Assembly: GCF_024346675.1 (NCBI RefSeq)
Contig: NZ_AP024851.1
Location: 1,488,001-1,552,000 of the forward strand
Length of the DNA: 64,000 bases
DNA from: Photobacterium sanguinicancri
GTDB lineage: Bacteria; Pseudomonadota; Gammaproteobacteria; Enterobacterales; Vibrionaceae
Direction: 5' to 3'
Part shown: positions 1 through 64,000 of the stretch, piece after piece
Position numbering within the stretch: the first letter of the stretch is position 1
Layout of the letters: every line of letters starts with the position of its first letter
Made by a program: the position numbers and the translations under genes
Notes under the pieces: model-generated
Seen by the model: only the letters and a program-made list of their open reading frames with translations
The model's database searches: none
What the model was told of the DNA's origin: nothing

Positions 1-970
1 CTTCATCGTATTGATCGAGAATGAAGGCAAACTCATTCAAGAAAGTTTCTATATCTTGATGATCCAATTCACTCAGAGGGTAAGCAGGTTTTCGGCAATA
101 ATTGGTAGTAATAATTCCGCGCCTGACCAATATTTCTTTTTCGACGGCGATAATGTATTCACAGTGGCTCATCCACTTACTGATATATCGAAACAACAGC
201 GTATGCAGCGCCTGTGCTTGTTGTTTATCCCCATCCAACCATAGCTGATATATCGCATTGTAGATCTCAGTGAAAGAACACCCCGGCATAACACCTTTAC
301 CACCCACTTCAAGCATATCCAGCATATATAAGCCGGCATAACCGTTCATGATCACCGCATCTGGCAGTAACGTAAGCAGCTGCCGAGCATATTCCACAGG
401 CGGGTTACACTCAATTTTAAACACCGCATTAGGATGGTTATCGGTGATGGCTTTCATGTCTTGCGGTGTGATCGGAATCCCCGTCTCTGTTGGCGCGTAT
501 TGGATCAATACTGGAATATCAACCGCACTCAACACACTTTGGATATGATAAATAATATGCTCATTACTTGGGTTCAAGAAAAACGGTGGTAATAGCATTA
601 AGCTATCAAAGCCTTGTTGTTGATATTCCTTGGCTTGTTGCACCGCAAGTTCAGTGGCGTGTTCTGTAATTGAGACACAACTAAACACCTGAGATTCAGA
701 TGTAATCGCCTGAAACCAGCGAGCAAGCGTCCGTTTCTCATCTTGATTGAGCTTATAAAACTCACTCGCAATCCCAAATAAGGTTAAGCCATGACATCCA
801 GTTTGAATCAAGTGCTTGACCAGCTGTTTAAAACTTTCGATATCAACAGCGCCATTATCAGCAAATGGCATCGCAACGATCGGGTTAACACCAAAAATAT
901 CTGTCGGTTTTAATCGAGACTTTTGCGCTGAACAAGGTGCTAGCAATGTGTCCGTTTGTGATGTATTCAT
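1..970 (-). CDS. DHDPS/NanA-family aldolase (partial, 3' end outside window)
   Basis: The reading frame starts at an ATG whose first base is 970 and stays open to the left edge (about 323 codons), so the C-terminus is missing. The start overlaps the stop of the upstream dehydratase gene (ATGA), showing translational coupling. The protein has the dihydrodipicolinate synthase/N-acetylneuraminate lyase fold signature: an N-terminal [10 protein letters not shown] strand, a [10 protein letters not shown] stretch carrying the family tyrosine, and VFKIECNPP with the Schiff-base lysine. Such enzymes cleave 2-keto-3-deoxy sugar acids to pyruvate and an aldehyde. Last in a galactonate-type operon, it probably acts as a 2-keto-3-deoxy-aldonate aldolase. 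Exact substrate is not readable from the sequence; a 5-dehydro-4-deoxyglucarate dehydratase-like role is an alternative. Confidence 0.85.
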
Positions 971-2670
971 TTCAAGATCGCTCCGTGCGCTGCCGATGAA
1001 ACACGATCCCGATACAAACGCAGAAAGCCTTTTGGCACTTCTTTATGCAACCTTGCCCATACGGCTTTTCGGGTTGCAATCGTCGCCTCATCGACCTCAA
1101 GCGTGATTTCTCGTGTTGTTAAATCGATAGTGATGCCATCGCCATCTTGCACTACACCAATCAAGCCCCCCTCATAAGCTTCTGGCGAAATATGCCCCAC
1201 AAATAGTCCACGATTCGACCCCGAAAAACGACCGTCGGTGATCAAGGCACAACTTTCAGAGAGCCCCATTCCTTCCAGCAACTTCATGGGTTTATACATC
1301 TCAGGTAAACCTGCGCCACCAGTGGTGCCTTCATAACGAATGACAATGACAGATTTTTCTTTAATGGTTTCCTGCATAATGGCTTCAATGGCAGCTTGTT
1401 CTGAATCAAACACCACCGCTTTGCCAGTAAAGTAGAACATGTCTTTTGGCACTGCTGCGGGTTTGGCTACGGAGCCCCAAGGCGACAAGTTGCCTCTCAA
1501 TACACCCACACCCGACTCCAACATAAAAGGATCGTCAATCGGGCGGATCAATGCACGATTGTCAGTGCTTGCGACCTCAGCTAGACAGTCTCGTTTGGTT
1601 CCTGAAACGGTTAACGCATCGAGTTCTAATAACGGCGCAAGCTCTTTTTCGACCGCCGCTACGCCACCAGCCTCAAAGAAATCGACCATATCGTATTCAG
1701 AAGCCGGGTAGATTGACGCGAGCAAAGGCACCTTGCGGCTCATTTGATCAAACACATCCAAATCTAGCTCACCTAAACCCGCTTCATAGTGGATCGCTTG
1801 TAAGTGAATAATGGCATTAGTCGAACCGCCCGTGGCTAACAAGGTGCAAATGGCATTATGGATCCCTTGTTTGCTGATAATTTTGCGCGCGGTTAACCCC
1901 TCTTCCAACATGCCTACAATGCGTTGTCCGCTCTGATAGCCCACGTGTAAACGTTGTGGGTGAATGGCAGGAATAGTGGCGGTTTGTGGCAAGGTCATAC
2001 CTAGAGATTCCGACAAACAACACATGGTATTCGCTGTACCATACATGGTGCAGGAGCCAATGGTTGGCTCGGCTAGATCTTCAATTTTACGAAACTCTTG
2101 CTCGTCGATCTGTCCTTTATTTTTCCAGCCAATCGCTTCGGTAACGATATTGCCATCCCAATGCTTACCCGCATACTCTGCAGGGTACATAGGACCGCCG
2201 TTAACCAAAATAGCGGGAATATCAAGCCGTGCTGCCGCCATTAGCATCGCTGGGACAATTTTGTCGCACGAGCCAAGCAACACCATAGCGTCAAAGTTAT
2301 GCGCTCTAACCATGACCTCGATCGAAGCGGTGATCACCTCTCGCCCCGCCAAGATATAGCGCATCCCTATATGCCCTTCAGCAATGCCATCACACGGTGC
2401 AATCGTGCCAAACGTCATTGCAGTACCACCCGCTTCTTCAATCCCTCGGATCACTTCGGCACCAACAACATCAAGATTCGCATGCCCTGCGGTAGCATTG
2501 GTGTAACTATTCACGACCGCAATTATAGGTTGTCTTAAAGCACTATCGCTGTGCCCCATTGATTTATACAAAGCGCGTTTTAACGCACCGTCATCGTCTT
2601 TCAGTATTTGATTGTGGTGAGGCACACACGCCCCTCCTCCACATGAACCGCATGATCCGCAATTACTCAT
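967..2670 (-). CDS. IlvD/Edd-family sugar-acid dehydratase
   Basis: About 567 residues, a typical length for the dihydroxy-acid/6-phosphogluconate dehydratase family, whose members remove water from (2R,3S)-dihydroxy acids using an Fe-S cluster. Family cysteine motifs are visible: [10 protein letters not shown] near residue 130 and [14 protein letters not shown] near 205. The C-terminal beta-barrel holds [11 protein letters not shown] place the start at the ATG at 2670, directly after the dgoD stop and 8 bases from a GGAG; a GTG at 2679 would add three residues and overlap dgoD. The N-terminus has an unusual cysteine/glycine run ([12 protein letters not shown]). Placement between dgoD and an aldolase suggests an aldonate dehydratase (arabinonate, xylonate, gluconate or similar) rather than branched-chain amino-acid synthesis; that is inference. 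Confidence 0.88.
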
Positions 2671-2672
2671 AG

Positions 2673-3830
2673 TTACCACTCCGCAAACGAACCATCTTTG
2701 TTAGTCCAGTGGGGGTTGCGCCATTTAGGTTCAGTCAGCGCTTTATCATGTTGATCCCGCATGAAGCCCTCGTCGATTTCAATGCCAAGCCCCGGCCCTT
2801 CTAGGTTCAAGCAGTAACCATGGTCAAAATCAAAAACATCTTTGTTCTTGATGTAATCCAATACATCGTTACCTTTGTTGTAATGAATACCAATACTTTG
2901 CTCTTGAATGATGGCGTTCTGACAAGTGGTATCAATATGCACTGAAGAGGCCAGTGCAATCGCACCTAAAGGACAGTGTGGCGCTAAAGCCACGTCGTAA
3001 GTTTCAGCCATAGAGGCAATTTTCTTAAGCTCAGTTAGCCCACCGCAATGGCACACATCGGGCTGAATAATATCGACGCCACCATGCTCGAGTAGTTTTT
3101 TGAACTCCCAGCGTGAATGAAGGCGCTCGCCTGTCGCAATCGGGATAGCCCCGTATTGCGCAATTTCATGGATACAATCGAAATGCTCAGCCAGTACCGG
3201 CTCTTCGACAAACATAGGGCGCATCGGCTCTAATTCTTTCATCATGATTTTTGCCATGGCTTTATGAACACGACCATGAAAATCAATCCCGATACCAAAG
3301 TCTTTACCCATGGCATCGCGTAAGCCTTGAACACGATCAAGCAGCGCATCAACTTTGCTAAAATCATCAATAAAGTTGAGCTCTTCAGTGCCATTCATCT
3401 TAATCGCATTGAAGCCTAACTCTTTTCGCTCCTTTGCCATGCGAACGACATCATCTGGCCTATCACCACCAATCCATGAATAAGTTTGTATTTTGTCACG
3501 GCATTTTCCTCCTAGCAGCTGGTAGGCAGGTACATCTAATGCTTTACCTTTGATATCCCACAGGGCTTGATCAATGCCAGATAAGGCACTCATCATTACT
3601 GGACCACCGCGGTAAAACGTCGAGCGATATAAATAGTTCCAATGCAATTCAATATCACGCGGGTCTTTACCTATCAGGTATTCCATCAACTCATCGACAC
3701 AGGTATGCACCGTATGAGTACGCCCTTCTAAGCTCGGCTCACCCCAGCCAACAATGCCTTCATCAGTGATGATTTTCAGAAAGCCCCAGCGTGGAGCAAC
3801 AATGAATTTTTCGTAGCCAATAATCTTCAT
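2673..3830 (-). CDS. dgoD: D-galactonate dehydratase
   Basis: 385 residues, close to the 382 of E. coli DgoD, with matching sequence along its whole length. It is an enolase-superfamily enzyme that converts D-galactonate to 2-keto-3-deoxy-D-galactonate in the cytoplasm. Visible active-site blocks are IDFHGRVH (metal-binding Asp and the nearby His), FVEEPVL (second metal ligand Glu), ATGERLHSR (third Glu) and [11 protein letters not shown] (catalytic His). The C-terminus ends in AEW as in E. coli. An AAGG sits before the ATG. It lies ten bases downstream of the TRAP permease gene and in the same transcription unit, so uptake and the first catabolic step are co-expressed. Confidence 0.96.
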
Positions 3831-3839
3831 AATTCAGCC

Positions 3840-5120
3840 TTACTTAAATAGATCGGGTAGGAAAGTAATAACGCCAGGCATAAACACCAATGCTATTTGC
3901 ACAAGCAACATACTGATTAAAAATGGAATAACAGCACGAGTTAGCTGAACCATCGACGAGCCAGTGATCCCTTTAGCGACAAACAAATTCACCCCGACTG
4001 GTGGCGTAATCAATGCCAGCTCAGTACCCACAATCAAGATGATGCCGAAGTGGAACGGGCTCACACCAAGCTCCACCAAAATTGGTAAGAACAAAGGGGT
4101 ATAAATTAAGATTTGAGCCGCCGTTTCGATAAACAGACCGGTAAACATGATTAACGCAACAAAGATCAGCAGAATAAGCGTAGGGCTATCAGTAAATTGT
4201 AAAATAGCCTCACCGATCATTTGTGGGATCATGCTAATCGTTAAATAACGCGCAAAAGCAGTCGCAAAACCAAGGATGATAATGACACAACCCGTAGTTA
4301 ACGCAGCCCGTGAGACCGTGGGGATTAAATCTTTAAAGGTCATTTCTTTATGGATAAAGAAACTTACAATCAAGGTGTAAATAACCGTGATACACGCCGC
4401 TTCCGTGGCAGTGAAAATACCGGAGTAAATCCCCCCTAAAATGATGACAGGCGTCAGCAATGCCCATTTAGCTTCAAGAAACGTCTCTTTCACTTTCGAA
4501 AGGGAAAAGTCTTCATCCTGACCTTTATAGCCGCGCTTTTTAGCAATTAAATAAACAGCAAGGATCAACCCAAAACCAATCATGCCGCCCGGAATAAAAC
4601 CCGCCAAGAACATATCACCGATCGAAATTTCAGCTGTGACCGCATAAATGATCATCGGAATCGACGGTGGAATAAGGATCCCAAGCGAACCCGCCGAAGC
4701 CGTTAACGCCCCCGCGAAATGGCGGTTATAGCCCTTTTCTATCATCGAAGGCACCATCATGGAGCCAATCGCCGCAACCGTGGCTGGTGATGACCCAGAA
4801 ATAGCAGCGAAGAACATACACGCCACCACAGTGACAATGCCGAGCCCACCCGCCGTTCGCCCAACTAAACTGGCAGCAAAGTTAACGATGCGCTTAGAAA
4901 GCCCACCTTTTTCCATCACAAAACCCGCCATAATAAACATCGGAATGGCAAGGTATGTAAATGAGTCCAGTGAGGTAAAAGCAATTTGAGCAATAAAAGA
5001 AATTGGAATATCAGCCAGCATCAAAGCAAAGGCGGTACACATACCAATACTAATGGCAATGGGCATGCCAACAGCAAGTAGTGCAACAAAGACAAACATT
5101 GTAATTAGAAACACATCCAT
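3840..5120 (-). CDS. TRAP transporter large permease (DctM family)
   Basis: 426 residues, almost entirely hydrophobic, with about a dozen membrane segments; typical of the DctM subunit that forms the substrate channel of a tripartite ATP-independent periplasmic transporter in the inner membrane. Family hallmarks include AAISGSSPATVAAIGSMM and the SLGILIPPSIPMIIYA stretch. It starts with GAGG before the ATG at 5120 and its start codon overlaps the stop codon of the small permease gene by one base, which fits fixed stoichiometry. It presumably works with the two following entries to import the sugar acid degraded by dgoD, dgoK and dgoA; the substrate is inferred only from context. Confidence 0.95.
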   Translation of the reverse strand: MDVFLITMFVFVALLAVGMPIAISIGMCTAFALMLADIPISFIAQIAFTSLDSFTYLAIPMFIMAGFVMEKGGLSKRIVNFAASLVGRTAGGLGIVTVVACMFFAAISGSSPATVAAIGSMMVPSMIEKGYNRHFAGALTASAGSLGILIPPSIPMIIYAVTAEISIGDMFLAGFIPGGMIGFGLILAVYLIAKKRGYKGQDEDFSLSKVKETFLEAKWALLTPVIILGGIYSGIFTATEAACITVIYTLIVSFFIHKEMTFKDLIPTVSRAALTTGCVIIILGFATAFARYLTISMIPQMIGEAILQFTDSPTLILLIFVALIMFTGLFIETAAQILIYTPLFLPILVELGVSPFHFGIILIVGTELALITPPVGVNLFVAKGITGSSMVQLTRAVIPFLISMLLVQIALVFMPGVITFLPDLFK

Positions 5121-5665
5121 TATTTGTTTCCTCGCTCATCTTTAATTTTTTGTAAGGCTTCTTCCGCTTCACTTAGCGCATATTCTTGTTCGAGTTTACC
5201 GGTCACTCTTCGATATACTCGTTGAACTAATCTCAAGGCGATTAAATAAAAAGTGAATGGTATAATTGCGTATACCCACCCTGCTTGCCATTCAAGTGCC
5301 GGTGTTGTTTGCTCTATCGCTAATGCATCAACCGATAATTCCAAACCATAATAACCAACCCAAACCATGAAGCTGGCAAACGATAAATCGACAATTGAAT
5401 CTAATATTTTTTTATTTTTACCTTTTACAAACCCATCAATAACTTCAACTCGAACATGTGCTCCGCGAACAACAGCTAAACTTGCTGAAAAATAAACTAG
5501 CGCAATAAACACATAACGGGATAACTCTTCAGTCCACGACAAAGAAAAATTAAAAACAAACCTAAATAATATTTGCAAAAAGCAAAGAATAATTAGAGCA
5601 ATAAAAAGAAACGTACTTATATATTCTTCAATATTGTCTAAGAATGAAGTTTTCTTATCATTCAT
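5120..5665 (-). CDS. TRAP transporter small permease (DctQ family)
   Basis: 181 residues with four predicted membrane helices (near residues 15-35, 45-70, 90-110 and 130-150) and the family-typical FNFSLSWTEELSRY block, in which the WTEE motif is strongly conserved among DctQ subunits. It forms the inner-membrane complex with the large permease. The C-terminal tail is charged and cytoplasmic. The ribosome binding site is weak (GGTGCTG before the ATG), in contrast with the neighbouring genes. A hairpin separates it from the substrate-binding protein gene. Confidence 0.93.
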   Translation of the reverse strand: MNDKKTSFLDNIEEYISTFLFIALIILCFLQILFRFVFNFSLSWTEELSRYVFIALVYFSASLAVVRGAHVRVEVIDGFVKGKNKKILDSIVDLSFASFMVWVGYYGLELSVDALAIEQTTPALEWQAGWVYAIIPFTFYLIALRLVQRVYRRVTGKLEQEYALSEAEEALQKIKDERGNK

Positions 5666-5688
5666 AACAGCACCATATTTTAATTATA

Positions 5689-5707
5689 GGGCTGCATTGC
5701 ACAGCCC
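5689..5707 (-). terminator. Intergenic hairpin between TRAP binding protein and small permease genes
   Basis: GGGCTG (5689-5694) and CAGCCC (5702-5707) form a 6-bp GC-rich stem with a 7-base loop just after the dctP-type stop codon. Read on the minus strand it is followed by an AT-rich tract without a clean U-run. It may be a partial terminator or a 3' mRNA stabiliser, a common way to make more binding protein than permease. Confidence 0.4.
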
Positions 5708-5719
5708 CTTTGCGATAAT

Positions 5720-6703
5720 TTACTGTAACTTAGTGACTTCTTCGGTCAGCTTTTTATATAAGTCAGGGTTAATTCTATCGGCATATTTTTGAACAACAGG
5801 TGCGACTTTCTCGTGCATTTCGGCTTTTACTTCTGGTGAAAGTGGGGTGTAAACCAAGCCTGCATCTATCATACCTTGCAACGATTTCTCATCTTGGGTT
5901 TTAACCGACACTCGCATGTGGTCAATCGCAACACGAGCAGCTTGCTGCATAGTGGCTTGCTCATCGGCTGTCAGGCCATCGTAGAACTTTTTACCGACGA
6001 CAAAGACAACCCAAGAATACACATGGCCCGTATCAGACACGTATTTTTGAACTTCATATAAGCGCTGCGAGTAAATATTGGTGTACGGGTTTTCCTGACC
6101 GTCAACAACACCTTGCTGAAGTGATGAGAATAGCTCAGAGAATGCCATTGGCGTTGGGTTTGCGCCTAGCGAACGGAAAGCATCAAGGTGGGCTTTATTC
6201 TGCATAGTGCGCAGTTTCAAGCCATCCATATCTGCAATCGTTTTAATCGGGCGAACATTATTAGTGACATGACGGAAACCGAAGTTACCGTAGCCTAAAC
6301 CCACATAACCAGCTTTCTCTAGCTTGGAAGACAATTCCTGTCCCCATTCACCATCAACAACTTGATTGGCTACATCATCATTAGGAAAGATAAAAGGCAG
6401 GGTTAATATATTGAAATCTTTCACAATATTACCAAGCACAGCCGGTGATGGTAAATTCATCTGAACCGCATTAAATTTAATTTGTTCTAATGCCTCTTGG
6501 TCATTACCTAACTGGTTACTCGGGTAAATAGTTACTGAGATATCAGTATTGTCTTCTACGTATTTCTCAAATTTTTGCATTGCTGCAAATTCAAAGTGAG
6601 ATTCAGGTACCCCAATACCAATACGCATAGTTTTTGCTTGAACATGTAACGACATTGCCATTAGGGGTACAGCAGCTAGAGCAGCAATTTTACTTAGTTT
6701 CAT
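5720..6703 (-). CDS. TRAP transporter periplasmic substrate-binding protein (DctP family)
   Basis: I choose the ATG at 6703, preceded by AAGG, giving about 327 residues; an upstream ATG at 6751 would put 16 polar residues before the signal peptide and overlap dgoA. The N-terminus is a Sec signal peptide ending near HVQA. The mature protein has the family features: MRIGIGVPESH, an LGNDQEALEQIK segment, and the IADMDGLKLRT region that carries the carboxylate-binding arginine. It would capture an acidic sugar in the periplasm and hand it to the Q/M permease. Galactonate as substrate is inferred from the operon. Confidence 0.93.
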   Translation of the reverse strand: MKLSKIAALAAVPLMAMSLHVQAKTMRIGIGVPESHFEFAAMQKFEKYVEDNTDISVTIYPSNQLGNDQEALEQIKFNAVQMNLPSPAVLGNIVKDFNILTLPFIFPNDDVANQVVDGEWGQELSSKLEKAGYVGLGYGNFGFRHVTNNVRPIKTIADMDGLKLRTMQNKAHLDAFRSLGANPTPMAFSELFSSLQQGVVDGQENPYTNIYSQRLYEVQKYVSDTGHVYSWVVFVVGKKFYDGLTADEQATMQQAARVAIDHMRVSVKTQDEKSLQGMIDAGLVYTPLSPEVKAEMHEKVAPVVQKYADRINPDLYKKLTEEVTKLQ

Positions 6704-6728
6704 AAGATAACCTTTTGCTTTTCGTATA

Positions 6729-7370
6729 TTAAATGGACATCCAACTGTCACGATACGCCTTCGCGCGTACGCTTAGCTCTGAGGGCTTTATGCCCTTCTT
6801 ATACAAGCCAGACCCCAAGCCAAAGCCGTCTACGCCAACATCAACGTAAGACTTCATTTGCTCGGCATCTGCCTCTATACCGCCAGTAGGGCAGCAAATC
6901 ATTTCAGGAGGTAATACTGATTTGATTGCCTTCACCCCTAATGGCTGAATAAGTTCTGCCGGGAAGAATTTCAATGCGGTAACACCACAATCTACAGCGG
7001 TAAACGCTTCCGTTGCGGTTTGTACACCAGAGAACACCACACAATTATGAGCACGGGCAGCTCGAATCACTTCTGGGTTCATATTCGGTGTCACTATTAA
7101 TCGTGCTCCCGCTTCAAGCACTGGCATTAATTTATCAATATTGGTCACAGTGCCTGCGCCAATAACGGCTTGCTCGCCATAGGCTTCTACAAGCATTTTT
7201 ATACTTAATACAGCATCAGGCGAATTTAATGGCACTTCAATAAATCTAAATCCGTTATCAATTAAGACATTAGCAATATCTAGAACTTCACTTGGTTCAA
7301 CACCGCGTAATATTGCTATTAATGGTAACTCTTTAAACCATGCATTATTTCTTAGCTCTTCAGTATTCAT
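6729..7370 (-). CDS. dgoA: 2-dehydro-3-deoxy-6-phosphogalactonate aldolase
   Basis: 213 residues, class I KDPG/KDPGal aldolase fold. It cleaves 2-keto-3-deoxy-6-phosphogalactonate to pyruvate and glyceraldehyde 3-phosphate, the last step of the DeLey-Doudoroff pathway. Matches to E. coli DgoA are clear: LPLIAILRGVEPSE, EVPLNSPDA (catalytic Glu region), VIGAGTVTN, LIVTPNMNPEV, ALKFFPAELIQPLG (Schiff-base Lys) and GVDGFGLGSGLY. Its start overlaps the end of dgoK by 11 bases. No strong ribosome binding site is seen, so coupling to dgoK translation is likely. Confidence 0.95.
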   Translation of the reverse strand: MNTEELRNNAWFKELPLIAILRGVEPSEVLDIANVLIDNGFRFIEVPLNSPDAVLSIKMLVEAYGEQAVIGAGTVTNIDKLMPVLEAGARLIVTPNMNPEVIRAARAHNCVVFSGVQTATEAFTAVDCGVTALKFFPAELIQPLGVKAIKSVLPPEMICCPTGGIEADAEQMKSYVDVGVDGFGLGSGLYKKGIKPSELSVRAKAYRDSWMSI

Positions 7371-8259
7371 TGCTTTCGTCCTTGCTATAGATTTTTGTCA
7401 TGCCTTTCAAAAAGCATTCATCACCATCAATAACATCAAACTCGATATTAAGGTGTTCTAATGCCAACGCATAATTTGATGCTAACTTTTGTGAACCGAC
7501 TAAATATAACTTATTCAACCGATTTGATATTATAAACTCATGCCCAATAAGTAACCCCGATATATAAGCATGTATATTGGTATCTTGGACATCATCAAAT
7601 AACTTGAAGGTTCTTGCACTAAATAGCACATGGTTCAATGGATATTTATTACCAATTTCAACACCTTTAATAAATACGTCTTTATTAAATACCTGCTCAG
7701 GTAATGATTTCCCTAATATGCTGTGATTAACCAAAAGAGAATACAATTCACCTGTCATTACCGTTGAGTAATTTTCTATTTTCCCATCACACCAATAAGC
7801 ATTTTTACTATGAGTACCAAATAGAATAGCGTTGAAGTCACATTTTATTATTGCGCCTAAGCCAATAAGCTGAATTTCTTCCCCTCGCATGACTTCAGGG
7901 TTACCAAACGCATTAATACAACGAACACCAGAGACAATTTTTGCTTTGTTACCAGAAAGAAGATCCACACTGTGTATGTTATTCGCTAAGTCTTGTGCAG
8001 ATGCCGGCGTATGAACGTAAGGCACTTCGCACCATCCTTGCTGCGATCCGACCATGCCGGCCATTATCACAGGTAAGTGGCCATATATGCCGTTCCACCG
8101 ACTGATTAACTCATCAAACACGTGGGGGAACTGATCTTGCTCTACAGATAACAGCCCCTTTGCTTGTTGGATTTTATCTAGACACTCCCCCGTATCGGAC
8201 ATTAAAAATGCCCTAAAATTTGTCGTTCCCCAATCTACTGCAATCCAACTCGCTTTCAT
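7360..8259 (-). CDS. dgoK: 2-dehydro-3-deoxygalactonokinase
   Basis: About 299 residues from the ATG at 8259, which has an excellent GGAGGAGAA site; the longer frame from 8301 would run through the operator palindrome and is less likely. The protein begins with the ASKHA-kinase phosphate-1 motif WIAVDWGTTNFRAF and contains the DgoK-type MAGMVGSQQGW block and the FGTHSKNAYW segment near residue 155. It phosphorylates 2-keto-3-deoxygalactonate with ATP, feeding DgoA. It is the first structural gene after dgoR. Confidence 0.93.
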   Translation of the reverse strand: MKASWIAVDWGTTNFRAFLMSDTGECLDKIQQAKGLLSVEQDQFPHVFDELISRWNGIYGHLPVIMAGMVGSQQGWCEVPYVHTPASAQDLANNIHSVDLLSGNKAKIVSGVRCINAFGNPEVMRGEEIQLIGLGAIIKCDFNAILFGTHSKNAYWCDGKIENYSTVMTGELYSLLVNHSILGKSLPEQVFNKDVFIKGVEIGNKYPLNHVLFSARTFKLFDDVQDTNIHAYISGLLIGHEFIISNRLNKLYLVGSQKLASNYALALEHLNIEFDVIDGDECFLKGMTKIYSKDESNEY

Positions 8260-8290
8260 TTCTCCTCCATGTGTTACTATGATTACAATC

Positions 8291-8301
8291 TTGTAATACA
8301 A
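8291..8301. promoter_or_regulatory. Candidate DgoR operator upstream of dgoK
   Basis: TTGTAATACAA is a perfect palindrome around its central base, 31 bases before the dgoK start. A near-copy lies upstream of dgoR at 9103-9113. GntR/FadR-type repressors bind short palindromes of this size, so this is a plausible operator giving substrate-induced expression; binding itself is inferred. Confidence 0.5.
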
Positions 8302-8362
8302 GGCGTTTCATGTCGAAAAGGAACACCTTGCAGTGTTCATGCGTATCAGTGCGGCTGTGTAA

Positions 8363-9091
8363 CTAACGTATTAAATCAGTACCTTTAAGGGTTTTAACCG
8401 TTTTCGCGATAGCCCCCATGATAATTTCACGCATCTTTTCTCGAGCATCTTCAGGTTTACGCATTCTTACCGCGTCCATCACATAATAGTGGTCATCCAG
8501 CGCGGGTTTACTGAGCAATACATCTTTCTCTAAGGTACGGGAAAAAGACACTTCCATAGTCGTTGTTAAGGCATCACCGAGAGAAATCAAAAACGGATTC
8601 TTGGTCGCCAGCAAAAGCTGCTTATGGAACTCAATATCACCCGTGTTGATCTGTACCCTATCATTATGTTCCAGCCCAGAGGCCATCATGTTGTAGCTTC
8701 GCTCAAGTGCGGCAAGGTTATCCCCTGTTGCGTTTAAAGCTGCCAGTGCCGCTGCGTTGGGTTCCACCATCAAGCGCACTTCAAGTAAATGCGGGATAAA
8801 AGTATCGGATGCTTTATATTCCGTCACCCAACGTAGTACATCGTGATCTAACCAATTCCACTGATCGGGCGTATTTGCAATGCTGCCCACTTTTGGCGTT
8901 ATGGTTATTAGGCCTTTACTTGCTAATGTCTGCAAAGCACTGCGTACTGAAGTTCTAGAAACACCTAATGATAGTGCTAGTTCATTTTCACCTTTTAAAT
9001 ATGCGCCAGCAGGTGTTCGCTCTTTTAAAATGTCACAGACAATCTGATTTATCGCCAAGGTTGATTTCGATTTTGTCATTCTTGTATTCAT
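8363..9091 (-). CDS. dgoR: GntR/FadR-family transcriptional regulator, DgoR-like
   Basis: 242 residues. Residues about 10-75 form a GntR winged helix (LALSLGVSRTSVRSALQTLASKGLI); about 90-230 is an all-helical FCD ligand-binding domain with the EVRLMVEPNAAALAA motif and the metal-binding histidines expected around EFHKQLL and DHYYVMD. The NTPDQWNWLDHDVLRWV segment closely parallels E. coli DgoR. It should repress the galactonate operon until a pathway intermediate binds. It is the first gene of the cluster, transcribed in the same direction, with candidate operators on both sides. An ATG at 9079 is an alternative start. Confidence 0.88.
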   Translation of the reverse strand: MNTRMTKSKSTLAINQIVCDILKERTPAGAYLKGENELALSLGVSRTSVRSALQTLASKGLITITPKVGSIANTPDQWNWLDHDVLRWVTEYKASDTFIPHLLEVRLMVEPNAAALAALNATGDNLAALERSYNMMASGLEHNDRVQINTGDIEFHKQLLLATKNPFLISLGDALTTTMEVSFSRTLEKDVLLSKPALDDHYYVMDAVRMRKPEDAREKMREIIMGAIAKTVKTLKGTDLIR

Positions 9092-9102
9092 TCACCTCTA
9101 TC

Positions 9103-9113
9103 TTGTAATACAT
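9103..9113. promoter_or_regulatory. Candidate DgoR operator upstream of dgoR
   Basis: TTGTAATACAT differs from the perfect palindrome at 8291-8301 by one base and is preceded by the same TC. It lies 12 bases upstream of the dgoR start, consistent with autoregulation. A further partial copy (TTGTATTCA, 9082-9090) overlaps the dgoR start itself. Confidence 0.45.
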
Positions 9114-9442
9114 GGTAGAACGAAATTTAACCAGCTTCTGTGATCTATCTTCAGCTTCATAACGACAACAAAAAATTAACCTACAAGGTTATCATTTAAT
9201 CAGATCCGCGCTGTCTAAACGCTGTGTCATTTCTAATGTTGAAATCGACTCAGGAAAACACGGAATACTTCCAAGCACTTTCTGAGAACGCTGGATCTGT
9301 ACACTCACCCAATTTACCCCACCTTAAAATTTCAGCTGCCTCACTGTATATCGATAAAATTTACGACCAAATATCCAGGCGACACATTTTGTCGTCTGGA
9401 TGTTTAATATAGCACTTGTTCACAACACATCAGGGGCTAGTC
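9114..9442. other. Divergent intergenic region between dgoR and the DUF4145-like gene
   Basis: No convincing gene. A frame of 62 codons at 9224-9412 has no ribosome binding site and no recognisable features. An 11-bp hairpin, ATCCAGGCGAC (9373-9383) with GTCGTCTGGAT (9391-9401, one G-U pair), followed by GTTTAATAT, lies about 40 bases before the next start and could be a leader terminator. Confidence 0.5.
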
Positions 9443-11020
9443 ATGCAAACACAGGCAATGGATATACAGCAAGAACAAGGCAATTTCGCTTTCTTAAAAG
9501 AAGGGCTAGGCGAGCTTTATACCCAAGCTTGCTTAGCTGAGCGTTACTTTGCGAACGATCCTCAATCTAGCCTCGTAAAGATGCGATTATTCGTAGAAAT
9601 TGCCTGCCATGACTTAGGTCGACACTTTTCATTACGCCCTCCTGTTCACGGTGAATTATCCAACAAAATTAAAATGCTCGATGCCTCTGGATGTATTGAG
9701 GGCTGGGTTATCGATGCGATGAATTCACTTCGTTTAGAGGGAAACCGCTCTGTTCATCTAACAGAAATTAATGGTAATCATGTTGCTAAGCTGGAGGTGT
9801 CCACACTGCGTATGCGCCAACACATGCGCAATCTTCATGATATTGCTCGCTATGTTGCTGAGAAAGTTTTGAATACCTGTTGCAAGCAGATCCCTGATTG
9901 GCATCAACCTTTGCAGTGTGACATCAGCGAACATGTCGCTGCAGCCTTAAATGGTCATCGTGATTCCAGCTTTTACCTTGCTAATCGCTTCTACCATGAA
10001 CTTGAAACCATGCGTTCTATTAAAGGCACTGACCGTTGGTGGACTAAAAATGCATTTGCCGACAAACAAGCAGACCTCGCTTATTGGCTAGAAAAAGCGC
10101 ACGTGCAAGGACACAGTGAAACTTGGTTATTGTTTGCGAAAAGTTACGCGAAAAAACTATTACAAAACGTCGATCAACGTGATGCAAAAACCTGCTTTAA
10201 GCTTGCCATCAAGCAAGATGAAACGGGAGAAGCCGCCTACGAATACGGTCGCTATTTAGCAAATCACGGTGAAACGAAACTAGGGCTGATTTTCATCAAG
10301 CAAGCTGCAGAAAAAGGCTGTAGTGAAGCGCTATCTTCGATGTTATCTAAAACGGTTGCTACAGATGAATATGCTAATTGGTTACATCAGGCTCTTAAAT
10401 TCAATGTATTAGAAGCCTATACCTGCGAAGCCTTTCGTATGCTCGATGTTTATGAAAATCAGCCCTCAGAAATAGCTGCAAAGCGCATCAAATCAGCACT
10501 GGTGAATGCCCAAGCACGGCGTTCACCTGGCTATCAATTCGTGAAAGCCTATGCCGAACAGCATGTTTTCAACGTAATCACACCTGAATGCGCAGCAAAA
10601 ATCATGGTTGATCACTATAAAGATCTCCCTGAGTACCTCTGGTATGAAAGTAAGTTGTTTACACAAATCTGCCAAAACAGTGCGTACTTCAGCTTGGTAT
10701 CAGAGCTATATCAACGCGCTATTTACCAGGCGGACGATGAACACCAAGCGTCAGAAATTAAATTCCGTATGGCCCAATTAGCATTGGCTGAATTCACAAC
10801 CAAGAAATCAGTTAAAACCCCTGCCGATATTCCAACGATGTTAAAAGAAGCCGCTGATGCTGGGCACTCAGAAGCAAGGGAGTTTATAAACAGTACGGAA
10901 GGAAAAGCCGTGATGAAACGCTGTGGCTTTCGTTCATCAGGTAATCATCAAAAAAGCGCCACCAGCAAAGATAAGCAAAAGCGTAAACGTAAACTGGCTA
11001 AAAAAGCGAAACGTAAATAA
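9443..11020 (+). CDS. DUF4145-like / Sel1-like repeat protein
   Basis: 525 residues from the ATG at 9443 (AGGGG in front); an ATG at 9416 would add nine residues. The N-terminal 140 residues resemble DUF4145, seen in restriction and defence-related proteins (LYTQACLAERYFANDPQSSL followed by an RLFVEIACHDLGRHF helix and a LRLEGNRSVH motif). The middle carries Sel1/TPR-like helical pairs, for example AAYEYGRYLANHG then GLIFIKQAAEKGCSEAL. The C-terminus is a lysine/arginine-rich tail suggesting nucleic-acid or ribosome contact. No signal peptide, so cytoplasmic. It is ten bases upstream of the PcfJ-like gene, probably one operon. Function unknown. Confidence 0.8.
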   Translation: MQTQAMDIQQEQGNFAFLKEGLGELYTQACLAERYFANDPQSSLVKMRLFVEIACHDLGRHFSLRPPVHGELSNKIKMLDASGCIEGWVIDAMNSLRLEGNRSVHLTEINGNHVAKLEVSTLRMRQHMRNLHDIARYVAEKVLNTCCKQIPDWHQPLQCDISEHVAAALNGHRDSSFYLANRFYHELETMRSIKGTDRWWTKNAFADKQADLAYWLEKAHVQGHSETWLLFAKSYAKKLLQNVDQRDAKTCFKLAIKQDETGEAAYEYGRYLANHGETKLGLIFIKQAAEKGCSEALSSMLSKTVATDEYANWLHQALKFNVLEAYTCEAFRMLDVYENQPSEIAAKRIKSALVNAQARRSPGYQFVKAYAEQHVFNVITPECAAKIMVDHYKDLPEYLWYESKLFTQICQNSAYFSLVSELYQRAIYQADDEHQASEIKFRMAQLALAEFTTKKSVKTPADIPTMLKEAADAGHSEAREFINSTEGKAVMKRCGFRSSGNHQKSATSKDKQKRKRKLAKKAKRK

Positions 11021-11029
11021 GGGCTCAAC

Positions 11030-12169
11030 ATGACAGCATTAACTATATCAACCACCGAACTTGGCTATGATTTTGATATTGAATTAAGCAGTTGGCACCA
11101 CAAACTCCGTGGCTATCGCGTGTTCCCAAATAAAAAAACACCTTTAGACGGCGGCTTAGGGATCGGCCTTAATTTTGTGGCGCAATTCGACCTCGATGGC
11201 GAATGGCTTTCACAAATACCTGAGCGTTATTTAGCAATAACGGAGCCCTTTCCTGAATACCAGTATCAATTACTATGGTTAGCCGCCAATTCAGTGGCTG
11301 CAGCACAAATATTAGCAAGTCGCCCGATCATTCTAGTCTTAGTGTGTCATCGCTTTCGGGTGGATAATGAAAGCGCACTAAAACTCTGTCAATTAGGGCA
11401 ACGCTGTATTCTACAAGCATTAGGGTTTGATGGGCGAAAAGCCGCGCTTAAGTTTTTAGACCGCCTGAATTTACGCTTTAATCAAGGGAGCGAACTAGAG
11501 CACATCATCCGTTTACTTAACGTCAAAGAACAGCGCTACCTTAAATTTAAGCACTACTCATCAATTGAGTACAACAATCTGGTGCTCGACCAAATCCACC
11601 CTTTCCTTACTGGAAGTCGCTTGGGGCTCTCTGTCGCCAAAGAGCAGCGGGGCTATCGCACTTGTGGCTTAGCAACCTTTCAGGATGTATTAATGCTCGG
11701 GCGCGATCTTGGTATTCATGATCCTATTGCTCATATTGTTCGACAGCCATCATTAGCCGCATTAGAGCAATTACATGATCGCTGGACAGAGCAACGTAAC
11801 CAGCGAATTTATGGCGAGAGAGTAAAACCCATAGATCATGATGTCCCCTATTCTCTTCCACTCAAAGGATCTAGAAGCATCATCCCAATCAAAGACTACC
11901 AAGCCTTAGTCGAAGAGGGAAGAAAGCAGCGCCACTGTATTTCGGTCTATCACAGCCGTATTACCTCAGAACGGTACTGTGCATTTAGCATGCAACATCC
12001 TGAACGCCTAACCATTGGCATACGCCGCCTGCCTCGTGGACGCTTCCCCTTTGAAATTGACCAAATCTCAGGTGTTAAAAATGCCCTTCCATCGGAAGAA
12101 AGTCGCCAGCTTGTTCACGCTTGGTTTAGCCAATGCCGTCAAACTTGGTATGCAGAAAAAGCCGGCTAG
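11030..12169 (+). CDS. PcfJ-like protein
   Basis: 379 residues, no signal peptide or membrane segment. The last 110 residues match the PcfJ-like pattern: an (E)GRKQRHCISVYHSR block, then a strand pair around LTIGIRR, and an FEIDQISGVKNALPS motif. PcfJ is a plasmid-borne protein of unknown activity in enterococci and relatives occur in many bacterial chromosomes. The remaining N-terminal part is not recognised. It follows the DUF4145-like gene closely, and its stop codon overlaps by four bases (CTAG) the stop of the convergent lipoprotein gene. Biological role unknown. Confidence 0.65.
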   Translation: MTALTISTTELGYDFDIELSSWHHKLRGYRVFPNKKTPLDGGLGIGLNFVAQFDLDGEWLSQIPERYLAITEPFPEYQYQLLWLAANSVAAAQILASRPIILVLVCHRFRVDNESALKLCQLGQRCILQALGFDGRKAALKFLDRLNLRFNQGSELEHIIRLLNVKEQRYLKFKHYSSIEYNNLVLDQIHPFLTGSRLGLSVAKEQRGYRTCGLATFQDVLMLGRDLGIHDPIAHIVRQPSLAALEQLHDRWTEQRNQRIYGERVKPIDHDVPYSLPLKGSRSIIPIKDYQALVEEGRKQRHCISVYHSRITSERYCAFSMQHPERLTIGIRRLPRGRFPFEIDQISGVKNALPSEESRQLVHAWFSQCRQTWYAEKAG

Positions 12170-13467
12170 AATTGTAAATATCCAGCTTCAGCTATTTCTT
12201 GTTTTTGCCAAAAATCAAACAATTGGTTATGCATATTCGGGCTAGATAAAATTGTGACGTGATCGTCGTCAAAGCCAATGACCCTCTCAGCTTGTAACTG
12301 AGCAGACGGTCTCAGTTGGCTCGAAAGACTAATAACGCCATCGCTACTTTCAGCATTAAGCGCACCTTTTAAACGATAACCAAAGATCAGAAAATGCGGT
12401 GGTGATATTTCGCTAGCGCTCACATCAAACAAGGTCGAAATTACGGTGCTATTAGGGGATAAGCCTCTCCATGCAGGCATAACTACAGGCGCATATTTAA
12501 CGCCCATTTCTGCAGATTTCACCCCAGAAAACGGCGATGAAATAGAAGTAAATGAACGGATGAAATCACACTCTTTAACGGCTGAGCACTGGTTGAGATA
12601 GCCTTTTGCTATTAATCCGCCCATGCTGTGGGCAACCAAGTGAAGGGAATCAATTGAGTGCCTTTGGGTGATCTCTTTCATTATTTCTGATAACGCTTTG
12701 GTCAAAAAAGGCAAGGATAATGAAGACGGGTAATTATAAAGCCAAACTTGATAACGCTTAGTATCAATCTGATCGATAATCGGCGTGAAATCCCCACCAG
12801 TCCCATTCATGCCATGGACAAACAGTACCGGAATCTTATCTGGGTCATAGGCTTGCAAAAAAAATAGCCCTGCATATTTACTGTCGATAAATTCTGCGGG
12901 CTTCCACATCCCAATATTTGCAGTATTGCGGCTAAACGTCTCTGATCTAAGTGATGTGATCTGCCCTATCGCGGCCTTTTTAACTTCAATGTTTAACTTG
13001 AAAATGAAGTTTACCCCAATAAATGGCGCTTCGAACTGATCATCGTTTTGCGCTAAAACTATCTCAATACTTGGAGCAGGGGGAGTTACGCTTAATGAGT
13101 TCGAGTTTGCCCTCGCTTTATCATGCCAGTTTCGAAGATCAATAAGCTGGCTCGGCTCATTACTCTGCATGATGAAATCACTGTCTAAGTCTTCAAAAAC
13201 CAGTAAGTAATGAGTTTGGTCAAAAGCACTAAGTTGAAGCGTATTACTTCGTGAAGTGCTATCAACAGACAGGACATCAAGAGGATCGAGCGATCGCAGT
13301 TGAACAATAACTACAGGCGATTGGTATGACATGTTCGAAATAGAAATTGAATACTCAGGAAAGCTTTTATCAATGGTTTTTACATTCTGATGCAAGCTAT
13401 GAAACGACGAACAACCAAGCAAGGCTAGCATTACAAAACTGAATAGCCCGCATAATCGCAATCGCAT
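12166..13467 (-). CDS. Lipoprotein alpha/beta-hydrolase (lipase/esterase-like)
   Basis: 433 residues starting at the ATG at 13467 behind AAGGAAAGGTG. The N-terminus is a lipoprotein signal with lipobox LLGC (Cys19). After a beta-rich region of about 190 residues comes an alpha/beta-hydrolase domain: IPVLFVHGMNGTGGDF gives the oxyanion-hole HG motif, and LHLVAHSMGGLIAKGY holds the nucleophile serine. A C-terminal GFDDDHVTILSSP contributes the likely catalytic histidine. It is probably a membrane-anchored esterase or lipase of the PGAP1/LipB-like type; the substrate is unknown. Confidence 0.83.
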   Translation of the reverse strand: MRLRLCGLFSFVMLALLGCSSFHSLHQNVKTIDKSFPEYSISISNMSYQSPVVIVQLRSLDPLDVLSVDSTSRSNTLQLSAFDQTHYLLVFEDLDSDFIMQSNEPSQLIDLRNWHDKARANSNSLSVTPPAPSIEIVLAQNDDQFEAPFIGVNFIFKLNIEVKKAAIGQITSLRSETFSRNTANIGMWKPAEFIDSKYAGLFFLQAYDPDKIPVLFVHGMNGTGGDFTPIIDQIDTKRYQVWLYNYPSSLSLPFLTKALSEIMKEITQRHSIDSLHLVAHSMGGLIAKGYLNQCSAVKECDFIRSFTSISSPFSGVKSAEMGVKYAPVVMPAWRGLSPNSTVISTLFDVSASEISPPHFLIFGYRLKGALNAESSDGVISLSSQLRPSAQLQAERVIGFDDDHVTILSSPNMHNQLFDFWQKQEIAEAGYLQF

Positions 13468-13523
13468 CACCTTTCCTTATTTGGATTAATACATTATCTG
13501 CATCACAGACTATTTAACGGCCT

Positions 13524-13559
13524 AACCCCTATCAACTGCCGAGCAAATGATAGGGGGTT
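13524..13559 (-). terminator. Hairpin downstream of the choloylglycine-hydrolase-like gene
   Basis: AACCCCTATCA (13524-13534) pairs with TGATAGGGGGTT (13548-13559) with one bulged G. It sits 25 bases past the stop of the minus-strand hydrolase gene and upstream of the lipoprotein gene. The U-run is poor, so it may be a weak terminator. Confidence 0.45.
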
Positions 13560-13583
13560 CTTAATCGATAATGGTAGCCTCTG

Positions 13584-14654
13584 TTATTTACACTTACCAA
13601 ATGTCACTGTATTCAATCCTTCAGAGGCTTGCTTTACTGTGTCTGCACACATGGTTTCTGTAAAAGCGAGTGTATCGTTAAAGTTGTAACCAATTTGCTC
13701 ACGAGTATCGTAATTGGTGAACAAGAAATCACCGTTGTCATGGTTATAAACAAATTGGGTCCACGTCGCGTAAGTTTCGCCGTTCACTGGGTCAATCAGA
13801 TCCTGTGGTACAAGGTTACCCGCATTGAAGGTACTCAATAATTTACCGCGAATTTGCGCCCAACTTTTGTCTTCCTCGAGTGCTATGTGGCTCGTGTTAA
13901 ACAAACCACGTAAGTTACGATCAAGCGATGAAATCGATGATGGAATATCTTTCGCTGCTAAGTCGGTTAAATCCACCTTTTCAACATACGCTCGGTGCTC
14001 TTGTTGCAACGGAGCATTGGCCATGACACGAAGATCTGATTTTACATCACCACGATGCATCACCATCTTACCACCTTTGTTCAATTGGAAGAGCGCAATG
14101 TTACCCGCTTTATCTTGAACTGAAATATGCAAACCGTGTTGCGTACCATGCAAACCATCAGCCCATGCAATCTGGAACGCATTAGCATTAAAGGCAGCAG
14201 CCACTTCATCAACGGTTGCGTAATTTTCAACTAGATAATCAATCACATTAAGAAAGCTAACAGCTGGAGCACCAGAGTCTTGATAGTCTTTAATAAATTG
14301 CTGTGAATCGTACATATAAAGCAATGATGCCGCTAAGCCTTTAGCATTAATCGCATCAGATGTAACACCATGGAAAACATCATATTCACGCTGGGCAACG
14401 CTGTGATATTTCGTTTCCCACGCCATGGTCTTCGCATAACTCGGGGTTTCCGCACTCACGCGCTCAATACCAACAGGGTTTACTTGAGTAACATTGCCAA
14501 GTTGATCACCCCAATCGAGTGAACGCACTGTCGAGACACCGTGCGGTGTATCAAGCGTGATACGTGAACAGGCATGCGCCGTTGACGTTACAGCTGCAAA
14601 GGCCGTCGCAGCAATAAAAATAGTGGCGAATTTATTCAGTTTGAAGTTTTTCAT
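13584..14654 (-). CDS. Choloylglycine hydrolase family (linear amide C-N hydrolase), exported
   Basis: 356 residues of the bile-salt hydrolase/penicillin V acylase Ntn family. A Sec signal peptide ends in STAHA so that cleavage leaves Cys29 as the new N-terminal residue, which is the catalytic nucleophile of this family (CSRITLDTPHG). Other conserved points are the RSLDWGD arginine/aspartate region near residue 45 and NAKGLAASLLYM near residue 105. The enzyme should act in the periplasm or outside the cell on amide bonds such as acyl-homoserine lactones, penicillin V or conjugated bile acids; which one cannot be told here. It is divergent from a LysR regulator. Confidence 0.92.
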   Translation of the reverse strand: MKNFKLNKFATIFIAATAFAAVTSTAHACSRITLDTPHGVSTVRSLDWGDQLGNVTQVNPVGIERVSAETPSYAKTMAWETKYHSVAQREYDVFHGVTSDAINAKGLAASLLYMYDSQQFIKDYQDSGAPAVSFLNVIDYLVENYATVDEVAAAFNANAFQIAWADGLHGTQHGLHISVQDKAGNIALFQLNKGGKMVMHRGDVKSDLRVMANAPLQQEHRAYVEKVDLTDLAAKDIPSSISSLDRNLRGLFNTSHIALEEDKSWAQIRGKLLSTFNAGNLVPQDLIDPVNGETYATWTQFVYNHDNGDFLFTNYDTREQIGYNFNDTLAFTETMCADTVKQASEGLNTVTFGKCK

Positions 14655-14797
14655 AACTTAACCCTCGACAGTAATAACCTTATTCATTAAGGGCGTTCAT
14701 GCCCTTTCGATGTAGCTATTATCGCTAAGTTATTCTAATCTAAAAGCCGCTAAGCATAGGGGATCCCCCTTCAATACTATCAAGTATGAGGATTAAT

Positions 14798-15673
14798 ATG
14801 GCTGTCTCGTTAGACCAACTCCAAGCTTTTGTTGCCACTGTTGAACAAAAAAGCATGGCACAAGCAGCGCGCCATATCGGTAAGCACGTTTCGACGCTTC
14901 GAGAGCAAATTAATAATCTAGAAATTGATACTGGGTTGACCCTATTTATTCGTCATCCAAAATCACTTGAAGTCACACATGAAGGTAAGCAACTCTATAA
15001 CTTTGCTCTCTCGATGTTAAAAGAGTCGGCTCATTTTGATGCTAAGGTCGATAGCTTATTACAAGGGATCCCCGATAAACTCACTATCGCGATAGATGCG
15101 AGCTTAATAGAACCCGCGCTTGATTTACTCATTGCCGAGATTCTAAAACAATATCCCTACCTCACGCTAAAAGTGCTGAATGGTGATACCTTACAAGTTC
15201 GCGGGTGGGTGCTATCAGGCCAAGCTGATATTGGCCTCATGTTCAGTACCATCAATATGCCGACAGAAATGATCGTCAGCAAAGGGTATAACTTTGAAGT
15301 GATTCGCGTCGTTCCTCCACAATGGGCATTGCCACCGCATGCTTCTCATCGTGATTTTCTCGACCAATTACAACTTACCTTTACCTTTTTACACGATATA
15401 GGCATGCGTAATGCTGATGTGCTCAGTCACCGCTATATGTTTTGCAACAATGCCACCCAACTGCTCAACTTAATCAAAGCAGGTGTAGGTTGGGGGCATT
15501 TGCCTAAATTTGTTTGTGAAGAAGCCTTATTAACCGGTGATGTTATTCAGAACCAAGAAAAAGACGATATATACCCGAACTGGCATGCAGATCTCACTTG
15601 GCTAAAAGAAAAAGCGATGAATCCTGCCATGCAGATGTTTATCGACGGTGTACGTGCGTTTCCAGTCCATTAG
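14798..15673 (+). CDS. LysR-family transcriptional regulator
   Basis: 291 residues from the ATG at 14798, which has GAGG six bases upstream; an ATG at 14786 is less well placed. The N-terminal helix-turn-helix is clear (LDQLQAFVATVEQKSMAQAA then REQINNLEIDTGLTLFIR). The remainder is the usual periplasmic-binding-fold effector domain. It lies divergent from the choloylglycine-hydrolase-like gene with a 143-base gap, the classical arrangement for a LysR protein controlling its neighbour. Confidence 0.92.
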   Translation: MAVSLDQLQAFVATVEQKSMAQAARHIGKHVSTLREQINNLEIDTGLTLFIRHPKSLEVTHEGKQLYNFALSMLKESAHFDAKVDSLLQGIPDKLTIAIDASLIEPALDLLIAEILKQYPYLTLKVLNGDTLQVRGWVLSGQADIGLMFSTINMPTEMIVSKGYNFEVIRVVPPQWALPPHASHRDFLDQLQLTFTFLHDIGMRNADVLSHRYMFCNNATQLLNLIKAGVGWGHLPKFVCEEALLTGDVIQNQEKDDIYPNWHADLTWLKEKAMNPAMQMFIDGVRAFPVH

Positions 15674-15697
15674 GAAGCGAGCCAGCCATGTTCGATT

Positions 15698-16552
15698 CTA
15701 TTCGTTTTGAGTTGCATTCTCCCATGCCAAAATGGCCGCTTTTCTATCCGGTCGCCAACGGTAGTTCCCAAGTTCACCATTACTTTTGATCACCCGGTGG
15801 CACGGGATCAAATAGCCAATCGTGTTATTGGCCAATGCCGTTCCAACCGCCCTTGACGCCTTAGGCGAACCCATGAGTTGCGCAACTTGAGAGTAGGACA
15901 ATTGTTGCCCAGAATGAGTATTGATCATCGCCTCCCATACTTTCACTTGGAAGTTCGTGCCTTTCAGCACTAGATGAATTTTACCTCTTGCCAACTTTTT
16001 ATCCGGTTCAACAGAAAATATGGTATCGCTATATTCCTGTGCTTGTTCACTATTAACCTCGAATGTCCCGTTTGGCCATTGCTGGTATAACTCATCAATA
16101 ACGGTTTTTGCATGATGATCGGTAAATTGAAGAAAGCAAATCCCACGATCTGTCCACGCAATCACAGCCTCATCAAAGGGTGTTACGGCGACGCCATACT
16201 GAATACTGACCCCTTCCCCGCCTTTTTTGATTTCACCGGGCGTCATGGCTTCACACGTCACCATCAAATCGTGTAATCGACTGGTACCCGATAAGCCTAC
16301 TGATTGGCTTGCTTCCATTAAGTTTCGGGTTTGTTTTAATGCATCTAATGCCGCTTGTTTGGTCACAACCTGCAAAAAACGCTTAGGCGAGATCCCTGCC
16401 CATTCCGAAAATACCCGTTGTAAATGATGCTCGCTCATATAAACAGATTGTGCAATTTCAGCCAGGGTTGGCTGACGTTCAAAATTGCGATGAATAAAGT
16501 TTATCGCTTGCTCAACGACATGGTAATGACGATGGATCTCTGAATTACTCAC
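15698..16552 (-). CDS. AraC-type DNA-binding / O6-methylguanine-DNA methyltransferase fusion (Ada-like, no N-terminal Zn domain)
   Basis: 284 residues. Residues about 15-105 form an AraC helix-turn-helix pair (LAEIAQSVYMSEHHLQRVF). The second half is an alkyltransferase domain: a small N-terminal ribonuclease-like part, then FQVKVWEAMINTH and the active-site IPCHRV with Cys251, which accepts the methyl group irreversibly. The phosphotriester-repair Cys4 zinc domain of E. coli Ada is absent. It would repair alkylated guanine and possibly regulate. Its start is one base past the stop of the EamA transporter gene, so both are likely co-transcribed. Confidence 0.92.
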   Translation of the reverse strand: MSNSEIHRHYHVVEQAINFIHRNFERQPTLAEIAQSVYMSEHHLQRVFSEWAGISPKRFLQVVTKQAALDALKQTRNLMEASQSVGLSGTSRLHDLMVTCEAMTPGEIKKGGEGVSIQYGVAVTPFDEAVIAWTDRGICFLQFTDHHAKTVIDELYQQWPNGTFEVNSEQAQEYSDTIFSVEPDKKLARGKIHLVLKGTNFQVKVWEAMINTHSGQQLSYSQVAQLMGSPKASRAVGTALANNTIGYLIPCHRVIKSNGELGNYRWRPDRKAAILAWENATQNE

Positions 16553-16553
16553 C

Positions 16554-17432
16554 TTATACCACCTTTTGCTGGAAAAATTGACGTGGTGAAAATCCCGTCA
16601 CTAACATAGTGCCAGTTATGACAAAAATCGAACCGATAACAGTATTAAAACCAATCGCTTCATCTAAGAAAAGATGGCCCCATAAGATACCAAAAACAGG
16701 GATAAGAAATGTTACCGACAACGCAGACGATGGCCCTAAATCACTGACTAAACGGAAATACAATAAATACGCTAACCCCGTACAAACCACGCCCAATAGA
16801 ATAACTGCCGTCGCGATCTCTGACGTTGGCGCTTCTCGGGCTGGCAGGAAGAAAACAAGCGGTAATACCAGTACCACCGAAGCCCACATACTGCCATGCG
16901 CATTATTAAAGGCTTCGACACTTGGCGCATGTTTCGCATAATTAGTGGCAATACCATAACTGACCGCTGCACCGATGGCTGCCATCATAGGAAAAATGGC
17001 ATCTTCACCTATGCTCATGGCTTCCCAGCCCACCAAGACACTGACACCAACGACACCAAGCCCTAGCCCCAATAACACAGGTTTAGTAAGTGCTGTACGC
17101 GTCCAAATCGCGCCTATGATGGCGCCCCAAATCGGTGCTGTGGAATTAAATATCGACAAAGTCGACGCATCTAAAGACTGTGCAGCATAAGCAAACAACA
17201 AAAAAGGCAACGTCGTATTAAACAGCCCCAAGGTAAAATAATGTTTAGCGTTCCCCGCCATGTTGAGCTGTTTTTTTAAATACAAAGCAATAACCAATAA
17301 TGTCACCGCGGCTAATCCGACTCGCGCCTCAATCAGCACGGCAGGGCCTAAAGGGTTTGCGGCAATGCGCATAAAGAGAAAAGACCCACCCCATATTGCC
17401 GCTAGCGTGATTAATCGAAAAAAGCTGTTCAT
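16554..17432 (-). CDS. EamA/DMT-family transporter
   Basis: 292 residues from the ATG at 17432 (AAGGGAAA in front); a longer frame from 17483 adds 17 polar residues and is unlikely. Ten hydrophobic segments in two EamA repeats. The ITLAAIWGGSFLFMRIA start and the SALSVTFLIPVFGILWGHLFLDE motif near residue 235 are typical of drug/metabolite exporters. Inner membrane; substrate unknown. It is the first gene of a likely two-gene operon with the AraC/alkyltransferase fusion. Confidence 0.93.
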   Translation of the reverse strand: MNSFFRLITLAAIWGGSFLFMRIAANPLGPAVLIEARVGLAAVTLLVIALYLKKQLNMAGNAKHYFTLGLFNTTLPFLLFAYAAQSLDASTLSIFNSTAPIWGAIIGAIWTRTALTKPVLLGLGLGVVGVSVLVGWEAMSIGEDAIFPMMAAIGAAVSYGIATNYAKHAPSVEAFNNAHGSMWASVVLVLPLVFFLPAREAPTSEIATAVILLGVVCTGLAYLLYFRLVSDLGPSSALSVTFLIPVFGILWGHLFLDEAIGFNTVIGSIFVITGTMLVTGFSPRQFFQQKVV

Positions 17433-17638
17433 GTTTATTTCCCTTGGTAGCGTTATAGCTAACTGTGAATGAAGCCCTTTCATTCCTCAACCCGATTCTT
17501 GCGCAATTGCCTGTGATAAGTTCACCTTGCACAACACCAAATGCGAATAATTATTTTTCACTTTTAGTGTTGCATCAGTAGTACCTAGCATGATGAATCA
17601 AGTAGTATCTAATCATCATTGTTAATATCGTCAGTAAA

Positions 17639-18925
17639 ATGGATAAGATAGCCACACAAGATTCACCACAAGAAGATACGCTAACTCGACTCAAGCGAGC
17701 ATTTATTGCTGGAATTTGGGCAACGCTCGCCAGCATATCAATAGGTTTTTTCTTTAAAATTTGGCTTGCTCAATGGGTCGCTAAAGAAGATCTCGCACTA
17801 TTCCATAGTGTGGTAGATATTATTTCCTTGTCACTGATCCTAATGACAGGCTTTCGATCATCTATGGTGGTCAGTTATAGCCAAACCCAAAATGATCGCG
17901 ACATTATTAATATCTTCCGCTTTAGTTTAATCACTATGGTTCTCATCACTTGGGGGCTAGTGATCCCTTATATTAAACATGAGCTTAATATCAACGTTAG
18001 CTATTTTCAGTTGGTTGGGATCATCTTTAGTATGGGGCTAAAGGTCTACTTCACCAACCTTGTAGCCATGTATCGGCTTTACAGCATTTCCAACAAAGTC
18101 ACCTGGTTAGACCCATTAGCAAATGCCGTACTGTTCTTATTCTGTTTCTACGGTGTCGGGTTAAATCCGCTTTCTTCGCTCTTTTATAGCATGACTCTAT
18201 CTTCACTCGCCGTTGCTGGATTTATGTATATTCGCCGAAGAAAAGAGATAGCAACCAAACCGCTTTCTACCGTTCAGCTAGATCCAACACTGATCAATTA
18301 TGTCAAAAAAAGCTTTACGGCCTCGCTCGAAGCAGGCGCCAGTATCTTAATGATATATATCACGGTACTACTGACCATCAGCCATTTTAGTATTGATGAA
18401 CTCGGTGATTTTCAGGTGGTGGTTCGCCCTATTTTCACCTACATGACCATGTTGTTTGTCTTCCCTATCTACCGTTTTGTGCTGCCAGAACTGGCCGTTT
18501 GTGTCCGTAACAAGCAGCATGAACAAATTACATTAATTCGTAAATGGGTATTCAAACTGGCCTTTATTGTCTCAGCCATATTTTTTGGCATCATGCTGAT
18601 GTGGGCAAAACCAATTGTCCTTTGGGTGTTCCCCGCAGAATATATTGGCGCAGTACCTGTCTTATTTCATTTTTCAATTTTCTTTATTTTCATGATGCTT
18701 AACGCATACCAACTCGCCTACATTAAAGCACATGGTCACTTTACACAGAGTCTACTTATTCGCCTAAGTGGTATTGTTAGTTTGGTTATTGGTTATTATG
18801 GTTTATCACTCTTTACCAATAATATCGTCGCTATTATTGCAGCGCTAGGATTGGGTTATATGATGATGTTTATCTTATCAACCATCGCTGAACGCAAAAT
18901 ATTGCGACAACAAGCACAGCTGTAG
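17639..18925 (+). CDS. Polysaccharide flippase-like membrane protein (MOP superfamily)
   Basis: 428 residues with about twelve hydrophobic segments. The order and length fit the polysaccharide/O-antigen flippase branch of the MOP superfamily (RAFIAGIWATLASISIGFFF at the N-terminus, a charged loop near RRRKEI in the middle). It may move a lipid-linked saccharide across the inner membrane, but no sugar-biosynthesis genes sit nearby, so the substrate is open. It is followed after 12 bases by a lipoate-ligase-like gene. Confidence 0.72.
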   Translation: MDKIATQDSPQEDTLTRLKRAFIAGIWATLASISIGFFFKIWLAQWVAKEDLALFHSVVDIISLSLILMTGFRSSMVVSYSQTQNDRDIINIFRFSLITMVLITWGLVIPYIKHELNINVSYFQLVGIIFSMGLKVYFTNLVAMYRLYSISNKVTWLDPLANAVLFLFCFYGVGLNPLSSLFYSMTLSSLAVAGFMYIRRRKEIATKPLSTVQLDPTLINYVKKSFTASLEAGASILMIYITVLLTISHFSIDELGDFQVVVRPIFTYMTMLFVFPIYRFVLPELAVCVRNKQHEQITLIRKWVFKLAFIVSAIFFGIMLMWAKPIVLWVFPAEYIGAVPVLFHFSIFFIFMMLNAYQLAYIKAHGHFTQSLLIRLSGIVSLVIGYYGLSLFTNNIVAIIAALGLGYMMMFILSTIAERKILRQQAQL

Positions 18926-18937
18926 AGGAAAAACGCA

Positions 18938-19639
18938 TTGAAGTTAACTAACAAGCTCGTACATTACCCACACATTGATGTTGCTCGTGCTTTTGAAAAA
19001 GAAGATGCGTTATTACAGCAAATTCAGGCGGGTGATATCGCGCAAGCCCTATTACTTTGGCAAGCAAAATCACCCACGCTTGTTTTGCCCGCAGGTAATA
19101 AATGGCCCGTTACCGAGCAATCTAAACAACTGTTAGCTGCACAAGGCTGGCAACTCACATCACGAAAAACAGGTGGAGCACCTGTTCCCCAATTACCGGG
19201 GATCATTAATCTGTCGCACATTTATCATTGGCCCAGCAAGGAACCTTACAATATTCAGAAAGCTTACTTGCAGTTGTGTCATGTTCTAACCCTGTTTTTT
19301 AAAGGGCTTGGTGTAGACGTAGATATTCACGCAACACCAGGGTCGTACTGTGATGGTGACTACAACCTTAATATCAATAAACAAAAAGTAGTGGGAACCG
19401 CCCAGCGTGTTTTACTCAAAAAAGGCGGTGGGCAAATCGTACTTTCTCAAGCCTGTATTTTGCTTGATGTCGACTTAGAAGACATCGTTGTCCCCGTGAA
19501 CTTTTATAACCAAGTTTGTGGGAATTCAACTGTGGTTGACGCAAAAGTTCATACTCCTTTGTACTCACATCTACTCACGCCACCGAATGTTGATTCACTC
19601 TTTCAGCAGCTAAGCCAAGCTTTCATCAAGTATGCATAA
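18938..19639 (+). CDS. Lipoate/octanoyl-protein ligase family protein
   Basis: 233 residues from a TTG start preceded by AGAGGAAAAACGCA. It belongs to the biotin/lipoate protein ligase fold: SRKTGGAPVPQLPGIINLS corresponds to the RxxGGG substrate loop, and NINKQKVVGTAQRV carries the conserved lysine that contacts lipoyl-AMP. The histidine usual after this loop is replaced (QIVLSQACIL). It may attach or transfer lipoate or octanoate, or be a divergent paralogue. It appears to be in one operon with the flippase gene, a combination I cannot explain. Confidence 0.78.
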   Translation: MKLTNKLVHYPHIDVARAFEKEDALLQQIQAGDIAQALLLWQAKSPTLVLPAGNKWPVTEQSKQLLAAQGWQLTSRKTGGAPVPQLPGIINLSHIYHWPSKEPYNIQKAYLQLCHVLTLFFKGLGVDVDIHATPGSYCDGDYNLNINKQKVVGTAQRVLLKKGGGQIVLSQACILLDVDLEDIVVPVNFYNQVCGNSTVVDAKVHTPLYSHLLTPPNVDSLFQQLSQAFIKYA

Positions 19640-19663
19640 TGTCATCTTTTCGGTAATACCATG

Positions 19664-20521
19664 CTAACTCTTAGGGGAATTATCCATCGATTCTAAGGCT
19701 CGTACACGACGCTGTTGGTCAGCAGAAAATGTCTGATGGCGAAGTTCGTCAATTGCAGTCAGCTGTGCGTCTGCATCAAGGTTGTGATCCGCGGAAATTT
19801 CAGCACGAAGCGCTAAATAGTTATCAAGCTTGAGTTGAAAGGCTTTACGATCAGTACGAAGTTGTTCCAGTCTATCTGCGGCCTCAGTTCCGACTAATGC
19901 TTGCTGCTGCAAATATCGATTTTGATCATCTAATGCTTCGGTATCATGAATTTCTGTTAGTAGGCTGGCATTACGATAGCCTTGCTGTAAATCTGGCGAG
20001 AGCTGATCAAGCTCTTGTTGCCACGCTTGTTGATAGGCCTCTTTATCTTGGAATTGTTCTTTTAATCTCAACTGCATAAGCGCAAGTTGACGCATCGTAT
20101 TTTCATTCGCAAACAAAGTTTGCTGTTCTGCGGCTGAAAAATACCTCAGTTGTAAAGCAAGTAACTGATCATCGAGTTGCTGCAAGGCGTTAAAATCGAG
20201 GTTTTGAAAAGCGCCCGATTCAAGATCAGCTAAGGCAGCACGATATTCAATAAAGCGTTTAAATAAATCCTCATCAAGCTGATAACCCTCAGCCTGTTCT
20301 TGATTGAAGCGCAAGAAATTCGCTTTTAATGTCTTCAAGTCTTCTTCGCCAAGCCCTGCTAGAAAGTAATCAAATGTATCACGCGCCGAATCTTTATCTA
20401 TATCGGTATCTTGTTGTGAGTGAACTTGAACTTCAGTGATTTTGGTCGGCGACTCAAGGTTGAAATAGACCGCACAGGCAACTCCAACAATGCATAATAG
20501 CGACAGTACGGTCTTTTTCAT
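19664..20521 (-). CDS. lifO: Lipase-specific foldase (lipase chaperone)
   Basis: 285 residues. An N-terminal membrane anchor (residues about 4-20) is followed by a periplasmic, highly helical, Gln/Leu-rich body, as in LifO/LimK foldases. The diagnostic RxxFDYxLxxLGE motif is present as ARDTFDYFLAGLGEE near residue 46-60, which is needed to fold subfamily I.1/I.2 lipases. It starts five bases after the lipase stop codon, the standard lipase-foldase operon order. Confidence 0.93.
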   Translation of the reverse strand: MKKTVLSLLCIVGVACAVYFNLESPTKITEVQVHSQQDTDIDKDSARDTFDYFLAGLGEEDLKTLKANFLRFNQEQAEGYQLDEDLFKRFIEYRAALADLESGAFQNLDFNALQQLDDQLLALQLRYFSAAEQQTLFANENTMRQLALMQLRLKEQFQDKEAYQQAWQQELDQLSPDLQQGYRNASLLTEIHDTEALDDQNRYLQQQALVGTEAADRLEQLRTDRKAFQLKLDNYLALRAEISADHNLDADAQLTAIDELRHQTFSADQQRRVRALESMDNSPKS

Positions 20522-20526
20522 TGTAA

Positions 20527-21468
20527 TTAGAGTCCCTGAAGTTGTAAGCGGTTAGCGTGCTGACGATACAAAGTCGTTGGCGCTGTCTCGAACAAATGAG
20601 TAACACCTAATAGGCCGTTTATTTCATCGAGGTGATTCATCTTGTAATCATTACGAATCACTTTCCCTAGATGCGTACTACACTGCCCGACAAGACCGTC
20701 ATTGGGTTCATCAAACGCTAACCCTAACACCACCATCGCTGCGTCAGTTGGATCTAACGCATTGGTAAAGTTACGGGTACCTGTCCACGAATAGTAATAA
20801 ACGCCATTAGCCGCAACATAATCGCCTTCACCACACTCGGTTACTGGCACACCTTCTGGGTATTTCTGATTGAACTGCAATGAACCTTGGGTTGTTAACG
20901 CAGCCAGCGACGCTAATGGATCTTGTGGTAAATCTCCGCCGCCAGAAAGCAAGTTAATCAGCGAAACTAATCCTTCTGCTAATTTCACAGCAACGCTTTC
21001 AGGAATCGAGCCTTCAGGAATGGTCCCTCGCGCAATATCTGCAATACGTGAACCTTTGTTCACTCCCCCAATACTTGTTACCGATGCAACGAGCTCAGGC
21101 GAAACAGACGCAACATAACGCGCAGTAGGTCCACCATGACTATGGCCAATCAAATTGACTTTATCTGCCCCTGTTATTGCTAATACATTTTGTACTTGCG
21201 CCAGTAATTGCTCACCACGCAGTTCTGTACTATTGGTCGCTGAAATTTGCGCAACATACACTTTTGCGCCGCTCTTGGATAAGGCTTGGGGAATACCATA
21301 AAAGTAATCAATACCCGCTAACGTATCAAAACCAAATAAACCATGTACCAACACAATCGGGTATTTAGTCGCGGTATAGCCTTTTTGACTAGCTCCTGTA
21401 GCACTCGTGCTGCCGTAGCTTGATAGCGGTAACATGCAAAGCATTAAAGTAATTAATAAACGTTTCAA
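20527..21468 (-). CDS. lipA: Secreted triacylglycerol lipase (family I.1/I.2)
   Basis: 313 residues. The best start is a TTG at 21468 with GGGAG upstream; it gives a clean Sec signal peptide (KRLLITLMLCMLPLSSYG). An upstream ATG at 21546 would add 26 residues before it. YPIVLVHGLFGFD provides the oxyanion hole, IGHSHGG the nucleophile Ser110, LAFDEPNDGLVG the acidic residue and YKMNHLDEINGL the histidine. Lipases of this family are folded in the periplasm by a dedicated foldase, encoded next door, then exported by type II secretion. Confidence 0.94.
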   Translation of the reverse strand: MKRLLITLMLCMLPLSSYGSTSATGASQKGYTATKYPIVLVHGLFGFDTLAGIDYFYGIPQALSKSGAKVYVAQISATNSTELRGEQLLAQVQNVLAITGADKVNLIGHSHGGPTARYVASVSPELVASVTSIGGVNKGSRIADIARGTIPEGSIPESVAVKLAEGLVSLINLLSGGGDLPQDPLASLAALTTQGSLQFNQKYPEGVPVTECGEGDYVAANGVYYYSWTGTRNFTNALDPTDAAMVVLGLAFDEPNDGLVGQCSTHLGKVIRNDYKMNHLDEINGLLGVTHLFETAPTTLYRQHANRLQLQGL

Positions 21469-21834
21469 TTTTACTCTCCCTGTTAGAGATCCGATGAGTA
21501 AAATAACGCTAGCATGTAATTGGATGCATATATAATTAAGTAACATAAATGTGATCTTAATTACATTTTTAATATACAGTCGCAGAATTAACTTTTAATG
21601 AATAACAAGAAATGAAGTTTAGTATTCGCGGAGTAATAAACAACCAAATAAGCCCAGTCATTAAGGATGACCGCTAAATTGAAATAGCTGGCGGTTGCTT
21701 GCTGTGTACTTGATAAAAATATGATTTTCACATTAAAGCACAAGTAATAAAACACTTATAAAATATTCAAACGAGAGATTTACATAACGATAAGCAAGTC
21801 GATCAATCATGACCGACTTACTCTGAAAGCCTTG
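21469..21834. other. Intergenic region, no gene seen
   Basis: About 366 AT-rich bases between the lipase and the outer-membrane barrel gene. It must hold the lipase promoter. A short inverted repeat, AAGTCG (21796-21801) with CGACTT (21814-21819), lies just past the barrel gene's stop and may help termination. Nothing else stands out. Confidence 0.5.
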
Positions 21835-22494
21835 TTAGAAGTTGTATGTTGCCCCCAATTTGGCGTACGTTTCATAACCTTTAGTTACTTGTGAATATTC
21901 ACTCGAAAGTTCCACAAATGGCATGAAATCATATTCAGTCATTGTTACTCGGGCTTCTAGGTTTACCCACTGATCCTTGTGTAAGTTCTTACCTATGGTG
22001 TTATTCATTTCTTTCACACCAATCACTTTCGCCTGCGCATAGAAAACATCAAGCTGCTTACCGGCATAATAATCTAAACGAAGTTGTTTAGAACGTTCGC
22101 TATTCGTTTTTTCAGTTTCAATATCAGCACGAACACGGAAACCATTATCAAATAATCCTTCAAATGGGCTACCTGACACAGTCAAACCCGCTTTAGCAAC
22201 ATTCACCGCATTATTTTTCTGTTCATATTCAAGCTCAGGGGTAAACTGAACTAAGCCGTCTTTATTAAACTGATAGCTTAAATTAGTTTCTGTGCTTTGG
22301 GACAGGCTTTTGAAAGAGGCATTAAACCCATCATAACCTACACCGACTTTATAACCCGTCACAGCAGGTTCTGCTAAACCGCTGGTATTAAACTTATGGT
22401 CAAACTCTAATAGTCCACTTAATTTATCATCGGCTAAAATATTACTAGAAAATAGAGCTGCTACGATAAGTAATACTGATTTAGATTTATTCAT
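21835..22494 (-). CDS. Small outer-membrane beta-barrel protein, KdgM-like
   Basis: 219 residues with a Sec signal peptide ending at ILA, then alternating hydrophobic/polar strands and a C-terminal phenylalanine (KLGATYNF), the usual outer-membrane assembly signal. Size and strand pattern resemble the 12-stranded oligogalacturonate porins of the KdgM family, but I see no specific motif that proves this. It could admit oligosaccharides or acidic sugars. It is a single-gene unit with its own flanking spacers. Confidence 0.6.
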   Translation of the reverse strand: MNKSKSVLLIVAALFSSNILADDKLSGLLEFDHKFNTSGLAEPAVTGYKVGVGYDGFNASFKSLSQSTETNLSYQFNKDGLVQFTPELEYEQKNNAVNVAKAGLTVSGSPFEGLFDNGFRVRADIETEKTNSERSKQLRLDYYAGKQLDVFYAQAKVIGVKEMNNTIGKNLHKDQWVNLEARVTMTEYDFMPFVELSSEYSQVTKGYETYAKLGATYNF

Positions 22495-22834
22495 ACATCC
22501 TACACACTTAGTTTAATAAAAAACAACCATCAAAAGCACTCACACTGTAGTGAGTATTAAAGTTAGTTGGTTGTTTCAAGTTTTCTAAATTATGCAAAAA
22601 ATTATTGAAATACGAAAATAAGGACCTGTAAGCAAGACTAATAGTCACGACCTAAGCTACCTTCGCACGCAGCACCCCACTAGGAAATAAATACCTTGAT
22701 TACATCTTATGTTAAGTCAGCCTAATAGATCCTATTTCGATCCCCGTTGCATCATTAGTTAACATTGCGACATATAGCAGGGAGCTATTTTGTGTATAGG
22801 AGTACATCTTGGTTCAAATTAGATTGGGGGAACA
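22495..22834. other. Intergenic region upstream of the zinc-ribbon gene
   Basis: About 340 bases between divergent genes, with no supported gene. A frame of 65 codons starting at 22765 overlaps the zinc-ribbon gene in another frame and lacks support. Confidence 0.45.
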
Positions 22835-23368
22835 ATGGATTTTTCACGTCAACTCGCAATTGCAATGCAAGAATATGGGAATGGATGGTCGAAGCGGTGG
22901 CCCGAATGGGCAACTGGCAATGGGAAAGTAAAAGCATGTACGCCCATACGTATGAAGCGTAAAATTCATGATTTTCGACTGAAAGAACGTAAAATAATGC
23001 GCCTCGGCTCATTTATAGGTGGCGATGAGAAAACGAAACATCAATGTCTTATTTGCGATCATGAGTTCCTCACTAAGCCCAATAATATCACCAGTGGTGG
23101 GCACGGTTGCCCTCGGTGCGCACGCCAACGCAGTAATCTCAGCTGTCGTCATAGCCAAGAGCAGTATATACAAAACTGTCTAGAGCTTTCCGTTCGCCCT
23201 CTTGAAGACTACCAAGGTTCTGGCTTCGCCATTTTGCACGAATGTATAAAGTGTGGGCATCAGTGGCGGGTAACTATCGGGAATATCCGACACGCAGGTG
23301 GATGCCCTGAGTGCCGCTCTCAAAGTAAGTTAAATCAAAGTAAGCTAAATCAAACTATTTGGGGATAA
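22835..23368 (+). CDS. Zinc-ribbon/treble-clef domain protein
   Basis: 177 residues behind a GGGGG Shine-Dalgarno. Two similar cysteine modules are seen: HQCLICDHEF with GHGCPRCARQ (residues about 70-100) and HECIKCGHQW with GGCPECRSQ (about 136-167). Each has the CxxC-x(n)-GCPxC pattern of zinc ribbons found in phage and mobile-element proteins, often DNA-binding parts of homing endonucleases. The N-terminus is basic. A short duplication (KLNQSKLNQ) lies near the C-terminus. No nuclease motif is visible. Function unknown. Confidence 0.65.
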   Translation: MDFSRQLAIAMQEYGNGWSKRWPEWATGNGKVKACTPIRMKRKIHDFRLKERKIMRLGSFIGGDEKTKHQCLICDHEFLTKPNNITSGGHGCPRCARQRSNLSCRHSQEQYIQNCLELSVRPLEDYQGSGFAILHECIKCGHQWRVTIGNIRHAGGCPECRSQSKLNQSKLNQTIWG

Positions 23369-23435
23369 CAAATCATTCTAGCGCACTTAACAATACTTAA
23401 AGAAGCTACCTAGATGACACTATATTAAGTAAATT

Positions 23436-23477
23436 AAGCTCTGTCCTATGGACGACACATGCTCTATCACAGAGCTT
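23436..23477. repeat. 9-bp inverted repeat downstream of the zinc-ribbon gene
   Basis: AAGCTCTGT (23436-23444) and ACAGAGCTT (23469-23477) are perfectly complementary with a 24-base loop. It could be a transcript-end structure of the gene ending at 23368 or a protein-binding palindrome. Confidence 0.4.
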
Positions 23478-23520
23478 TGTTAATCATATGCTTTTTCATC
23501 TTATATCATGATGAGACCAC

Positions 23521-23553
23521 TCCCAGGTTGCTAGTGCTTCCTGGGATTTCTTT
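23521..23553 (+). terminator. Terminator-like hairpin
   Basis: TCCCAGG (23521-23527) and CCTGGGA (23540-23546) form a 7-bp stem followed by TTTCTTT. It lies in the spacer between the convergent zinc-ribbon and methyltransferase genes and could end transcripts on the plus strand. Confidence 0.5.
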
Positions 23554-23661
23554 AATCGACAGTCAGGCTATTCCAGATAAATAGACGATAAAAGCCATCC
23601 GCTTACCCGCTAACTTTACCTTTCTGTTTTTAGAATTAAATTAAGATCATACAAGCAAAAT

Positions 23662-24318
23662 TTATGATTTATTAATTCCAGAAAAAAGTGCAACGCAGCC
23701 AACAACATGAATATTCACATTTGAAAAGTTCTTTTCTAACGCCAGCTTTAATGTTGATAAATCATCATTAGAGTTACTGAAAATACCCTTACTATTGTAG
23801 AAATTCATTAGTTTTTCAGCAAACATATTTTTTGGTACTCCTTGGCCAAGTATTGTACTACCAAAGAGTATCCCACCATCATTTAGCACCTCTTTTAGGT
23901 ATTCAAAAATAACACCTTTTTCTGAAAATGAACCAGGAAGGCAGTGCAGTAAATAATTAATGCTAATTGAATCAAATTTATCACAGCCTAGTGATAAAGG
24001 TTCCAAAACATTAGCTCGATAAATTTCTGGCTTGAAATGCTGAATGGCATTTGCTGTTGAATCCAAGCTATTTTCATTTAAATCAACTAGGCCAACTCTT
24101 CTTTCAACCTGTGATAAGTGATTTTTCAAATAATATCCTGTTCCAACGCCAACATCGAGATGGTTTATTGAAACAAGCTCTTCAAATTTCCGACCTATCA
24201 ATGTTGTTGGGCACTTCCATAAGTAATGGTTAGAAAATCCTAACACCCACAAATCATAAATTGAAAGTACTTTCTTTGTGTAAACTGCCTGTCCGGCGAC
24301 TACCGCTTCTTTATGCAT
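23662..24318 (-). CDS. Class I SAM-dependent methyltransferase
   Basis: About 218 residues from the ATG at 24318; a TTG at 24378 would add 20 residues and neither has a strong ribosome binding site. The Rossmann-fold motif I is HLDVGVGTGYYL, motif II is VGLVDLNENSLD, and motif IV-like DSISINYLLHCLPG follows. The AGQAVYTKKVLSIYD and GFSNHYLWKCP stretch before motif I is shared with a group of small bacterial methyltransferases of unknown substrate. It stands alone between structured spacers and is AT-richer than its neighbours, so it may be acquired. Confidence 0.8.
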   Translation of the reverse strand: MHKEAVVAGQAVYTKKVLSIYDLWVLGFSNHYLWKCPTTLIGRKFEELVSINHLDVGVGTGYYLKNHLSQVERRVGLVDLNENSLDSTANAIQHFKPEIYRANVLEPLSLGCDKFDSISINYLLHCLPGSFSEKGVIFEYLKEVLNDGGILFGSTILGQGVPKNMFAEKLMNFYNSKGIFSNSNDDLSTLKLALEKNFSNVNIHVVGCVALFSGINKS

Positions 24319-24669
24319 TATCAGCCAATCATCTATTATCTTAATCAATAAATTTAACTGAAATATCGGTTCTATCAAATCTTACCAGCTAAAGAAAAAA
24401 GACATACCCTCCAACAAGCATGCTAAAGAATGAGCACCGCGAAATTAATAACCCATTGATTATTTTTATACGCCATAAAATAAATGGAAAAATTAGCGCA
24501 CAGTTGTTGACCCGCCTATGAGGTAAGGGTTGAGAATGTTCACAACGGTTGAGATCAACGACGTTAGATGCTGACTGAGTTCATCACGACAGCCTAGCCT
24601 ATTAAACAATATCGTCTCTTTAATCGAAACATCTATTGAAGTCACTAAATCAAACTATCGGAGTTAAAC
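24319..24669. other. Intergenic region, no gene seen
   Basis: Divergent spacer between the methyltransferase and a 59-residue protein gene. No supported reading frame or clear structure. Confidence 0.45.
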
Positions 24670-24849
24670 ATGCTAAATAAATCACGCTGGATTGAAATAA
24701 TGAAAGCCGCAGGTCTTACAGATGAAAACATGAAAAATTGGCATAAACAATTCGAAACAATGGAACCAGAAGCGCACCAAGCATTTTTAGAATCGATAAA
24801 CATTGATGCTGAAGAGATCAAAACAATTCGTCATTGGGCACAAGCTTAA
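24670..24849 (+). CDS. Small conserved-looking protein (59 residues)
   Basis: An ATG with GGAG in front opens a 59-residue frame, MLNKSRWIEIMKAAG to HWAQA, ending in TAA. It is predicted helical and soluble, with a regular pattern of Trp, Met and acidic residues (NWHKQFETMEPEAHQAF). A terminator-like hairpin follows within 15 bases. I do not recognise the family; good start signal, codon usage and terminator make it a likely real gene. Confidence 0.65.
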   Translation: MLNKSRWIEIMKAAGLTDENMKNWHKQFETMEPEAHQAFLESINIDAEEIKTIRHWAQA

Positions 24850-24861
24850 CAACAATAGAGT

Positions 24862-24882
24862 GCGGTTCAGTCATTGAGCCGC
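24862..24882 (+). terminator. Terminator-like hairpin after the 59-residue gene
   Basis: GCGGTTCA (24862-24869) pairs with TGAGCCGC (24875-24882), one G-U pair, loop GTCAT, followed by GCTTTA. The U-run is short. Confidence 0.5.
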
Positions 24883-25110
24883 GCTTTACCCTATAATCAC
24901 TCAAAACTAGTCACCCAAACCCCGTCGCATAGCACACATGACAAGGCTTACGACTTAACCTTTTTAATCAATCACCTTCTATTCTCAATTATTTTTTGAT
25001 AACTATTCAAACTCAACGCTATTTATCACTTCATTAAAGCCTTCTATGATCTACCGTATCAATCGCAATCAACACAGATAGATATAAACAACCACTTAAA
25101 GGATATCAGC

Positions 25111-25398
25111 ATGGCCCTTACCATTATCGCGAATATTATTGCTAAAGACGATAAGATCGATATTGTGAAATCAGAGCTTATAAAGCTCATCAATACAACA
25201 CGAGCAGAAGAAGGGTGTATCAATTACGATTTACACCAAGACAATGAAAATCCAGCACATTTTACCTTCTATGAAAACTGGACTTCACGTGAGTTGTGGC
25301 AAACACATATGGCTAACAACCACCTCGCCATCTACATGGCTGAAACCGAGGGTGCTGTCGCATCATTTACGTTAAATGAAATGACTAAAATCGGTTAA
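25111..25398 (+). CDS. Putative quinol/antibiotic-biosynthesis-type monooxygenase (ABM domain)
   Basis: 95 residues, one ferredoxin-like ABM domain, AAAGGATATCAGC before the ATG. Family marks are the ANIIAKDDKIDIVKSEL opening, EEGCINYDLHQDNENP in the middle, FTFYENWTSRELWQTHM and HLAIYM. Small dimeric proteins of this type (YgiN-like) oxidise quinols or act on reactive metabolites in the cytoplasm without cofactor. It is monocistronic here. Confidence 0.88.
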   Translation: MALTIIANIIAKDDKIDIVKSELIKLINTTRAEEGCINYDLHQDNENPAHFTFYENWTSRELWQTHMANNHLAIYMAETEGAVASFTLNEMTKIG

Positions 25399-25639
25399 TC
25401 AAACCGTCATTGCACCAAGTAATTTGCTAGACACTGTAGAGTTTCATATCAAACAAAAACAATTTATATCGGTTATAATTTGAATAAAGCTATGACCGAT
25501 ACCTTTATGAGGCTGGAAAATATCAGCTCACTTCCATCTTATTCCTGCAGAATATACTCATTCATATTTGCTGCTTCAAAGCACTTTTTGGATCTGAGCA
25601 TATATTTCCAACCACAGATGAACCCGCTTTTATTCCTTT

Positions 25640-25694
25640 AAAAACAAAACACTCAATAAGATACCCTTATTGCAGTTATGGTATTAGTGTTTTG
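25640..25694 (-). terminator. Composite hairpin with a minus-strand U-tract
   Basis: Outer arms CAAAACACT (25645-25653) and AGTGTTTTG (25686-25694) enclose an inner perfect stem CAATAAG (25654-25660) / CTTATTG (25666-25672). On the minus strand the outer stem is followed by TTTTTAAAGG, like an intrinsic terminator. The inner loop ATACC (25661-25665) is complementary to GGTAT (25680-25684), so a pseudoknot is possible. Confidence 0.45.
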
Positions 25695-25698
25695 CTCC

Positions 25699-25725
25699 AA
25701 TAAATCTAACGACTTTAGATTTATT
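25699..25725. repeat. 11-bp perfect hairpin
   Basis: AATAAATCTAA (25699-25709) and TTAGATTTATT (25715-25725) with loop CGACT. It lies five bases from the preceding composite hairpin, so both may be parts of one structured transcript. Confidence 0.5.
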
Positions 25726-25895
25726 AACCACATCATTTTGTACACTCTGTAGCCTATTTATAAAATACTCAGCAACACTTTGATATATTGAATATTTTTC
25801 TGGAAATTAATACTTTAGGGTTATAGTATTCAAGTCCTATTCAGCAAGTATAATTGAAACTAGATGCATCAACATATATGGAATGGATACCTCAA

Positions 25896-26006
25896 ATGAA
25901 ATGTAACTGTACTCAAGTTAAACGCATTCGCCGCAACTTCTGGCAACGTTTAGTCTATACCTCAATTCACCAGTGCCAGCAATGTGGAAAAATCTTTAAA
26001 TTATAA
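25896..26006 (+). CDS. Very small zinc-ribbon-like protein (36 residues)
   Basis: ATG at 25896 to TAA at 26006. The protein begins MKCNC and has a second pair QCQQCG near residue 27-31, giving CxC-x(21)-CxxC, a plausible single zinc site, and is rich in Arg/Lys between them. An in-frame ATG at 25878 would add six residues. Neither start has a clear ribosome binding site, so this is tentative. Confidence 0.45.
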   Translation: MKCNCTQVKRIRRNFWQRLVYTSIHQCQQCGKIFKL

Positions 26007-26168
26007 ATCGCACACATTTGGCTCCACATCCAACCTAAAGCTAAATTAACAACGCTCTACGCTCTTGGTGATACTCTATAGTGACCACTTTTCATCAGCA
26101 AGTGTAGGTAACCACAACATAATGTCGTGACCTACTTTAGTGCTTTGCTCATTTAGAATAATGAAATA

Positions 26169-26200
26169 AAAAGCGCACAGAATAATTTCTGCGCGCTTTT
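26169..26200 (-). terminator. Terminator of the giant repeat-protein gene
   Basis: AAAAGCGC plus CAGAA (26169-26182) pairs with TTCTG plus GCGCTTTT (26187-26200), with one A-C mismatch and a TAAT loop. It lies 37 bases past the minus-strand stop and ends in TTTTTATTTC on that strand. It could also act for plus-strand transcripts. Confidence 0.8.
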
Positions 26201-26236
26201 CGTTTATTTGGTTATTTGCTTATTTAAATAAAGTCT

Positions 26237-29200
26237 CTATACATTATCGTCGACCAAGCTATGATCATCTTGCTGAGCCGAGTGGTCATCATTGTCATAC
26301 GATGAACTATCATCCATCACATCTATGCCGCCATCTCTGTTGTCACCCTGCGTCCAATCACCGCCTTGGCTATCCTCGCCCTGCATCCCTTGTGGGTTAT
26401 CTTGTGCGCTCTGACCAGACTGCATTGCATGCGCATCATCAACATCGATAACTATCTCACCAGTCGCGCCATCAACAGGCTCTCCAATATCCGTCTGGCC
26501 TTCAAAGTTGATTGTCGTTGTCCCTTCATGCTCATCGGAAAGTGTCATGGTTACAGGGCGCGATAAATCGCCGCTCACGGTATAAGAACCATCATCATTC
26601 ATAATGCCGTTTGATATGGTGGCCCCTTCTGGCAAGTTACTAATCTCAACCTGATCAACATCGGGATTATCAGCAACCTCATCAGGGATATCGACACGTA
26701 CCGTACCACCTGGTGCAGCATTGAGATCAGCGTCTTCTGACTGGCTATCTTCTGCGCCCCCTTCAGCTTGTTCGCCCTCAGCGGTCCGCGTTTGCGTATC
26801 GACATCTTTTGCTTCCGGCTCGCTAGCCAGCGCTACTTCAGGAGCAGCATCAGGATCGCGATACTCATCCACCGTCAGGGTTAAGTCGTGCTGCGTTTTG
26901 CTTTCGCCATCTGAGGTGGTGACATCAAGTTCAAGGTTTCCATCAAACTCTTCATCCGTCCAGAACATCCAGCCACCCTCACCGTCCTCGATTAAGGTGC
27001 CAGCTTCACCATGGTAATCCACTGCAGCAACATCTAGGCTGCCATCAAGACCCAATGAGGTTAAGATATCACTTGAGCTTAACTCAAGCGCACCCTGTTC
27101 ATTGAGCATAAATGACGATTCAGGTTCAGCGACATTCACATTAAAGTGGCTACGAATACTTTCTTGTCCATCAGAGGCGATAAAGGCAATTTGCGCTTCA
27201 CCGTTGAATCCCTCGGCTGGCGAGAAACTGTACTCACCCTCACCCTTTGTTTCTAATATGCCTTGCCCTGACATCAGCTGCACAGACTCAATGCTCAACG
27301 TATCGCCATTAGCATCGGATAGTTGTGCCAACAGATCACGGTCATCGAAGGTTAAGGTATTGCCGGCATCAAGGTCTGTTGTGGCGATACTGTCTACCCG
27401 TGGTGATTCATTACTTGTCCCTTTCTCTTCCTCGCCCTTACTTGGCGTCGCCTCCTTTTGATCCGCAACAGCGATAGTGCTTTGCACATCAATCGTATTG
27501 CCATCATTTATCACCTGATAGGCAAAATCAACATCCCCCGTGAAGCCTTCAGCAGGTGTAAACGACCACGTACCATCATTGTTATCCACCAGCTCGCCCT
27601 GACTGCGATCAATTAAATGAACACCCTCAACCTCATCACCTTTGCTTGTCTCTATACCATCAGCCATAGCAAGTAAGTCATCCATGGATAACACTAAGGT
27701 GTCACCCGCTGTGGCATCAAAATCAGCATACGATTCGGTCGGTTGCGAGACCTGGCTGGAGGACTCTTCACCATAATCGGCCGTTGTCGCCGACACAGTG
27801 ATAAAGAAGCTGCCCGTAAAGTCTTGAGGCGGAGTAAGTGAAAGATCGTCCATGCTCCATGTTGTGACATCAAGCACTTGGTTTTCTTCCGTGATAGTTA
27901 TGGTATTCACACCATCAGACACTTCAAACCCGACAGGGAAGCCAGTAATCACCAAGTGACTCAGTTCTTCTGATGCGTCGATCATCTCAACATTTAAGCC
28001 AAGTAAACCCGAGGAATCTTCGTCAAAAACGAGTGGCCCTTGATGATCCGTCGTGATCACCGCACCGTCAGCGACAGGACGTACATAAACAGGCATCTCT
28101 AACATGGCGGTTAAACCATCAGGGTCTTTTACTTCAACTTGTAGCTCAGCCGTGCCTGAATAATCCTCTGCGGGGGTAAAGGTCCAACTACCATCTTCAT
28201 TTTGTTCAACCTTTCCACCTTCTTCTCCTTCGGCTGTAATAATGCGAGAGATCACCAGATCATCACCGTCAATATCACCAAACAGATCCAGCATATCGTT
28301 AGCGTTAAAGGTAAAAGCGCCATCTTCATGGGTCGTTAGGTGAGCGTTACCGCTGCTAAATGGCGCATCATTAACAGGCAGTACATCCACCTTCATTGCG
28401 CCTTCGGTTTTATCATCGCCATCAGACACTGTGTAATTTAGCTCAATTAAACCATTAAAATCAGGCGGCGTAATAAGGTGGTACATCCCATCTTGCTGAA
28501 GCTGTAATTGACCATTAGGCGGCTGTTTTAATGACAGATCTTCTAACGTCAGTTTGTCACCATCAGCATCGCTGGCTTGTTTGAGGATATAAGCAGGGTC
28601 TATCACTAGCACTTGATCTTCATCGACATTGAAGCTCAAGTTAGGTGCGACAGGTTCGTCTTCAACCGGAGTAACATCAACAGACACTGTCGCTGTATCC
28701 GTCGAGCCATTACCATCAGAGACGGTATAGGTGAACGAGGCTGGACCGTTGTAATCAGGTTCTGGTGTAAAGACGACATTACCATCGTCATCAAGATGTA
28801 CCTTACCGTGAGTATCATCTGTCGCTTCAACCCCCACGATCGTTAAGGTATCACCATCTACATCAGTATCATTCAGTAAGAGATCAGCGGGATCGATCAC
28901 TAACTGGCCATCTTCTTCAACTTCAATGGCGCGTGAATGGATGCCTTCTTTGACTTCAACAAGTTGATCGGTCACATCCAGAGTTTGATCTGCGGTACTG
29001 TAATTCAGATCCAAATTCATGGCATGTGTCACTTCACTGCCATCGGGTTGGATCGTCGTCATCTGAATCTCTTCAGACATAGTACGAGACACCGTCATAT
29101 TCTGCACCACATAGGTGCCGTTACTGCCTGTTGTTCCTAGTGTAAAGTGGTGCACTGGCACATCTGTGGTAAATACGTATTCATCTTGGTATTCACCCGA

Positions 29201-32200
29201 CTCGCGATAGCCCCCTTGTGCATCTATTATATTGCCATCAGAATCATAGGCTTTAATCATCACTTCGGTTGCATGACGACTGGTTTCATCAAAATAGCCA
29301 CCAAGACCATCTAATTGGAAAGTAATTTGGTTTACGTCTTCCCCTTCGACCGTCACTGTCAGCAATTCATTGGTATCTAACCCTTGGCGGCTTTGATTAC
29401 CTATTCCAGCACCCACATGGCTACCCGCTCCATTCCATGCGGCTAATTCACCTGTATTCACTTGAGTGGTAACAGTCACACCATCTTCTTGATAAACAGC
29501 GGTATCGCCATCGACTGCCCCCCAATCTTCTACTTTGGCTTTGCCATCAAAAACTTTGGTATCGGTATTGCTATCAAAGCTACCAATACGAATATCGCGG
29601 GTATCAGCTTGGATTTCTTCGGTATTGGGCGTGAACTGCACTTGGGTATCGGCTGGATATTCAATGCCAACAACCATATCAGCCCATTCACCCTCTTCAG
29701 TTTGATACTGTACCGAGCCATGCTCAGGGGCTGCATCTAGACGGATCATAGGATCTGAACCATCTAGGCGATCATCATCTTTCGCCACCACAGGATCATT
29801 GACTGGGTTGACTGTTAGATCTAAGCCAGTCGAAACCGTGTATTCACCATCGGTTACGTCAAAGGTTAGATCTAAATCGCCATTAAAGTTCTCCGCTGGT
29901 ACGATCGTAAATGATCCATCTTCGTTCGCAGTGACCTGACCAAAGGCCTCTAGCTGTAGGTTCTCTGCCACTAAGGTTTCGCTGCTATCAATATCTGTGG
30001 TATGCATTAAAAGCTGGGCTTGGCTGAGTGTAATACTGCCATCTTCATCCACACTGTAGGCAACATTGCTGCTGACTACGGGGCTGTCGTTTATCGCCAG
30101 TACATCAACATTCGCCGTTGTTGTCGCCGTTGCCCCTTCTTCATCTTTGACGGTCACATCAATCGCAACGTCACCATCAAAATTGGCATTGGGTGCAAAC
30201 GAATAACTGCCATCGCCATGATTTGTCAGGATGCCATCTTCGCCGCTATAACTCACGTCAGCGATACTGACCCCACCTTCGACATCACTGCTGTTGGCTA
30301 GTAGTTGTTTGTCATTGAAGGTTAAAATACCGTCTTCATCAACCGAATAGGTCGTCGTTCCTGCCACAGGGATATCGTTAACCGCATCGACGGTAATATC
30401 GATATTGGCAGGCGTAGAAATGGTGCCGTCATTCACAGCAAAGCTTAAATCCACCTCACCGTTAAAGTTCTCGTTAGGGGCAAAGGTATAGCTGCCGTTG
30501 CCATGATCAGTAAAGACACCATCAGCGCCGTTATAATTCACCGACTCAACCGTTAGATCATCACCATCAACGTCTGTCGCTCCTGCTAACAAATCCTTAT
30601 CTGTAAAGGTTAACGAGCCATCTTCATTCATGGTGAAGGCTTGGTCATCTACCTTGGCAGCATCGTTCACCGCGGCAACGACCAAACTCGCATCCGATGA
30701 CACCACGCTGCCGTTGTCATCACTGACATTAAAGCTGATCGACAAATCACCATTCACATCAGTATTTGGCGTAACAACGAAAGATTTATCACCTGTTTCG
30801 CTGTCTATCACCGTTTTGAAGCTGGCATTATCAACCTGAAGGTTAGTCACCATTAGGTTATCACCATCAGCATCACTCGCATTGGCCAGTAATGCTGCTT
30901 CAGTGATGATAATTTCACTGTCTTCGAGGGTATTGAATTGCAGTGGGCTATTTTCATCAATAACAACGGGATCGTTCACCGCTGTAACATGAAAATCAAG
31001 CGTCGTCGTGGTAGTTGCCGTTTCAGGCGAATCCGTTTGCAAGGTACTGCTTTCGACAGAGATAGCAGAAATAGTTAATGCAACATCGCCATTAAAGTGT
31101 TCTGCACCTTGGAATATCAGTTGGCTTACATCCCACCCAGCCACATCGGTGCTATCACCATCTTCACTAGCCGTAAAGGTATTCACACCGTCAGTTAGCG
31201 TTGCGCCATCAGGCAAGCCGTCGATCACCAATGATTGTAAAGATTCAGAGCCGTCAGTATCGGTTAGTGAAGCATCGAGGTTAATCGGCACAGCTTGATC
31301 TTCGCTGATCACTTTTTCTATGCTGATCGCATCCAACAAGCCCCCCAAACTATTGTCGTCTGGCGAATCAAATTCTAATCGAGGGTTATCTTCTGTCGCG
31401 GTAAATTGATAACTATGGTGATGCCAACCCGCATCATCTTCAATCAAGGTATCAACAAGCTGCCCTTCAAAGTACACATCAACCTGAGAGTCTGTTCCTT
31501 CATATTGCAAGCGAGCAGACATATCGAACTCTAACGTGACAACGTCACCCTCTTTAACATCGAGTGTCGTATATAAATTCGATTCATCACCACGATTGGC
31601 TTCCAACTCAATCACACCGCCACGGTTATCCCCCACACCGTAGACATAATCTTGGTGGATTTCGATCGCATTGTTGGCGTTGTCGGTATGCCAACCTGTT
31701 AGTGCACTATCATACCCTTGCCCATACTCCACTAACGTCATATCGGTTAACGACACCGTTAACGAAGGTTCATCGGCATCTGGGGTGATGGTCACTGGTG
31801 CCGTAAACTCAGCATCAACGGTGCCATCGTTAATCACTATTGTGAGGTTGGCATCACCGCTGTAATCTGGGTTAGGCGTATAGATCCAATCACCGTCTAG
31901 ATTTTGTTCTATGTGGCCGTTTTCATCTGCGGTGATCTTAACGACAGATAACGCATCGCCATCAACATCTGTGGCATTATCGATCAAAGAGGCTTCGGTA
32001 ATTTTAATCGAACCATCTTCGTTCACCAGATAGGATGTTTCAGCCAATACTGGCGCGTCATTAACCGCGGCAAGGTTAACGTTGCCCGTTGCCGAGGTAA
32101 CAGCACCGTCGTTATCGTCAACATCAAAAGTGAAAGGTACATCACCGTTGTAATCTTCAGTTGGCGTAAAGGTAAAGGTGCCATCTTTATTATCAACTAA

Positions 32201-33310
32201 GCTACCGTATTGCTCATCAATCTGGAGATTTAGTGCAGTCAGGTTTGTACTATCGACATCCGATGCATTTTGCAGCAGCATCGCTTGCGTGAAGTGAACC
32301 GTATTATCTTCGTCACCCTCAATCACGGTCTCTGATACTGTGGCGGCATCATTGACGGCGGCAAGATCGACCTTGCCAGCAGCTGGGGTCACTGCGCCAT
32401 CGTTGTCATCCACATCGAAGGTAAATGGCACCTCACCGTTGTAATCATCGGCTGGTGTGAAAGTAAATGTGCCATCTTTATTATCAACGACGTCACCAAA
32501 CGCGGGATCAATACTCAGATTCACCGCAGTCAGCTGATCACTATCAATGTCAGTGGCATTTTCAAGCAACATTTCTTGGGTGAAGGTAATGCTAGTGTCT
32601 TCTGTACCTTCAATGAGGGTATCAGTCACCACCGCCGCATCATTCACATTCTCAACTTGAATTTCGAAGGTTTGCGAGACGGTTTCAGTATCGAAATCGT
32701 CTTCAACAGCGAGCTCTTTGGTTTGGGCATTGGCAACATCAACTTGGAAGGTTTCACTGGTGGTTGCCGTATCAAAATCTTCGGCCTTCGATTCTGCAGT
32801 GGCAGGACTTACGCCACCTCCTGCCCCCGACTGTTGATCTGCACCTTGTTGCGAGGCTTGATTTTGTTCTGCTGATGATTCATCACTCCTCGCACGTTCA
32901 CCACGCGAACTACCACCTCCAACAGCCTGCGCTCCCACTCCACCGCCACCACCAATCTCTTCACCTTCTCGGCCATTATCTAACGCTGGCGTTTCACCTT
33001 GATTGTCACCACTGCGCGGCCCGCTTGGGTCTTCATCTTTTGACTGGCTCTCTTGTGCGCGACGCTGCCCACTTCGACCACTCTGTTTAGCGGCACCAGC
33101 ACCATCATCGGAAACCATGTTTGCTTGGGTGTTTTGATCGGCCGACTCAGCCCCCGTTGCCGTTGTAGACGCCATGGTACTTTGCTGATTTTGCCTGTCC
33201 TGAGCACGGTGTTCATCGGTGCTTTCATCTGGCGTCGCATTGTGTTCAACCGCATCATTGAGTGTGTTGTCTTTCGCGTCATGCTTGTCTTGATGCTTGT
33301 TCTTTGCCAT
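26237..33310 (-). CDS. Giant cadherin-like tandem-repeat protein, probable type I secretion substrate
   Basis: 2357 residues from the ATG at 33310 (GGAGG six bases upstream; a GTG three bases earlier is possible). There is no signal peptide. Residues 1 to about 185 are hydrophilic and low-complexity (Gln, Ser, Gly, Asp). Then come about fourteen cadherin-like/tandem-95 modules with NEDGS..FT..DLL and DGSYTFAPNENFNG signatures, each roughly 90-100 residues and acidic enough to bind calcium. Two non-repeat beta-domains interrupt them, around residues 520-665 (jelly-roll-like, YGQGYDSALTGW to GGLLDAISIEKV) and 1180-1410. The last 65 residues are Asp/Gln-rich. No GGxGxDxxx RTX nonapeptides are seen. 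Divergent type I secretion genes suggest it is exported to the surface or matrix as an adhesin; that link is inferred. Confidence 0.88.
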   Translation of the reverse strand: MAKNKHQDKHDAKDNTLNDAVEHNATPDESTDEHRAQDRQNQQSTMASTTATGAESADQNTQANMVSDDGAGAAKQSGRSGQRRAQESQSKDEDPSGPRSGDNQGETPALDNGREGEEIGGGGGVGAQAVGGGSSRGERARSDESSAEQNQASQQGADQQSGAGGGVSPATAESKAEDFDTATTSETFQVDVANAQTKELAVEDDFDTETVSQTFEIQVENVNDAAVVTDTLIEGTEDTSITFTQEMLLENATDIDSDQLTAVNLSIDPAFGDVVDNKDGTFTFTPADDYNGEVPFTFDVDDNDGAVTPAAGKVDLAAVNDAATVSETVIEGDEDNTVHFTQAMLLQNASDVDSTNLTALNLQIDEQYGSLVDNKDGTFTFTPTEDYNGDVPFTFDVDDNDGAVTSATGNVNLAAVNDAPVLAETSYLVNEDGSIKITEASLIDNATDVDGDALSVVKITADENGHIEQNLDGDWIYTPNPDYSGDANLTIVINDGTVDAEFTAPVTITPDADEPSLTVSLTDMTLVEYGQGYDSALTGWHTDNANNAIEIHQDYVYGVGDNRGGVIELEANRGDESNLYTTLDVKEGDVVTLEFDMSARLQYEGTDSQVDVYFEGQLVDTLIEDDAGWHHHSYQFTATEDNPRLEFDSPDDNSLGGLLDAISIEKVISEDQAVPINLDASLTDTDGSESLQSLVIDGLPDGATLTDGVNTFTASEDGDSTDVAGWDVSQLIFQGAEHFNGDVALTISAISVESSTLQTDSPETATTTTTLDFHVTAVNDPVVIDENSPLQFNTLEDSEIIITEAALLANASDADGDNLMVTNLQVDNASFKTVIDSETGDKSFVVTPNTDVNGDLSISFNVSDDNGSVVSSDASLVVAAVNDAAKVDDQAFTMNEDGSLTFTDKDLLAGATDVDGDDLTVESVNYNGADGVFTDHGNGSYTFAPNENFNGEVDLSFAVNDGTISTPANIDITVDAVNDIPVAGTTTYSVDEDGILTFNDKQLLANSSDVEGGVSIADVSYSGEDGILTNHGDGSYSFAPNANFDGDVAIDVTVKDEEGATATTTANVDVLAINDSPVVSSNVAYSVDEDGSITLSQAQLLMHTTDIDSSETLVAENLQLEAFGQVTANEDGSFTIVPAENFNGDLDLTFDVTDGEYTVSTGLDLTVNPVNDPVVAKDDDRLDGSDPMIRLDAAPEHGSVQYQTEEGEWADMVVGIEYPADTQVQFTPNTEEIQADTRDIRIGSFDSNTDTKVFDGKAKVEDWGAVDGDTAVYQEDGVTVTTQVNTGELAAWNGAGSHVGAGIGNQSRQGLDTNELLTVTVEGEDVNQITFQLDGLGGYFDETSRHATEVMIKAYDSDGNIIDAQGGYRESGEYQDEYVFTTDVPVHHFTLGTTGSNGTYVVQNMTVSRTMSEEIQMTTIQPDGSEVTHAMNLDLNYSTADQTLDVTDQLVEVKEGIHSRAIEVEEDGQLVIDPADLLLNDTDVDGDTLTIVGVEATDDTHGKVHLDDDGNVVFTPEPDYNGPASFTYTVSDGNGSTDTATVSVDVTPVEDEPVAPNLSFNVDEDQVLVIDPAYILKQASDADGDKLTLEDLSLKQPPNGQLQLQQDGMYHLITPPDFNGLIELNYTVSDGDDKTEGAMKVDVLPVNDAPFSSGNAHLTTHEDGAFTFNANDMLDLFGDIDGDDLVISRIITAEGEEGGKVEQNEDGSWTFTPAEDYSGTAELQVEVKDPDGLTAMLEMPVYVRPVADGAVITTDHQGPLVFDEDSSGLLGLNVEMIDASEELSHLVITGFPVGFEVSDGVNTITITEENQVLDVTTWSMDDLSLTPPQDFTGSFFITVSATTADYGEESSSQVSQPTESYADFDATAGDTLVLSMDDLLAMADGIETSKGDEVEGVHLIDRSQGELVDNNDGTWSFTPAEGFTGDVDFAYQVINDGNTIDVQSTIAVADQKEATPSKGEEEKGTSNESPRVDSIATTDLDAGNTLTFDDRDLLAQLSDANGDTLSIESVQLMSGQGILETKGEGEYSFSPAEGFNGEAQIAFIASDGQESIRSHFNVNVAEPESSFMLNEQGALELSSSDILTSLGLDGSLDVAAVDYHGEAGTLIEDGEGGWMFWTDEEFDGNLELDVTTSDGESKTQHDLTLTVDEYRDPDAAPEVALASEPEAKDVDTQTRTAEGEQAEGGAEDSQSEDADLNAAPGGTVRVDIPDEVADNPDVDQVEISNLPEGATISNGIMNDDGSYTVSGDLSRPVTMTLSDEHEGTTTINFEGQTDIGEPVDGATGEIVIDVDDAHAMQSGQSAQDNPQGMQGEDSQGGDWTQGDNRDGGIDVMDDSSSYDNDDHSAQQDDHSLVDDNV

Positions 33311-33619
33311 CACTGGCCTCCGTGCTCATGTCAGTGTTCGCATACAAAGTAAATTTCCCTTTATAAAATTAAGAACACCCTTATTGCTTTAGCAAATATC
33401 TAAACACCAAAAGCCAAATAAATAACAAAAGCTAGAAGTTACGCACACTTACCGTCAAAAAAACGACACTCACAGAGATGAGATATTGATCAACAAATGA
33501 TAATGCAACCACAGAACTTGCCTTGAAATATAGCCAAAGCTAGACCATACATTATGAGTAGAGGAAACCCTGTTATCTCTCAATAGCTTGAGTAAAAGAA
33601 AAGGAAAAGGAACAACGCA
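33311..33619. promoter_or_regulatory. Divergent promoter region between the giant protein and secretion operon
   Basis: About 309 AT-rich bases separating the two transcription starts of the locus. No gene is supported here. It must hold both promoters and would be the place for shared control; I see no clear operator palindrome. Confidence 0.55.
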
Positions 33620-33952
33620 ATGATTAATTTTGAAGCTTTTAGCGACGCAATGGATGGCGATGACGACATGATGTCGATGATCATTGAGCTGTACAACGAA
33701 GAACACGGTAATGACATTCAAGTGATTAAGGATAAATACGCCAGCAGCGATATTGACGGTCTGTTTCATACCGTGCACTCACTAAAAGGTGTGTTACTGA
33801 CATTATGTGAAGAAAACGCAAGTGAACAATTTGAAACCATTGAACGCCTGTGCAAGCGCGGAGAAAAACCCAGTGCAGAGCTAATCAATGCTGTCCTAAA
33901 TGAAATGGTCAAAGTAAACCAGCAAATAGCCACCCACGCCCTGACGAATTAA
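33620..33952 (+). CDS. Hpt-domain phosphotransfer protein
   Basis: 110 residues, essentially one four-helix Hpt domain. The phospho-accepting histidine is His53 in FHTVHSLKGVLLTL, matching the HSLKG consensus. Such proteins relay phosphate between receiver domains. It has AAGGAAC before the ATG and is the first gene of the secretion operon. A likely partner is the intact receiver at the C-terminus of the pseudo-kinase encoded two genes downstream, and possibly the hybrid kinases near 50-55 kb, neither of which has a working Hpt of its own. Partnerships are inferred. Confidence 0.88.
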   Translation: MINFEAFSDAMDGDDDMMSMIIELYNEEHGNDIQVIKDKYASSDIDGLFHTVHSLKGVLLTLCEENASEQFETIERLCKRGEKPSAELINAVLNEMVKVNQQIATHALTN

Positions 33953-34008
33953 CGGTATTGGCTCTTAACTGCCCCAATACCACTCAGCGTAATTAAGGAG
34001 CTATTGCG

Positions 34009-35346
34009 ATGGGCATCGAGAACCACATAAAGAAAGCATTGATTGAATCGAAGCAAAACGACGGTGTTGAAACTGATCATTCAATTTATATTCAAAGCGC
34101 AATGACGACAGTGCATAAATCATTGCTCTTCTTGTTCATTGCTCTGTTATTGCTGATCGCTTTAGCTTCACGTGCGCAGATTGACATTGTGGTTTCATCG
34201 CGTGGTGAGATGCTACTCGATTCTGATATCGAACGTGTTCAACATTTAGAAGGCGGTATTTTAGATACCCTACTCGTCCAAGCAGGCGATTACGTATACG
34301 CAGGGCAACCTATCGCGCGCTTAAAATCCGTTGATCGTGCAACACAATTTCAATCGGCAACCATTGATATCATCGGATTAGAAATGGAAATCGCCCGCTA
34401 CCAAGGGCTGATAAATCAAACCAAACCGGATTATTCTCGCTTTTCCGTTTACCCACAACTCGTTACTCAACAAACAGAATCGTGGCAAAAAGAGTTCCAA
34501 AAAAACACCTCAAATCAAGAACTCATCGCGCTGGATATCAAGCACAAGCAACGCTTAATTGGCTCCATGAAAAAGCGTATTAACAGCTCACGTAAACAAC
34601 TGGGTTTAATTCGCAAACAGCTATCCATCAAAGAAACGCTATATAAAGAAGAAATGGCCTCGTATGTCGATGTATTGAACATGCAAGTACAAGAAACCAA
34701 CATGATCCGTGAGATAGAAAACCTCAGTGAAGCGGTAATGAGCGAGCAATTTCAGTCAACAAGATTAGAAAAACAACTGAACGATACTATCGCAAACCGT
34801 AATGCGGGCTACCAAACGCAAATTAATCAGCTTGAAAAAGATCGCTCGCTCAAACAAGCGCAACTGCCCCAGCATGCCGATAAAGTGGATCGTCTAACGG
34901 TTTATTCGCCCGTCGATGGCGTCGTCGATAAAGTGCATTTCAATTTTAAATCCGCGGTGATCCCGCCTAATGAAAGTATTGCCGACATTGCCCCTATCCG
35001 AAACAGCTTACATGGTGAAGCCAAAATACCGAAAAAAGACATGGGTTTTGTCGAAATAGGTCAAGAGGTGAAGCTAAAGTTTGATACTTATAATTTTGCG
35101 AAGTATGGCTTTGTTACCGGCACAATCGACTCCATTAGCCGATCTTCGTACAAAGAAGAAGAAAACGAATTCTATATTGCCAAAATTTCGATTCAGCAAA
35201 ACTTCCTTGAAAAATCAGGCGCTACATACACCTTGTCACCGTATATGGAATTTACAGCCGATATCAAAACAGGCTCACGCTACGTCATTGATTATGCGCT
35301 AAAACCTGTAATGAGCGCGATGGAAGACGCATTTGATGAGAGGTAA
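34009..35346 (+). CDS. HlyD-family membrane fusion protein of a type I secretion system
   Basis: 445 residues. One membrane helix near residues 35-54 follows a short cytoplasmic N-terminus. The periplasmic part has a lipoyl half-motif (VQHLEGGILDTLLVQAGDYV), a long coiled-coil hairpin (residues about 110-280), the second half-motif (LTVYSPVDGVVDKVHF) and a beta-barrel C-terminus. This is the adaptor that joins the inner-membrane ABC transporter to the outer-membrane channel. AAGGAG precedes the ATG. It lies between the Hpt gene and the pseudo-kinase gene. Confidence 0.93.
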   Translation: MGIENHIKKALIESKQNDGVETDHSIYIQSAMTTVHKSLLFLFIALLLLIALASRAQIDIVVSSRGEMLLDSDIERVQHLEGGILDTLLVQAGDYVYAGQPIARLKSVDRATQFQSATIDIIGLEMEIARYQGLINQTKPDYSRFSVYPQLVTQQTESWQKEFQKNTSNQELIALDIKHKQRLIGSMKKRINSSRKQLGLIRKQLSIKETLYKEEMASYVDVLNMQVQETNMIREIENLSEAVMSEQFQSTRLEKQLNDTIANRNAGYQTQINQLEKDRSLKQAQLPQHADKVDRLTVYSPVDGVVDKVHFNFKSAVIPPNESIADIAPIRNSLHGEAKIPKKDMGFVEIGQEVKLKFDTYNFAKYGFVTGTIDSISRSSYKEEENEFYIAKISIQQNFLEKSGATYTLSPYMEFTADIKTGSRYVIDYALKPVMSAMEDAFDER

Positions 35347-35352
35347 TACCAA

Positions 35353-37626
35353 GTGAAAATAGCAAAAAAAAACATCACGCGTTTTTCTATCGCTTTATTG
35401 GTTGGCTTTGTCATATCGCAAGCCTTTATTGGCTGGCGCTGGATCAATAATAGTGACGCACAACATAGCGCAATAACACAATCCCCACTACTGATTGAAT
35501 CAGCAAGCTTAATCAACAAAACTGAGTTATTACTGCACGCATCTTTAGCATGTAAAGAACAAGCATGCTCTCCAACACAAGCACCAATGGCAGATTTAAT
35601 CTCGGCATTACAGCAGCAGATTACAACCTTTACCCACTTAGCCGCTGCTGAAAAGTCAAAGATCAGCCTTGTCGGTAATGTTGTGTATCCGCAATTAGCG
35701 GTCACCCTAGATCGCTTTACAGCCGTTGGCGACACCACACAGTTACAACGAGCGTTGCTAACAAGCTACACCACCCTACAACTGGCACACCAAAACTTAA
35801 TCACTATTGTAGAATCTGGCTATCTCTCCCAACAGCAGCAGTTATTTCATCAAGCACTGTTCATCTTTGCGCTATCCATTATCACGGCGCTAGGTTTGCT
35901 CTTTCTTATACGCCAACAGCGTCCTCAACATTCAGGGCATCACACAACGCAATCTCAGTACGATATTAGCCAACTTGCGACTCAGCTGGAAAATATCGAT
36001 GCCCAAGGCATTCAAGCAAAACTCAATAACCTAGATACCACGCCGACAGAACGGCGTATTTTTGCCAACTTGGCCTCTATGTACCAAGACGTTGAATTTC
36101 AAAAGCGTAATGCCGATTTATACCGCCAACTTTATGCCTTAATCGGTTATGAAATTCGCGGTATGACCAATACCATTCAAGGTGGTGTGCGTTTAATCGC
36201 CCAAGATGCAGGTGAAAATGGCGCAGTAATGGCACGCGATATTACCCTCGCCACCAATACACTGTCGGATTTAGCCGATAACTATAACCGCCTTATTTCA
36301 GGTGGTAATCAAGCACAAACGGGCAACGTAAATTTCTTGCCATTTATGTCTGAATTAATTGTCCACCTCACGGCTAAAACGCAACACTCTCAACGTACCT
36401 TTGAGTGCCGTTTGCACGATAATTTACCCGAAGTCATCGAGGGCAATGCCACCAGCTTGTTCTGGGTACTTTTCCTTCAGCTTTCTAATGCTATTTCAGC
36501 GCAAAGCGATAAATACCTCCTATTGAACATTCGCACCGAGGCCGCAGAAGAAGTCGAACAAACGCGCTTGGTATTTGAAATTATCTTTTTGCCGACCAAT
36601 GCTGTTGGTCTAACTGAAATTCAGGAAGCACAGTGGGAAGCCGTTGATGAAAAAAGTGGCATTAACGATGAGTGGTCAAAAGCTATTCTAACAAAGGTTA
36701 ATCACTTTAAGTCCTCGTGGTTTCAAGCGCCATCGCCAGTACTATCATCAACCGCCGATAGCGATAGCTCTCCTCTGTCGCCTTTTCAAAAGCTGCATAT
36801 CGGTATCGATATCACGCCAAAAAGTTTCTATCGTGTAGATCGCTTACTTGAAAATAAACGTGTCATGGTTTGTACCGACTCACCGCTACAAATCGATATT
36901 ATGTCGCGTATGCTCGATCAATATGGGGCAAGCGTGACTGTCGTACGGGCCGCTAATGATATTTTTAAATCATTACCCACTATTGGTGAATACGATGCCA
37001 TCATCATTACCGATACACTCAAGGGCATTCAACTTAAGTCTTTCTGTAAAACCCTGCATTCTCGCCTGAAAAAAGCCGCGAAAACCAAACTCTTCTTAGC
37101 GGCTTCCGAATCCAGTACGGTTCAAGACACCCACGAATATGTTGATCGCGTGTTCTACACACCACTGATCCCATACGAGCTTATCCCTAATTTAACCGAA
37201 GCCATGCAAGCCGCTGAAGAAGCGGATGTGCAAACTCGAAACGCCTTCCTGATTGTTGAAGATGACCGTGTTCAGCAGTTCTTATTGAAGAAACTATTAA
37301 GCAAGCAAGGGTATGACGCTCATACCGTCAGTGATGGAGCTCAAGCTGTTGAGTACATGAAAGAGCAAGGTGCAGACATTGTCTTTATGGATTGCATCAT
37401 GCCAGGCATGGGCGGTATTGAAGCCACCAAACTGATACGCCAACGGGAAGATGAAATGGACATTCAGCAACCCGCCACCATCATTGGCGCAACAGCACTT
37501 ACCAGTGCGAGTGAACACAAGTCATGTATTGAAGCAGGGATGGACTATGTCATCAGTAAGCCGTACAAAAATGATGAAATCATCAAAGTTATTAAAAAAT
37601 ACATGGCCATTAAGAAAATCTGTTAG
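35353..37626 (+). CDS. Membrane histidine pseudo-kinase with pseudo-receiver and C-terminal receiver
   Basis: 757 residues from a GTG with GAGAGGT upstream. Two membrane helices (about 10-30 and 170-190) flank a periplasmic sensor region. The dimerisation helix reads ALIGYEIRGMTNTIQGG, where the phospho-histidine position is Tyr266, so it cannot autophosphorylate there. In the following ATPase-like region the N-box is only partly kept (LQLSNAIS) and no DxGxG or GxGxG box is seen. A degenerate receiver (about 500-615) is followed by a canonical one (about 635-755) with Asp680 in FMDCIMPGMGG, GATAL and SKPYK. There is no DNA-binding output. It probably passes phosphorylation state to the secretion machine next door; this is inference. 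Confidence 0.88.
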   Translation: MKIAKKNITRFSIALLVGFVISQAFIGWRWINNSDAQHSAITQSPLLIESASLINKTELLLHASLACKEQACSPTQAPMADLISALQQQITTFTHLAAAEKSKISLVGNVVYPQLAVTLDRFTAVGDTTQLQRALLTSYTTLQLAHQNLITIVESGYLSQQQQLFHQALFIFALSIITALGLLFLIRQQRPQHSGHHTTQSQYDISQLATQLENIDAQGIQAKLNNLDTTPTERRIFANLASMYQDVEFQKRNADLYRQLYALIGYEIRGMTNTIQGGVRLIAQDAGENGAVMARDITLATNTLSDLADNYNRLISGGNQAQTGNVNFLPFMSELIVHLTAKTQHSQRTFECRLHDNLPEVIEGNATSLFWVLFLQLSNAISAQSDKYLLLNIRTEAAEEVEQTRLVFEIIFLPTNAVGLTEIQEAQWEAVDEKSGINDEWSKAILTKVNHFKSSWFQAPSPVLSSTADSDSSPLSPFQKLHIGIDITPKSFYRVDRLLENKRVMVCTDSPLQIDIMSRMLDQYGASVTVVRAANDIFKSLPTIGEYDAIIITDTLKGIQLKSFCKTLHSRLKKAAKTKLFLAASESSTVQDTHEYVDRVFYTPLIPYELIPNLTEAMQAAEEADVQTRNAFLIVEDDRVQQFLLKKLLSKQGYDAHTVSDGAQAVEYMKEQGADIVFMDCIMPGMGGIEATKLIRQREDEMDIQQPATIIGATALTSASEHKSCIEAGMDYVISKPYKNDEIIKVIKKYMAIKKIC

Positions 37627-39019
37627 CGTCTCAACAGCCGTTTCCTGCGCCATTGTTAGCCTCTCATTACTCGGAGGAGGACTATCTTCGTACGTACAAG
37701 CCGCCAATTTGCTTGAAGTCGTAGATACAGCATTAAAACAGAACCTGTCACTAAGCAGTGCTGAAACACGCCTTAAATCATCTGAATATGACCTCGACAT
37801 TAACCGAGGGAAGTTTTTACCGTCGCTCGGCTTGTCTGCCAATACACGATGGAACGATAGTGCGACCCACCAAGAAACAGGCAGCGATGCCAATAACCGC
37901 TACAATAGTCACGGCGTCAATGTGACGCTATCGCAAACCATTTTTGACCTTGGTGATCTTTATTCGCAAGCCAGTACTCAGGTGAGTGTGGATACCGAAA
38001 CACTACGTACAGAACAAACCCGTCAATCCATTATTCGTGATGCCTCAACCACCTACTTTGAGTATCTGAAGAACAATGCGCAAATCCGCGCCACCCAAGC
38101 TGAATTTGATTCTTCAGCTGCTCGGCTCACGTTTATTACCCGTAATGTCGAGCTAGGCAATGTAGCAGGAACCGAAAAATATGAAGTCATGGCGCAAAAA
38201 GAAAAAAATGCAAATACCCTGCGCAGCTTAAAAAAAGAACAGCGTGTCATCTTAACTAAGCTTGAAAATATTGTTCAACAACCGCTAAACCCTGACCATG
38301 ATTTACAGTCGACGATTCAATTCAATGAAATATCGCTCACTCGCCAACGGCAGCTTAACGAGATCATGTACACCTCGGGCTACAACTTACTGATTGCTCA
38401 ACAAGAGGTAAAAAGAAATCGCCAGTCATTAAAGGAAACAGGGGCAACCTTTGCACCATCATTAAAAGGCAGCGTGGGTTATACCTACGACAACACCAAC
38501 GATGCGTCAGCCAATGTGTTTCCCAATAACGGCACCACTGAAGAAGCGGTTTACACCCTAACCTTGGACGTGCCCATTTTTAATGGTGGCAAAGACTATT
38601 ACCGTTATGAACAAAACAAGGTCAATATCGAACGCGCTGAAATTGACCTACGAGACAGTAAGCAACAAAGCCAACAATCATTTGATACCTTTATTTACGA
38701 CATTAATGATTACTCAGCTTCGCTACGCAGCCTCACAACCATCATTCAAGCCAATTACGCCTCATATAAAGGTATTCAGAAAGCACATAAACTCGGGACT
38801 CGCACCATAACTGACTTGCTATCTGCCGAGAGTAAGCTTTTCAGTAGCATTAGAGATTACGAAAACGCTCGTTACGATTACATCATCAGCTTAGTGCAAC
38901 TTAACGAATTAATTGGCAATTTAAACATGAACACCATAGGCAAGATTGCAGCACAAATGTCTCCTGCGAGTGACAGCAAAACCGATTCGCCAATTCCTCT
39001 TCACCTCTTGGCTCAATAA
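37571..39019 (+). CDS. TolC-family outer-membrane efflux protein
   Basis: About 482 residues from the ATG at 37571, which places a good Sec signal peptide (basic start, hydrophobic VSLSLLGGGL-type core, cut after VQA) at the front; the frame is open further upstream inside the kinase gene. The gene overlaps the kinase gene by 56 bases. The mature protein has the two TolC repeats: long helices rich in Gln/Glu, SLGLSANTRWND-like strands, VTLSQTIFDLGD and LTLDVPIFNGG. It should form the outer-membrane exit channel of the type I secretion system. Confidence 0.9.
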   Translation: MMKSSKLLKNTWPLRKSVSVSTAVSCAIVSLSLLGGGLSSYVQAANLLEVVDTALKQNLSLSSAETRLKSSEYDLDINRGKFLPSLGLSANTRWNDSATHQETGSDANNRYNSHGVNVTLSQTIFDLGDLYSQASTQVSVDTETLRTEQTRQSIIRDASTTYFEYLKNNAQIRATQAEFDSSAARLTFITRNVELGNVAGTEKYEVMAQKEKNANTLRSLKKEQRVILTKLENIVQQPLNPDHDLQSTIQFNEISLTRQRQLNEIMYTSGYNLLIAQQEVKRNRQSLKETGATFAPSLKGSVGYTYDNTNDASANVFPNNGTTEEAVYTLTLDVPIFNGGKDYYRYEQNKVNIERAEIDLRDSKQQSQQSFDTFIYDINDYSASLRSLTTIIQANYASYKGIQKAHKLGTRTITDLLSAESKLFSSIRDYENARYDYIISLVQLNELIGNLNMNTIGKIAAQMSPASDSKTDSPIPLHLLAQ

Positions 39020-39030
39020 AGGAATAACGC

Positions 39031-40740
39031 ATGAAAAATCCTTTATTTACACGAAAAATCAGCCCGCTAGATAAGCTGTATTTGGTTTTCTCTACCATAA
39101 TGACAACCCTGCTTGGGCTGGTGTTGCCGTTCTCTATTCTGATCATTTTTGACCGTATTTTACCGAATCAATCCACCCATTCGCTTATGCTGTTGTTTGG
39201 GATTATTCTCACGGCTATTTTCCTGGACTACCAATTAAAACGCCAAGAAGAACATTTGGTATCAGTGATAATGAAACGCTTTGAAAGCCAGTTAACCAAC
39301 CGCGTTTTCATGGCAATTTGTTCCGCCAATATCGAGCGTTTTAATCGCTTGGAAATGGGGGAATATTTAGAGCGGATCGCTACGATCCCAGACATTAAAC
39401 AATTCTTTGGTGGTGAGTCGATTAAAGCAATGATCAACGGTGGTACCAGTGCCATAACTATCTTGATCATCTTCCTCATCAATATGTGGGCAGGCATTGC
39501 CTTAATATTGGCATCGACCATTTTATTGATTGCTGCACGTTATTTAGCGAAAAGAAGGGTCGAGATCTTATCTCAGCGTTCAGATATAGAAGGACTGACC
39601 AATTCAAAAATCATCGAAATTGTCTCTAATCCGCTCGATATCAAAAGCCGCACTATGGAGTATCGTGTCGAAAGTGTGATGGTCGAAATGATTAGCGAAC
39701 GCGAAACCCAAAGTATTGCGTATGAACGCCTCGAATCGTCTTTTAATCTGACTCTTAACCTTATTCAGCAGCTCTCCGTGGCTATCGTGGTTGTATTATG
39801 CGCCCGTGCAGTTATCAACCTAGAAATTAGCCAAGGGGTAATGGCGGCAGTTATCTTGCTGACCAACCGTTATTTTGCCCCTTACCAACAAGTCATGCGT
39901 ACCCTAAGCCGATGGCGTGTTAACCAACTCAATATTGCGCGTATTGCGGAATTGTTAGCGTTAGAATCTGCGCGCGCGCTCCCTCAAAGCCAAAGCCACC
40001 TTTCACCACAAGCGCCAATTTCATCACAAGCGTCTTGCTCAGCACAAAACCAGAACCGTGAGCAAACACTCACACCCTCAAACACTGATATGCTTTTTGC
40101 GGGTAAACAGCCGATTGCAGCTATCACAGTTAATAACACAGCGTATGTACCCAATCAGCTAACACTGGCAACTGGACACATTCATTTGCTAACAGGGCCC
40201 AGCGGCAGTGGTAAGAGTCACTTGCTGCGCTGTTTAACCCGTGACACACACGACGATTGTTTTCAGATTGAGGTTAACCAGCAAGCATTTGAAAATATTG
40301 AGTACACCACATGGCGTAATCACATTATTAAAGTCGATAAGAATACCTCACTGGTGGAAGGATCCATCATCGACAACCTGACGTGTTTTCAATCTCACCT
40401 CAATAACGCGGCTTTTGCATTGTGTGAAAACCTCGCCATTAAAGACAAAATTAATGGCCTCAAAAATGGCTTTTATACTCAAATATCTAGCCAATCACAG
40501 TTGCCTTTTTCGCGGCAGGTTTTATTCGCGCTACTGATCGTGCGAGCACTACTAAGTAATAAGTCAGTCTTAATGATCGATGATATCGACATGGTGTATG
40601 ACGAAAAATTTGGCCGATTGTTACTGGCCTGTATCGCCCCCAAATCAAACAACTTTATTTGTATGATTGTCAGCAACAAGCTCGGTCAACTCGACACTCG
40701 TTTGGTTAAACATAAATTTGATAAGAAGGTCGCCGCATGA
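39031..40740 (+). CDS. Type I secretion ABC half-transporter with degenerate ATPase
   Basis: 569 residues. A six-helix membrane domain (about 15-290) is followed by a low-complexity Ser/Gln linker (about 310-350) and an ATPase domain. Walker A is intact (LLTGPSGSGKSHLL, near 390-400). The Q-loop is lost (IIKVDKNTSLVEG), the signature is LPFSRQ instead of LSGGQ, Walker B reads LMIDDID with Asp in place of the catalytic Glu, and the switch histidine is missing (IVSNKLGQ). It resembles the non-hydrolysing half of a heterodimeric exporter. It overlaps the next ABC gene by four bases (ATGA), which supports a fixed 1:1 pair. Confidence 0.88.
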   Translation: MKNPLFTRKISPLDKLYLVFSTIMTTLLGLVLPFSILIIFDRILPNQSTHSLMLLFGIILTAIFLDYQLKRQEEHLVSVIMKRFESQLTNRVFMAICSANIERFNRLEMGEYLERIATIPDIKQFFGGESIKAMINGGTSAITILIIFLINMWAGIALILASTILLIAARYLAKRRVEILSQRSDIEGLTNSKIIEIVSNPLDIKSRTMEYRVESVMVEMISERETQSIAYERLESSFNLTLNLIQQLSVAIVVVLCARAVINLEISQGVMAAVILLTNRYFAPYQQVMRTLSRWRVNQLNIARIAELLALESARALPQSQSHLSPQAPISSQASCSAQNQNREQTLTPSNTDMLFAGKQPIAAITVNNTAYVPNQLTLATGHIHLLTGPSGSGKSHLLRCLTRDTHDDCFQIEVNQQAFENIEYTTWRNHIIKVDKNTSLVEGSIIDNLTCFQSHLNNAAFALCENLAIKDKINGLKNGFYTQISSQSQLPFSRQVLFALLIVRALLSNKSVLMIDDIDMVYDEKFGRLLLACIAPKSNNFICMIVSNKLGQLDTRLVKHKFDKKVAA

Positions 40741-42878
40741 GTGTATTGATTGATTTTAGCAATACCGAAGAACGGCTGAGCGATTTTGGTTCTGCCAAAT
40801 TTAAAGAGCGCTATAACAACTCACCCACCATTTTAGGGATCGCCTACACCTTAATAACGCTACAGTGGGAAGGTACACCAGATATTCTGACCGATGCCTT
40901 TGTGCCCCAAGCCAAAGACATAGACAGTTTTTCGAGTACTTTAACGCGGCTGGATTACGAGTGTAAAACACGCCAGCTTGCATCCATGACAGAATTAAGC
41001 CGTATTTCCGTGCCCGCTTTCGTCGAGTTCAATAACGTCTGTACCATTTTCCTTGGCATCGAAAATGGGATGGCTAAGCTGTTCGATTATCGTAACAACG
41101 TCTTAATTGAGCATACTCTTACAGACGATACCTGCGCCGTGTGCGAAATTTCCGAATATTCAAAGATTTTCCGCGAACCGCCACCAGAGTCACAAGATAA
41201 ATCTAATTGGATCAAGTACGCTTTCTATCGCTATAACAATGAAATGAAAAGCTTGATGCTCCTTAGCTTGATCATCAATATTCTTGGTGCAATGCAGCCT
41301 TTTTTCATCATGGGCGTATACAGTTTCGCGCTTACATCGGGCTCTGAAACCACGTTATTTTGGCTTGCTGCTCTTGCGATTTTCTTAGCCGCTTCCGAGT
41401 ATGGTTTTAAACGACTTCGGATGAATATATTAGCAACATCAGGTAAAGATCTGGCGACTCACATCTCAAAAAATGTCATCAGCAAGTTGCTTTGGCTGCC
41501 CTACTCTATGACCTCTTCGGCGGGAGTCTCTTCCCAGCTGGCTCGATTAAAAGATATCGACCAACTCCGTAAGCTAGTCACCGCGGAATCAACCCTTAGC
41601 TACTTTGATTTGCCTTTTGTGATTATCTTCATTTTAGCTATCACGATTATCTCAGGAACCGCGGCGCTAACAGTACTCGCGGGTATCGTGCTCATGCTGC
41701 TATTTTGTGTGTACTCACGCTATATCTACAACCAAGCCACATCAAAAAGCTCGCGCGCTAATGCGATGGTGTCTTACCAATGGAATGAGCTACTGCGTAG
41801 TATCAGTACCATTCAAGGCTTACCGTTATTGCGTGTGATCCGCTCTCGCTTTCATGCGGCACACAATCAGAGCCTTGAAGATGCCAAGGGTGTATCGATC
41901 ACCAATGGTAGAATTCAATCTATGGGGCAAGGACTCATTCAAGCCATAGGCACCGCCAGTATTGTGACCGCGGTACTCGGTGTGATGGCAGGTAAAACCG
42001 ACGCCGGTGCGATGCTGGCAATCATTATTTTGGTGTGGAAAGCCCTTGGGCCAATTATGGGGATATACAATGCCATTACTAAATTCAAAACGATTAAAGC
42101 TGCCAGCGCCCAAATCAATGCGTTAATGTCATTAAATGATGATCGTACTCAGCTTGAAAATAGCCCACCGATTCGTCAATTTAAAGGCAATATTACGGTT
42201 AGCGGCCTGACGCATCGCTATCAAGGTTCACCTACAGGGCTCACCAACCTTGCTTTATCCATTCCTGCTGGCGACAAAATATCGATATCTGGCATGTCTG
42301 GTTCGGGGAAAACAACCTTACTGAGTATCTTGGCTGGGCTTGAAGAACGTTATCAAGGGAATGTGTTAATTGATGGATATAACATCAAGCAATTCAATAA
42401 CTTTCGCTATCGTAAAGCGATTAACTATATTCCTTTTGAACTGCACATCTTTGAAGGTACGCTGGAATCGAACTTCATTATTCATGATGGGGTGATAGCG
42501 CGGCATCAGATGGAAGAAATTATCGATTTCTTCGATTTACACTCTTGGTTACCACAAGGGCTTGAGACCAACATGACCTCAGAATATGTTGAGCAACTAC
42601 CCAATGGTGTGCAGCAGTTATTGCGGATGGCACTGGGGCTGGGTTGTTGTGATCAAGGGGTGATCATCATCGATGAGCCGTTTGTCGGTTGCGAAAAAGA
42701 GTATGTAAAATACATTAATAAACTGTTTACGGAAAAGTTAGCGCAGGCGACCGTCATATTCACGACCAACGACAAGTCTTACATCGCAGCGTCGAGTAAC
42801 TGCTTGCTACTCGATAATGATGGTTCACAAAAATACTTTGGTTTCCCAGACAAGGTAATCCAAACCATTAAGAGCTAA
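40737..42878 (+). CDS. Type I secretion ABC transporter with N-terminal C39-like domain
   Basis: 713 residues, LapB/HlyB-like layout. Residues 1 to about 155 resemble a C39-peptidase-like domain without an evident catalytic Cys/His pair, usual in transporters for large adhesins, where it binds the substrate. A six-helix membrane domain (about 175-440) follows. The ATPase has Walker A (SGMSGSGKTTLLS, near 518-530) and a full Walker B (GVIIIDEP). The signature is LPNGVQQ, the Q-loop position reads NYIPFEL and the switch histidine is Asn (FTTNDKS). It is the better preserved half of the predicted heterodimer. Confidence 0.9.
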   Translation: MSVLIDFSNTEERLSDFGSAKFKERYNNSPTILGIAYTLITLQWEGTPDILTDAFVPQAKDIDSFSSTLTRLDYECKTRQLASMTELSRISVPAFVEFNNVCTIFLGIENGMAKLFDYRNNVLIEHTLTDDTCAVCEISEYSKIFREPPPESQDKSNWIKYAFYRYNNEMKSLMLLSLIINILGAMQPFFIMGVYSFALTSGSETTLFWLAALAIFLAASEYGFKRLRMNILATSGKDLATHISKNVISKLLWLPYSMTSSAGVSSQLARLKDIDQLRKLVTAESTLSYFDLPFVIIFILAITIISGTAALTVLAGIVLMLLFCVYSRYIYNQATSKSSRANAMVSYQWNELLRSISTIQGLPLLRVIRSRFHAAHNQSLEDAKGVSITNGRIQSMGQGLIQAIGTASIVTAVLGVMAGKTDAGAMLAIIILVWKALGPIMGIYNAITKFKTIKAASAQINALMSLNDDRTQLENSPPIRQFKGNITVSGLTHRYQGSPTGLTNLALSIPAGDKISISGMSGSGKTTLLSILAGLEERYQGNVLIDGYNIKQFNNFRYRKAINYIPFELHIFEGTLESNFIIHDGVIARHQMEEIIDFFDLHSWLPQGLETNMTSEYVEQLPNGVQQLLRMALGLGCCDQGVIIIDEPFVGCEKEYVKYINKLFTEKLAQATVIFTTNDKSYIAASSNCLLLDNDGSQKYFGFPDKVIQTIKS

Positions 42879-42911
42879 TTTCTTTAATACCTGACTAAAT
42901 CACTGTAACAA

Positions 42912-42938
42912 AAAAGACCGCAAGTTCAGCGGTCTTTT
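42912..42938. terminator. Bidirectional intrinsic terminator after the secretion operon
   Basis: AAAAGACCGC (42912-42921) and GCGGTCTTTT (42929-42938), 7-base loop, flanked by A- and T-rich tracts. It closes the secretion operon on the plus strand and could end the VOC gene on the minus strand. Confidence 0.88.
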
Positions 42939-43001
42939 CATTTTTAGCTTTGCTTATACGCAATAAGGTTACTTTGTCATATTATGGATGACAGAGAGAC
43001 A

Positions 43002-43379
43002 TTACATACGATGAACCGCACAAATCTTGTTACCCGCAGGATCGCGCAAGTAGGCAATGTACAGCTTCATCAGACTGCCTTCACGCTCGCCAGGGGGCTC
43101 TTCACATGTCACGCCACCGTTAGCGATACCTGCCGCATGCCACGCATTAGCCATATCGGCATTTTCCACTGAAAAGCCAATAGTGCTGCCGTTGCCGTGA
43201 GTCGCCGACTCGCCATTAATCGGCTTCGTTATTGAAAAAACACCGGTCTTAGTGACATAGAAACAACGACCTTTCTCATCCATCATCCCTGGTGCGTAAC
43301 CCAACTCGGCAAAAGTCGCATCATAGAATGCTTTCGACTTCTCCATATCATTGGTACCTACCATTACATGACTGAACAT
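43002..43379 (-). CDS. VOC (glyoxalase/bleomycin-resistance-like) family protein
   Basis: 125 residues with the paired beta-alpha-beta-beta-beta modules of the VOC superfamily: FSHVMVGTNDMEKSKAFYDA at the N-terminus and the matching AYLRDPAGNKICAVH at the C-terminus. His4 and nearby acidic positions could bind a metal. AAGGAGAG precedes the ATG. Members detoxify or isomerise small molecules; the specific reaction is unknown. It is followed upstream by a LysE transporter gene on the same strand. Confidence 0.9.
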   Translation of the reverse strand: MFSHVMVGTNDMEKSKAFYDATFAELGYAPGMMDEKGRCFYVTKTGVFSITKPINGESATHGNGSTIGFSVENADMANAWHAAGIANGGVTCEEPPGEREGSLMKLYIAYLRDPAGNKICAVHRM

Positions 43380-43456
43380 AACAACTCTCCTTGTGATCTT
43401 TATATTTATTTATTGATTTTTTCATGAGCTTATCTCAGCCTACTGGCTAGATTCGC

Positions 43457-44077
43457 TTAGCTCATCAGTAACCAAATCGCGACACCAAACATCATGCTAC
43501 CCGCTATTCGATTCATGGTTTTCACGTTTTGTTGATTCATCAACAATCGGCGTAATGCCTTGCCACCGCTGGCATAAATCGACATACAAACAAACTCAGA
43601 AATCATAATAATGCTCACCAACAACGCAAGCTGTGGGGCAAAATCCAGATCTGACTTAATGAAGGGAGGTAATAATGAGATCATAAATGCCCACCCTTTC
43701 GGATTGGCAATCGCGGTAATGAACCCCTGTGCGACTAAGCCTAAATTCGATGCTTGGGATGTCTGCAACTTATCATCGCTCAATGCCATCTTGCCCTTAG
43801 ACTGCCACATTTGCAGGCCAAGATAAGCCAGATACATCGCACCTATGGTTTTGAACACCACGAACAGCCAAGGCATTTTGATCATAATTGCTGCTATGCC
43901 CAATACCGCACTGATTGCGACTAATGCCACACCCACCACTTCACCCAGCATCATCCACAGCGTTCGACGAAAACCAATACTCATCCCCAGCCCTAAAGCC
44001 AACGTCATGCACATTCCGGGAGTTATCGACACAAAAAAGAAAGTTGGAATAAACACCAACAACACACCGTATTCCAC
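43457..44077 (-). CDS. LysE/RhtB-family amino-acid exporter
   Basis: 206 residues from a GTG start with AGGAGC upstream. Six hydrophobic segments. The family motif GMCMTLALGLGMSIGFRRT near residue 20-40 and AIANPKGWAFMISLLPPF near 125 are typical of LysE/RhtB permeases, which export amino acids or homoserine-lactone-like compounds across the inner membrane. Confidence 0.93.
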   Translation of the reverse strand: MEYGVLLVFIPTFFFVSITPGMCMTLALGLGMSIGFRRTLWMMLGEVVGVALVAISAVLGIAAIMIKMPWLFVVFKTIGAMYLAYLGLQMWQSKGKMALSDDKLQTSQASNLGLVAQGFITAIANPKGWAFMISLLPPFIKSDLDFAPQLALLVSIIMISEFVCMSIYASGGKALRRLLMNQQNVKTMNRIAGSMMFGVAIWLLMS

Positions 44078-44234
44078 TCTTATGCTCCTGCGAGTGACTA
44101 ATTAAAGCACTGTAACGGTATTTCGCTTGTTAACCAATAGCTAAGAAGCATATCAATAACGACCTTTATAACAAGGAGTACAAAATGCGGAGATAAAAAA
44201 CACACTGCCTATCAATTCATTCGCTCTAAACAAA

Positions 44235-44266
44235 CACCGCTTTACACATAACGGTGTAAAGCGGTG
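44235..44266 (-). terminator. Intrinsic terminator downstream of the RND pump gene
   Basis: CACCGCTTTACAC (44235-44247) and GTGTAAAGCGGTG (44254-44266) form a perfect 13-bp stem with a 6-base loop, followed by TTGTTT on the minus strand and CTTTCATTTT on the plus strand. Confidence 0.85.
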
Positions 44267-44302
44267 CTTTCATTTTCACAGTTATCTAATAGAAGCGAAC
44301 CA

Positions 44303-47300
44303 TTATAAAGGGCGGTTATTACGAACCTTCCATTCAAGCACATAGCCGTACAGTGCAGGAATAATGAGTAAAGTCACCAACATTGAGATGACACAGCCCC
44401 AACCAACAACAAGCGCCATCGGTGACATGAAATTATCATACCCCCCAAGCCCATAAGCCAAAGGGACTAATCCAACGACAGTAGTGATTGTCGTTAATAT
44501 GATTGGCCGTACGCGGCTTTTTGTTCCTTTAATAATAAATGCCATCACGTTATCGCGGTCCAACTCGGCAATGGTAGAGCGGAAATGCCAAATCAAAACA
44601 AGGCTATTGTTCACCATCACCCCAATCAGAGCGATCATCCCAATGATTGAGAAAAAGCTCAGTACTTGATTATGTAGGAACAAGATAAACAAGGCACCAC
44701 TAACACCAAAAGGCACAACCAAAAGCACTAACAGCCCTTCAATCATACGATCAAACAGCAATAACAATAGTATGCTAATGCCCGCAAAGGCCATCAAAAT
44801 TGCAACACTAAAGCCTTGTTCAGCTTGAGCTGTCTCAAGAATCTGCCCTGCGGCAACCAAACGTGCACCATCATAATCTTTACCAGCAAATTGCGTTTCA
44901 ACCAGCTCAAACACTTTGGTTGGATCCGTCAATGTTGGATCAATACCGGATGACACTCGGATAACTCGTTCACCATTATAGTGAGTAACCTGCGATGCCG
45001 ATGTCGTCTCTACCCAGCGGATTAATTTGCTTAATGGAACAAGCGTACCGTCACTAGCACGGACCATGAGATTATTAAGCTCATCTAGCGTTTTATCATC
45101 TTCTTCTAGGCTGACTCGGAAGAACACCTCTTCTTCACCGTTAAAAATACGTGAAACACGTTCACCCTCGACGGCATATTTGATCAGCCCACCAACTTGC
45201 GCGGCACTGATACCGTAATAATTTAACCATTGGTATTGCAGTTGTGCTTCTACTCTTGGCTGGCTATCATGCAGATCCCGACTCACTCGTTTAGTACCTG
45301 CGATAGTTTCAAGGTAAGCAGCAAGATCATCAGCTAAAACATTACGTCCTTCATCGCTGCCACCAACGACTTTAATATCGACAGGACGCCCCGCAGGTGG
45401 ACCACCGCCATCAATATCAAATTCAATTTGTGCCAAACCATCAATGGCTTCGCCAGCGACTTCCCACTCTTCAACAATATCATCGGCGGTTCGATCGCGA
45501 TCGTTCACTGGGGTTAACGAAATAATCCAATAGCTATTCGGCGTACCGACTTCACCGTACCAACTAGACACTTCATCAGTTTCACCGATCAAGGCTTCTA
45601 ATTGCTGAGTACGCTGCCATACCTGATCTAAAGATAATTCTGGGTCTGTCTCGGCAGATACTTCGATTAAATACGCACCGTCCTCAGGAAAGAATAAATA
45701 ACTAAGTTGTTTGTAAGAATATACGCCTACACCTACGCACAATATTATGGCAATACTCAGCACGCGTTTACGCTGAGTGAGTACCCACTCAATGGCATGG
45801 TTCACATGGCGAAAGCTATCTCTTCGTTTACTCACCAAGTGACTATCTTTTGCTAGCACACCTTGTAAATGAGCTGGTATAAAAAACAAAGCATCCACAA
45901 ATGAGAAACACAGTGCAACAATAACGGTCAGTGGAATGACATACATCATTTGACCGCTATCCCCGGGAAGGAATAACAACGGAATAAAGGCAATCATGGT
46001 GCTGAGGATACTGGCTGTTATCGCAGGGAAGACCGCTTTAATACCCTTAGTTACAGCCTGTTCAATGGGTAAGCCTTCTTCAACAAACGCGATAATTTTG
46101 TCACTGACCACCACTGCATCATCAACAATGATCCCGATAATCAAAATCAAGGCTGATAAAGTATAAGCATCCAATATTTGCCCCAGTGCCGGTAAGACTG
46201 CCAGAGTACCAAGCAGACACACAGGAATAGACACCGCGACCCAAAATGCGATGCGCTTTTCAAGAAACAAAGCCAACACCACCAATACGAGGATCAAACC
46301 CACTAAGCCGTTGTTACGAACAATATCGGATTTGGCCTGAATTTCATTCGCCAGATCAAAACCAACATCAAGCTTAAAATCAGTACCGAACTGACGCTCC
46401 ATGCTTGCTAATAAATCTCGAACATCTTGTGACGTTTTTAAAACATCGGCCTGTTGATCAGTGCGAAGATCAAAAAGAATGCTTTTTTGACCATTCAAAG
46501 AACCATAAGCCGACGCTTTTTCATAAGAGCTCGTAATATCACCAGAGACATCTTTAAGTTGAATATTGGGTTTAAAACCAATAAACATGTCGCTTAGTTT
46601 GTCTATATTATCCAGCTCTGCAACAGTAATCAGCTCAGGGTTATCTTGCAGCAGCTCTAACCGCCCTCCACTAATTAATATGTTTCTCTCTGCAATCAAC
46701 TGTGCGATTTCATCGACCGTTAGACCATAACGCTGTAGCTGAGTAGGCTCTAAATTGATTAAAAACTCAGGTTCACGTAAATCGATTGGATAAACTTGGC
46801 CAATACCCTCCACGCGCCTTAAAGCAAGCTCTAAACTTTTCGCGCGATCACGCAATTTAGCATAGGGTAACTCACTGCTGATCCCGACCACCATAAAATC
46901 TAAGCTATAAGATTTTTCAACGGATAATTTCGGTGACTCAGTCACACCAGCAGGTAAGTCTGAAACTCGAGCTAAGGCATCGCGGACATCTTGATACACC
47001 GCATTTGGATCTGCGATACCTGTATTTAGTCGAAACTCAATTTCAGACACGCCAGCTTCAGAGACAGAGTGAAACTCTTTGATCCCGGAGATAGAAAGTA
47101 ATTCTTTTTCTAGCTTACTAGTAATATTACTTTCAACATCAGAGGCCGATGCTCCGGGGTATTCTGTCGTGATCAATCCTTCTCCCATATCGAAGCGGGG
47201 CTTTTCTGCCAAAGGAAGTTGAGTCAGGGCAAATAGCCCTAATACAATGAGCACTAACGTTAGTAATTTAGCCGCCAAACGTCGCTGACTCAGCAGCATT

Positions 47301-47314
47301 AACAAATATTGCAT
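44303..47314 (-). CDS. RND-family efflux transporter, inner-membrane pump
   Basis: 1003 residues with the twelve-helix RND layout: a first helix near residue 15, a large periplasmic loop, helices around 330-480, a second periplasmic loop, and helices around 840-990. Typical motifs are IIVDDAVVVSDKI (proton-relay Asp pair in helix 4), LSTMIAFIPLLFLPG and IGVMVNNSLVLIWHFR. It belongs to the AcrB/MexF-like HAE1 relatives rather than heavy-metal pumps. It starts two bases after the adaptor gene ends. No outer-membrane partner is encoded here, so it would borrow a TolC-type channel. Confidence 0.94.
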   Translation of the reverse strand: MQYLLMLLSQRRLAAKLLTLVLIVLGLFALTQLPLAEKPRFDMGEGLITTEYPGASASDVESNITSKLEKELLSISGIKEFHSVSEAGVSEIEFRLNTGIADPNAVYQDVRDALARVSDLPAGVTESPKLSVEKSYSLDFMVVGISSELPYAKLRDRAKSLELALRRVEGIGQVYPIDLREPEFLINLEPTQLQRYGLTVDEIAQLIAERNILISGGRLELLQDNPELITVAELDNIDKLSDMFIGFKPNIQLKDVSGDITSSYEKASAYGSLNGQKSILFDLRTDQQADVLKTSQDVRDLLASMERQFGTDFKLDVGFDLANEIQAKSDIVRNNGLVGLILVLVVLALFLEKRIAFWVAVSIPVCLLGTLAVLPALGQILDAYTLSALILIIGIIVDDAVVVSDKIIAFVEEGLPIEQAVTKGIKAVFPAITASILSTMIAFIPLLFLPGDSGQMMYVIPLTVIVALCFSFVDALFFIPAHLQGVLAKDSHLVSKRRDSFRHVNHAIEWVLTQRKRVLSIAIILCVGVGVYSYKQLSYLFFPEDGAYLIEVSAETDPELSLDQVWQRTQQLEALIGETDEVSSWYGEVGTPNSYWIISLTPVNDRDRTADDIVEEWEVAGEAIDGLAQIEFDIDGGGPPAGRPVDIKVVGGSDEGRNVLADDLAAYLETIAGTKRVSRDLHDSQPRVEAQLQYQWLNYYGISAAQVGGLIKYAVEGERVSRIFNGEEEVFFRVSLEEDDKTLDELNNLMVRASDGTLVPLSKLIRWVETTSASQVTHYNGERVIRVSSGIDPTLTDPTKVFELVETQFAGKDYDGARLVAAGQILETAQAEQGFSVAILMAFAGISILLLLLFDRMIEGLLVLLVVPFGVSGALFILFLHNQVLSFFSIIGMIALIGVMVNNSLVLIWHFRSTIAELDRDNVMAFIIKGTKSRVRPIILTTITTVVGLVPLAYGLGGYDNFMSPMALVVGWGCVISMLVTLLIIPALYGYVLEWKVRNNRPL

Positions 47315-47316
47315 TG

Positions 47317-48093
47317 CTACTCTCCTTGTTCAGCAAGTTTTACGCGCGCTTGCATTCCAGGCTTTAATTTACTTCCAGTATTATCAACAATAACCTCAAC
47401 TAAAAAACCTGGGTCACCCGCTTCAAATGCCGGCGATAATATATCGACATAGCCTTGGACTGATTTATTATTAAGAGCAGGAATAATAACGTTAACAACA
47501 TCACCTTTATGCGTGCTCATTACATCAGACTCTAATAAATAAAACTCAACTTTAACCTTGCTCATATCAACTAAAGTATATAATTTTTCACCAGACGGAA
47601 TAAACTGTCCTAATTCAATGTTTCTTTTTAAAATAAGGCCTGAAAAAGGTGCTTTCACTTCAGATTTTTCTTTCTCTCGCTGCACCATCGCTAATTTGAT
47701 TTTATCAACTTCAACCTGAGCACGGCTTAGTCGTGTTTTACGATGCTGTTCATCATAGTCACTGGCTGAGATACCCTTTGTTTCATAAAGAGACGAAAAT
47801 CGTTGAAGTTGCTTCTCTTGAGTCGTTAGCTCATGCAAACTAACATCCAACTCTGCCTTAGCAAGCTTAATATTCAATGCGTTATCAGCAATTGATAACT
47901 TAACAAGCACTTCACCAGCAGCGATACTATCGCCTACACCCTTATCAAACTCATCGACAATGCCAGTCACTTCACTACTGACTGTAACGCTACGAACTGG
48001 TACAAGGCTTCCCATTGCATAGTCTTCCGACATAGCAAACGGACTGATTATAAATAAAGTAATAACCCCTAAGTCTTTTAGATATTTATTCAT
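47317..48093 (-). CDS. RND efflux periplasmic adaptor (membrane fusion) protein
   Basis: 258 residues, short for the family. A signal peptide (ending near FAMS) is followed by the lipoyl half VPVRSVTVSSEVTGIVDEF, a brief coiled coil, the second half VKAPFSGLILKRNIELGQF and a beta-barrel domain ending KPGMQARVKLAEQGE. It lacks the usual C-terminal membrane-proximal domain, which may explain the small size. AAGGGAA precedes the ATG. Together with the next gene it forms a two-gene pump operon. Confidence 0.92.
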   Translation of the reverse strand: MNKYLKDLGVITLFIISPFAMSEDYAMGSLVPVRSVTVSSEVTGIVDEFDKGVGDSIAAGEVLVKLSIADNALNIKLAKAELDVSLHELTTQEKQLQRFSSLYETKGISASDYDEQHRKTRLSRAQVEVDKIKLAMVQREKEKSEVKAPFSGLILKRNIELGQFIPSGEKLYTLVDMSKVKVEFYLLESDVMSTHKGDVVNVIIPALNNKSVQGYVDILSPAFEAGDPGFLVEVIVDNTGSKLKPGMQARVKLAEQGE

Positions 48094-48593
48094 GACAAAT
48101 TCCCTTGTATTTCCTTACGAATTTCAAATATTAGTGATACCAAACATCTTTCAGAATAGAATACTGTATCCAAAATGAACGCAATATGAACTAGCACCAG
48201 TTCGCATTTATTACATAGCTATAAAGTATAATAATGAGAGGGGAAGCAGGTTTATACATATAGATATAACAGCAAGTATTATATCTAAGCCGAATATCCA
48301 ACAATCAAACCAGTGGCGTATTAATTTATCGTTAAATAAATTATCAATTTAACAAACACCAAAAAATAAATGCTAACAACCATCTACACCCCACCACCAT
48401 CCTTAAAATAAGTCAGAAGATAACGCCATTTAGTTTGTTAAGATCAAGCAAAATAACTGACAACTCAATCAGTTAAACTGCTATCTAGCCAGAATTGCTT
48501 TACAGAAAGTAGAAATAAATCGAAACCCAATATGCAACAGATTTAATTGGCTACACTAAAGTTAGGACGAACGTTGATTTAAAAGGACTTGCC
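48094..48593. promoter_or_regulatory. Divergent 500-base spacer between efflux and peroxidase operons
   Basis: No gene is supported. TTTGTTAAGATCAA at 48434-48447 is a loose match (8 of 10 defined bases) to the FNR half-site pair TTGAT-N4-ATCAA, of interest because cytochrome c peroxidases are often oxygen-regulated. It lies about 150 bases before the peroxidase start and is only suggestive. Confidence 0.3.
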
Positions 48594-49625
48594 GTGCAGC
48601 ATCTATCACTCCGTTGGGTTATACCTTGCCTTATCGTGGCGCTATTTAGCGTCTATCTCTACTTCACCTTTCGTGAACCTATTCTTAATGATTTACCCAA
48701 TACTAACAGTAGAACGGAAAATGCTTTTTTATCTCAATCAGTCAGTGCAATTGAAAAGCAAACAATTACAGAAAAGAGTAAAGCTAAGCTCGGGTTCGAG
48801 CTATTCCTCGAACCTAGGTTGTCCTCTAATAGCCAAGTAAGCTGTGAGTCTTGTCATCATATTTACAGTAATGGCGCGGAGTCTATCCCTGCATCTGTCG
48901 GTGTCAATGGCGAAGGTAAACGTAATTCACCAACGGTGTTTAATATCAGTCTTAACTCTCGCTTTTTCTGGGATGGGCATGCGGCCAGTTTAGAACAACA
49001 AATTGATGGTCCTATTCATAACCCGCTCGAAATGGACAGCGATTGGCCGTCTATTGTTCAGTTTCTTAATCAATCTAAATATTACCAAAAGCGCTTTGAC
49101 CAAGAATACAGTGGTGATATTTCTGAAAAAACGGTCAAGAATGCACTGGTGGCCTTCATGAATACCCTCACCACACCAGACGCCCCTTTTGACCGTTTCT
49201 TAGAAGGCGAGGCCGATGCCATATCAAATGTCGCGCAAAATGGCTGGCAAAAATTTCAGCAACTTGGCTGTGTGTACTGCCACCAGGGTCAAAATATCGG
49301 TGGCAACCTTTTCCAAAAGTTTGGCAATCTCACCGCACTGGAAACGCAATTTGGTCCCTCGGTAAATCAAGATTTAGGACGTTTTGAAGTCACAGGGGAA
49401 GAAAACGATCGCCATGTATTTAGGGTACCTAGCCTGCGGAATGTCGCCATCACAGCACCCTATTTTCACGATGGTAAAACCGCCACTCTTGAAGAAGCCA
49501 TTATCGTGATGGCACGCGTGCAATTAGGCCAAGAGCTAAGCCCTATGACAGTTGTTGAAATTAGTGCGTTTTTGAATGCCCTCACCGCCCCTAAACCGTC
49601 TGCGTTAGAGGAGTTAGTGCAATGA
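48594..49625 (+). CDS. Di-haem cytochrome c peroxidase (CcpA/MauG family)
   Basis: 343 residues from a GTG with AAAAGGA upstream. An uncleaved N-terminal membrane helix (about 8-25) probably anchors it in the inner membrane facing the periplasm. Two CxxCH haem sites are present: CESCH at 84-88 (peroxidatic haem side) and CVYCH at 226-230 (electron-transfer side). FRVPSLRNVAITAPYFHDG near the C-terminus is highly conserved in this family. It reduces hydrogen peroxide or oxidises a partner. Its stop codon overlaps the ATG of a hybrid sensor kinase, implying linked function. Confidence 0.93.
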   Translation: MQHLSLRWVIPCLIVALFSVYLYFTFREPILNDLPNTNSRTENAFLSQSVSAIEKQTITEKSKAKLGFELFLEPRLSSNSQVSCESCHHIYSNGAESIPASVGVNGEGKRNSPTVFNISLNSRFFWDGHAASLEQQIDGPIHNPLEMDSDWPSIVQFLNQSKYYQKRFDQEYSGDISEKTVKNALVAFMNTLTTPDAPFDRFLEGEADAISNVAQNGWQKFQQLGCVYCHQGQNIGGNLFQKFGNLTALETQFGPSVNQDLGRFEVTGEENDRHVFRVPSLRNVAITAPYFHDGKTATLEEAIIVMARVQLGQELSPMTVVEISAFLNALTAPKPSALEELVQ

Positions 49626-52588
49626 TGAAAACACTTACCCATCAACTCAGTTGGTTCTTTATTGCCACCATTACCAGCCTTGCGCTTTATTTGGCCTTCA
49701 TCGTGACTAAAAGCCACCAAGTCGAACAGTATCAACGTGCTTACTTGTCACTGTCGAATAATGTGATAAAAGCCAGAGAAGAGCTGCATTATTTTAACCA
49801 TCAAGACCACAAGGCCTACGATACTTACTCGCTACAGCTTGTCGAAGCCGAGATCAAAGCCAATGCGCTTTATAATACATTGAGTAAGAACCAAGATAAC
49901 TGGCTAAATCGGATGGTGATCAGTACTGACGAAGTCATCGTTCAAGCCAAAGCCATCAATAAGAATATCTCTTCGTTTGTCACCGATCTTGAAACCTTAC
50001 TGCGTTTAAAAGTGTCGAATGAGTATTCCACATTAACCACCTCATTACTGGAAGAAGAACTATTAGACACCTTAAAGAGTCCTGAAGATAAGCTGTACGT
50101 TTCAGAACTGACACTTAAAGGTGCACTTGTATCCCTACCGAGTCCAACATTACAGGGGAATACCACCTTTCAAAGCCTTCAAAATTACATCTCTTTTCGT
50201 GAGCGAATTAAAGCAGAGAGCAAAAACAAAGAAAAAGACATTATGACAAATGGGGTAAAAGAAGACCTCGCAAAACAAAATAGCTATTGGCTTGAAGAAG
50301 CAAAAACCATCAAGCTACATGCGTTTATCACTATGTTACTGTTTGCTTTAAGTATCGCAGCTTATTTCTATTTACAGCTGCGTGAGCGTTTACTACAGAC
50401 TTTAGATATCCAACATAAGCTGAGCGCATCTGAAAAAGAAAAATCCACCTTGGCATTAGTGGCAGAGCATGCGCAAGATGCGATTGTGATGACAGACAAA
50501 GAAGGCTATACCACGTGGGTGAATAACAGTTTTCTAAGCCTTTCAGGTTACAGTTTTGATGACGTTATTGGTAAAAAACCGGGCGACATCTTACAAGGAG
50601 AAAATACCAACCAAGCAGAAGTAGCTCGAATTTCAGAAGCGTTAAAACAAGGGCACTCAATAGAATCTGAGCTGATCAATTACCATAAAAATGGGACTCC
50701 ATACTGGATTGATATCGCGATTAACCCAACATTTGATATCCACGGCAATCTACAAAGTTTTATCGCGGTAGAGCGCGACAGCACCAAACGAAAAGCCCTA
50801 GAGCAAGATCTTGCCTCTGCAGCCAAACAAGCCGAAGTATCTAATCAAGCCAAATCAACATTCCTTGCAACCATGAGCCATGAGTTACGCACCCCACTTA
50901 ATGGGATTCTAGGTATGGCACAAATAATAGAATCTAACACCCAAGACCCTGAGAACCACAAACAAATTGAAGTATTGTTAGAGTCTGGTGAGCACCTACT
51001 CTCACTACTGAATGACATCTTGGATTTCTCTAAAATAGAAGAAAATAAGCTGGAATTAGAATGTACCAAATTTCAATTTAACGATGTTATCAACCCCATA
51101 GCCCATACCTACCAACAAATTTGTACCAGTAAAGGGCTAGGGTTCGTCATTGAAAATGAGCTGAGCCCTAACGCAACTTTTAATGGTGATAAGTCACGAA
51201 TTAGACAGATCATTTTTAACCTTATTAGCAATGCGGTGAAGTTTACTCATCAAGGTACTATTTCTCTGTCGTTCAAACACACCCTAGCGGCTAATAACCA
51301 GCAAGGAGTCACTATTGTTGTCAAAGACTCTGGCATCGGGATCCGACAAGAACGCCTCGCGAATATTTTCGACCCCTTTACGCAAGCTGAGTCCTCTACA
51401 ACCCGCCAATATGGTGGCACAGGGCTGGGTTTGGCAATTGTGAAACAATTAGTTGAAATCATGAATGGGCATATATCTGTTAACAGCGAGTTAGGTAAAG
51501 GTACTGAATTTAAGGTAACCATCGCGCTGGACACAAGCATTGAAAAGGCGTCGACTCAACCTCTTATTTCGGGTAATACCACCGCTTTAGCCGATCGCCA
51601 TATATCGGCACTATGTGAGGCGATCACACCTCAAGAACATGCCACTACTGATACCGCGCAGCATAATACTGAAGAGACTCATCAGCGACGAGAGCCACAA
51701 GTGAGCAGCGCTGACAATAATCAGCATCAGAAAGCACTCAAGATATTGATTGTTGAAGATAACAAAATCAACGCGTTAGTTGCTAAAACGTTTTGTCAGC
51801 GCCAAGGGTATCACGCAAGTGTTGCTGAAAATGGACAGGTTGCTTTAGAGCGCTTAAAAGAAGAGAGCTTTGATTTAGTGCTTATGGATAACCACATGCC
51901 TGTCATGGATGGTGTATCCGCCACCCAAGCCATACGCCAAGAGCTCAAACTCCCCACAGTCATCTTTGCTTGTACTGCCGATATATTCCAAGAAGCACAC
52001 GATAACTTAATTCAAGCTGGGGCGAATTTCGTATTAACGAAGCCCATTCAAGAAAAAGGGTTTATTGAGGCAATTAACCAACATTTACCCACTATAATGG
52101 AGAATCAATCGAGCCTTCACATCACAGCCCCCCGACAGCCAGACTTCAACGTCATTGCACTTACGCGCCATACACAAGCTGCGATCACTGAATTAGCTGT
52201 TACAGAGGCAGAAATCAACATTTCAGATCTCCAAAAAATAGATGGCAATAAGAGTATCAACGAATACTTACACATATTCATTGATAGCGCAGAACAAGGC
52301 ATTAACTCACTTATCATTGCGTACGGTGACCAAAACATCGAGCTGATTCACTTCTTTGCGCAATCCATTAGTGAGTTAGCGGACAACTATTCCATACCCC
52401 GTTTGATTAATTTAACCGCAGAGATACAACAACAAACAGGCCAAAATCATCTTCCCAAGATTCACCTGATGCAGCAATTTATTAATTTACTAGAAGTGAA
52501 TATCCATCAGTCATCTCGGTTAATCGATAGTAAAGAAAGACAACAGAGCTCGGACAATAAGAGTGTCAATTCACCGCAACAATCGTAG
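49622..52588 (+). CDS. PAS-containing hybrid sensor histidine kinase
   Basis: 988 residues. Two membrane helices (about 10-30 and 235-255) enclose a periplasmic helical domain. A PAS domain follows (about 275-390), then HisKA with His420 (MSHELRTPLNG), an ATPase domain with N-box (NLISNAVKFTH), DSGIGI and GGTGLGLAI, a receiver with Asp756 (LMDNHMPVMDG), and a C-terminal helical domain like Hpt in which the histidine position is Gln914 (FFAQSISELA). It therefore likely needs an external phosphotransfer protein. Translational overlap with the peroxidase gene suggests redox or peroxide sensing. Confidence 0.94.
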   Translation: MMKTLTHQLSWFFIATITSLALYLAFIVTKSHQVEQYQRAYLSLSNNVIKAREELHYFNHQDHKAYDTYSLQLVEAEIKANALYNTLSKNQDNWLNRMVISTDEVIVQAKAINKNISSFVTDLETLLRLKVSNEYSTLTTSLLEEELLDTLKSPEDKLYVSELTLKGALVSLPSPTLQGNTTFQSLQNYISFRERIKAESKNKEKDIMTNGVKEDLAKQNSYWLEEAKTIKLHAFITMLLFALSIAAYFYLQLRERLLQTLDIQHKLSASEKEKSTLALVAEHAQDAIVMTDKEGYTTWVNNSFLSLSGYSFDDVIGKKPGDILQGENTNQAEVARISEALKQGHSIESELINYHKNGTPYWIDIAINPTFDIHGNLQSFIAVERDSTKRKALEQDLASAAKQAEVSNQAKSTFLATMSHELRTPLNGILGMAQIIESNTQDPENHKQIEVLLESGEHLLSLLNDILDFSKIEENKLELECTKFQFNDVINPIAHTYQQICTSKGLGFVIENELSPNATFNGDKSRIRQIIFNLISNAVKFTHQGTISLSFKHTLAANNQQGVTIVVKDSGIGIRQERLANIFDPFTQAESSTTRQYGGTGLGLAIVKQLVEIMNGHISVNSELGKGTEFKVTIALDTSIEKASTQPLISGNTTALADRHISALCEAITPQEHATTDTAQHNTEETHQRREPQVSSADNNQHQKALKILIVEDNKINALVAKTFCQRQGYHASVAENGQVALERLKEESFDLVLMDNHMPVMDGVSATQAIRQELKLPTVIFACTADIFQEAHDNLIQAGANFVLTKPIQEKGFIEAINQHLPTIMENQSSLHITAPRQPDFNVIALTRHTQAAITELAVTEAEINISDLQKIDGNKSINEYLHIFIDSAEQGINSLIIAYGDQNIELIHFFAQSISELADNYSIPRLINLTAEIQQQTGQNHLPKIHLMQQFINLLEVNIHQSSRLIDSKERQQSSDNKSVNSPQQS

Positions 52589-52753
52589 GCCATATAAAAG
52601 GCCCATCGCAGCTTTCAAGCAAAGCAGCGATAGGCCTTGAGGGGATAACTAACTGAGCCACACTTCACACCCGAGATACGGCAACTACAAGCATGTGCTC
52701 ACAACTTACAAACAAAAACACCGCAGAGTGATAGTCTCTGCGGTGGCGTCAAA

Positions 52754-55423
52754 CTAGGCTACTTCGTTAAGTTTATCGAGCTTATCTAACAATACTTCTT
52801 TCTTGAATGGCTTAGCCACATAATCATCCATACCCGCTTCAAAACACTTATCAATATCTTGGTCGAGTACACTCGCAGTTAACGCAATAATTGGCAAACG
52901 AGATTTTTCGTTTTGACCTTCCCAAGCACGAATGGCTTCTGTTGCAGAGAAGCCATCCATTACTGGCATCATGCAGTCCATCAAAATGGCCTTAAACTGC
53001 TTACCTTGCGTTATCGCATCGACGGCCTCTTGACCATTATTTGCTAACTCAAAATCGTAGCCCGCCTTTTTCAAGAAGAGTGATGCGACTTTCTGATTAA
53101 CAAGGTTATCTTCAACCACCAGCACCACATCTTTCACGCTAACGGCCTCATCAAGAACAACGCCAAGTGAAGCTTGAATTTTCTTATGATGCTCTTGCAC
53201 TCTTTTCAATGCTTGACTGGTCGCTTTCACTAAACGGCGACCAAACAATGGCGCACTAATCACACCATCAATGTGAGTACCAAAATCATACTGCTCGTCG
53301 CTATGGCTGGTGCATACTACAACTGCGGCAGGTGATTTCACCGCTTTAATTTCAGCTATGGTATCTATAGTGCGGATCAGAGAACCCTGACAGAACAGGA
53401 TCAAATCATAGTAATTTGAAGAACGATCTACATTGCTCATGACCGTTTCAACATCCACGGAAAGGCCATGCTCTATACACTGCACTTTCAGTGTTTCTGC
53501 ATAACTCACTTCGTTAGTTACTATCAGGGTCTTCACATTTTGTAAACTCGCTACTTTCGGCGCTTGTGCCTTTACAATATCGACATCAATAGTGAAGTAG
53601 AAAGTACTACCTTTTCCTTTTTCAGAATCTAGCGCTAAGTCGCCATCCATTAACTCTACAAGCTGACGACAGATCGCCAGCCCTAAGCCCGTACCGCCAA
53701 ACTGACGAGTGATAGAACCATCTTCTTGCGTAAACGGTGCAAAAACTTGGTCCTGCTTGTCTTTCGCAATACCAATGCCTGTATCGATAATTGCAAAACG
53801 AATAGCAGCTTGACCGTTGTCTTTCATCTGCTGGGTGACCGATAACGTCACCGAGCCCGATAAGGTAAACTTCACGGCATTCGACATTAAGTTCATCAGT
53901 ATTTGACGTAAACGGTGTTCATCTATCATGGTTAATGCCGCAACGTCAGGAGCAATATCGACTTTCAATGCTAGATTCTGCTCAGAAGCTTTTGCCATCA
54001 CAATCGACATAGTATCGTAAGCCACCTCACGCACGTTACATTCCGTCGGTGCGATAACCAGATTACCCGATTCGATTTTAGACAGATCCAATATGTCGTT
54101 AATCAACAACAGTAAGGTTTGTGAAGAGGTTTCTACAATTTGCAGGTATTCAGACTGGGAAGGATTAAGGTCGGTATCTGACAGTATTGATGACATACCA
54201 ATGATGCCGTTGAGCGGCGTTCGAATTTCATGCGACATATTGGCAAGAAAAGCACTTTTCGCCACATTGGCATTTTCAGCGTCCTCTTTTGCTAACACCA
54301 TTTTAGCTTGGTTATGGTATCGCTCATCAATCAGAATATTCAGTTTTTTGGTAAAAACAGTGAATTCATCACGCCCATCTTCTTCGACCTTCACCATGAC
54401 ATCAGTCGATTCTTCAATTCTCGACATCGTGTTAATCACGCGCCCTAAATACTGAATAATACGCTTAGCTAGGTTCACCCCAAGAATACTGAGTACAAGC
54501 AGAGTCAGTAAAATCGCGCTGGTAAAAATACCCATTTTCACTTTAGCACTGGCTATCGTTGTATGAATTTCAGACACTAACTGCTGACTCACTTCGCCAA
54601 CAACGAATTGAATCAAGTTATAGCGTTCATCCAGAGCTTTCAGCCCGACACTAATCGCATCTTGAGAGACACCGCCACCGAGTAAGCCTTCCCGTAAAAT
54701 ATAGCTATTAGCAAAAGCAGGATCTGAAAATGTTTTTTTAAGCAATTCGATTTGCTGTGGGTCGGCATTAATAGAGATAAAACGATCAATATAAAGTTGC
54801 TGATTTTGAATAACACTAACGAGCTCAGGTTTAATATCTTCGGCTATATCAGGCATTAGCAGCAACTGGCGGATAAACCAATTTTCTTGTTGAGACCACA
54901 AAGATAACCAGTTGAGCTGGTATAAAACACCAAGGTTTTGTTCCACTTTTTTATTATTAATTGTCAGTGGTGACTTTTCTAAACTGGTCAATACGCCATT
55001 AAGGGTCTCATCAATCCATGCCGACCAATCGAGTAAATCATCTTGTTGCGTCTCTGAAAACTCCGAAACAGCATCAGCTAAATCATCCATTAACACATTG
55101 GCTTTTTTTGCTTCTGGTGCTGTAAATGCATCTGGAATGAGTAAGCGTATTTTTTGGACCTTTTCATTAAGATTGTTCGACATGGAATTGTCATTTGGGC
55201 TCAATGTCTCATTTTGCATACTTATTTTTGCCAAATGTGCTTCAGACAAAAAGGAAGAAGCCTCACTCAATAACATGACACGCGTATTAAGCATGTTTAA
55301 CGTATTAACGTTTTTATAGAGACTTTGAATCTCTAATCCTGCAAAAATCGTCATAAAACCAAGTGGTAAAATGACTAAAACGAGCAACCTCGATTTAATC
55401 GAAATCCGATTCAAAAGGCTCAT
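52754..55423 (-). CDS. Hybrid sensor histidine kinase with HAMP and two receivers
   Basis: 889 residues. Membrane helices near 12-32 and 300-320 flank a large helical periplasmic domain similar to nitrate/nitrite-sensor (NIT-like) regions. HAMP follows, then HisKA with His398 ([11 protein letters not shown]), ATPase boxes [17 protein letters not shown] and GGTGLGLAI, a degenerate receiver lacking the Asp (DLILFCQGS), and a canonical receiver with Asp816 ([11 protein letters not shown]) and AKPFK. No Hpt is attached. It is divergent from a PstS-like protein and a porin gene, a layout suggesting that the periplasmic protein is its ligand sensor or its target. Confidence 0.94.
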
Positions 55424-55536
55424 ATCTTCTCCTTGAACGTGAACCTGAACACCTTTTTAAAATGTCTATTTGTAGTTACACAAGTGTCAACTATTATCAA
55501 TATTAGGACTAATTCAGGATGAATGGTAAATAATTA

Positions 55537-56019
55537 ATGAATAACGGACTCAACCTAAAACCTATTGTGATGAAGCTCGTAATTGCTAGTTTTTCCATTG
55601 GGTTATCCCTTTCTGCATTTGCCAATAATAAGGCTAGCGAAGATGTCGAGTTTGCTGTTTTTTCAATGAACAAAGACATTCCTCAGCTCAGTAAAAGCAA
55701 GGCAAGAATGCTATATAAAGGCAGAACAAAAAAACTAAACGGCAGCATCAAAATCGTTCTGGTTGATCTACCAGAGAACTCAATACATAGAGAAGAGTTT
55801 TACGACATGCTTTTAGGCAAGTCGGTATCACAAATGAATGGGTACTGGGCATCACTGTCTTTCTCTGGCAAAGGGAAACCACCAGCAGAACTCAATAGCG
55901 ATGATATTAAGGACATTCTTGAGTGGCTCAATAAAAACCCGAATGGGATTGCCTATGCGCCAATTACGGCTGTCCCTGAGAATGCCAACATTCTCATCAC
56001 TGTCTTACAAGGAGAGTAA
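55537..56019 (+). CDS. Periplasmic phosphate-binding-like (PstS-type) small protein
   Basis: 160 residues with a Sec signal peptide ending SAFA; an internal ATG at 55570 would give a more compact leader. The mature domain of about 130 residues matches half of a PBP-like fold: SKSKARMLYKGRTKKLNGSIKIVLVDLP and FYDMLLGKSVSQMNGYWASLSFSGKGKPP are features of short PstS-like proteins encoded near sensor kinases. It is two bases from the porin gene and divergent from a hybrid kinase. It may bind a small anion and signal; ligand unknown. Confidence 0.82.
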   Translation: MNNGLNLKPIVMKLVIASFSIGLSLSAFANNKASEDVEFAVFSMNKDIPQLSKSKARMLYKGRTKKLNGSIKIVLVDLPENSIHREEFYDMLLGKSVSQMNGYWASLSFSGKGKPPAELNSDDIKDILEWLNKNPNGIAYAPITAVPENANILITVLQGE

Positions 56020-56021
56020 GC

Positions 56022-57062
56022 ATGAACATAAAATATACCCTTCTTGTCGCAGCAGCCATGCCCTTACCTTTACTTGCTGCTATAGATATTACCGATGACT
56101 TTTCAATTAGTGGCTTCGGTTCAACCTCAATCGCCAAGTCAAATAACACAACGCCTTTGTTTATTCACCGTGAAATTACGGACGATACTTGTTACGACTG
56201 CGACACCATTTTTGGTATCCAAGCAGATTACACAATAACGGAAGCACTCAATGCATCTTTACAAGTTGTAAAGCGCCCACAAGATAAATGGTCAGACCCT
56301 GAAATTGAGTGGGCCTATTTAAGCTATGAGATAAATGACCTCACCTTCAACGGTGGTCGGTTACGCTTGCCGCTATTTTTAGCCTCTGAGTATTACTATG
56401 TCGGCCAAGCCTATACGTGGGCACGTCCACCGCAAGAGGTGTATGACAGTATTCTTGGATTTACCTTCTACGATGGTTTCTCTTTACGCTGGGAAACATC
56501 AATCTCCGATGAACTAACCGCGTCGGTAATGCCATTTTATGGCTTTGGTCGTGAAAATAAGACCAAACTAGGCACGTTCGAGCTTATATTTGAAACGGAT
56601 TATATGGCAGGGCTATCAGCTGAGCTCACAGGCTTTAATTACCGTATTCACTCGGCATATATGCACACCAAGTTTGAACAAAACGGTGCAGCTTCTGAGA
56701 AGATGAATATCTTTACTTTGGGTGGGGAATATTCTCTCGATCAGTGGCTATTCATGGCTGAGGTCGAACACGATAAATTACAAACTAACTGGTATGTGTC
56801 TGCAGGTTATTCTTATGACGCCTTTACGCCTTATATAACATACGGCCAAAGCCATGACCGTCGATACTCTAAAAGTGTAACGGCTGGGGTGCGTTACGAT
56901 GTCACACCACAAATATCACTGAATGCGGAATGGCAAGGTGTCTACTTACCTCAAGATCGCTACGACCAAGGCAAAGATGGGCAATTTGTGATTCCACCAA
57001 TAGCCTTACAAGAAGATAAAGATGTACAAGCCTATACGCTAATGCTGAATTTTGTTTTCTAA
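56022..57062 (+). CDS. Outer-membrane porin-like beta-barrel protein
   Basis: 346 residues with a signal peptide ending LLAA, about sixteen amphipathic strands and a terminal phenylalanine (LMLNFVF). Features such as FSISGFGSTSIAKS at the start, LNASLQVVKRP and WAYLSYEINDLTFNGGRLRLP resemble porins found with PstS-like proteins in Vibrionaceae. An unusual CYDCD dipair near residue 52 might form a disulphide. It is co-transcribed with the periplasmic protein and closed by a strong terminator. Confidence 0.85.
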   Translation: MNIKYTLLVAAAMPLPLLAAIDITDDFSISGFGSTSIAKSNNTTPLFIHREITDDTCYDCDTIFGIQADYTITEALNASLQVVKRPQDKWSDPEIEWAYLSYEINDLTFNGGRLRLPLFLASEYYYVGQAYTWARPPQEVYDSILGFTFYDGFSLRWETSISDELTASVMPFYGFGRENKTKLGTFELIFETDYMAGLSAELTGFNYRIHSAYMHTKFEQNGAASEKMNIFTLGGEYSLDQWLFMAEVEHDKLQTNWYVSAGYSYDAFTPYITYGQSHDRRYSKSVTAGVRYDVTPQISLNAEWQGVYLPQDRYDQGKDGQFVIPPIALQEDKDVQAYTLMLNFVF

Positions 57063-57087
57063 ATGTTCTACGAGACAATTGACAGAG

Positions 57088-57121
57088 AAAACAACGCCCA
57101 GTGATACTGGGCGTTGTTTTT
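57088..57121 (+). terminator. Strong intrinsic terminator after the porin gene
   Basis: AAAACAACGCCCAGT (57088-57102) and ACTGGGCGTTGTTTT (57106-57120) form a perfect 15-bp stem with a GAT loop and a T-run. Confidence 0.92.
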
Positions 57122-57126
57122 ATCTA

Positions 57127-57222
57127 TCATTTCGCTTTCGCGATAAGTGCTTCGCCATTAACAGTTACTTCAACATCAATATTGCCTCACACAGCATTTG
57201 AGTATGGACAAGCTATGATGTG
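57127..57222 (-). pseudogene. ohr: ohr (organic hydroperoxide resistance) C-terminal remnant
   Basis: On the minus strand the frame ending in TGA at 57127 reads ACPYSNAV, stop, GNIDVEVTVNGEALIAKAK. ACPYSNA is the resolving-cysteine motif of Ohr/OsmC peroxidases and GNIDV follows it in functional Ohr, with an arginine where a TGA (57187-57189) now stands. The catalytic first cysteine and the whole N-terminal two-thirds are missing. It is a decayed fragment with no promoter or start. The match is to the family as I know it and has not been searched. Confidence 0.75.
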
Positions 57223-57225
57223 TAG

Positions 57226-57300
57226 AGCCAATTACCGCTAGAAGAATTGGCTGCACTTAAAGAAACTTGCGATAAGCTATATGTTCAGCTGAGCAAATAA
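57226..57300 (+). pseudogene. Probable MarR/OhrR-type regulator C-terminal remnant
   Basis: The plus-strand frame from 57226 to the TAA at 57300 reads SQLPLEELAALKETCDKLYVQLSK, which resembles the last helix of MarR-family regulators such as OhrR, normally encoded beside ohr. It is preceded by a stop at 57223-57225 and has no start. It abuts the ohr remnant tail to tail, as if a deletion removed the middle of an ohr-ohrR pair. Confidence 0.45.
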
Positions 57301-57368
57301 TATCTTCTCTGAAATAATAAAAGCCAGAACATTGCTGCTCTGACTTCATCACATACTGAGAATGTCCT

Positions 57369-57980
57369 TTAAAAGCGATGCTTTACATTTTTTCGGGCAA
57401 AACCAAAGCCAGCAAGCGTAAGTAATATCATCGAAATAGAAGCGGGCTCAGGAACACTCGTCAATGTCGCAGAGCCAGGATAACCAATAGCAATGGAACC
57501 AAGGCCACTACCAACCTCATTTGTTACCTCCATTCGAATATCATATGTTCCTACGCCAATAATAGGGGCAAAACTGTATAGCTCATTGACTGAGCCAACG
57601 CCATCGGTATCTAACCATGACCATCCCCCCACCAACACATTATTTACAAACACATCCCAAAGTGTTGAAGCACCACTATTCAAGACATTTTGGGTTACCT
57701 CAAAATCTAGTGCTAATTGATCGATAGCATGAAACCCTGTCCCCGAAAAAGTTTCGCTAATACTGTCACCACGAGACATTGACCAAAAGTAACCAAACTC
57801 ACCAGGAGTGATGGTACCAACACTACCAACAACCGTTGCATCCTCAGAAGGAAAATCAACAGTCAGTGTTGTTGCATTCACAAATGACACATTAAGAAAG
57901 GACACAAAGAACAAAGACATTGATAATGCTTTGAATATTTTAGAGACAATTGAAGTGTTTTTCGTATTCGGTAATTTCAT
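57369..57980 (-). CDS. PEP-CTERM sorting-domain protein
   Basis: 203 residues from the ATG at 57980, which has a perfect AAGGAGGT; the longer frame from 58049 is not needed. A Sec signal peptide (residues about 10-37, ending VNA) leads to a beta-rich body with TLWDVFVNNVLVGGW and a GVGTYDIRMEV stretch. The C-terminus is a textbook PEP-CTERM signal: VPEPAS, a hydrophobic helix (ISMILLTLAGFGFA) and a basic end (RKNVKHRF). Such proteins are recognised by an exosortase and moved to the exopolysaccharide or surface; no exosortase is in this window. Confidence 0.88.
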   Translation of the reverse strand: MKLPNTKNTSIVSKIFKALSMSLFFVSFLNVSFVNATTLTVDFPSEDATVVGSVGTITPGEFGYFWSMSRGDSISETFSGTGFHAIDQLALDFEVTQNVLNSGASTLWDVFVNNVLVGGWSWLDTDGVGSVNELYSFAPIIGVGTYDIRMEVTNEVGSGLGSIAIGYPGSATLTSVPEPASISMILLTLAGFGFARKNVKHRF

Positions 57981-58140
57981 TAGATACCTCCTTGGCAGAT
58001 ACCTAACAAAAGCAAAATCCGTTCCAAAAAAAATAAGCCTATCAAACAATAAGTTATATCGTTAAATTCACAATCATCAAATGTTTTGTAAAAAATACTG
58101 ACACTTTCTCATATAAAAGAATCTATTGTCATTGTACAAA

Positions 58141-58171
58141 AAAGCACGCCACCAAAAATGGGGCGTGCTTT
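58141..58171 (-). terminator. Intrinsic terminator after the iron-uptake operon
   Basis: AAAGCACGCC (58141-58150) and GGCGTGCTTT (58162-58171) with an 11-base loop. On the minus strand it is followed by a TTTTTGTAC run and lies 19 bases past the ATPase stop. Confidence 0.85.
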
Positions 58172-58189
58172 ATTTTATATCAGTAAAAA

Positions 58190-58951
58190 CTAGTGGCTTT
58201 TCATGACAACCACGGGTCGCTGATCAACCGTGATGATGTGGGAATCAACATCAAAAAGATCCCAAATCAATTGCGAGGTAATGGCGTTACTTGGGTTATC
58301 AAACGCGAACAACTCGCCCCGATGCAAGGCCGCAATTTTATCGGCATATTGAATTGCGAGGTTCAAATCGTGGATCACCATTAATACGCAGGCATTACAG
58401 GTTTTAGCATAGTGCTGAACATAGTTAAGCAAACGTAACTGGTTTTGCATATCCAGTGCCGATGTAGGTTCATCTAACAACAAAACTCTAGGACGATTGA
58501 TAATCGCTTGTGCTAACCCAACCATTTGGCTTTCACCACCCGATAAATCAACACAGTTTTTATTCGCTAAATGCAGGATCCCCATCTCTTCTAAAAGAAT
58601 TAATCCCTTTCGTGCACTGTCTTTTTTCGCCATTAACGACGTCGAGTCAAGATTGAGCGTGGTGATCAATAACTCAATCACAGTAATACTGGCACTGATA
58701 CGATGATCCTGCGGTAAGTAACCAATATCATCCAAGGTTAAAGGCCGATCACAATACTGAATTTGCTGAGACTGATGCGGTAACTGCTGACGTAGCAAGG
58801 TGGTCATTTGGCGCAATAACGTCGATTTTCCTGCCCCATTCTTACCAATGAGAGCCACCATTTCTCCATCCATGATGGTGGGAATAGTGAGGTTATTTAA
58901 GACTGTTTGCTTACCAAAGGATACCGATACTTGGCTAATCGTTAGACTCAT
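58190..58951 (-). CDS. Iron-siderophore-type ABC transporter ATPase (FecE-like)
   Basis: 253 residues. Walker A is ALIGKNGAGKSTLLRQM, the Q-loop lies in IGYLPQDHRI, the signature is DLSGGESQMVGLAQA, Walker B is RVLLLDEPTSALD and the switch histidine is in VIHDLNLAIQY. It powers the FecCD-type permease, with whose gene it overlaps by four bases. The order binding protein, permease, ATPase is standard for Fe3+-siderophore or cobalamin/haem uptake. Confidence 0.94.
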   Translation of the reverse strand: MSLTISQVSVSFGKQTVLNNLTIPTIMDGEMVALIGKNGAGKSTLLRQMTTLLRQQLPHQSQQIQYCDRPLTLDDIGYLPQDHRISASITVIELLITTLNLDSTSLMAKKDSARKGLILLEEMGILHLANKNCVDLSGGESQMVGLAQAIINRPRVLLLDEPTSALDMQNQLRLLNYVQHYAKTCNACVLMVIHDLNLAIQYADKIAALHRGELFAFDNPSNAITSQLIWDLFDVDSHIITVDQRPVVVMKSH

Positions 58952-59997
58952 CCGAAACGCCCTCCTTTCTTGATAATCAAAAAGATAAAGAACGGGATCC
59001 CCACAATCGACATCACGACGGTCAGTGGCAAAATAATCCCCGGCATAATGGCTTTACTTGCAATGGACGCTAATTCCAACAAAACCGCACCGACCAGAAA
59101 AGATGCCGGTAAGAAGAAGCGCTGATCTTCGCCCAATACCATCCGTGCAATATGCGGTGCCACTAAACCAACAAAACCAACCGCACCGACGAAAGACACA
59201 GAGAGCGACGTGATCACAGACACTAAGAATAAGGTTTTCATCCGTAGCGCCTTAACATTAATTCCCATGGCTTCTGCACGTTCAGTACCTATTTTTAGGC
59301 TCGATAAGCGCCATGCATCTTTCATCATGATGACCAAGACAATCGGTAGCACAATTGCCAATATGCCTATTTTCTCCCAACTACCACGGTCTAACGAGCC
59401 CATTTGCCAAAAGACTAAGGTTTGCAACTGTGTCTCACTGGCGATGTACTGCATCATGGTCAACAGGCTATCGTAAGCAAACATGACGGCGACACCAAAT
59501 AGCATCACGCCTTCAATCGAGACTCTTTTCGCTGAGGATATGCCAGCAATAAGCAAGGTTGTCAGAAGGCACATCACAAATGCCATGACAGCGATTTGGT
59601 ATTGCTCGGGGATAAAAGGGATCGCCACAACATTGGTGATCACTAAAGATGCACCAAACCCAGCAGCTGCAGAGACACCGAAAGTATAGGGGTCAGCTAA
59701 AGGGTTATTCAATGTGGTCTGCATTTGGGCACCAGCCAAGGCGAGCGCACCACCGACAAACGGTGCCATCAGCGACATTGGCATTCGAATGTCCCAAACA
59801 ATGATTTTGCTGGCTATCGCGCTATGACTTGGATCGAAAATAGCTTGAATGACTTCGGTGAAGGCCAGTCCCTGTGAGCCAATGAATACATCAGCAATCA
59901 CGCACACTATGCTCAGAATAAAAAAGGCTGCTAACGCAACCTTCTTTTTATTATTGCGAGCAAGATGAGCGTTTAACTCAAGTTGCAAGGCATTCAC
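58948..59997 (-). CDS. FecCD-family iron ABC transporter permease
   Basis: 349 residues with nine to ten membrane helices. Family blocks: VWDIRMPMSLMAPFVGGALALAG-type segment near residue 70, QTTLNNPLADPYTFGVSAAAGFGASL near 100, and GFVGLVAPHIARMVLGEDQR near 270, the coupling-helix region that touches the ATPase. It overlaps both neighbours by four bases, so all three are translated together. Confidence 0.95.
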   Translation of the reverse strand: MNALQLELNAHLARNNKKKVALAAFFILSIVCVIADVFIGSQGLAFTEVIQAIFDPSHSAIASKIIVWDIRMPMSLMAPFVGGALALAGAQMQTTLNNPLADPYTFGVSAAAGFGASLVITNVVAIPFIPEQYQIAVMAFVMCLLTTLLIAGISSAKRVSIEGVMLFGVAVMFAYDSLLTMMQYIASETQLQTLVFWQMGSLDRGSWEKIGILAIVLPIVLVIMMKDAWRLSSLKIGTERAEAMGINVKALRMKTLFLVSVITSLSVSFVGAVGFVGLVAPHIARMVLGEDQRFFLPASFLVGAVLLELASIASKAIMPGIILPLTVVMSIVGIPFFIFLIIKKGGRFG

Positions 59998-61151
59998 TTC
60001 GTCATTGCCTCTGCGTTGTTTTGACCAAACAGACCGCTAACGTGGCGATCACCAAATTTTAGGTTCATTTCTTCAAATGTCTTTTCTGGATCTAAGGCAG
60101 TGAAGACTTCAGGATGCAGCCACTTAGCGAAGTATTCCATTGCGACCAAGTTGTATGGCGAGTTATAGAACGGCATGTAAATAGAATACACATCGTTATT
60201 TTGATAAGCCGTTAACGCTTTCAACCAACTACGGTCCATTAAACCTTGTGTCGCTTTCTGAATCGCTTCTTCATTTGGCTGATAACCCAGTGGAATCCCA
60301 TGTGTAGGTTGACCATCTTTATTGATCCAGCCCGTTGTCTGCATGATATAAACATCAGGCTGTGCCGTAATCACGGTTTCTGGTGACATTTGTCCAGTAT
60401 TCGCCCCTTTCAACGGCTTGATTGCAATGTTGGTAGCCTTTAAGAAAGGAATGTATGCGCCCATATTGCCCGTGGCAAATGTACGGCAACACGATGCTTC
60501 ATAACCCGCTGCACGTTCGATGAAAACACGCTTGGTTGTTGCTTCAGGGTGTTGATCTAATGTGTGCTTTATTGCGGCAACATGCTGGTTGTAATAATTG
60601 GCAAAATCGTGACCTTTTTCTGCACGATTAACCGCATTCGCAACTACTTCAACCGATTTAACCGTATTTTCTAGTGGGTTTTCACGAAAATCAATCGCGA
60701 GGGTTTTGATACCAGCGTGCTCAAGTTTTTCTAGTAAGCCTTTCTCTTGTGCCAGCTTGATATTAGAAACATCAACGATAAAAAGGTCCGGTTTGGGTTT
60801 CAGATTAATGAAGCGCTCGGTATCAAACTCCCCTGATTTAATTTTGCCAATAACAGGCACAGTATCCAGTGATGGATACTGCTCAAGATAGTTTGCATAC
60901 ATGCTCGGGGCAGACATGCGCATGTCATCACGTGCTGCGACAAGATGCTTCGCTGCATCTTGCTGGTAAATAATTTCTAATAACGGGAAGACACGAGCAG
61001 AGGATAACGCGATATGTTCAGGTTGATGCTCAAAAGTGACGGTCCTTCCTGCGACATCGGTAACGGTTATAGGGTAATCAGCAGCGAAAGTTGAAGTAGA
61101 AAACAGCGAGCCAACCGCGATAGTAAGTATTGTTTTAGTTATGTTGAGCAA
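59994..61151 (-). CDS. Iron-siderophore ABC transporter periplasmic binding protein
   Basis: 385 residues from a TTG start with AAGG upstream. A Sec signal peptide ends at TFAA. The mature protein is a class III (helical-backbone) binding protein: ITVTDVAGRTVTFEHQPEHIAL opening, KPKPDLFIVD, and QPDVYIMQTTGW late in the sequence. It would capture a ferric siderophore, haem or similar ligand in the periplasm for the adjacent permease; ligand unproven. A putative Fur box lies 36 bases upstream. Confidence 0.9.
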   Translation of the reverse strand: MLNITKTILTIAVGSLFSTSTFAADYPITVTDVAGRTVTFEHQPEHIALSSARVFPLLEIIYQQDAAKHLVAARDDMRMSAPSMYANYLEQYPSLDTVPVIGKIKSGEFDTERFINLKPKPDLFIVDVSNIKLAQEKGLLEKLEHAGIKTLAIDFRENPLENTVKSVEVVANAVNRAEKGHDFANYYNQHVAAIKHTLDQHPEATTKRVFIERAAGYEASCCRTFATGNMGAYIPFLKATNIAIKPLKGANTGQMSPETVITAQPDVYIMQTTGWINKDGQPTHGIPLGYQPNEEAIQKATQGLMDRSWLKALTAYQNNDVYSIYMPFYNSPYNLVAMEYFAKWLHPEVFTALDPEKTFEEMNLKFGDRHVSGLFGQNNAEAMTK

Positions 61152-61515
61152 AGTGAATATCCTTCGAGGGAATTTTATTCACGAATAATAATGAGAACGG
61201 TTATTGTTATAAATGCCATTTATTGCAATATTAGTCTTCGCAAAAGATCCCCTTTCACTCCTTTATGACACAGCCCGTCAACATGGTCCCAACATAATGA
61301 CTACCACCACCGCTGTAAAACAATTGCATATAGGCATGTCTCAATTCGTATCTATGCTTGCTCACACTTTTATTCTGTCGAGCAGCAATTAGCAAGTTAA
61401 CGGCAGGTTTCGGCTAGTTATCCCCCCTCCTATCAATCAGTATTAAATGCAATCACAACACGTAAACCCGTATACAGGTGGGTGTTGCTATAAGACCTTG
61501 AAATAGGGAACGAAA
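61152..61515. other. Divergent intergenic region, iron-uptake operon to EamA operon
   Basis: About 364 bases without a supported gene. Besides the candidate Fur box it holds the promoters of both operons. No strong secondary structure was seen. Confidence 0.5.
61187..61205. promoter_or_regulatory. Candidate Fur box
   Basis: AATAATGAGAACGGTTATT agrees with the classical 19-base Fur consensus at 13 positions by my count and has the inverted AATAA/TTATT ends. It lies 36 bases upstream of the TTG start of the iron-binding protein, the expected place for iron repression. Confidence 0.6.
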
Positions 61516-61668
61516 ATGCTAACAGGATATTGGTCAGTCGATGCGTTTATAGTGGCAAATCTTGTACTATGTGTGGTTGTAGCTGGTATTTATGGCTATT
61601 ACCAGATCACCGGTGGTGGAATGCTTTGCGACCAGCCTAATGATATTAATCAAAGGAGCAAGTCATGA
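61516..61668 (+). CDS. Small single-pass membrane protein (50 residues)
   Basis: ATG at 61516 (weak GGGAACGAAA in front) to TGA at 61668, overlapping the next ATG (ATGA). The sequence has one membrane helix (about residues 10-28, IVANLVLCVVVAGIYGYY) and a polar C-terminal tail. It resembles the tiny accessory membrane proteins often found with sodium:solute symporters, one of which is encoded two genes downstream; I am not certain of that family. Translational coupling makes it a likely real gene. Confidence 0.65.
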   Translation: MLTGYWSVDAFIVANLVLCVVVAGIYGYYQITGGGMLCDQPNDINQRSKS

Positions 61669-62600
61669 ACACCAAAACATTGGGCTACACAACCATGATC
61701 GTCTCAGCGGCACTCATGGGCTGTGTGGGACTTTTTGCAAGGAATATCAACACCAGCGGCGATGTTATCGCTTTTACGCGAATGACAGTTGGAGCAATCT
61801 GTATTTTTGCCCTCATGTACCATCAAGGCAAAATACACCTGATTAAAGCCACCAAACTTTCACCCACTGTTGTTCTAAGCGGCGCATGCTTGGGGCTATG
61901 TTTAGCGGCGTATGTATCATCAACCCAATACACTACACTCGCTAACGCAGTTTTCCTCATCTACACAGGTCCAGTCTTTTCCACCATCCTAGCGGCTGTG
62001 TTCCTCAAAGAAAAAATATCGGCGCTCACTGGCGGCTTACTGACCGCCGTCTTCATTGGGTGTTTATTTATCATAGGGATCATCAGTTACGATGCAACCA
62101 GCGGTTTAACCATGTCTTTGTCTTTCTCTAAAGAGACCTTCATTGGCGATATGCTCGGGTTAGCGTCTGGTTTTGGTTACGGTTTATACCTATTCTTTAG
62201 CCGCTACCGCACCGATGTAAGTTCTGATTCTCGCTCTTTCTTCAACTTTACCTCTGGCGCACTTGCTATCGCAATTTGCTTCATGGTTAATCCGCCATCA
62301 CTGGCAGAAATGGATGCCTCTTCTTGGGTATGGCTACTCGCAATGGGCTTCTTCATTGGCTTTGGTGCCCTTACGCTACTCACCATTGCAGCCAAGCACT
62401 TGAAAGCCGCTGAACTAGCCTGTGTCTCTTACCTTGAAACCGTCGTGGGCGCAGGTATTGGTATCGCCATGTTTGGTGAGTCACTCACCATGTTGCAAAC
62501 AGTCGGTGGCATCTTAGTCATCGGTGGTGGTATGGGCGAAATCGTCATAAGCATGGCAAAAAAACGTGCTTCTATGAAAAACGCATCAGTTAACGGTTAA
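61665..62600 (+). CDS. EamA/DMT-family transporter
   Basis: 311 residues with ten hydrophobic segments in two EamA repeats, opening TMIVSAALMGCVGLFARNI. SSTQYTTLANAVFLIYTGPVF-type and AAELACVSYLETVVGAGIGI segments match exporter/permease family members. AAAGGAG precedes the ATG. It sits between the small membrane protein and a sodium:solute symporter gene (11 bases downstream), so all three may be one operon. Substrate unknown. Confidence 0.92.
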   Translation: MNTKTLGYTTMIVSAALMGCVGLFARNINTSGDVIAFTRMTVGAICIFALMYHQGKIHLIKATKLSPTVVLSGACLGLCLAAYVSSTQYTTLANAVFLIYTGPVFSTILAAVFLKEKISALTGGLLTAVFIGCLFIIGIISYDATSGLTMSLSFSKETFIGDMLGLASGFGYGLYLFFSRYRTDVSSDSRSFFNFTSGALAIAICFMVNPPSLAEMDASSWVWLLAMGFFIGFGALTLLTIAAKHLKAAELACVSYLETVVGAGIGIAMFGESLTMLQTVGGILVIGGGMGEIVISMAKKRASMKNASVNG

Positions 62601-62611
62601 GGATAACGACT

Positions 62612-64000
62612 ATGATCACCTCATTGAATTGGGTACTGCTCTTGGTGACGGTGATCATCATGGTTGGACTCGCACTGTTTAGTAACCGCATCATGAAAAC
62701 GCGTAAAGGTGAGGGCGGCTTTTTACTAGCCGCCAACTGCCTAGGTCCTTTCATTGGTGCGGCCACCATTGTCGCAACAGGATTTTCTGGGTGGGGCTTT
62801 ATGGGCTCGCCCGGTGTTGCCTACAAATATGGTGCAATCGAATTACTCGGTAACTTTTTTTTCGCGCCAGCCATGGTGTTTGCTGTACTGTTCTGCGCAC
62901 GCTTTCTTCACCAGAAAGCACAATCTGTGGGCAGCCTAACCATTCCAGAATATATTGCACGTAGTCATCAAGGACCTGAATCTGCAAAACGCTTCACACA
63001 GGCTTTTGCGGCTGTTATTACAATTTTACTCTTAATGGTATTTTTAGTTGGTCAGATAAAAGCGCTTGGTTTATTGGCTGGCCAATGGTTAGGGATTGAT
63101 GATCAGAGTGCTTCACTGCTTATGGTCGGTATCATCATTCTTTATACCTCAATTGGTGGATTAGCGGCCGTTGCATTTACCGATGCCTTTATGGTGATAG
63201 GGATGTGTGTATCGGCTTTAATTATTGTGGTGACTATTTTCGCGGACTTATCACCCAGTGAATTGATCACAGGGTTAAATGCCATAGACCCGCACCTGTT
63301 AGCGCCCGACAACTCAGGGCCTTACGGCTCAACCCCTTGGCACGTATTTATGGTTTTACCTTACGCCTTTATCTACAGCGCCACTCTACCTTATATGTCA
63401 GTTCGTTTTATGGCACTCGCCAAGACCACTAAGCTACACCATGTCGCCGCTTACATGACACCGATTGCGTGTTTACTCAGCCTTGTACCACTCGCAGGTT
63501 TATACACTCGCTTAAAAGTGCCTGGTCTTGAAAACCCTGATCAAGCAATGCCTGTTTTTCTTGCTCAATTCCTTTCACCATCAGTTTCAGCCGTTGTCAC
63601 ACTCTTTATTTTGTTTGCTATGAAATCTACAGCAAACTCTGTCCTGCATGCCATCGCAGGTTCGGTTTCACATGATTTACGCCAAGCCATTTGGCCTAAT
63701 TGCCGCTTATCAGATAAAGCCTTACTCATACTCAACCGTTCCTCTGTGTGGTTACTCGGTGCTACAGGCTTTTTCGCCATGATTTATGCACCACCTTTTA
63801 TGCTATCTATGCTGGCTATTTTAGGATCAGGTACCCTAATGGCCGCCCTTGTTGCCCCAACTCTATTAGCGCATTTCATTCCGGCGAATATCTACGCAGC
63901 ACTGTCATCAATAGTTGTAGGTTTTCTTACAGGGCTCATATTCTTCTTGTATTTTGATTTTGGCTGGGTTGAAGCTCCTCTTTATTCATCGGTATTAGCA
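62612..64000 (+). CDS. Sodium:solute symporter family protein (partial, 3' end outside window)
   Basis: Starts at the ATG at 62612 and is still open after 463 codons at the right edge; full SSS proteins have about 460-550 residues, so little is missing. At least eleven membrane helices are seen. The AATIVATGFSGWGFMGSPGVAYKYG region near residue 55 and LYTSIGGLAAVAFTDAFM near 165 are hallmarks of the SSS fold (PutP/PanF relatives) and carry Na+-site residues. Substrate (amino acid, carboxylate or vitamin) cannot be assigned. The ribosome binding site is modest (AAGGATAACGACT). Confidence 0.92.
   Translation, partial: MITSLNWVLLLVTVIIMVGLALFSNRIMKTRKGEGGFLLAANCLGPFIGAATIVATGFSGWGFMGSPGVAYKYGAIELLGNFFFAPAMVFAVLFCARFLHQKAQSVGSLTIPEYIARSHQGPESAKRFTQAFAAVITILLLMVFLVGQIKALGLLAGQWLGIDDQSASLLMVGIIILYTSIGGLAAVAFTDAFMVIGMCVSALIIVVTIFADLSPSELITGLNAIDPHLLAPDNSGPYGSTPWHVFMVLPYAFIYSATLPYMSVRFMALAKTTKLHHVAAYMTPIACLLSLVPLAGLYTRLKVPGLENPDQAMPVFLAQFLSPSVSAVVTLFILFAMKSTANSVLHAIAGSVSHDLRQAIWPNCRLSDKALLILNRSSVWLLGATGFFAMIYAPPFMLSMLAILGSGTLMAALVAPTLLAHFIPANIYAALSSIVVGFLTGLIFFLYFDFGWVEAPLYSSVLA

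Follow-up and report, generated by a model that had tools for sequence, protein, structure and literature searches.

A type I secretion gene block with a dead-kinase, live-receiver membrane protein that may switch export of a giant repeat protein

Introduction

The locus described here raises the question of what two-component signalling proteins do among the components of a type I exporter, and whether they could control export of the giant repeat protein that is encoded divergently. In LapA-type systems, whether the giant adhesin stays on the cell surface is governed by c-di-GMP together with a protease. If true, a phospho-receptor conserved in an export operon would represent a different post-translational control of a type I system. 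The block lies within a 64-kb stretch of DNA (the window, meaning the whole stretch analysed; Table 1). A literature search of titles and the beginnings of abstracts, with the subscription literature largely outside its range, found no paper describing the block.

Composition of the gene block

All seven genes proposed in a preliminary description of the window are open reading frames at the positions assigned to them, and the proposed families (Hpt, HlyD-type, receiver, TolC-type, two ABC proteins and cadherin-like) were all recovered by profile search. An ABC exporter, an HlyD adaptor and a TolC channel are thus encoded together, as in type I secretion. The genes had been described as a single operon with start/stop overlaps, and the measured spacing agrees with this: the HlyD stop is 6 bp from the GTG of the pseudo-kinase, the frames of pseudo-kinase and TolC overlap, TolC and ABC1 are 11 bp apart, and the ABC1 and ABC2 frames overlap by 4 bp. 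Transcription as one operon is therefore likely. In the listed TolC frame 32-41 residues precede later Met codons (37547, 37571 and 37574), which stand before a signal-peptide-like stretch; each of these candidate starts still overlaps the pseudo-kinase end (37626).

Table 1. Features of the block and of the nearby kinase cassette, in window positions
Feature	Position	Strand	Length	Basis and remarks
Giant tandem-95/cadherin-like repeat protein	26237..33310	-	2357 aa	Family search, termini alignment; likely export cargo
Free-standing Hpt, His53	33620..33952	+	110 aa	Profile search, residue inspection
HlyD-type periplasmic adaptor	34009..35346	+	445 aa	type_I_hlyD match above its cut-off
Membrane pseudo-kinase	35353..37626	+	757 aa	Profile search, alignment, predicted fold
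TolC-type outer-membrane channel	37574..39019	+		OEP/TolC match; predicted start, listed frame begins at 37451
ABC1 half-transporter, LssB-like without extra N-terminal domain	39031..40740	+	569 aa	ABC_membrane and ABC_tran
ABC2 half-transporter, LssB-like with extra N-terminal domain	40737..42878	+	713 aa	ABC_membrane and ABC_tran
Hybrid histidine kinase, intact (HisKA, HATPase_c, receiver)	52754..55423	-		Candidate phosphodonor
Small PstS-like periplasmic protein of kinase cassette	55537..56019	+		Named by inspection
Porin-like outer-membrane protein of kinase cassette	56022..57062	+		Named by inspection

For the divergent cadherin-like protein the proposed size, family and strand hold; its start required correction, since the listed GTG lies one codon upstream of the ATG at 33310, which is most likely the true start. 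It contains 13 Cadherin_5 and 13 tandem-95 stretches by profile search, and its PHROG match is marginal. Both termini, LNDAVE...ATGA at the N-terminal end and DWT..DN...GVD.MDDS.SY at the C-terminal end, are family-specific (in the alignment, the L005 protein stands in the row named "win"). Gene linkage and these conserved termini make the giant the likely cargo of the exporter. The GGxGxD nonapeptide repeats of RTX proteins are absent from the giant of the window, the one protein inspected for them.

The two ABC proteins resemble LssB/HlyB/PrtD-type exporters in matching TIGR03375 and TIGR01842, but unlike these they fall below the cut-offs of both models and are devoid of LSGGQ and of the H-loop His. 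In ABC1 of the window an Asp replaces the catalytic Glu and neither LSGGQ nor the H-loop His is present, while ABC2 keeps the Walker B Glu and has LPNGV for LSGGQ and Asn for the H-loop His. The same degeneration recurs among the homologues aligned: Glu is replaced by Asp in 44/44 ABC1 sequences, with LSGGQ in 0/44 and the His in 0/45, and in ABC2 the Glu is kept in 44/44, with the signature Gln in 0/44 and the His in 0/43. Neither protein thus carries the full set of LSGGQ, Walker B Glu and H-loop His expected of a standard HlyB/LssB-type transporter. As a control, a simple motif pattern was applied to seven of the nine other ABC matches of the same genome; all three motifs are present in L148, L149, L151 and L152, whereas L150 has no signature match, L155 has LSGGQ together with DDP but lacks a His match, and L153 has neither signature nor His match. 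What drives export is a separate question that this conserved motif loss poses.

A dead kinase with an intact receiver

The pseudo-kinase consists of a helical N-terminal region carrying Cys67 and Cys72, a degenerate DHp, an ATPase-like domain, a pseudo-receiver and a canonical receiver. At E 0.1 Response_reg is the sole family match of the window protein, with no HisKA or HATPase_c, and neither occurs at E 1 among the matches listed (25 of 44 families) for 20 members; the predicted fold is still kinase-like. At the kinase box the window protein has Tyr266, within LIGYEIRG, and P0042 has Asn; the phospho-accepting His of a hybrid histidine kinase is found in none of 61 aligned sequences. Asp680 of the receiver is where it had been placed. 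The phospho-Asp is retained in 60/60 aligned sequences, Asp637/638 in 61/61 and the Lys in all 59 sequences with letters at that position; acidic pocket, phospho-Asp, Thr/Ser and Lys of a phospho-receiver are all present. The sequences aligned combine a dead kinase half with an intact receiver. A pseudo-kinase/TolC fusion (P0017, on a 4.7-kb metagenome contig) was set aside as a likely stop loss or assembly error.

The best fold match is ShkA, DHp-CA-REC1-REC2 (E 3.9e-18), and RetS and GacS are also among the matches. For the dead kinase part, the best profile matches among solved structures are 7n0e, a histidine kinase chain, and 6dk7/6dk8, the RetS kinase region (E 0.0013-0.0015 over 87 positions). 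The full-length model has a pTM of 0.49, with its least reliable part in the DHp helices.

Conservation of the block

The block is common to Photobacterium, Vibrio and related marine bacteria. Strong pseudo-kinase matches occur in 77 of 329 genomes and adjoin ABC1 in 76 of these, in agreement with the proposal that the signalling parts are a fixed component of the secretion block. In the remaining genome (G034) the pseudo-kinase is broken by stops and ABC1 is absent; one pseudo-kinase beside ABC1 (G004) also has stops inside. Pseudo-kinase homologues usually apart from secretion genes, which would have spoken against the proposal, were looked for in the 329 genomes and did not appear, and no intact pseudo-kinase was found there outside the block. 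An independent search with ABC1 at E 1e-40 retrieved 77/329 genomes, all with an adjoining pseudo-kinase: the 76 above and G073, whose pseudo-kinase is divergent. A search of 369 genomes at class level, the window's genome and 368 more, gave no further pseudo-kinase at E 1e-25; six other ABC1 matches (230-252 bits) looked generic and were set aside.

Gene order was compared in 48 named loci, which were themselves found via the pseudo-kinase, and the predicted conserved block around it is kept across them. HlyD is its upstream neighbour in 48/48, at a distance of -23 to +36 bp in 47 loci and 198 bp in one, TolC follows in 47/48, and both ABC1 with ABC2 and a nearby giant are present in 46/48. 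The loci with missing genes are L050, on a contig of 4.1 kb, L022, whose contig stops inside ABC1, and L043 as regards the giant; loci with broken frames (e.g. L018, L032, L037, L042, L046 and L047) were counted by the piece beside the pseudo-kinase. In G073 the order is rearranged to ABC1-ABC2-HlyD-pseudo-kinase-giant; the HlyD/pseudo-kinase pair is kept there, with Tyr at the H-box position and the receiver intact. Of 87 relatives found, 80 loci were kept, with recall limited by the patterns FMDCIM and VISKPYK, and 32 of the 80 (L053-L084) were dropped as ordinary receivers, since no match to any of the seven genes exceeded 25 bits there.

The Hpt protein

The Hpt of the window (family match 7.6e-8) has its phospho-accepting His53 at the proposed place. 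In one Vibrio clade the protein in this slot is either missing or has lost the His, with Lys or Tyr in its stead and the predicted Hpt fold kept, while the receiver is intact. The built-in relay from Hpt to receiver, as proposed earlier, is therefore not an essential part. The clade accounts for 26 of 47 rows given a state in the tree, which was built in quick mode and places the long rows L050, L041, L049, L039, L043 and L013 uncertainly; in L013 the Hpt is located elsewhere. The relay route is consequently not fixed. Because of saturation, only 4/10 and 2/6 pairs were usable for dN/dS of the true Hpts. A His-less but constrained Hpt offers a natural experiment on Hpt roles without phosphate.

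Comparison with known systems

MARTX exporters (RtxB/RtxE/RtxD) have two ABC proteins and one HlyD adaptor, as does the block; their operons are not known to include a pseudo-kinase. LapD/LapG-associated exporters (LapBCE; FrhA/CraA in V. cholerae) share with the block a type I exporter, a giant cargo and a membrane protein with dead domains: LapD carries signalling domains that are catalytically inactive and is tied to such an exporter (PMC6890996). By analogy, the switch logic of the block may resemble that of LapD, with dead enzyme domains as receptor and phosphate replacing c-di-GMP. Unlike LapD/LapG systems, the block has two-component signal domains, two ABC proteins, a cargo without RTX repeats in the window and, by profile search, no GGDEF or EAL domain in its seven proteins. 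No LapG match was found at the locus, and the cargo has one PAAG and no TAAG or AAAG as candidate di-Ala cleavage site. The sole PF06035 (LapG-like) match of the genome lies ~161 kb from the block, separate from it and adjoining a LapB-like ABC gene (C2:1.353-1.357 Mb).

Possible mechanism and alternatives

Since the phospho-accepting His is absent but the phosphate-receiving domain intact, the dead-kinase/live-receiver protein may well switch export of the giant on phosphorylation of Asp680, so that phosphorylation would gate assembly or export directly. The pseudo-kinase would sit on the exporter via HlyD, whose gene is its constant neighbour, and would place its helical N-terminal region beside the adaptor's hairpin; phosphorylation of the receiver might alter the helical bundle across the membrane and thereby control how adaptor and TolC engage or how the unusual ABC pair uses ATP. 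Phosphate could come from a separate hybrid kinase such as that of the nearby cassette (Table 1); where the Hpt retains its His, it would pass through that protein, and elsewhere it would take a different path. In 13 named loci, relatives of the sensor part of this kinase are found no more than 1.8 kb past ABC2, and the cassette is found within 22 kb downstream in at least 34/76 genomes, an adjacency that is only suggestive because its small protein is common (204/329 genomes, often away from the block). For a second kinase (49622-52588), no sensor relative was found in the 48 loci. The export switch is favoured by the HlyD/pseudo-kinase linkage, the ABC1 search, the receiver residues, G073, the ShkA fold and the kinase cassette; against it count the variable Hpt, the common cassette protein, the low-pTM model and the consideration that one would equally expect the operon to contain a regulator of its own expression.

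A stronger version, which we regard as doubtful, is a distinct class of type I secretion licensed by phosphorylation, in which the dead kinase with its live receiver would be a built-in, HlyD-docked subunit, the ABC pair, without signature motif and His switch, would be poor at ATP hydrolysis until the phosphorylated subunit engages, and the Hpt would have begun as a phosphate shuttle and become a phosphate-free partner in Vibrio.

RetS acts on GacS, and the pseudo-kinase could similarly pair with, or drain phosphate from, an intact hybrid kinase to set transcription of the locus, being in the operon for feedback and not as an exporter part. This is possible, if rather unlikely. It would fit the RetS/GacS fold matches, the solved-structure profile matches, weak in sequence and covering the kinase-like part, and the intact hybrid kinase near the block in many genomes. 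Unlike RetS and GacS, however, the pseudo-kinase lacks an H-box His and is encoded in a secretion operon, a location not required for modulating a separate kinase. Moreover, its confinement to the block when intact in the 329 genomes, and the persistence of hlyD as neighbour even where gene order differs, argue against this reading, and in the downstream flanks no DNA-binding gene recurs in a majority of loci, a sigma-factor-like gene following the block in four.

It is improbable that phosphorylation is unused and that pseudo-kinase and Hpt serve in structure or assembly while keeping two-component folds: in a receiver with a purely structural role, catalytic residues should have been lost somewhere, whereas they are kept in every covered sequence, including the clade without a His-bearing Hpt in the slot.

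A second-messenger input, in which the pseudo-receiver binds c-di-GMP and joins this signal to phosphate, appears very improbable. The order DHp - ATPase - pseudo-receiver - receiver is that of ShkA, an active Caulobacter hybrid kinase whose central pseudo-receiver binds c-di-GMP (PMC7010744), and an EAL-domain gene, named by inspection, lies near the G073 block (L138:6808-8313). Unlike active ShkA, members of the pseudo-kinase family lack the phospho-accepting His and are predicted to be membrane-anchored. Furthermore, ligands of pseudo-receivers vary, according to another study (PMC12632262), and visual inspection of the window protein showed no DDR motif in the stretch linking pseudo-receiver to receiver, these letters occurring only at residues 637-639, in the receiver's own acidic pocket.

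That two-component genes merely neighbour an ordinary type I system by chance, as the widespread cassette protein might suggest, can hardly be right, as the block recurs across genera and its 76/76 adjacency, conserved order and close spacing span five families, the order already contradicting it.

Organization and conservation of the block

The window lies at C2:1488001-1552000 of a 5.55 Mb genome of two contigs. Its closest named relative is the P. sanguinicancri locus L005, whose pseudo-kinase is 99% identical. Open reading frames and family searches bear out the seven genes and the families assigned to them in the preliminary description, and Hpt His53 is present as claimed. Gene starts likewise stand, except for those of the giant (now 33310) and TolC (now 37547, 37571 or 37574). 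Response_reg is the sole Pfam family matched by the 757-residue membrane protein (E 0.1).

Among the 80 loci kept in the search for relatives, 48 are family members; in the remaining 32 none of the seven block genes scores above 25 bits. The hlyD gene is directly upstream of the pseudo-kinase gene in all 48 family loci, TolC lies downstream in 47, and ABC1 and ABC2 follow TolC in 46. A giant is encoded near the block in 46 loci, on the opposite strand in 44 and on the same strand in two. The exceptions are L022 and L050, on short contigs, and L043, which is without a giant. The block occurs in Photobacterium, Vibrio, Aliivibrio, Shewanella, Psychromonas and Thaumasiovibrio, and in one Oleiphilaceae and one 'Micavibrio' metagenome bin. 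Four Vibrio loci carry, by inspection, a sigma-factor-like gene downstream of the block.

Across 329 Vibrionaceae genomes, the pseudo-kinase is matched in 114 at E 0.001 (37 weakly, 77 below 1e-40) and ABC1 in 77 at 1e-40. In all 76 genomes with both, the genes lie on one strand, 2.9–4.0 kb apart; one of these, G004, has internal stops in the pseudo-kinase. Genome G034 has a broken pseudo-kinase and no ABC1 match, and G073 a divergent ABC1.

In G073 a second architecture is found, with the same-direction order ABC1-ABC2-HlyD-pseudo-kinase-giant and, by inspection, no TolC gene between. Its pseudo-kinase has the H-box Tyr and an intact receiver. In this genome, which is of the same genus as the window's, the arrangement (locus L138) follows an opposite-strand EAL-domain gene.

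Positions of features in the window and in related sequences
Feature	Sequence	Position
Pseudo-kinase gene	window	35353-37626
RND efflux genes, cytochrome-like gene, PAS hybrid kinase	window	44303-52588
Kinase cassette (intact hybrid kinase, small periplasmic protein, porin-like protein)	window	52754-57062
LapG-like gene and LapB-like exporter (L115, L148)	G000:C2	1352976-1357491
Sigma-factor-like gene	L015	17849-18757
Sigma-factor-like gene	L017	18013-18921
Sigma-factor-like gene	L018	12294-13184
Sigma-factor-like gene	L039	18681-19604
EAL-domain gene and second architecture	L138	6808-19900
116-124-residue protein (example)	L021	17410-17781

The pseudo-kinase

In an alignment of 61 distinct sequences, including that of the window, the H-box position holds Tyr in 60, the remaining one having Phe; one of 20 aligned database homologues, P0042, has Asn in the H-box. 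The receiver keeps Asp637 and Asp638 in 61/61, Asp680 in all 60 sequences covering the site (L046 falls short of it) and its Lys in all 59 with letters there. The best solved match of the structure model (mean pLDDT 76.8, pTM 0.49) is full-length ShkA, a Caulobacter hybrid kinase (E 3.9e-18); with a TM score of 0.28 by query length and an rmsd of 12.5, domain placement therefore differs. The profile of the kinase-like part weakly matches 7n0e and RetS (E 0.0013–0.0015). Taken together, these residue counts and matches point to a hybrid-kinase fold in which the enzyme is lost and the phospho-acceptor kept. Cys67 and Cys72 in the N-terminal region are each kept in 59/61 sequences, and the pair is absent in the divergent G073 protein. 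Cys681, directly after the phospho-Asp, is found in 60/60. An in-frame pseudo-kinase/TolC fusion on a short metagenome contig (P0017) was set aside as a probable stop loss or assembly error.

The ABC pair and the giant cargo

Both transporters have degenerate ATPase sites, with motif placement backed by alignment to 5l22. ABC1 (45 sequences, one partly masked) retains the Walker A Lys in 44/44; the catalytic Glu is replaced by Asp in 44/44, LSGGQ and the Q-loop Gln are each found in 0/44, and the H-loop position holds Asn in 44 and Arg in one. In ABC2 (44 sequences) the Walker A Lys is intact in 44/44, as is the Glu of Walker B, but the signature Gln is found in 0/44 and the H-loop His in 0/43. 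By eye, ABC1 of the G073 block has His at the H-loop place, so this loss is not universal across the wider group. From these residues, ATP hydrolysis by ABC1 and ABC2 may be weak or regulated.

As a control, eight of ten ABC matches of the window's genome were read with a simple pattern, which finds the motifs absent from the block's ABC2. LSGGQ, Glu and His are all present in L148, L149, L151 and L152; L155 has LSGGQ and DDP with the His match absent, L150 lacks the signature match, and L153 both signature and His matches. In this genome a LapG-like gene (L115) adjoins a LapB-like exporter with canonical motifs (L148), a natural control for the unusual block exporter.

The giants range from ~1,800 to >6,600 residues, the longest being truncated where its 19.9-kb stretch ends. 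Common to them is a patch at the N-terminus, less pronounced in Shewanella. At the C-terminus, 17 of 18 aligned giants carry a module of ~160 residues; L133 stops early, without it. A sequence scan of the window giant finds no RTX nonapeptide and no cysteine.

Proposed coupling to the exporter

Conserved block linkage, a dead kinase with intact receiver residues, degenerate ABC sites and conserved cargo termini are established here. Phosphorylation of Asp680 would act on the exporter via HlyD, which is most likely the partner of the pseudo-kinase because the two genes form the constant pair. The main alternative is a RetS-like role of the pseudo-kinase in transcription, with which the profile match to RetS is consistent. 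For action on the exporter via HlyD, LapD offers a possible analogy: according to PMC6890996 its dead enzyme domains are used as a receptor, as those of the pseudo-kinase may be. Among the papers listed in literature searches, none describes the block in its title or opening abstract lines; the parts of the block belong to known families, and their combination is a new form of type I system.

Candidate phosphate source and the Hpt slot

In 13/48 loci a relative of the cassette kinase's sensor part is encoded no more than 1.8 kb beyond ABC2; L008 has an additional weak match elsewhere. In 11 of these 13, the Hpt in the slot (the Hpt gene's place in the block) is His-less or missing, which argues against a simple relay from kinase to receiver. 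At least 34 of the 76 pseudo-kinase genomes encode the cassette's small protein no more than 22 kb downstream, although the protein is present in 204 of the 329 genomes overall. Between a LysE-like gene and the cassette, the window contains ~8 kb that is missing from the corresponding place in L005.

Directly after ABC2, 13 Vibrio loci encode a protein of 116–124 residues, 11 of them with the Lys-form Hpt. Pfam gives no match for the copy in L021; the protein is possibly a replacement partner.
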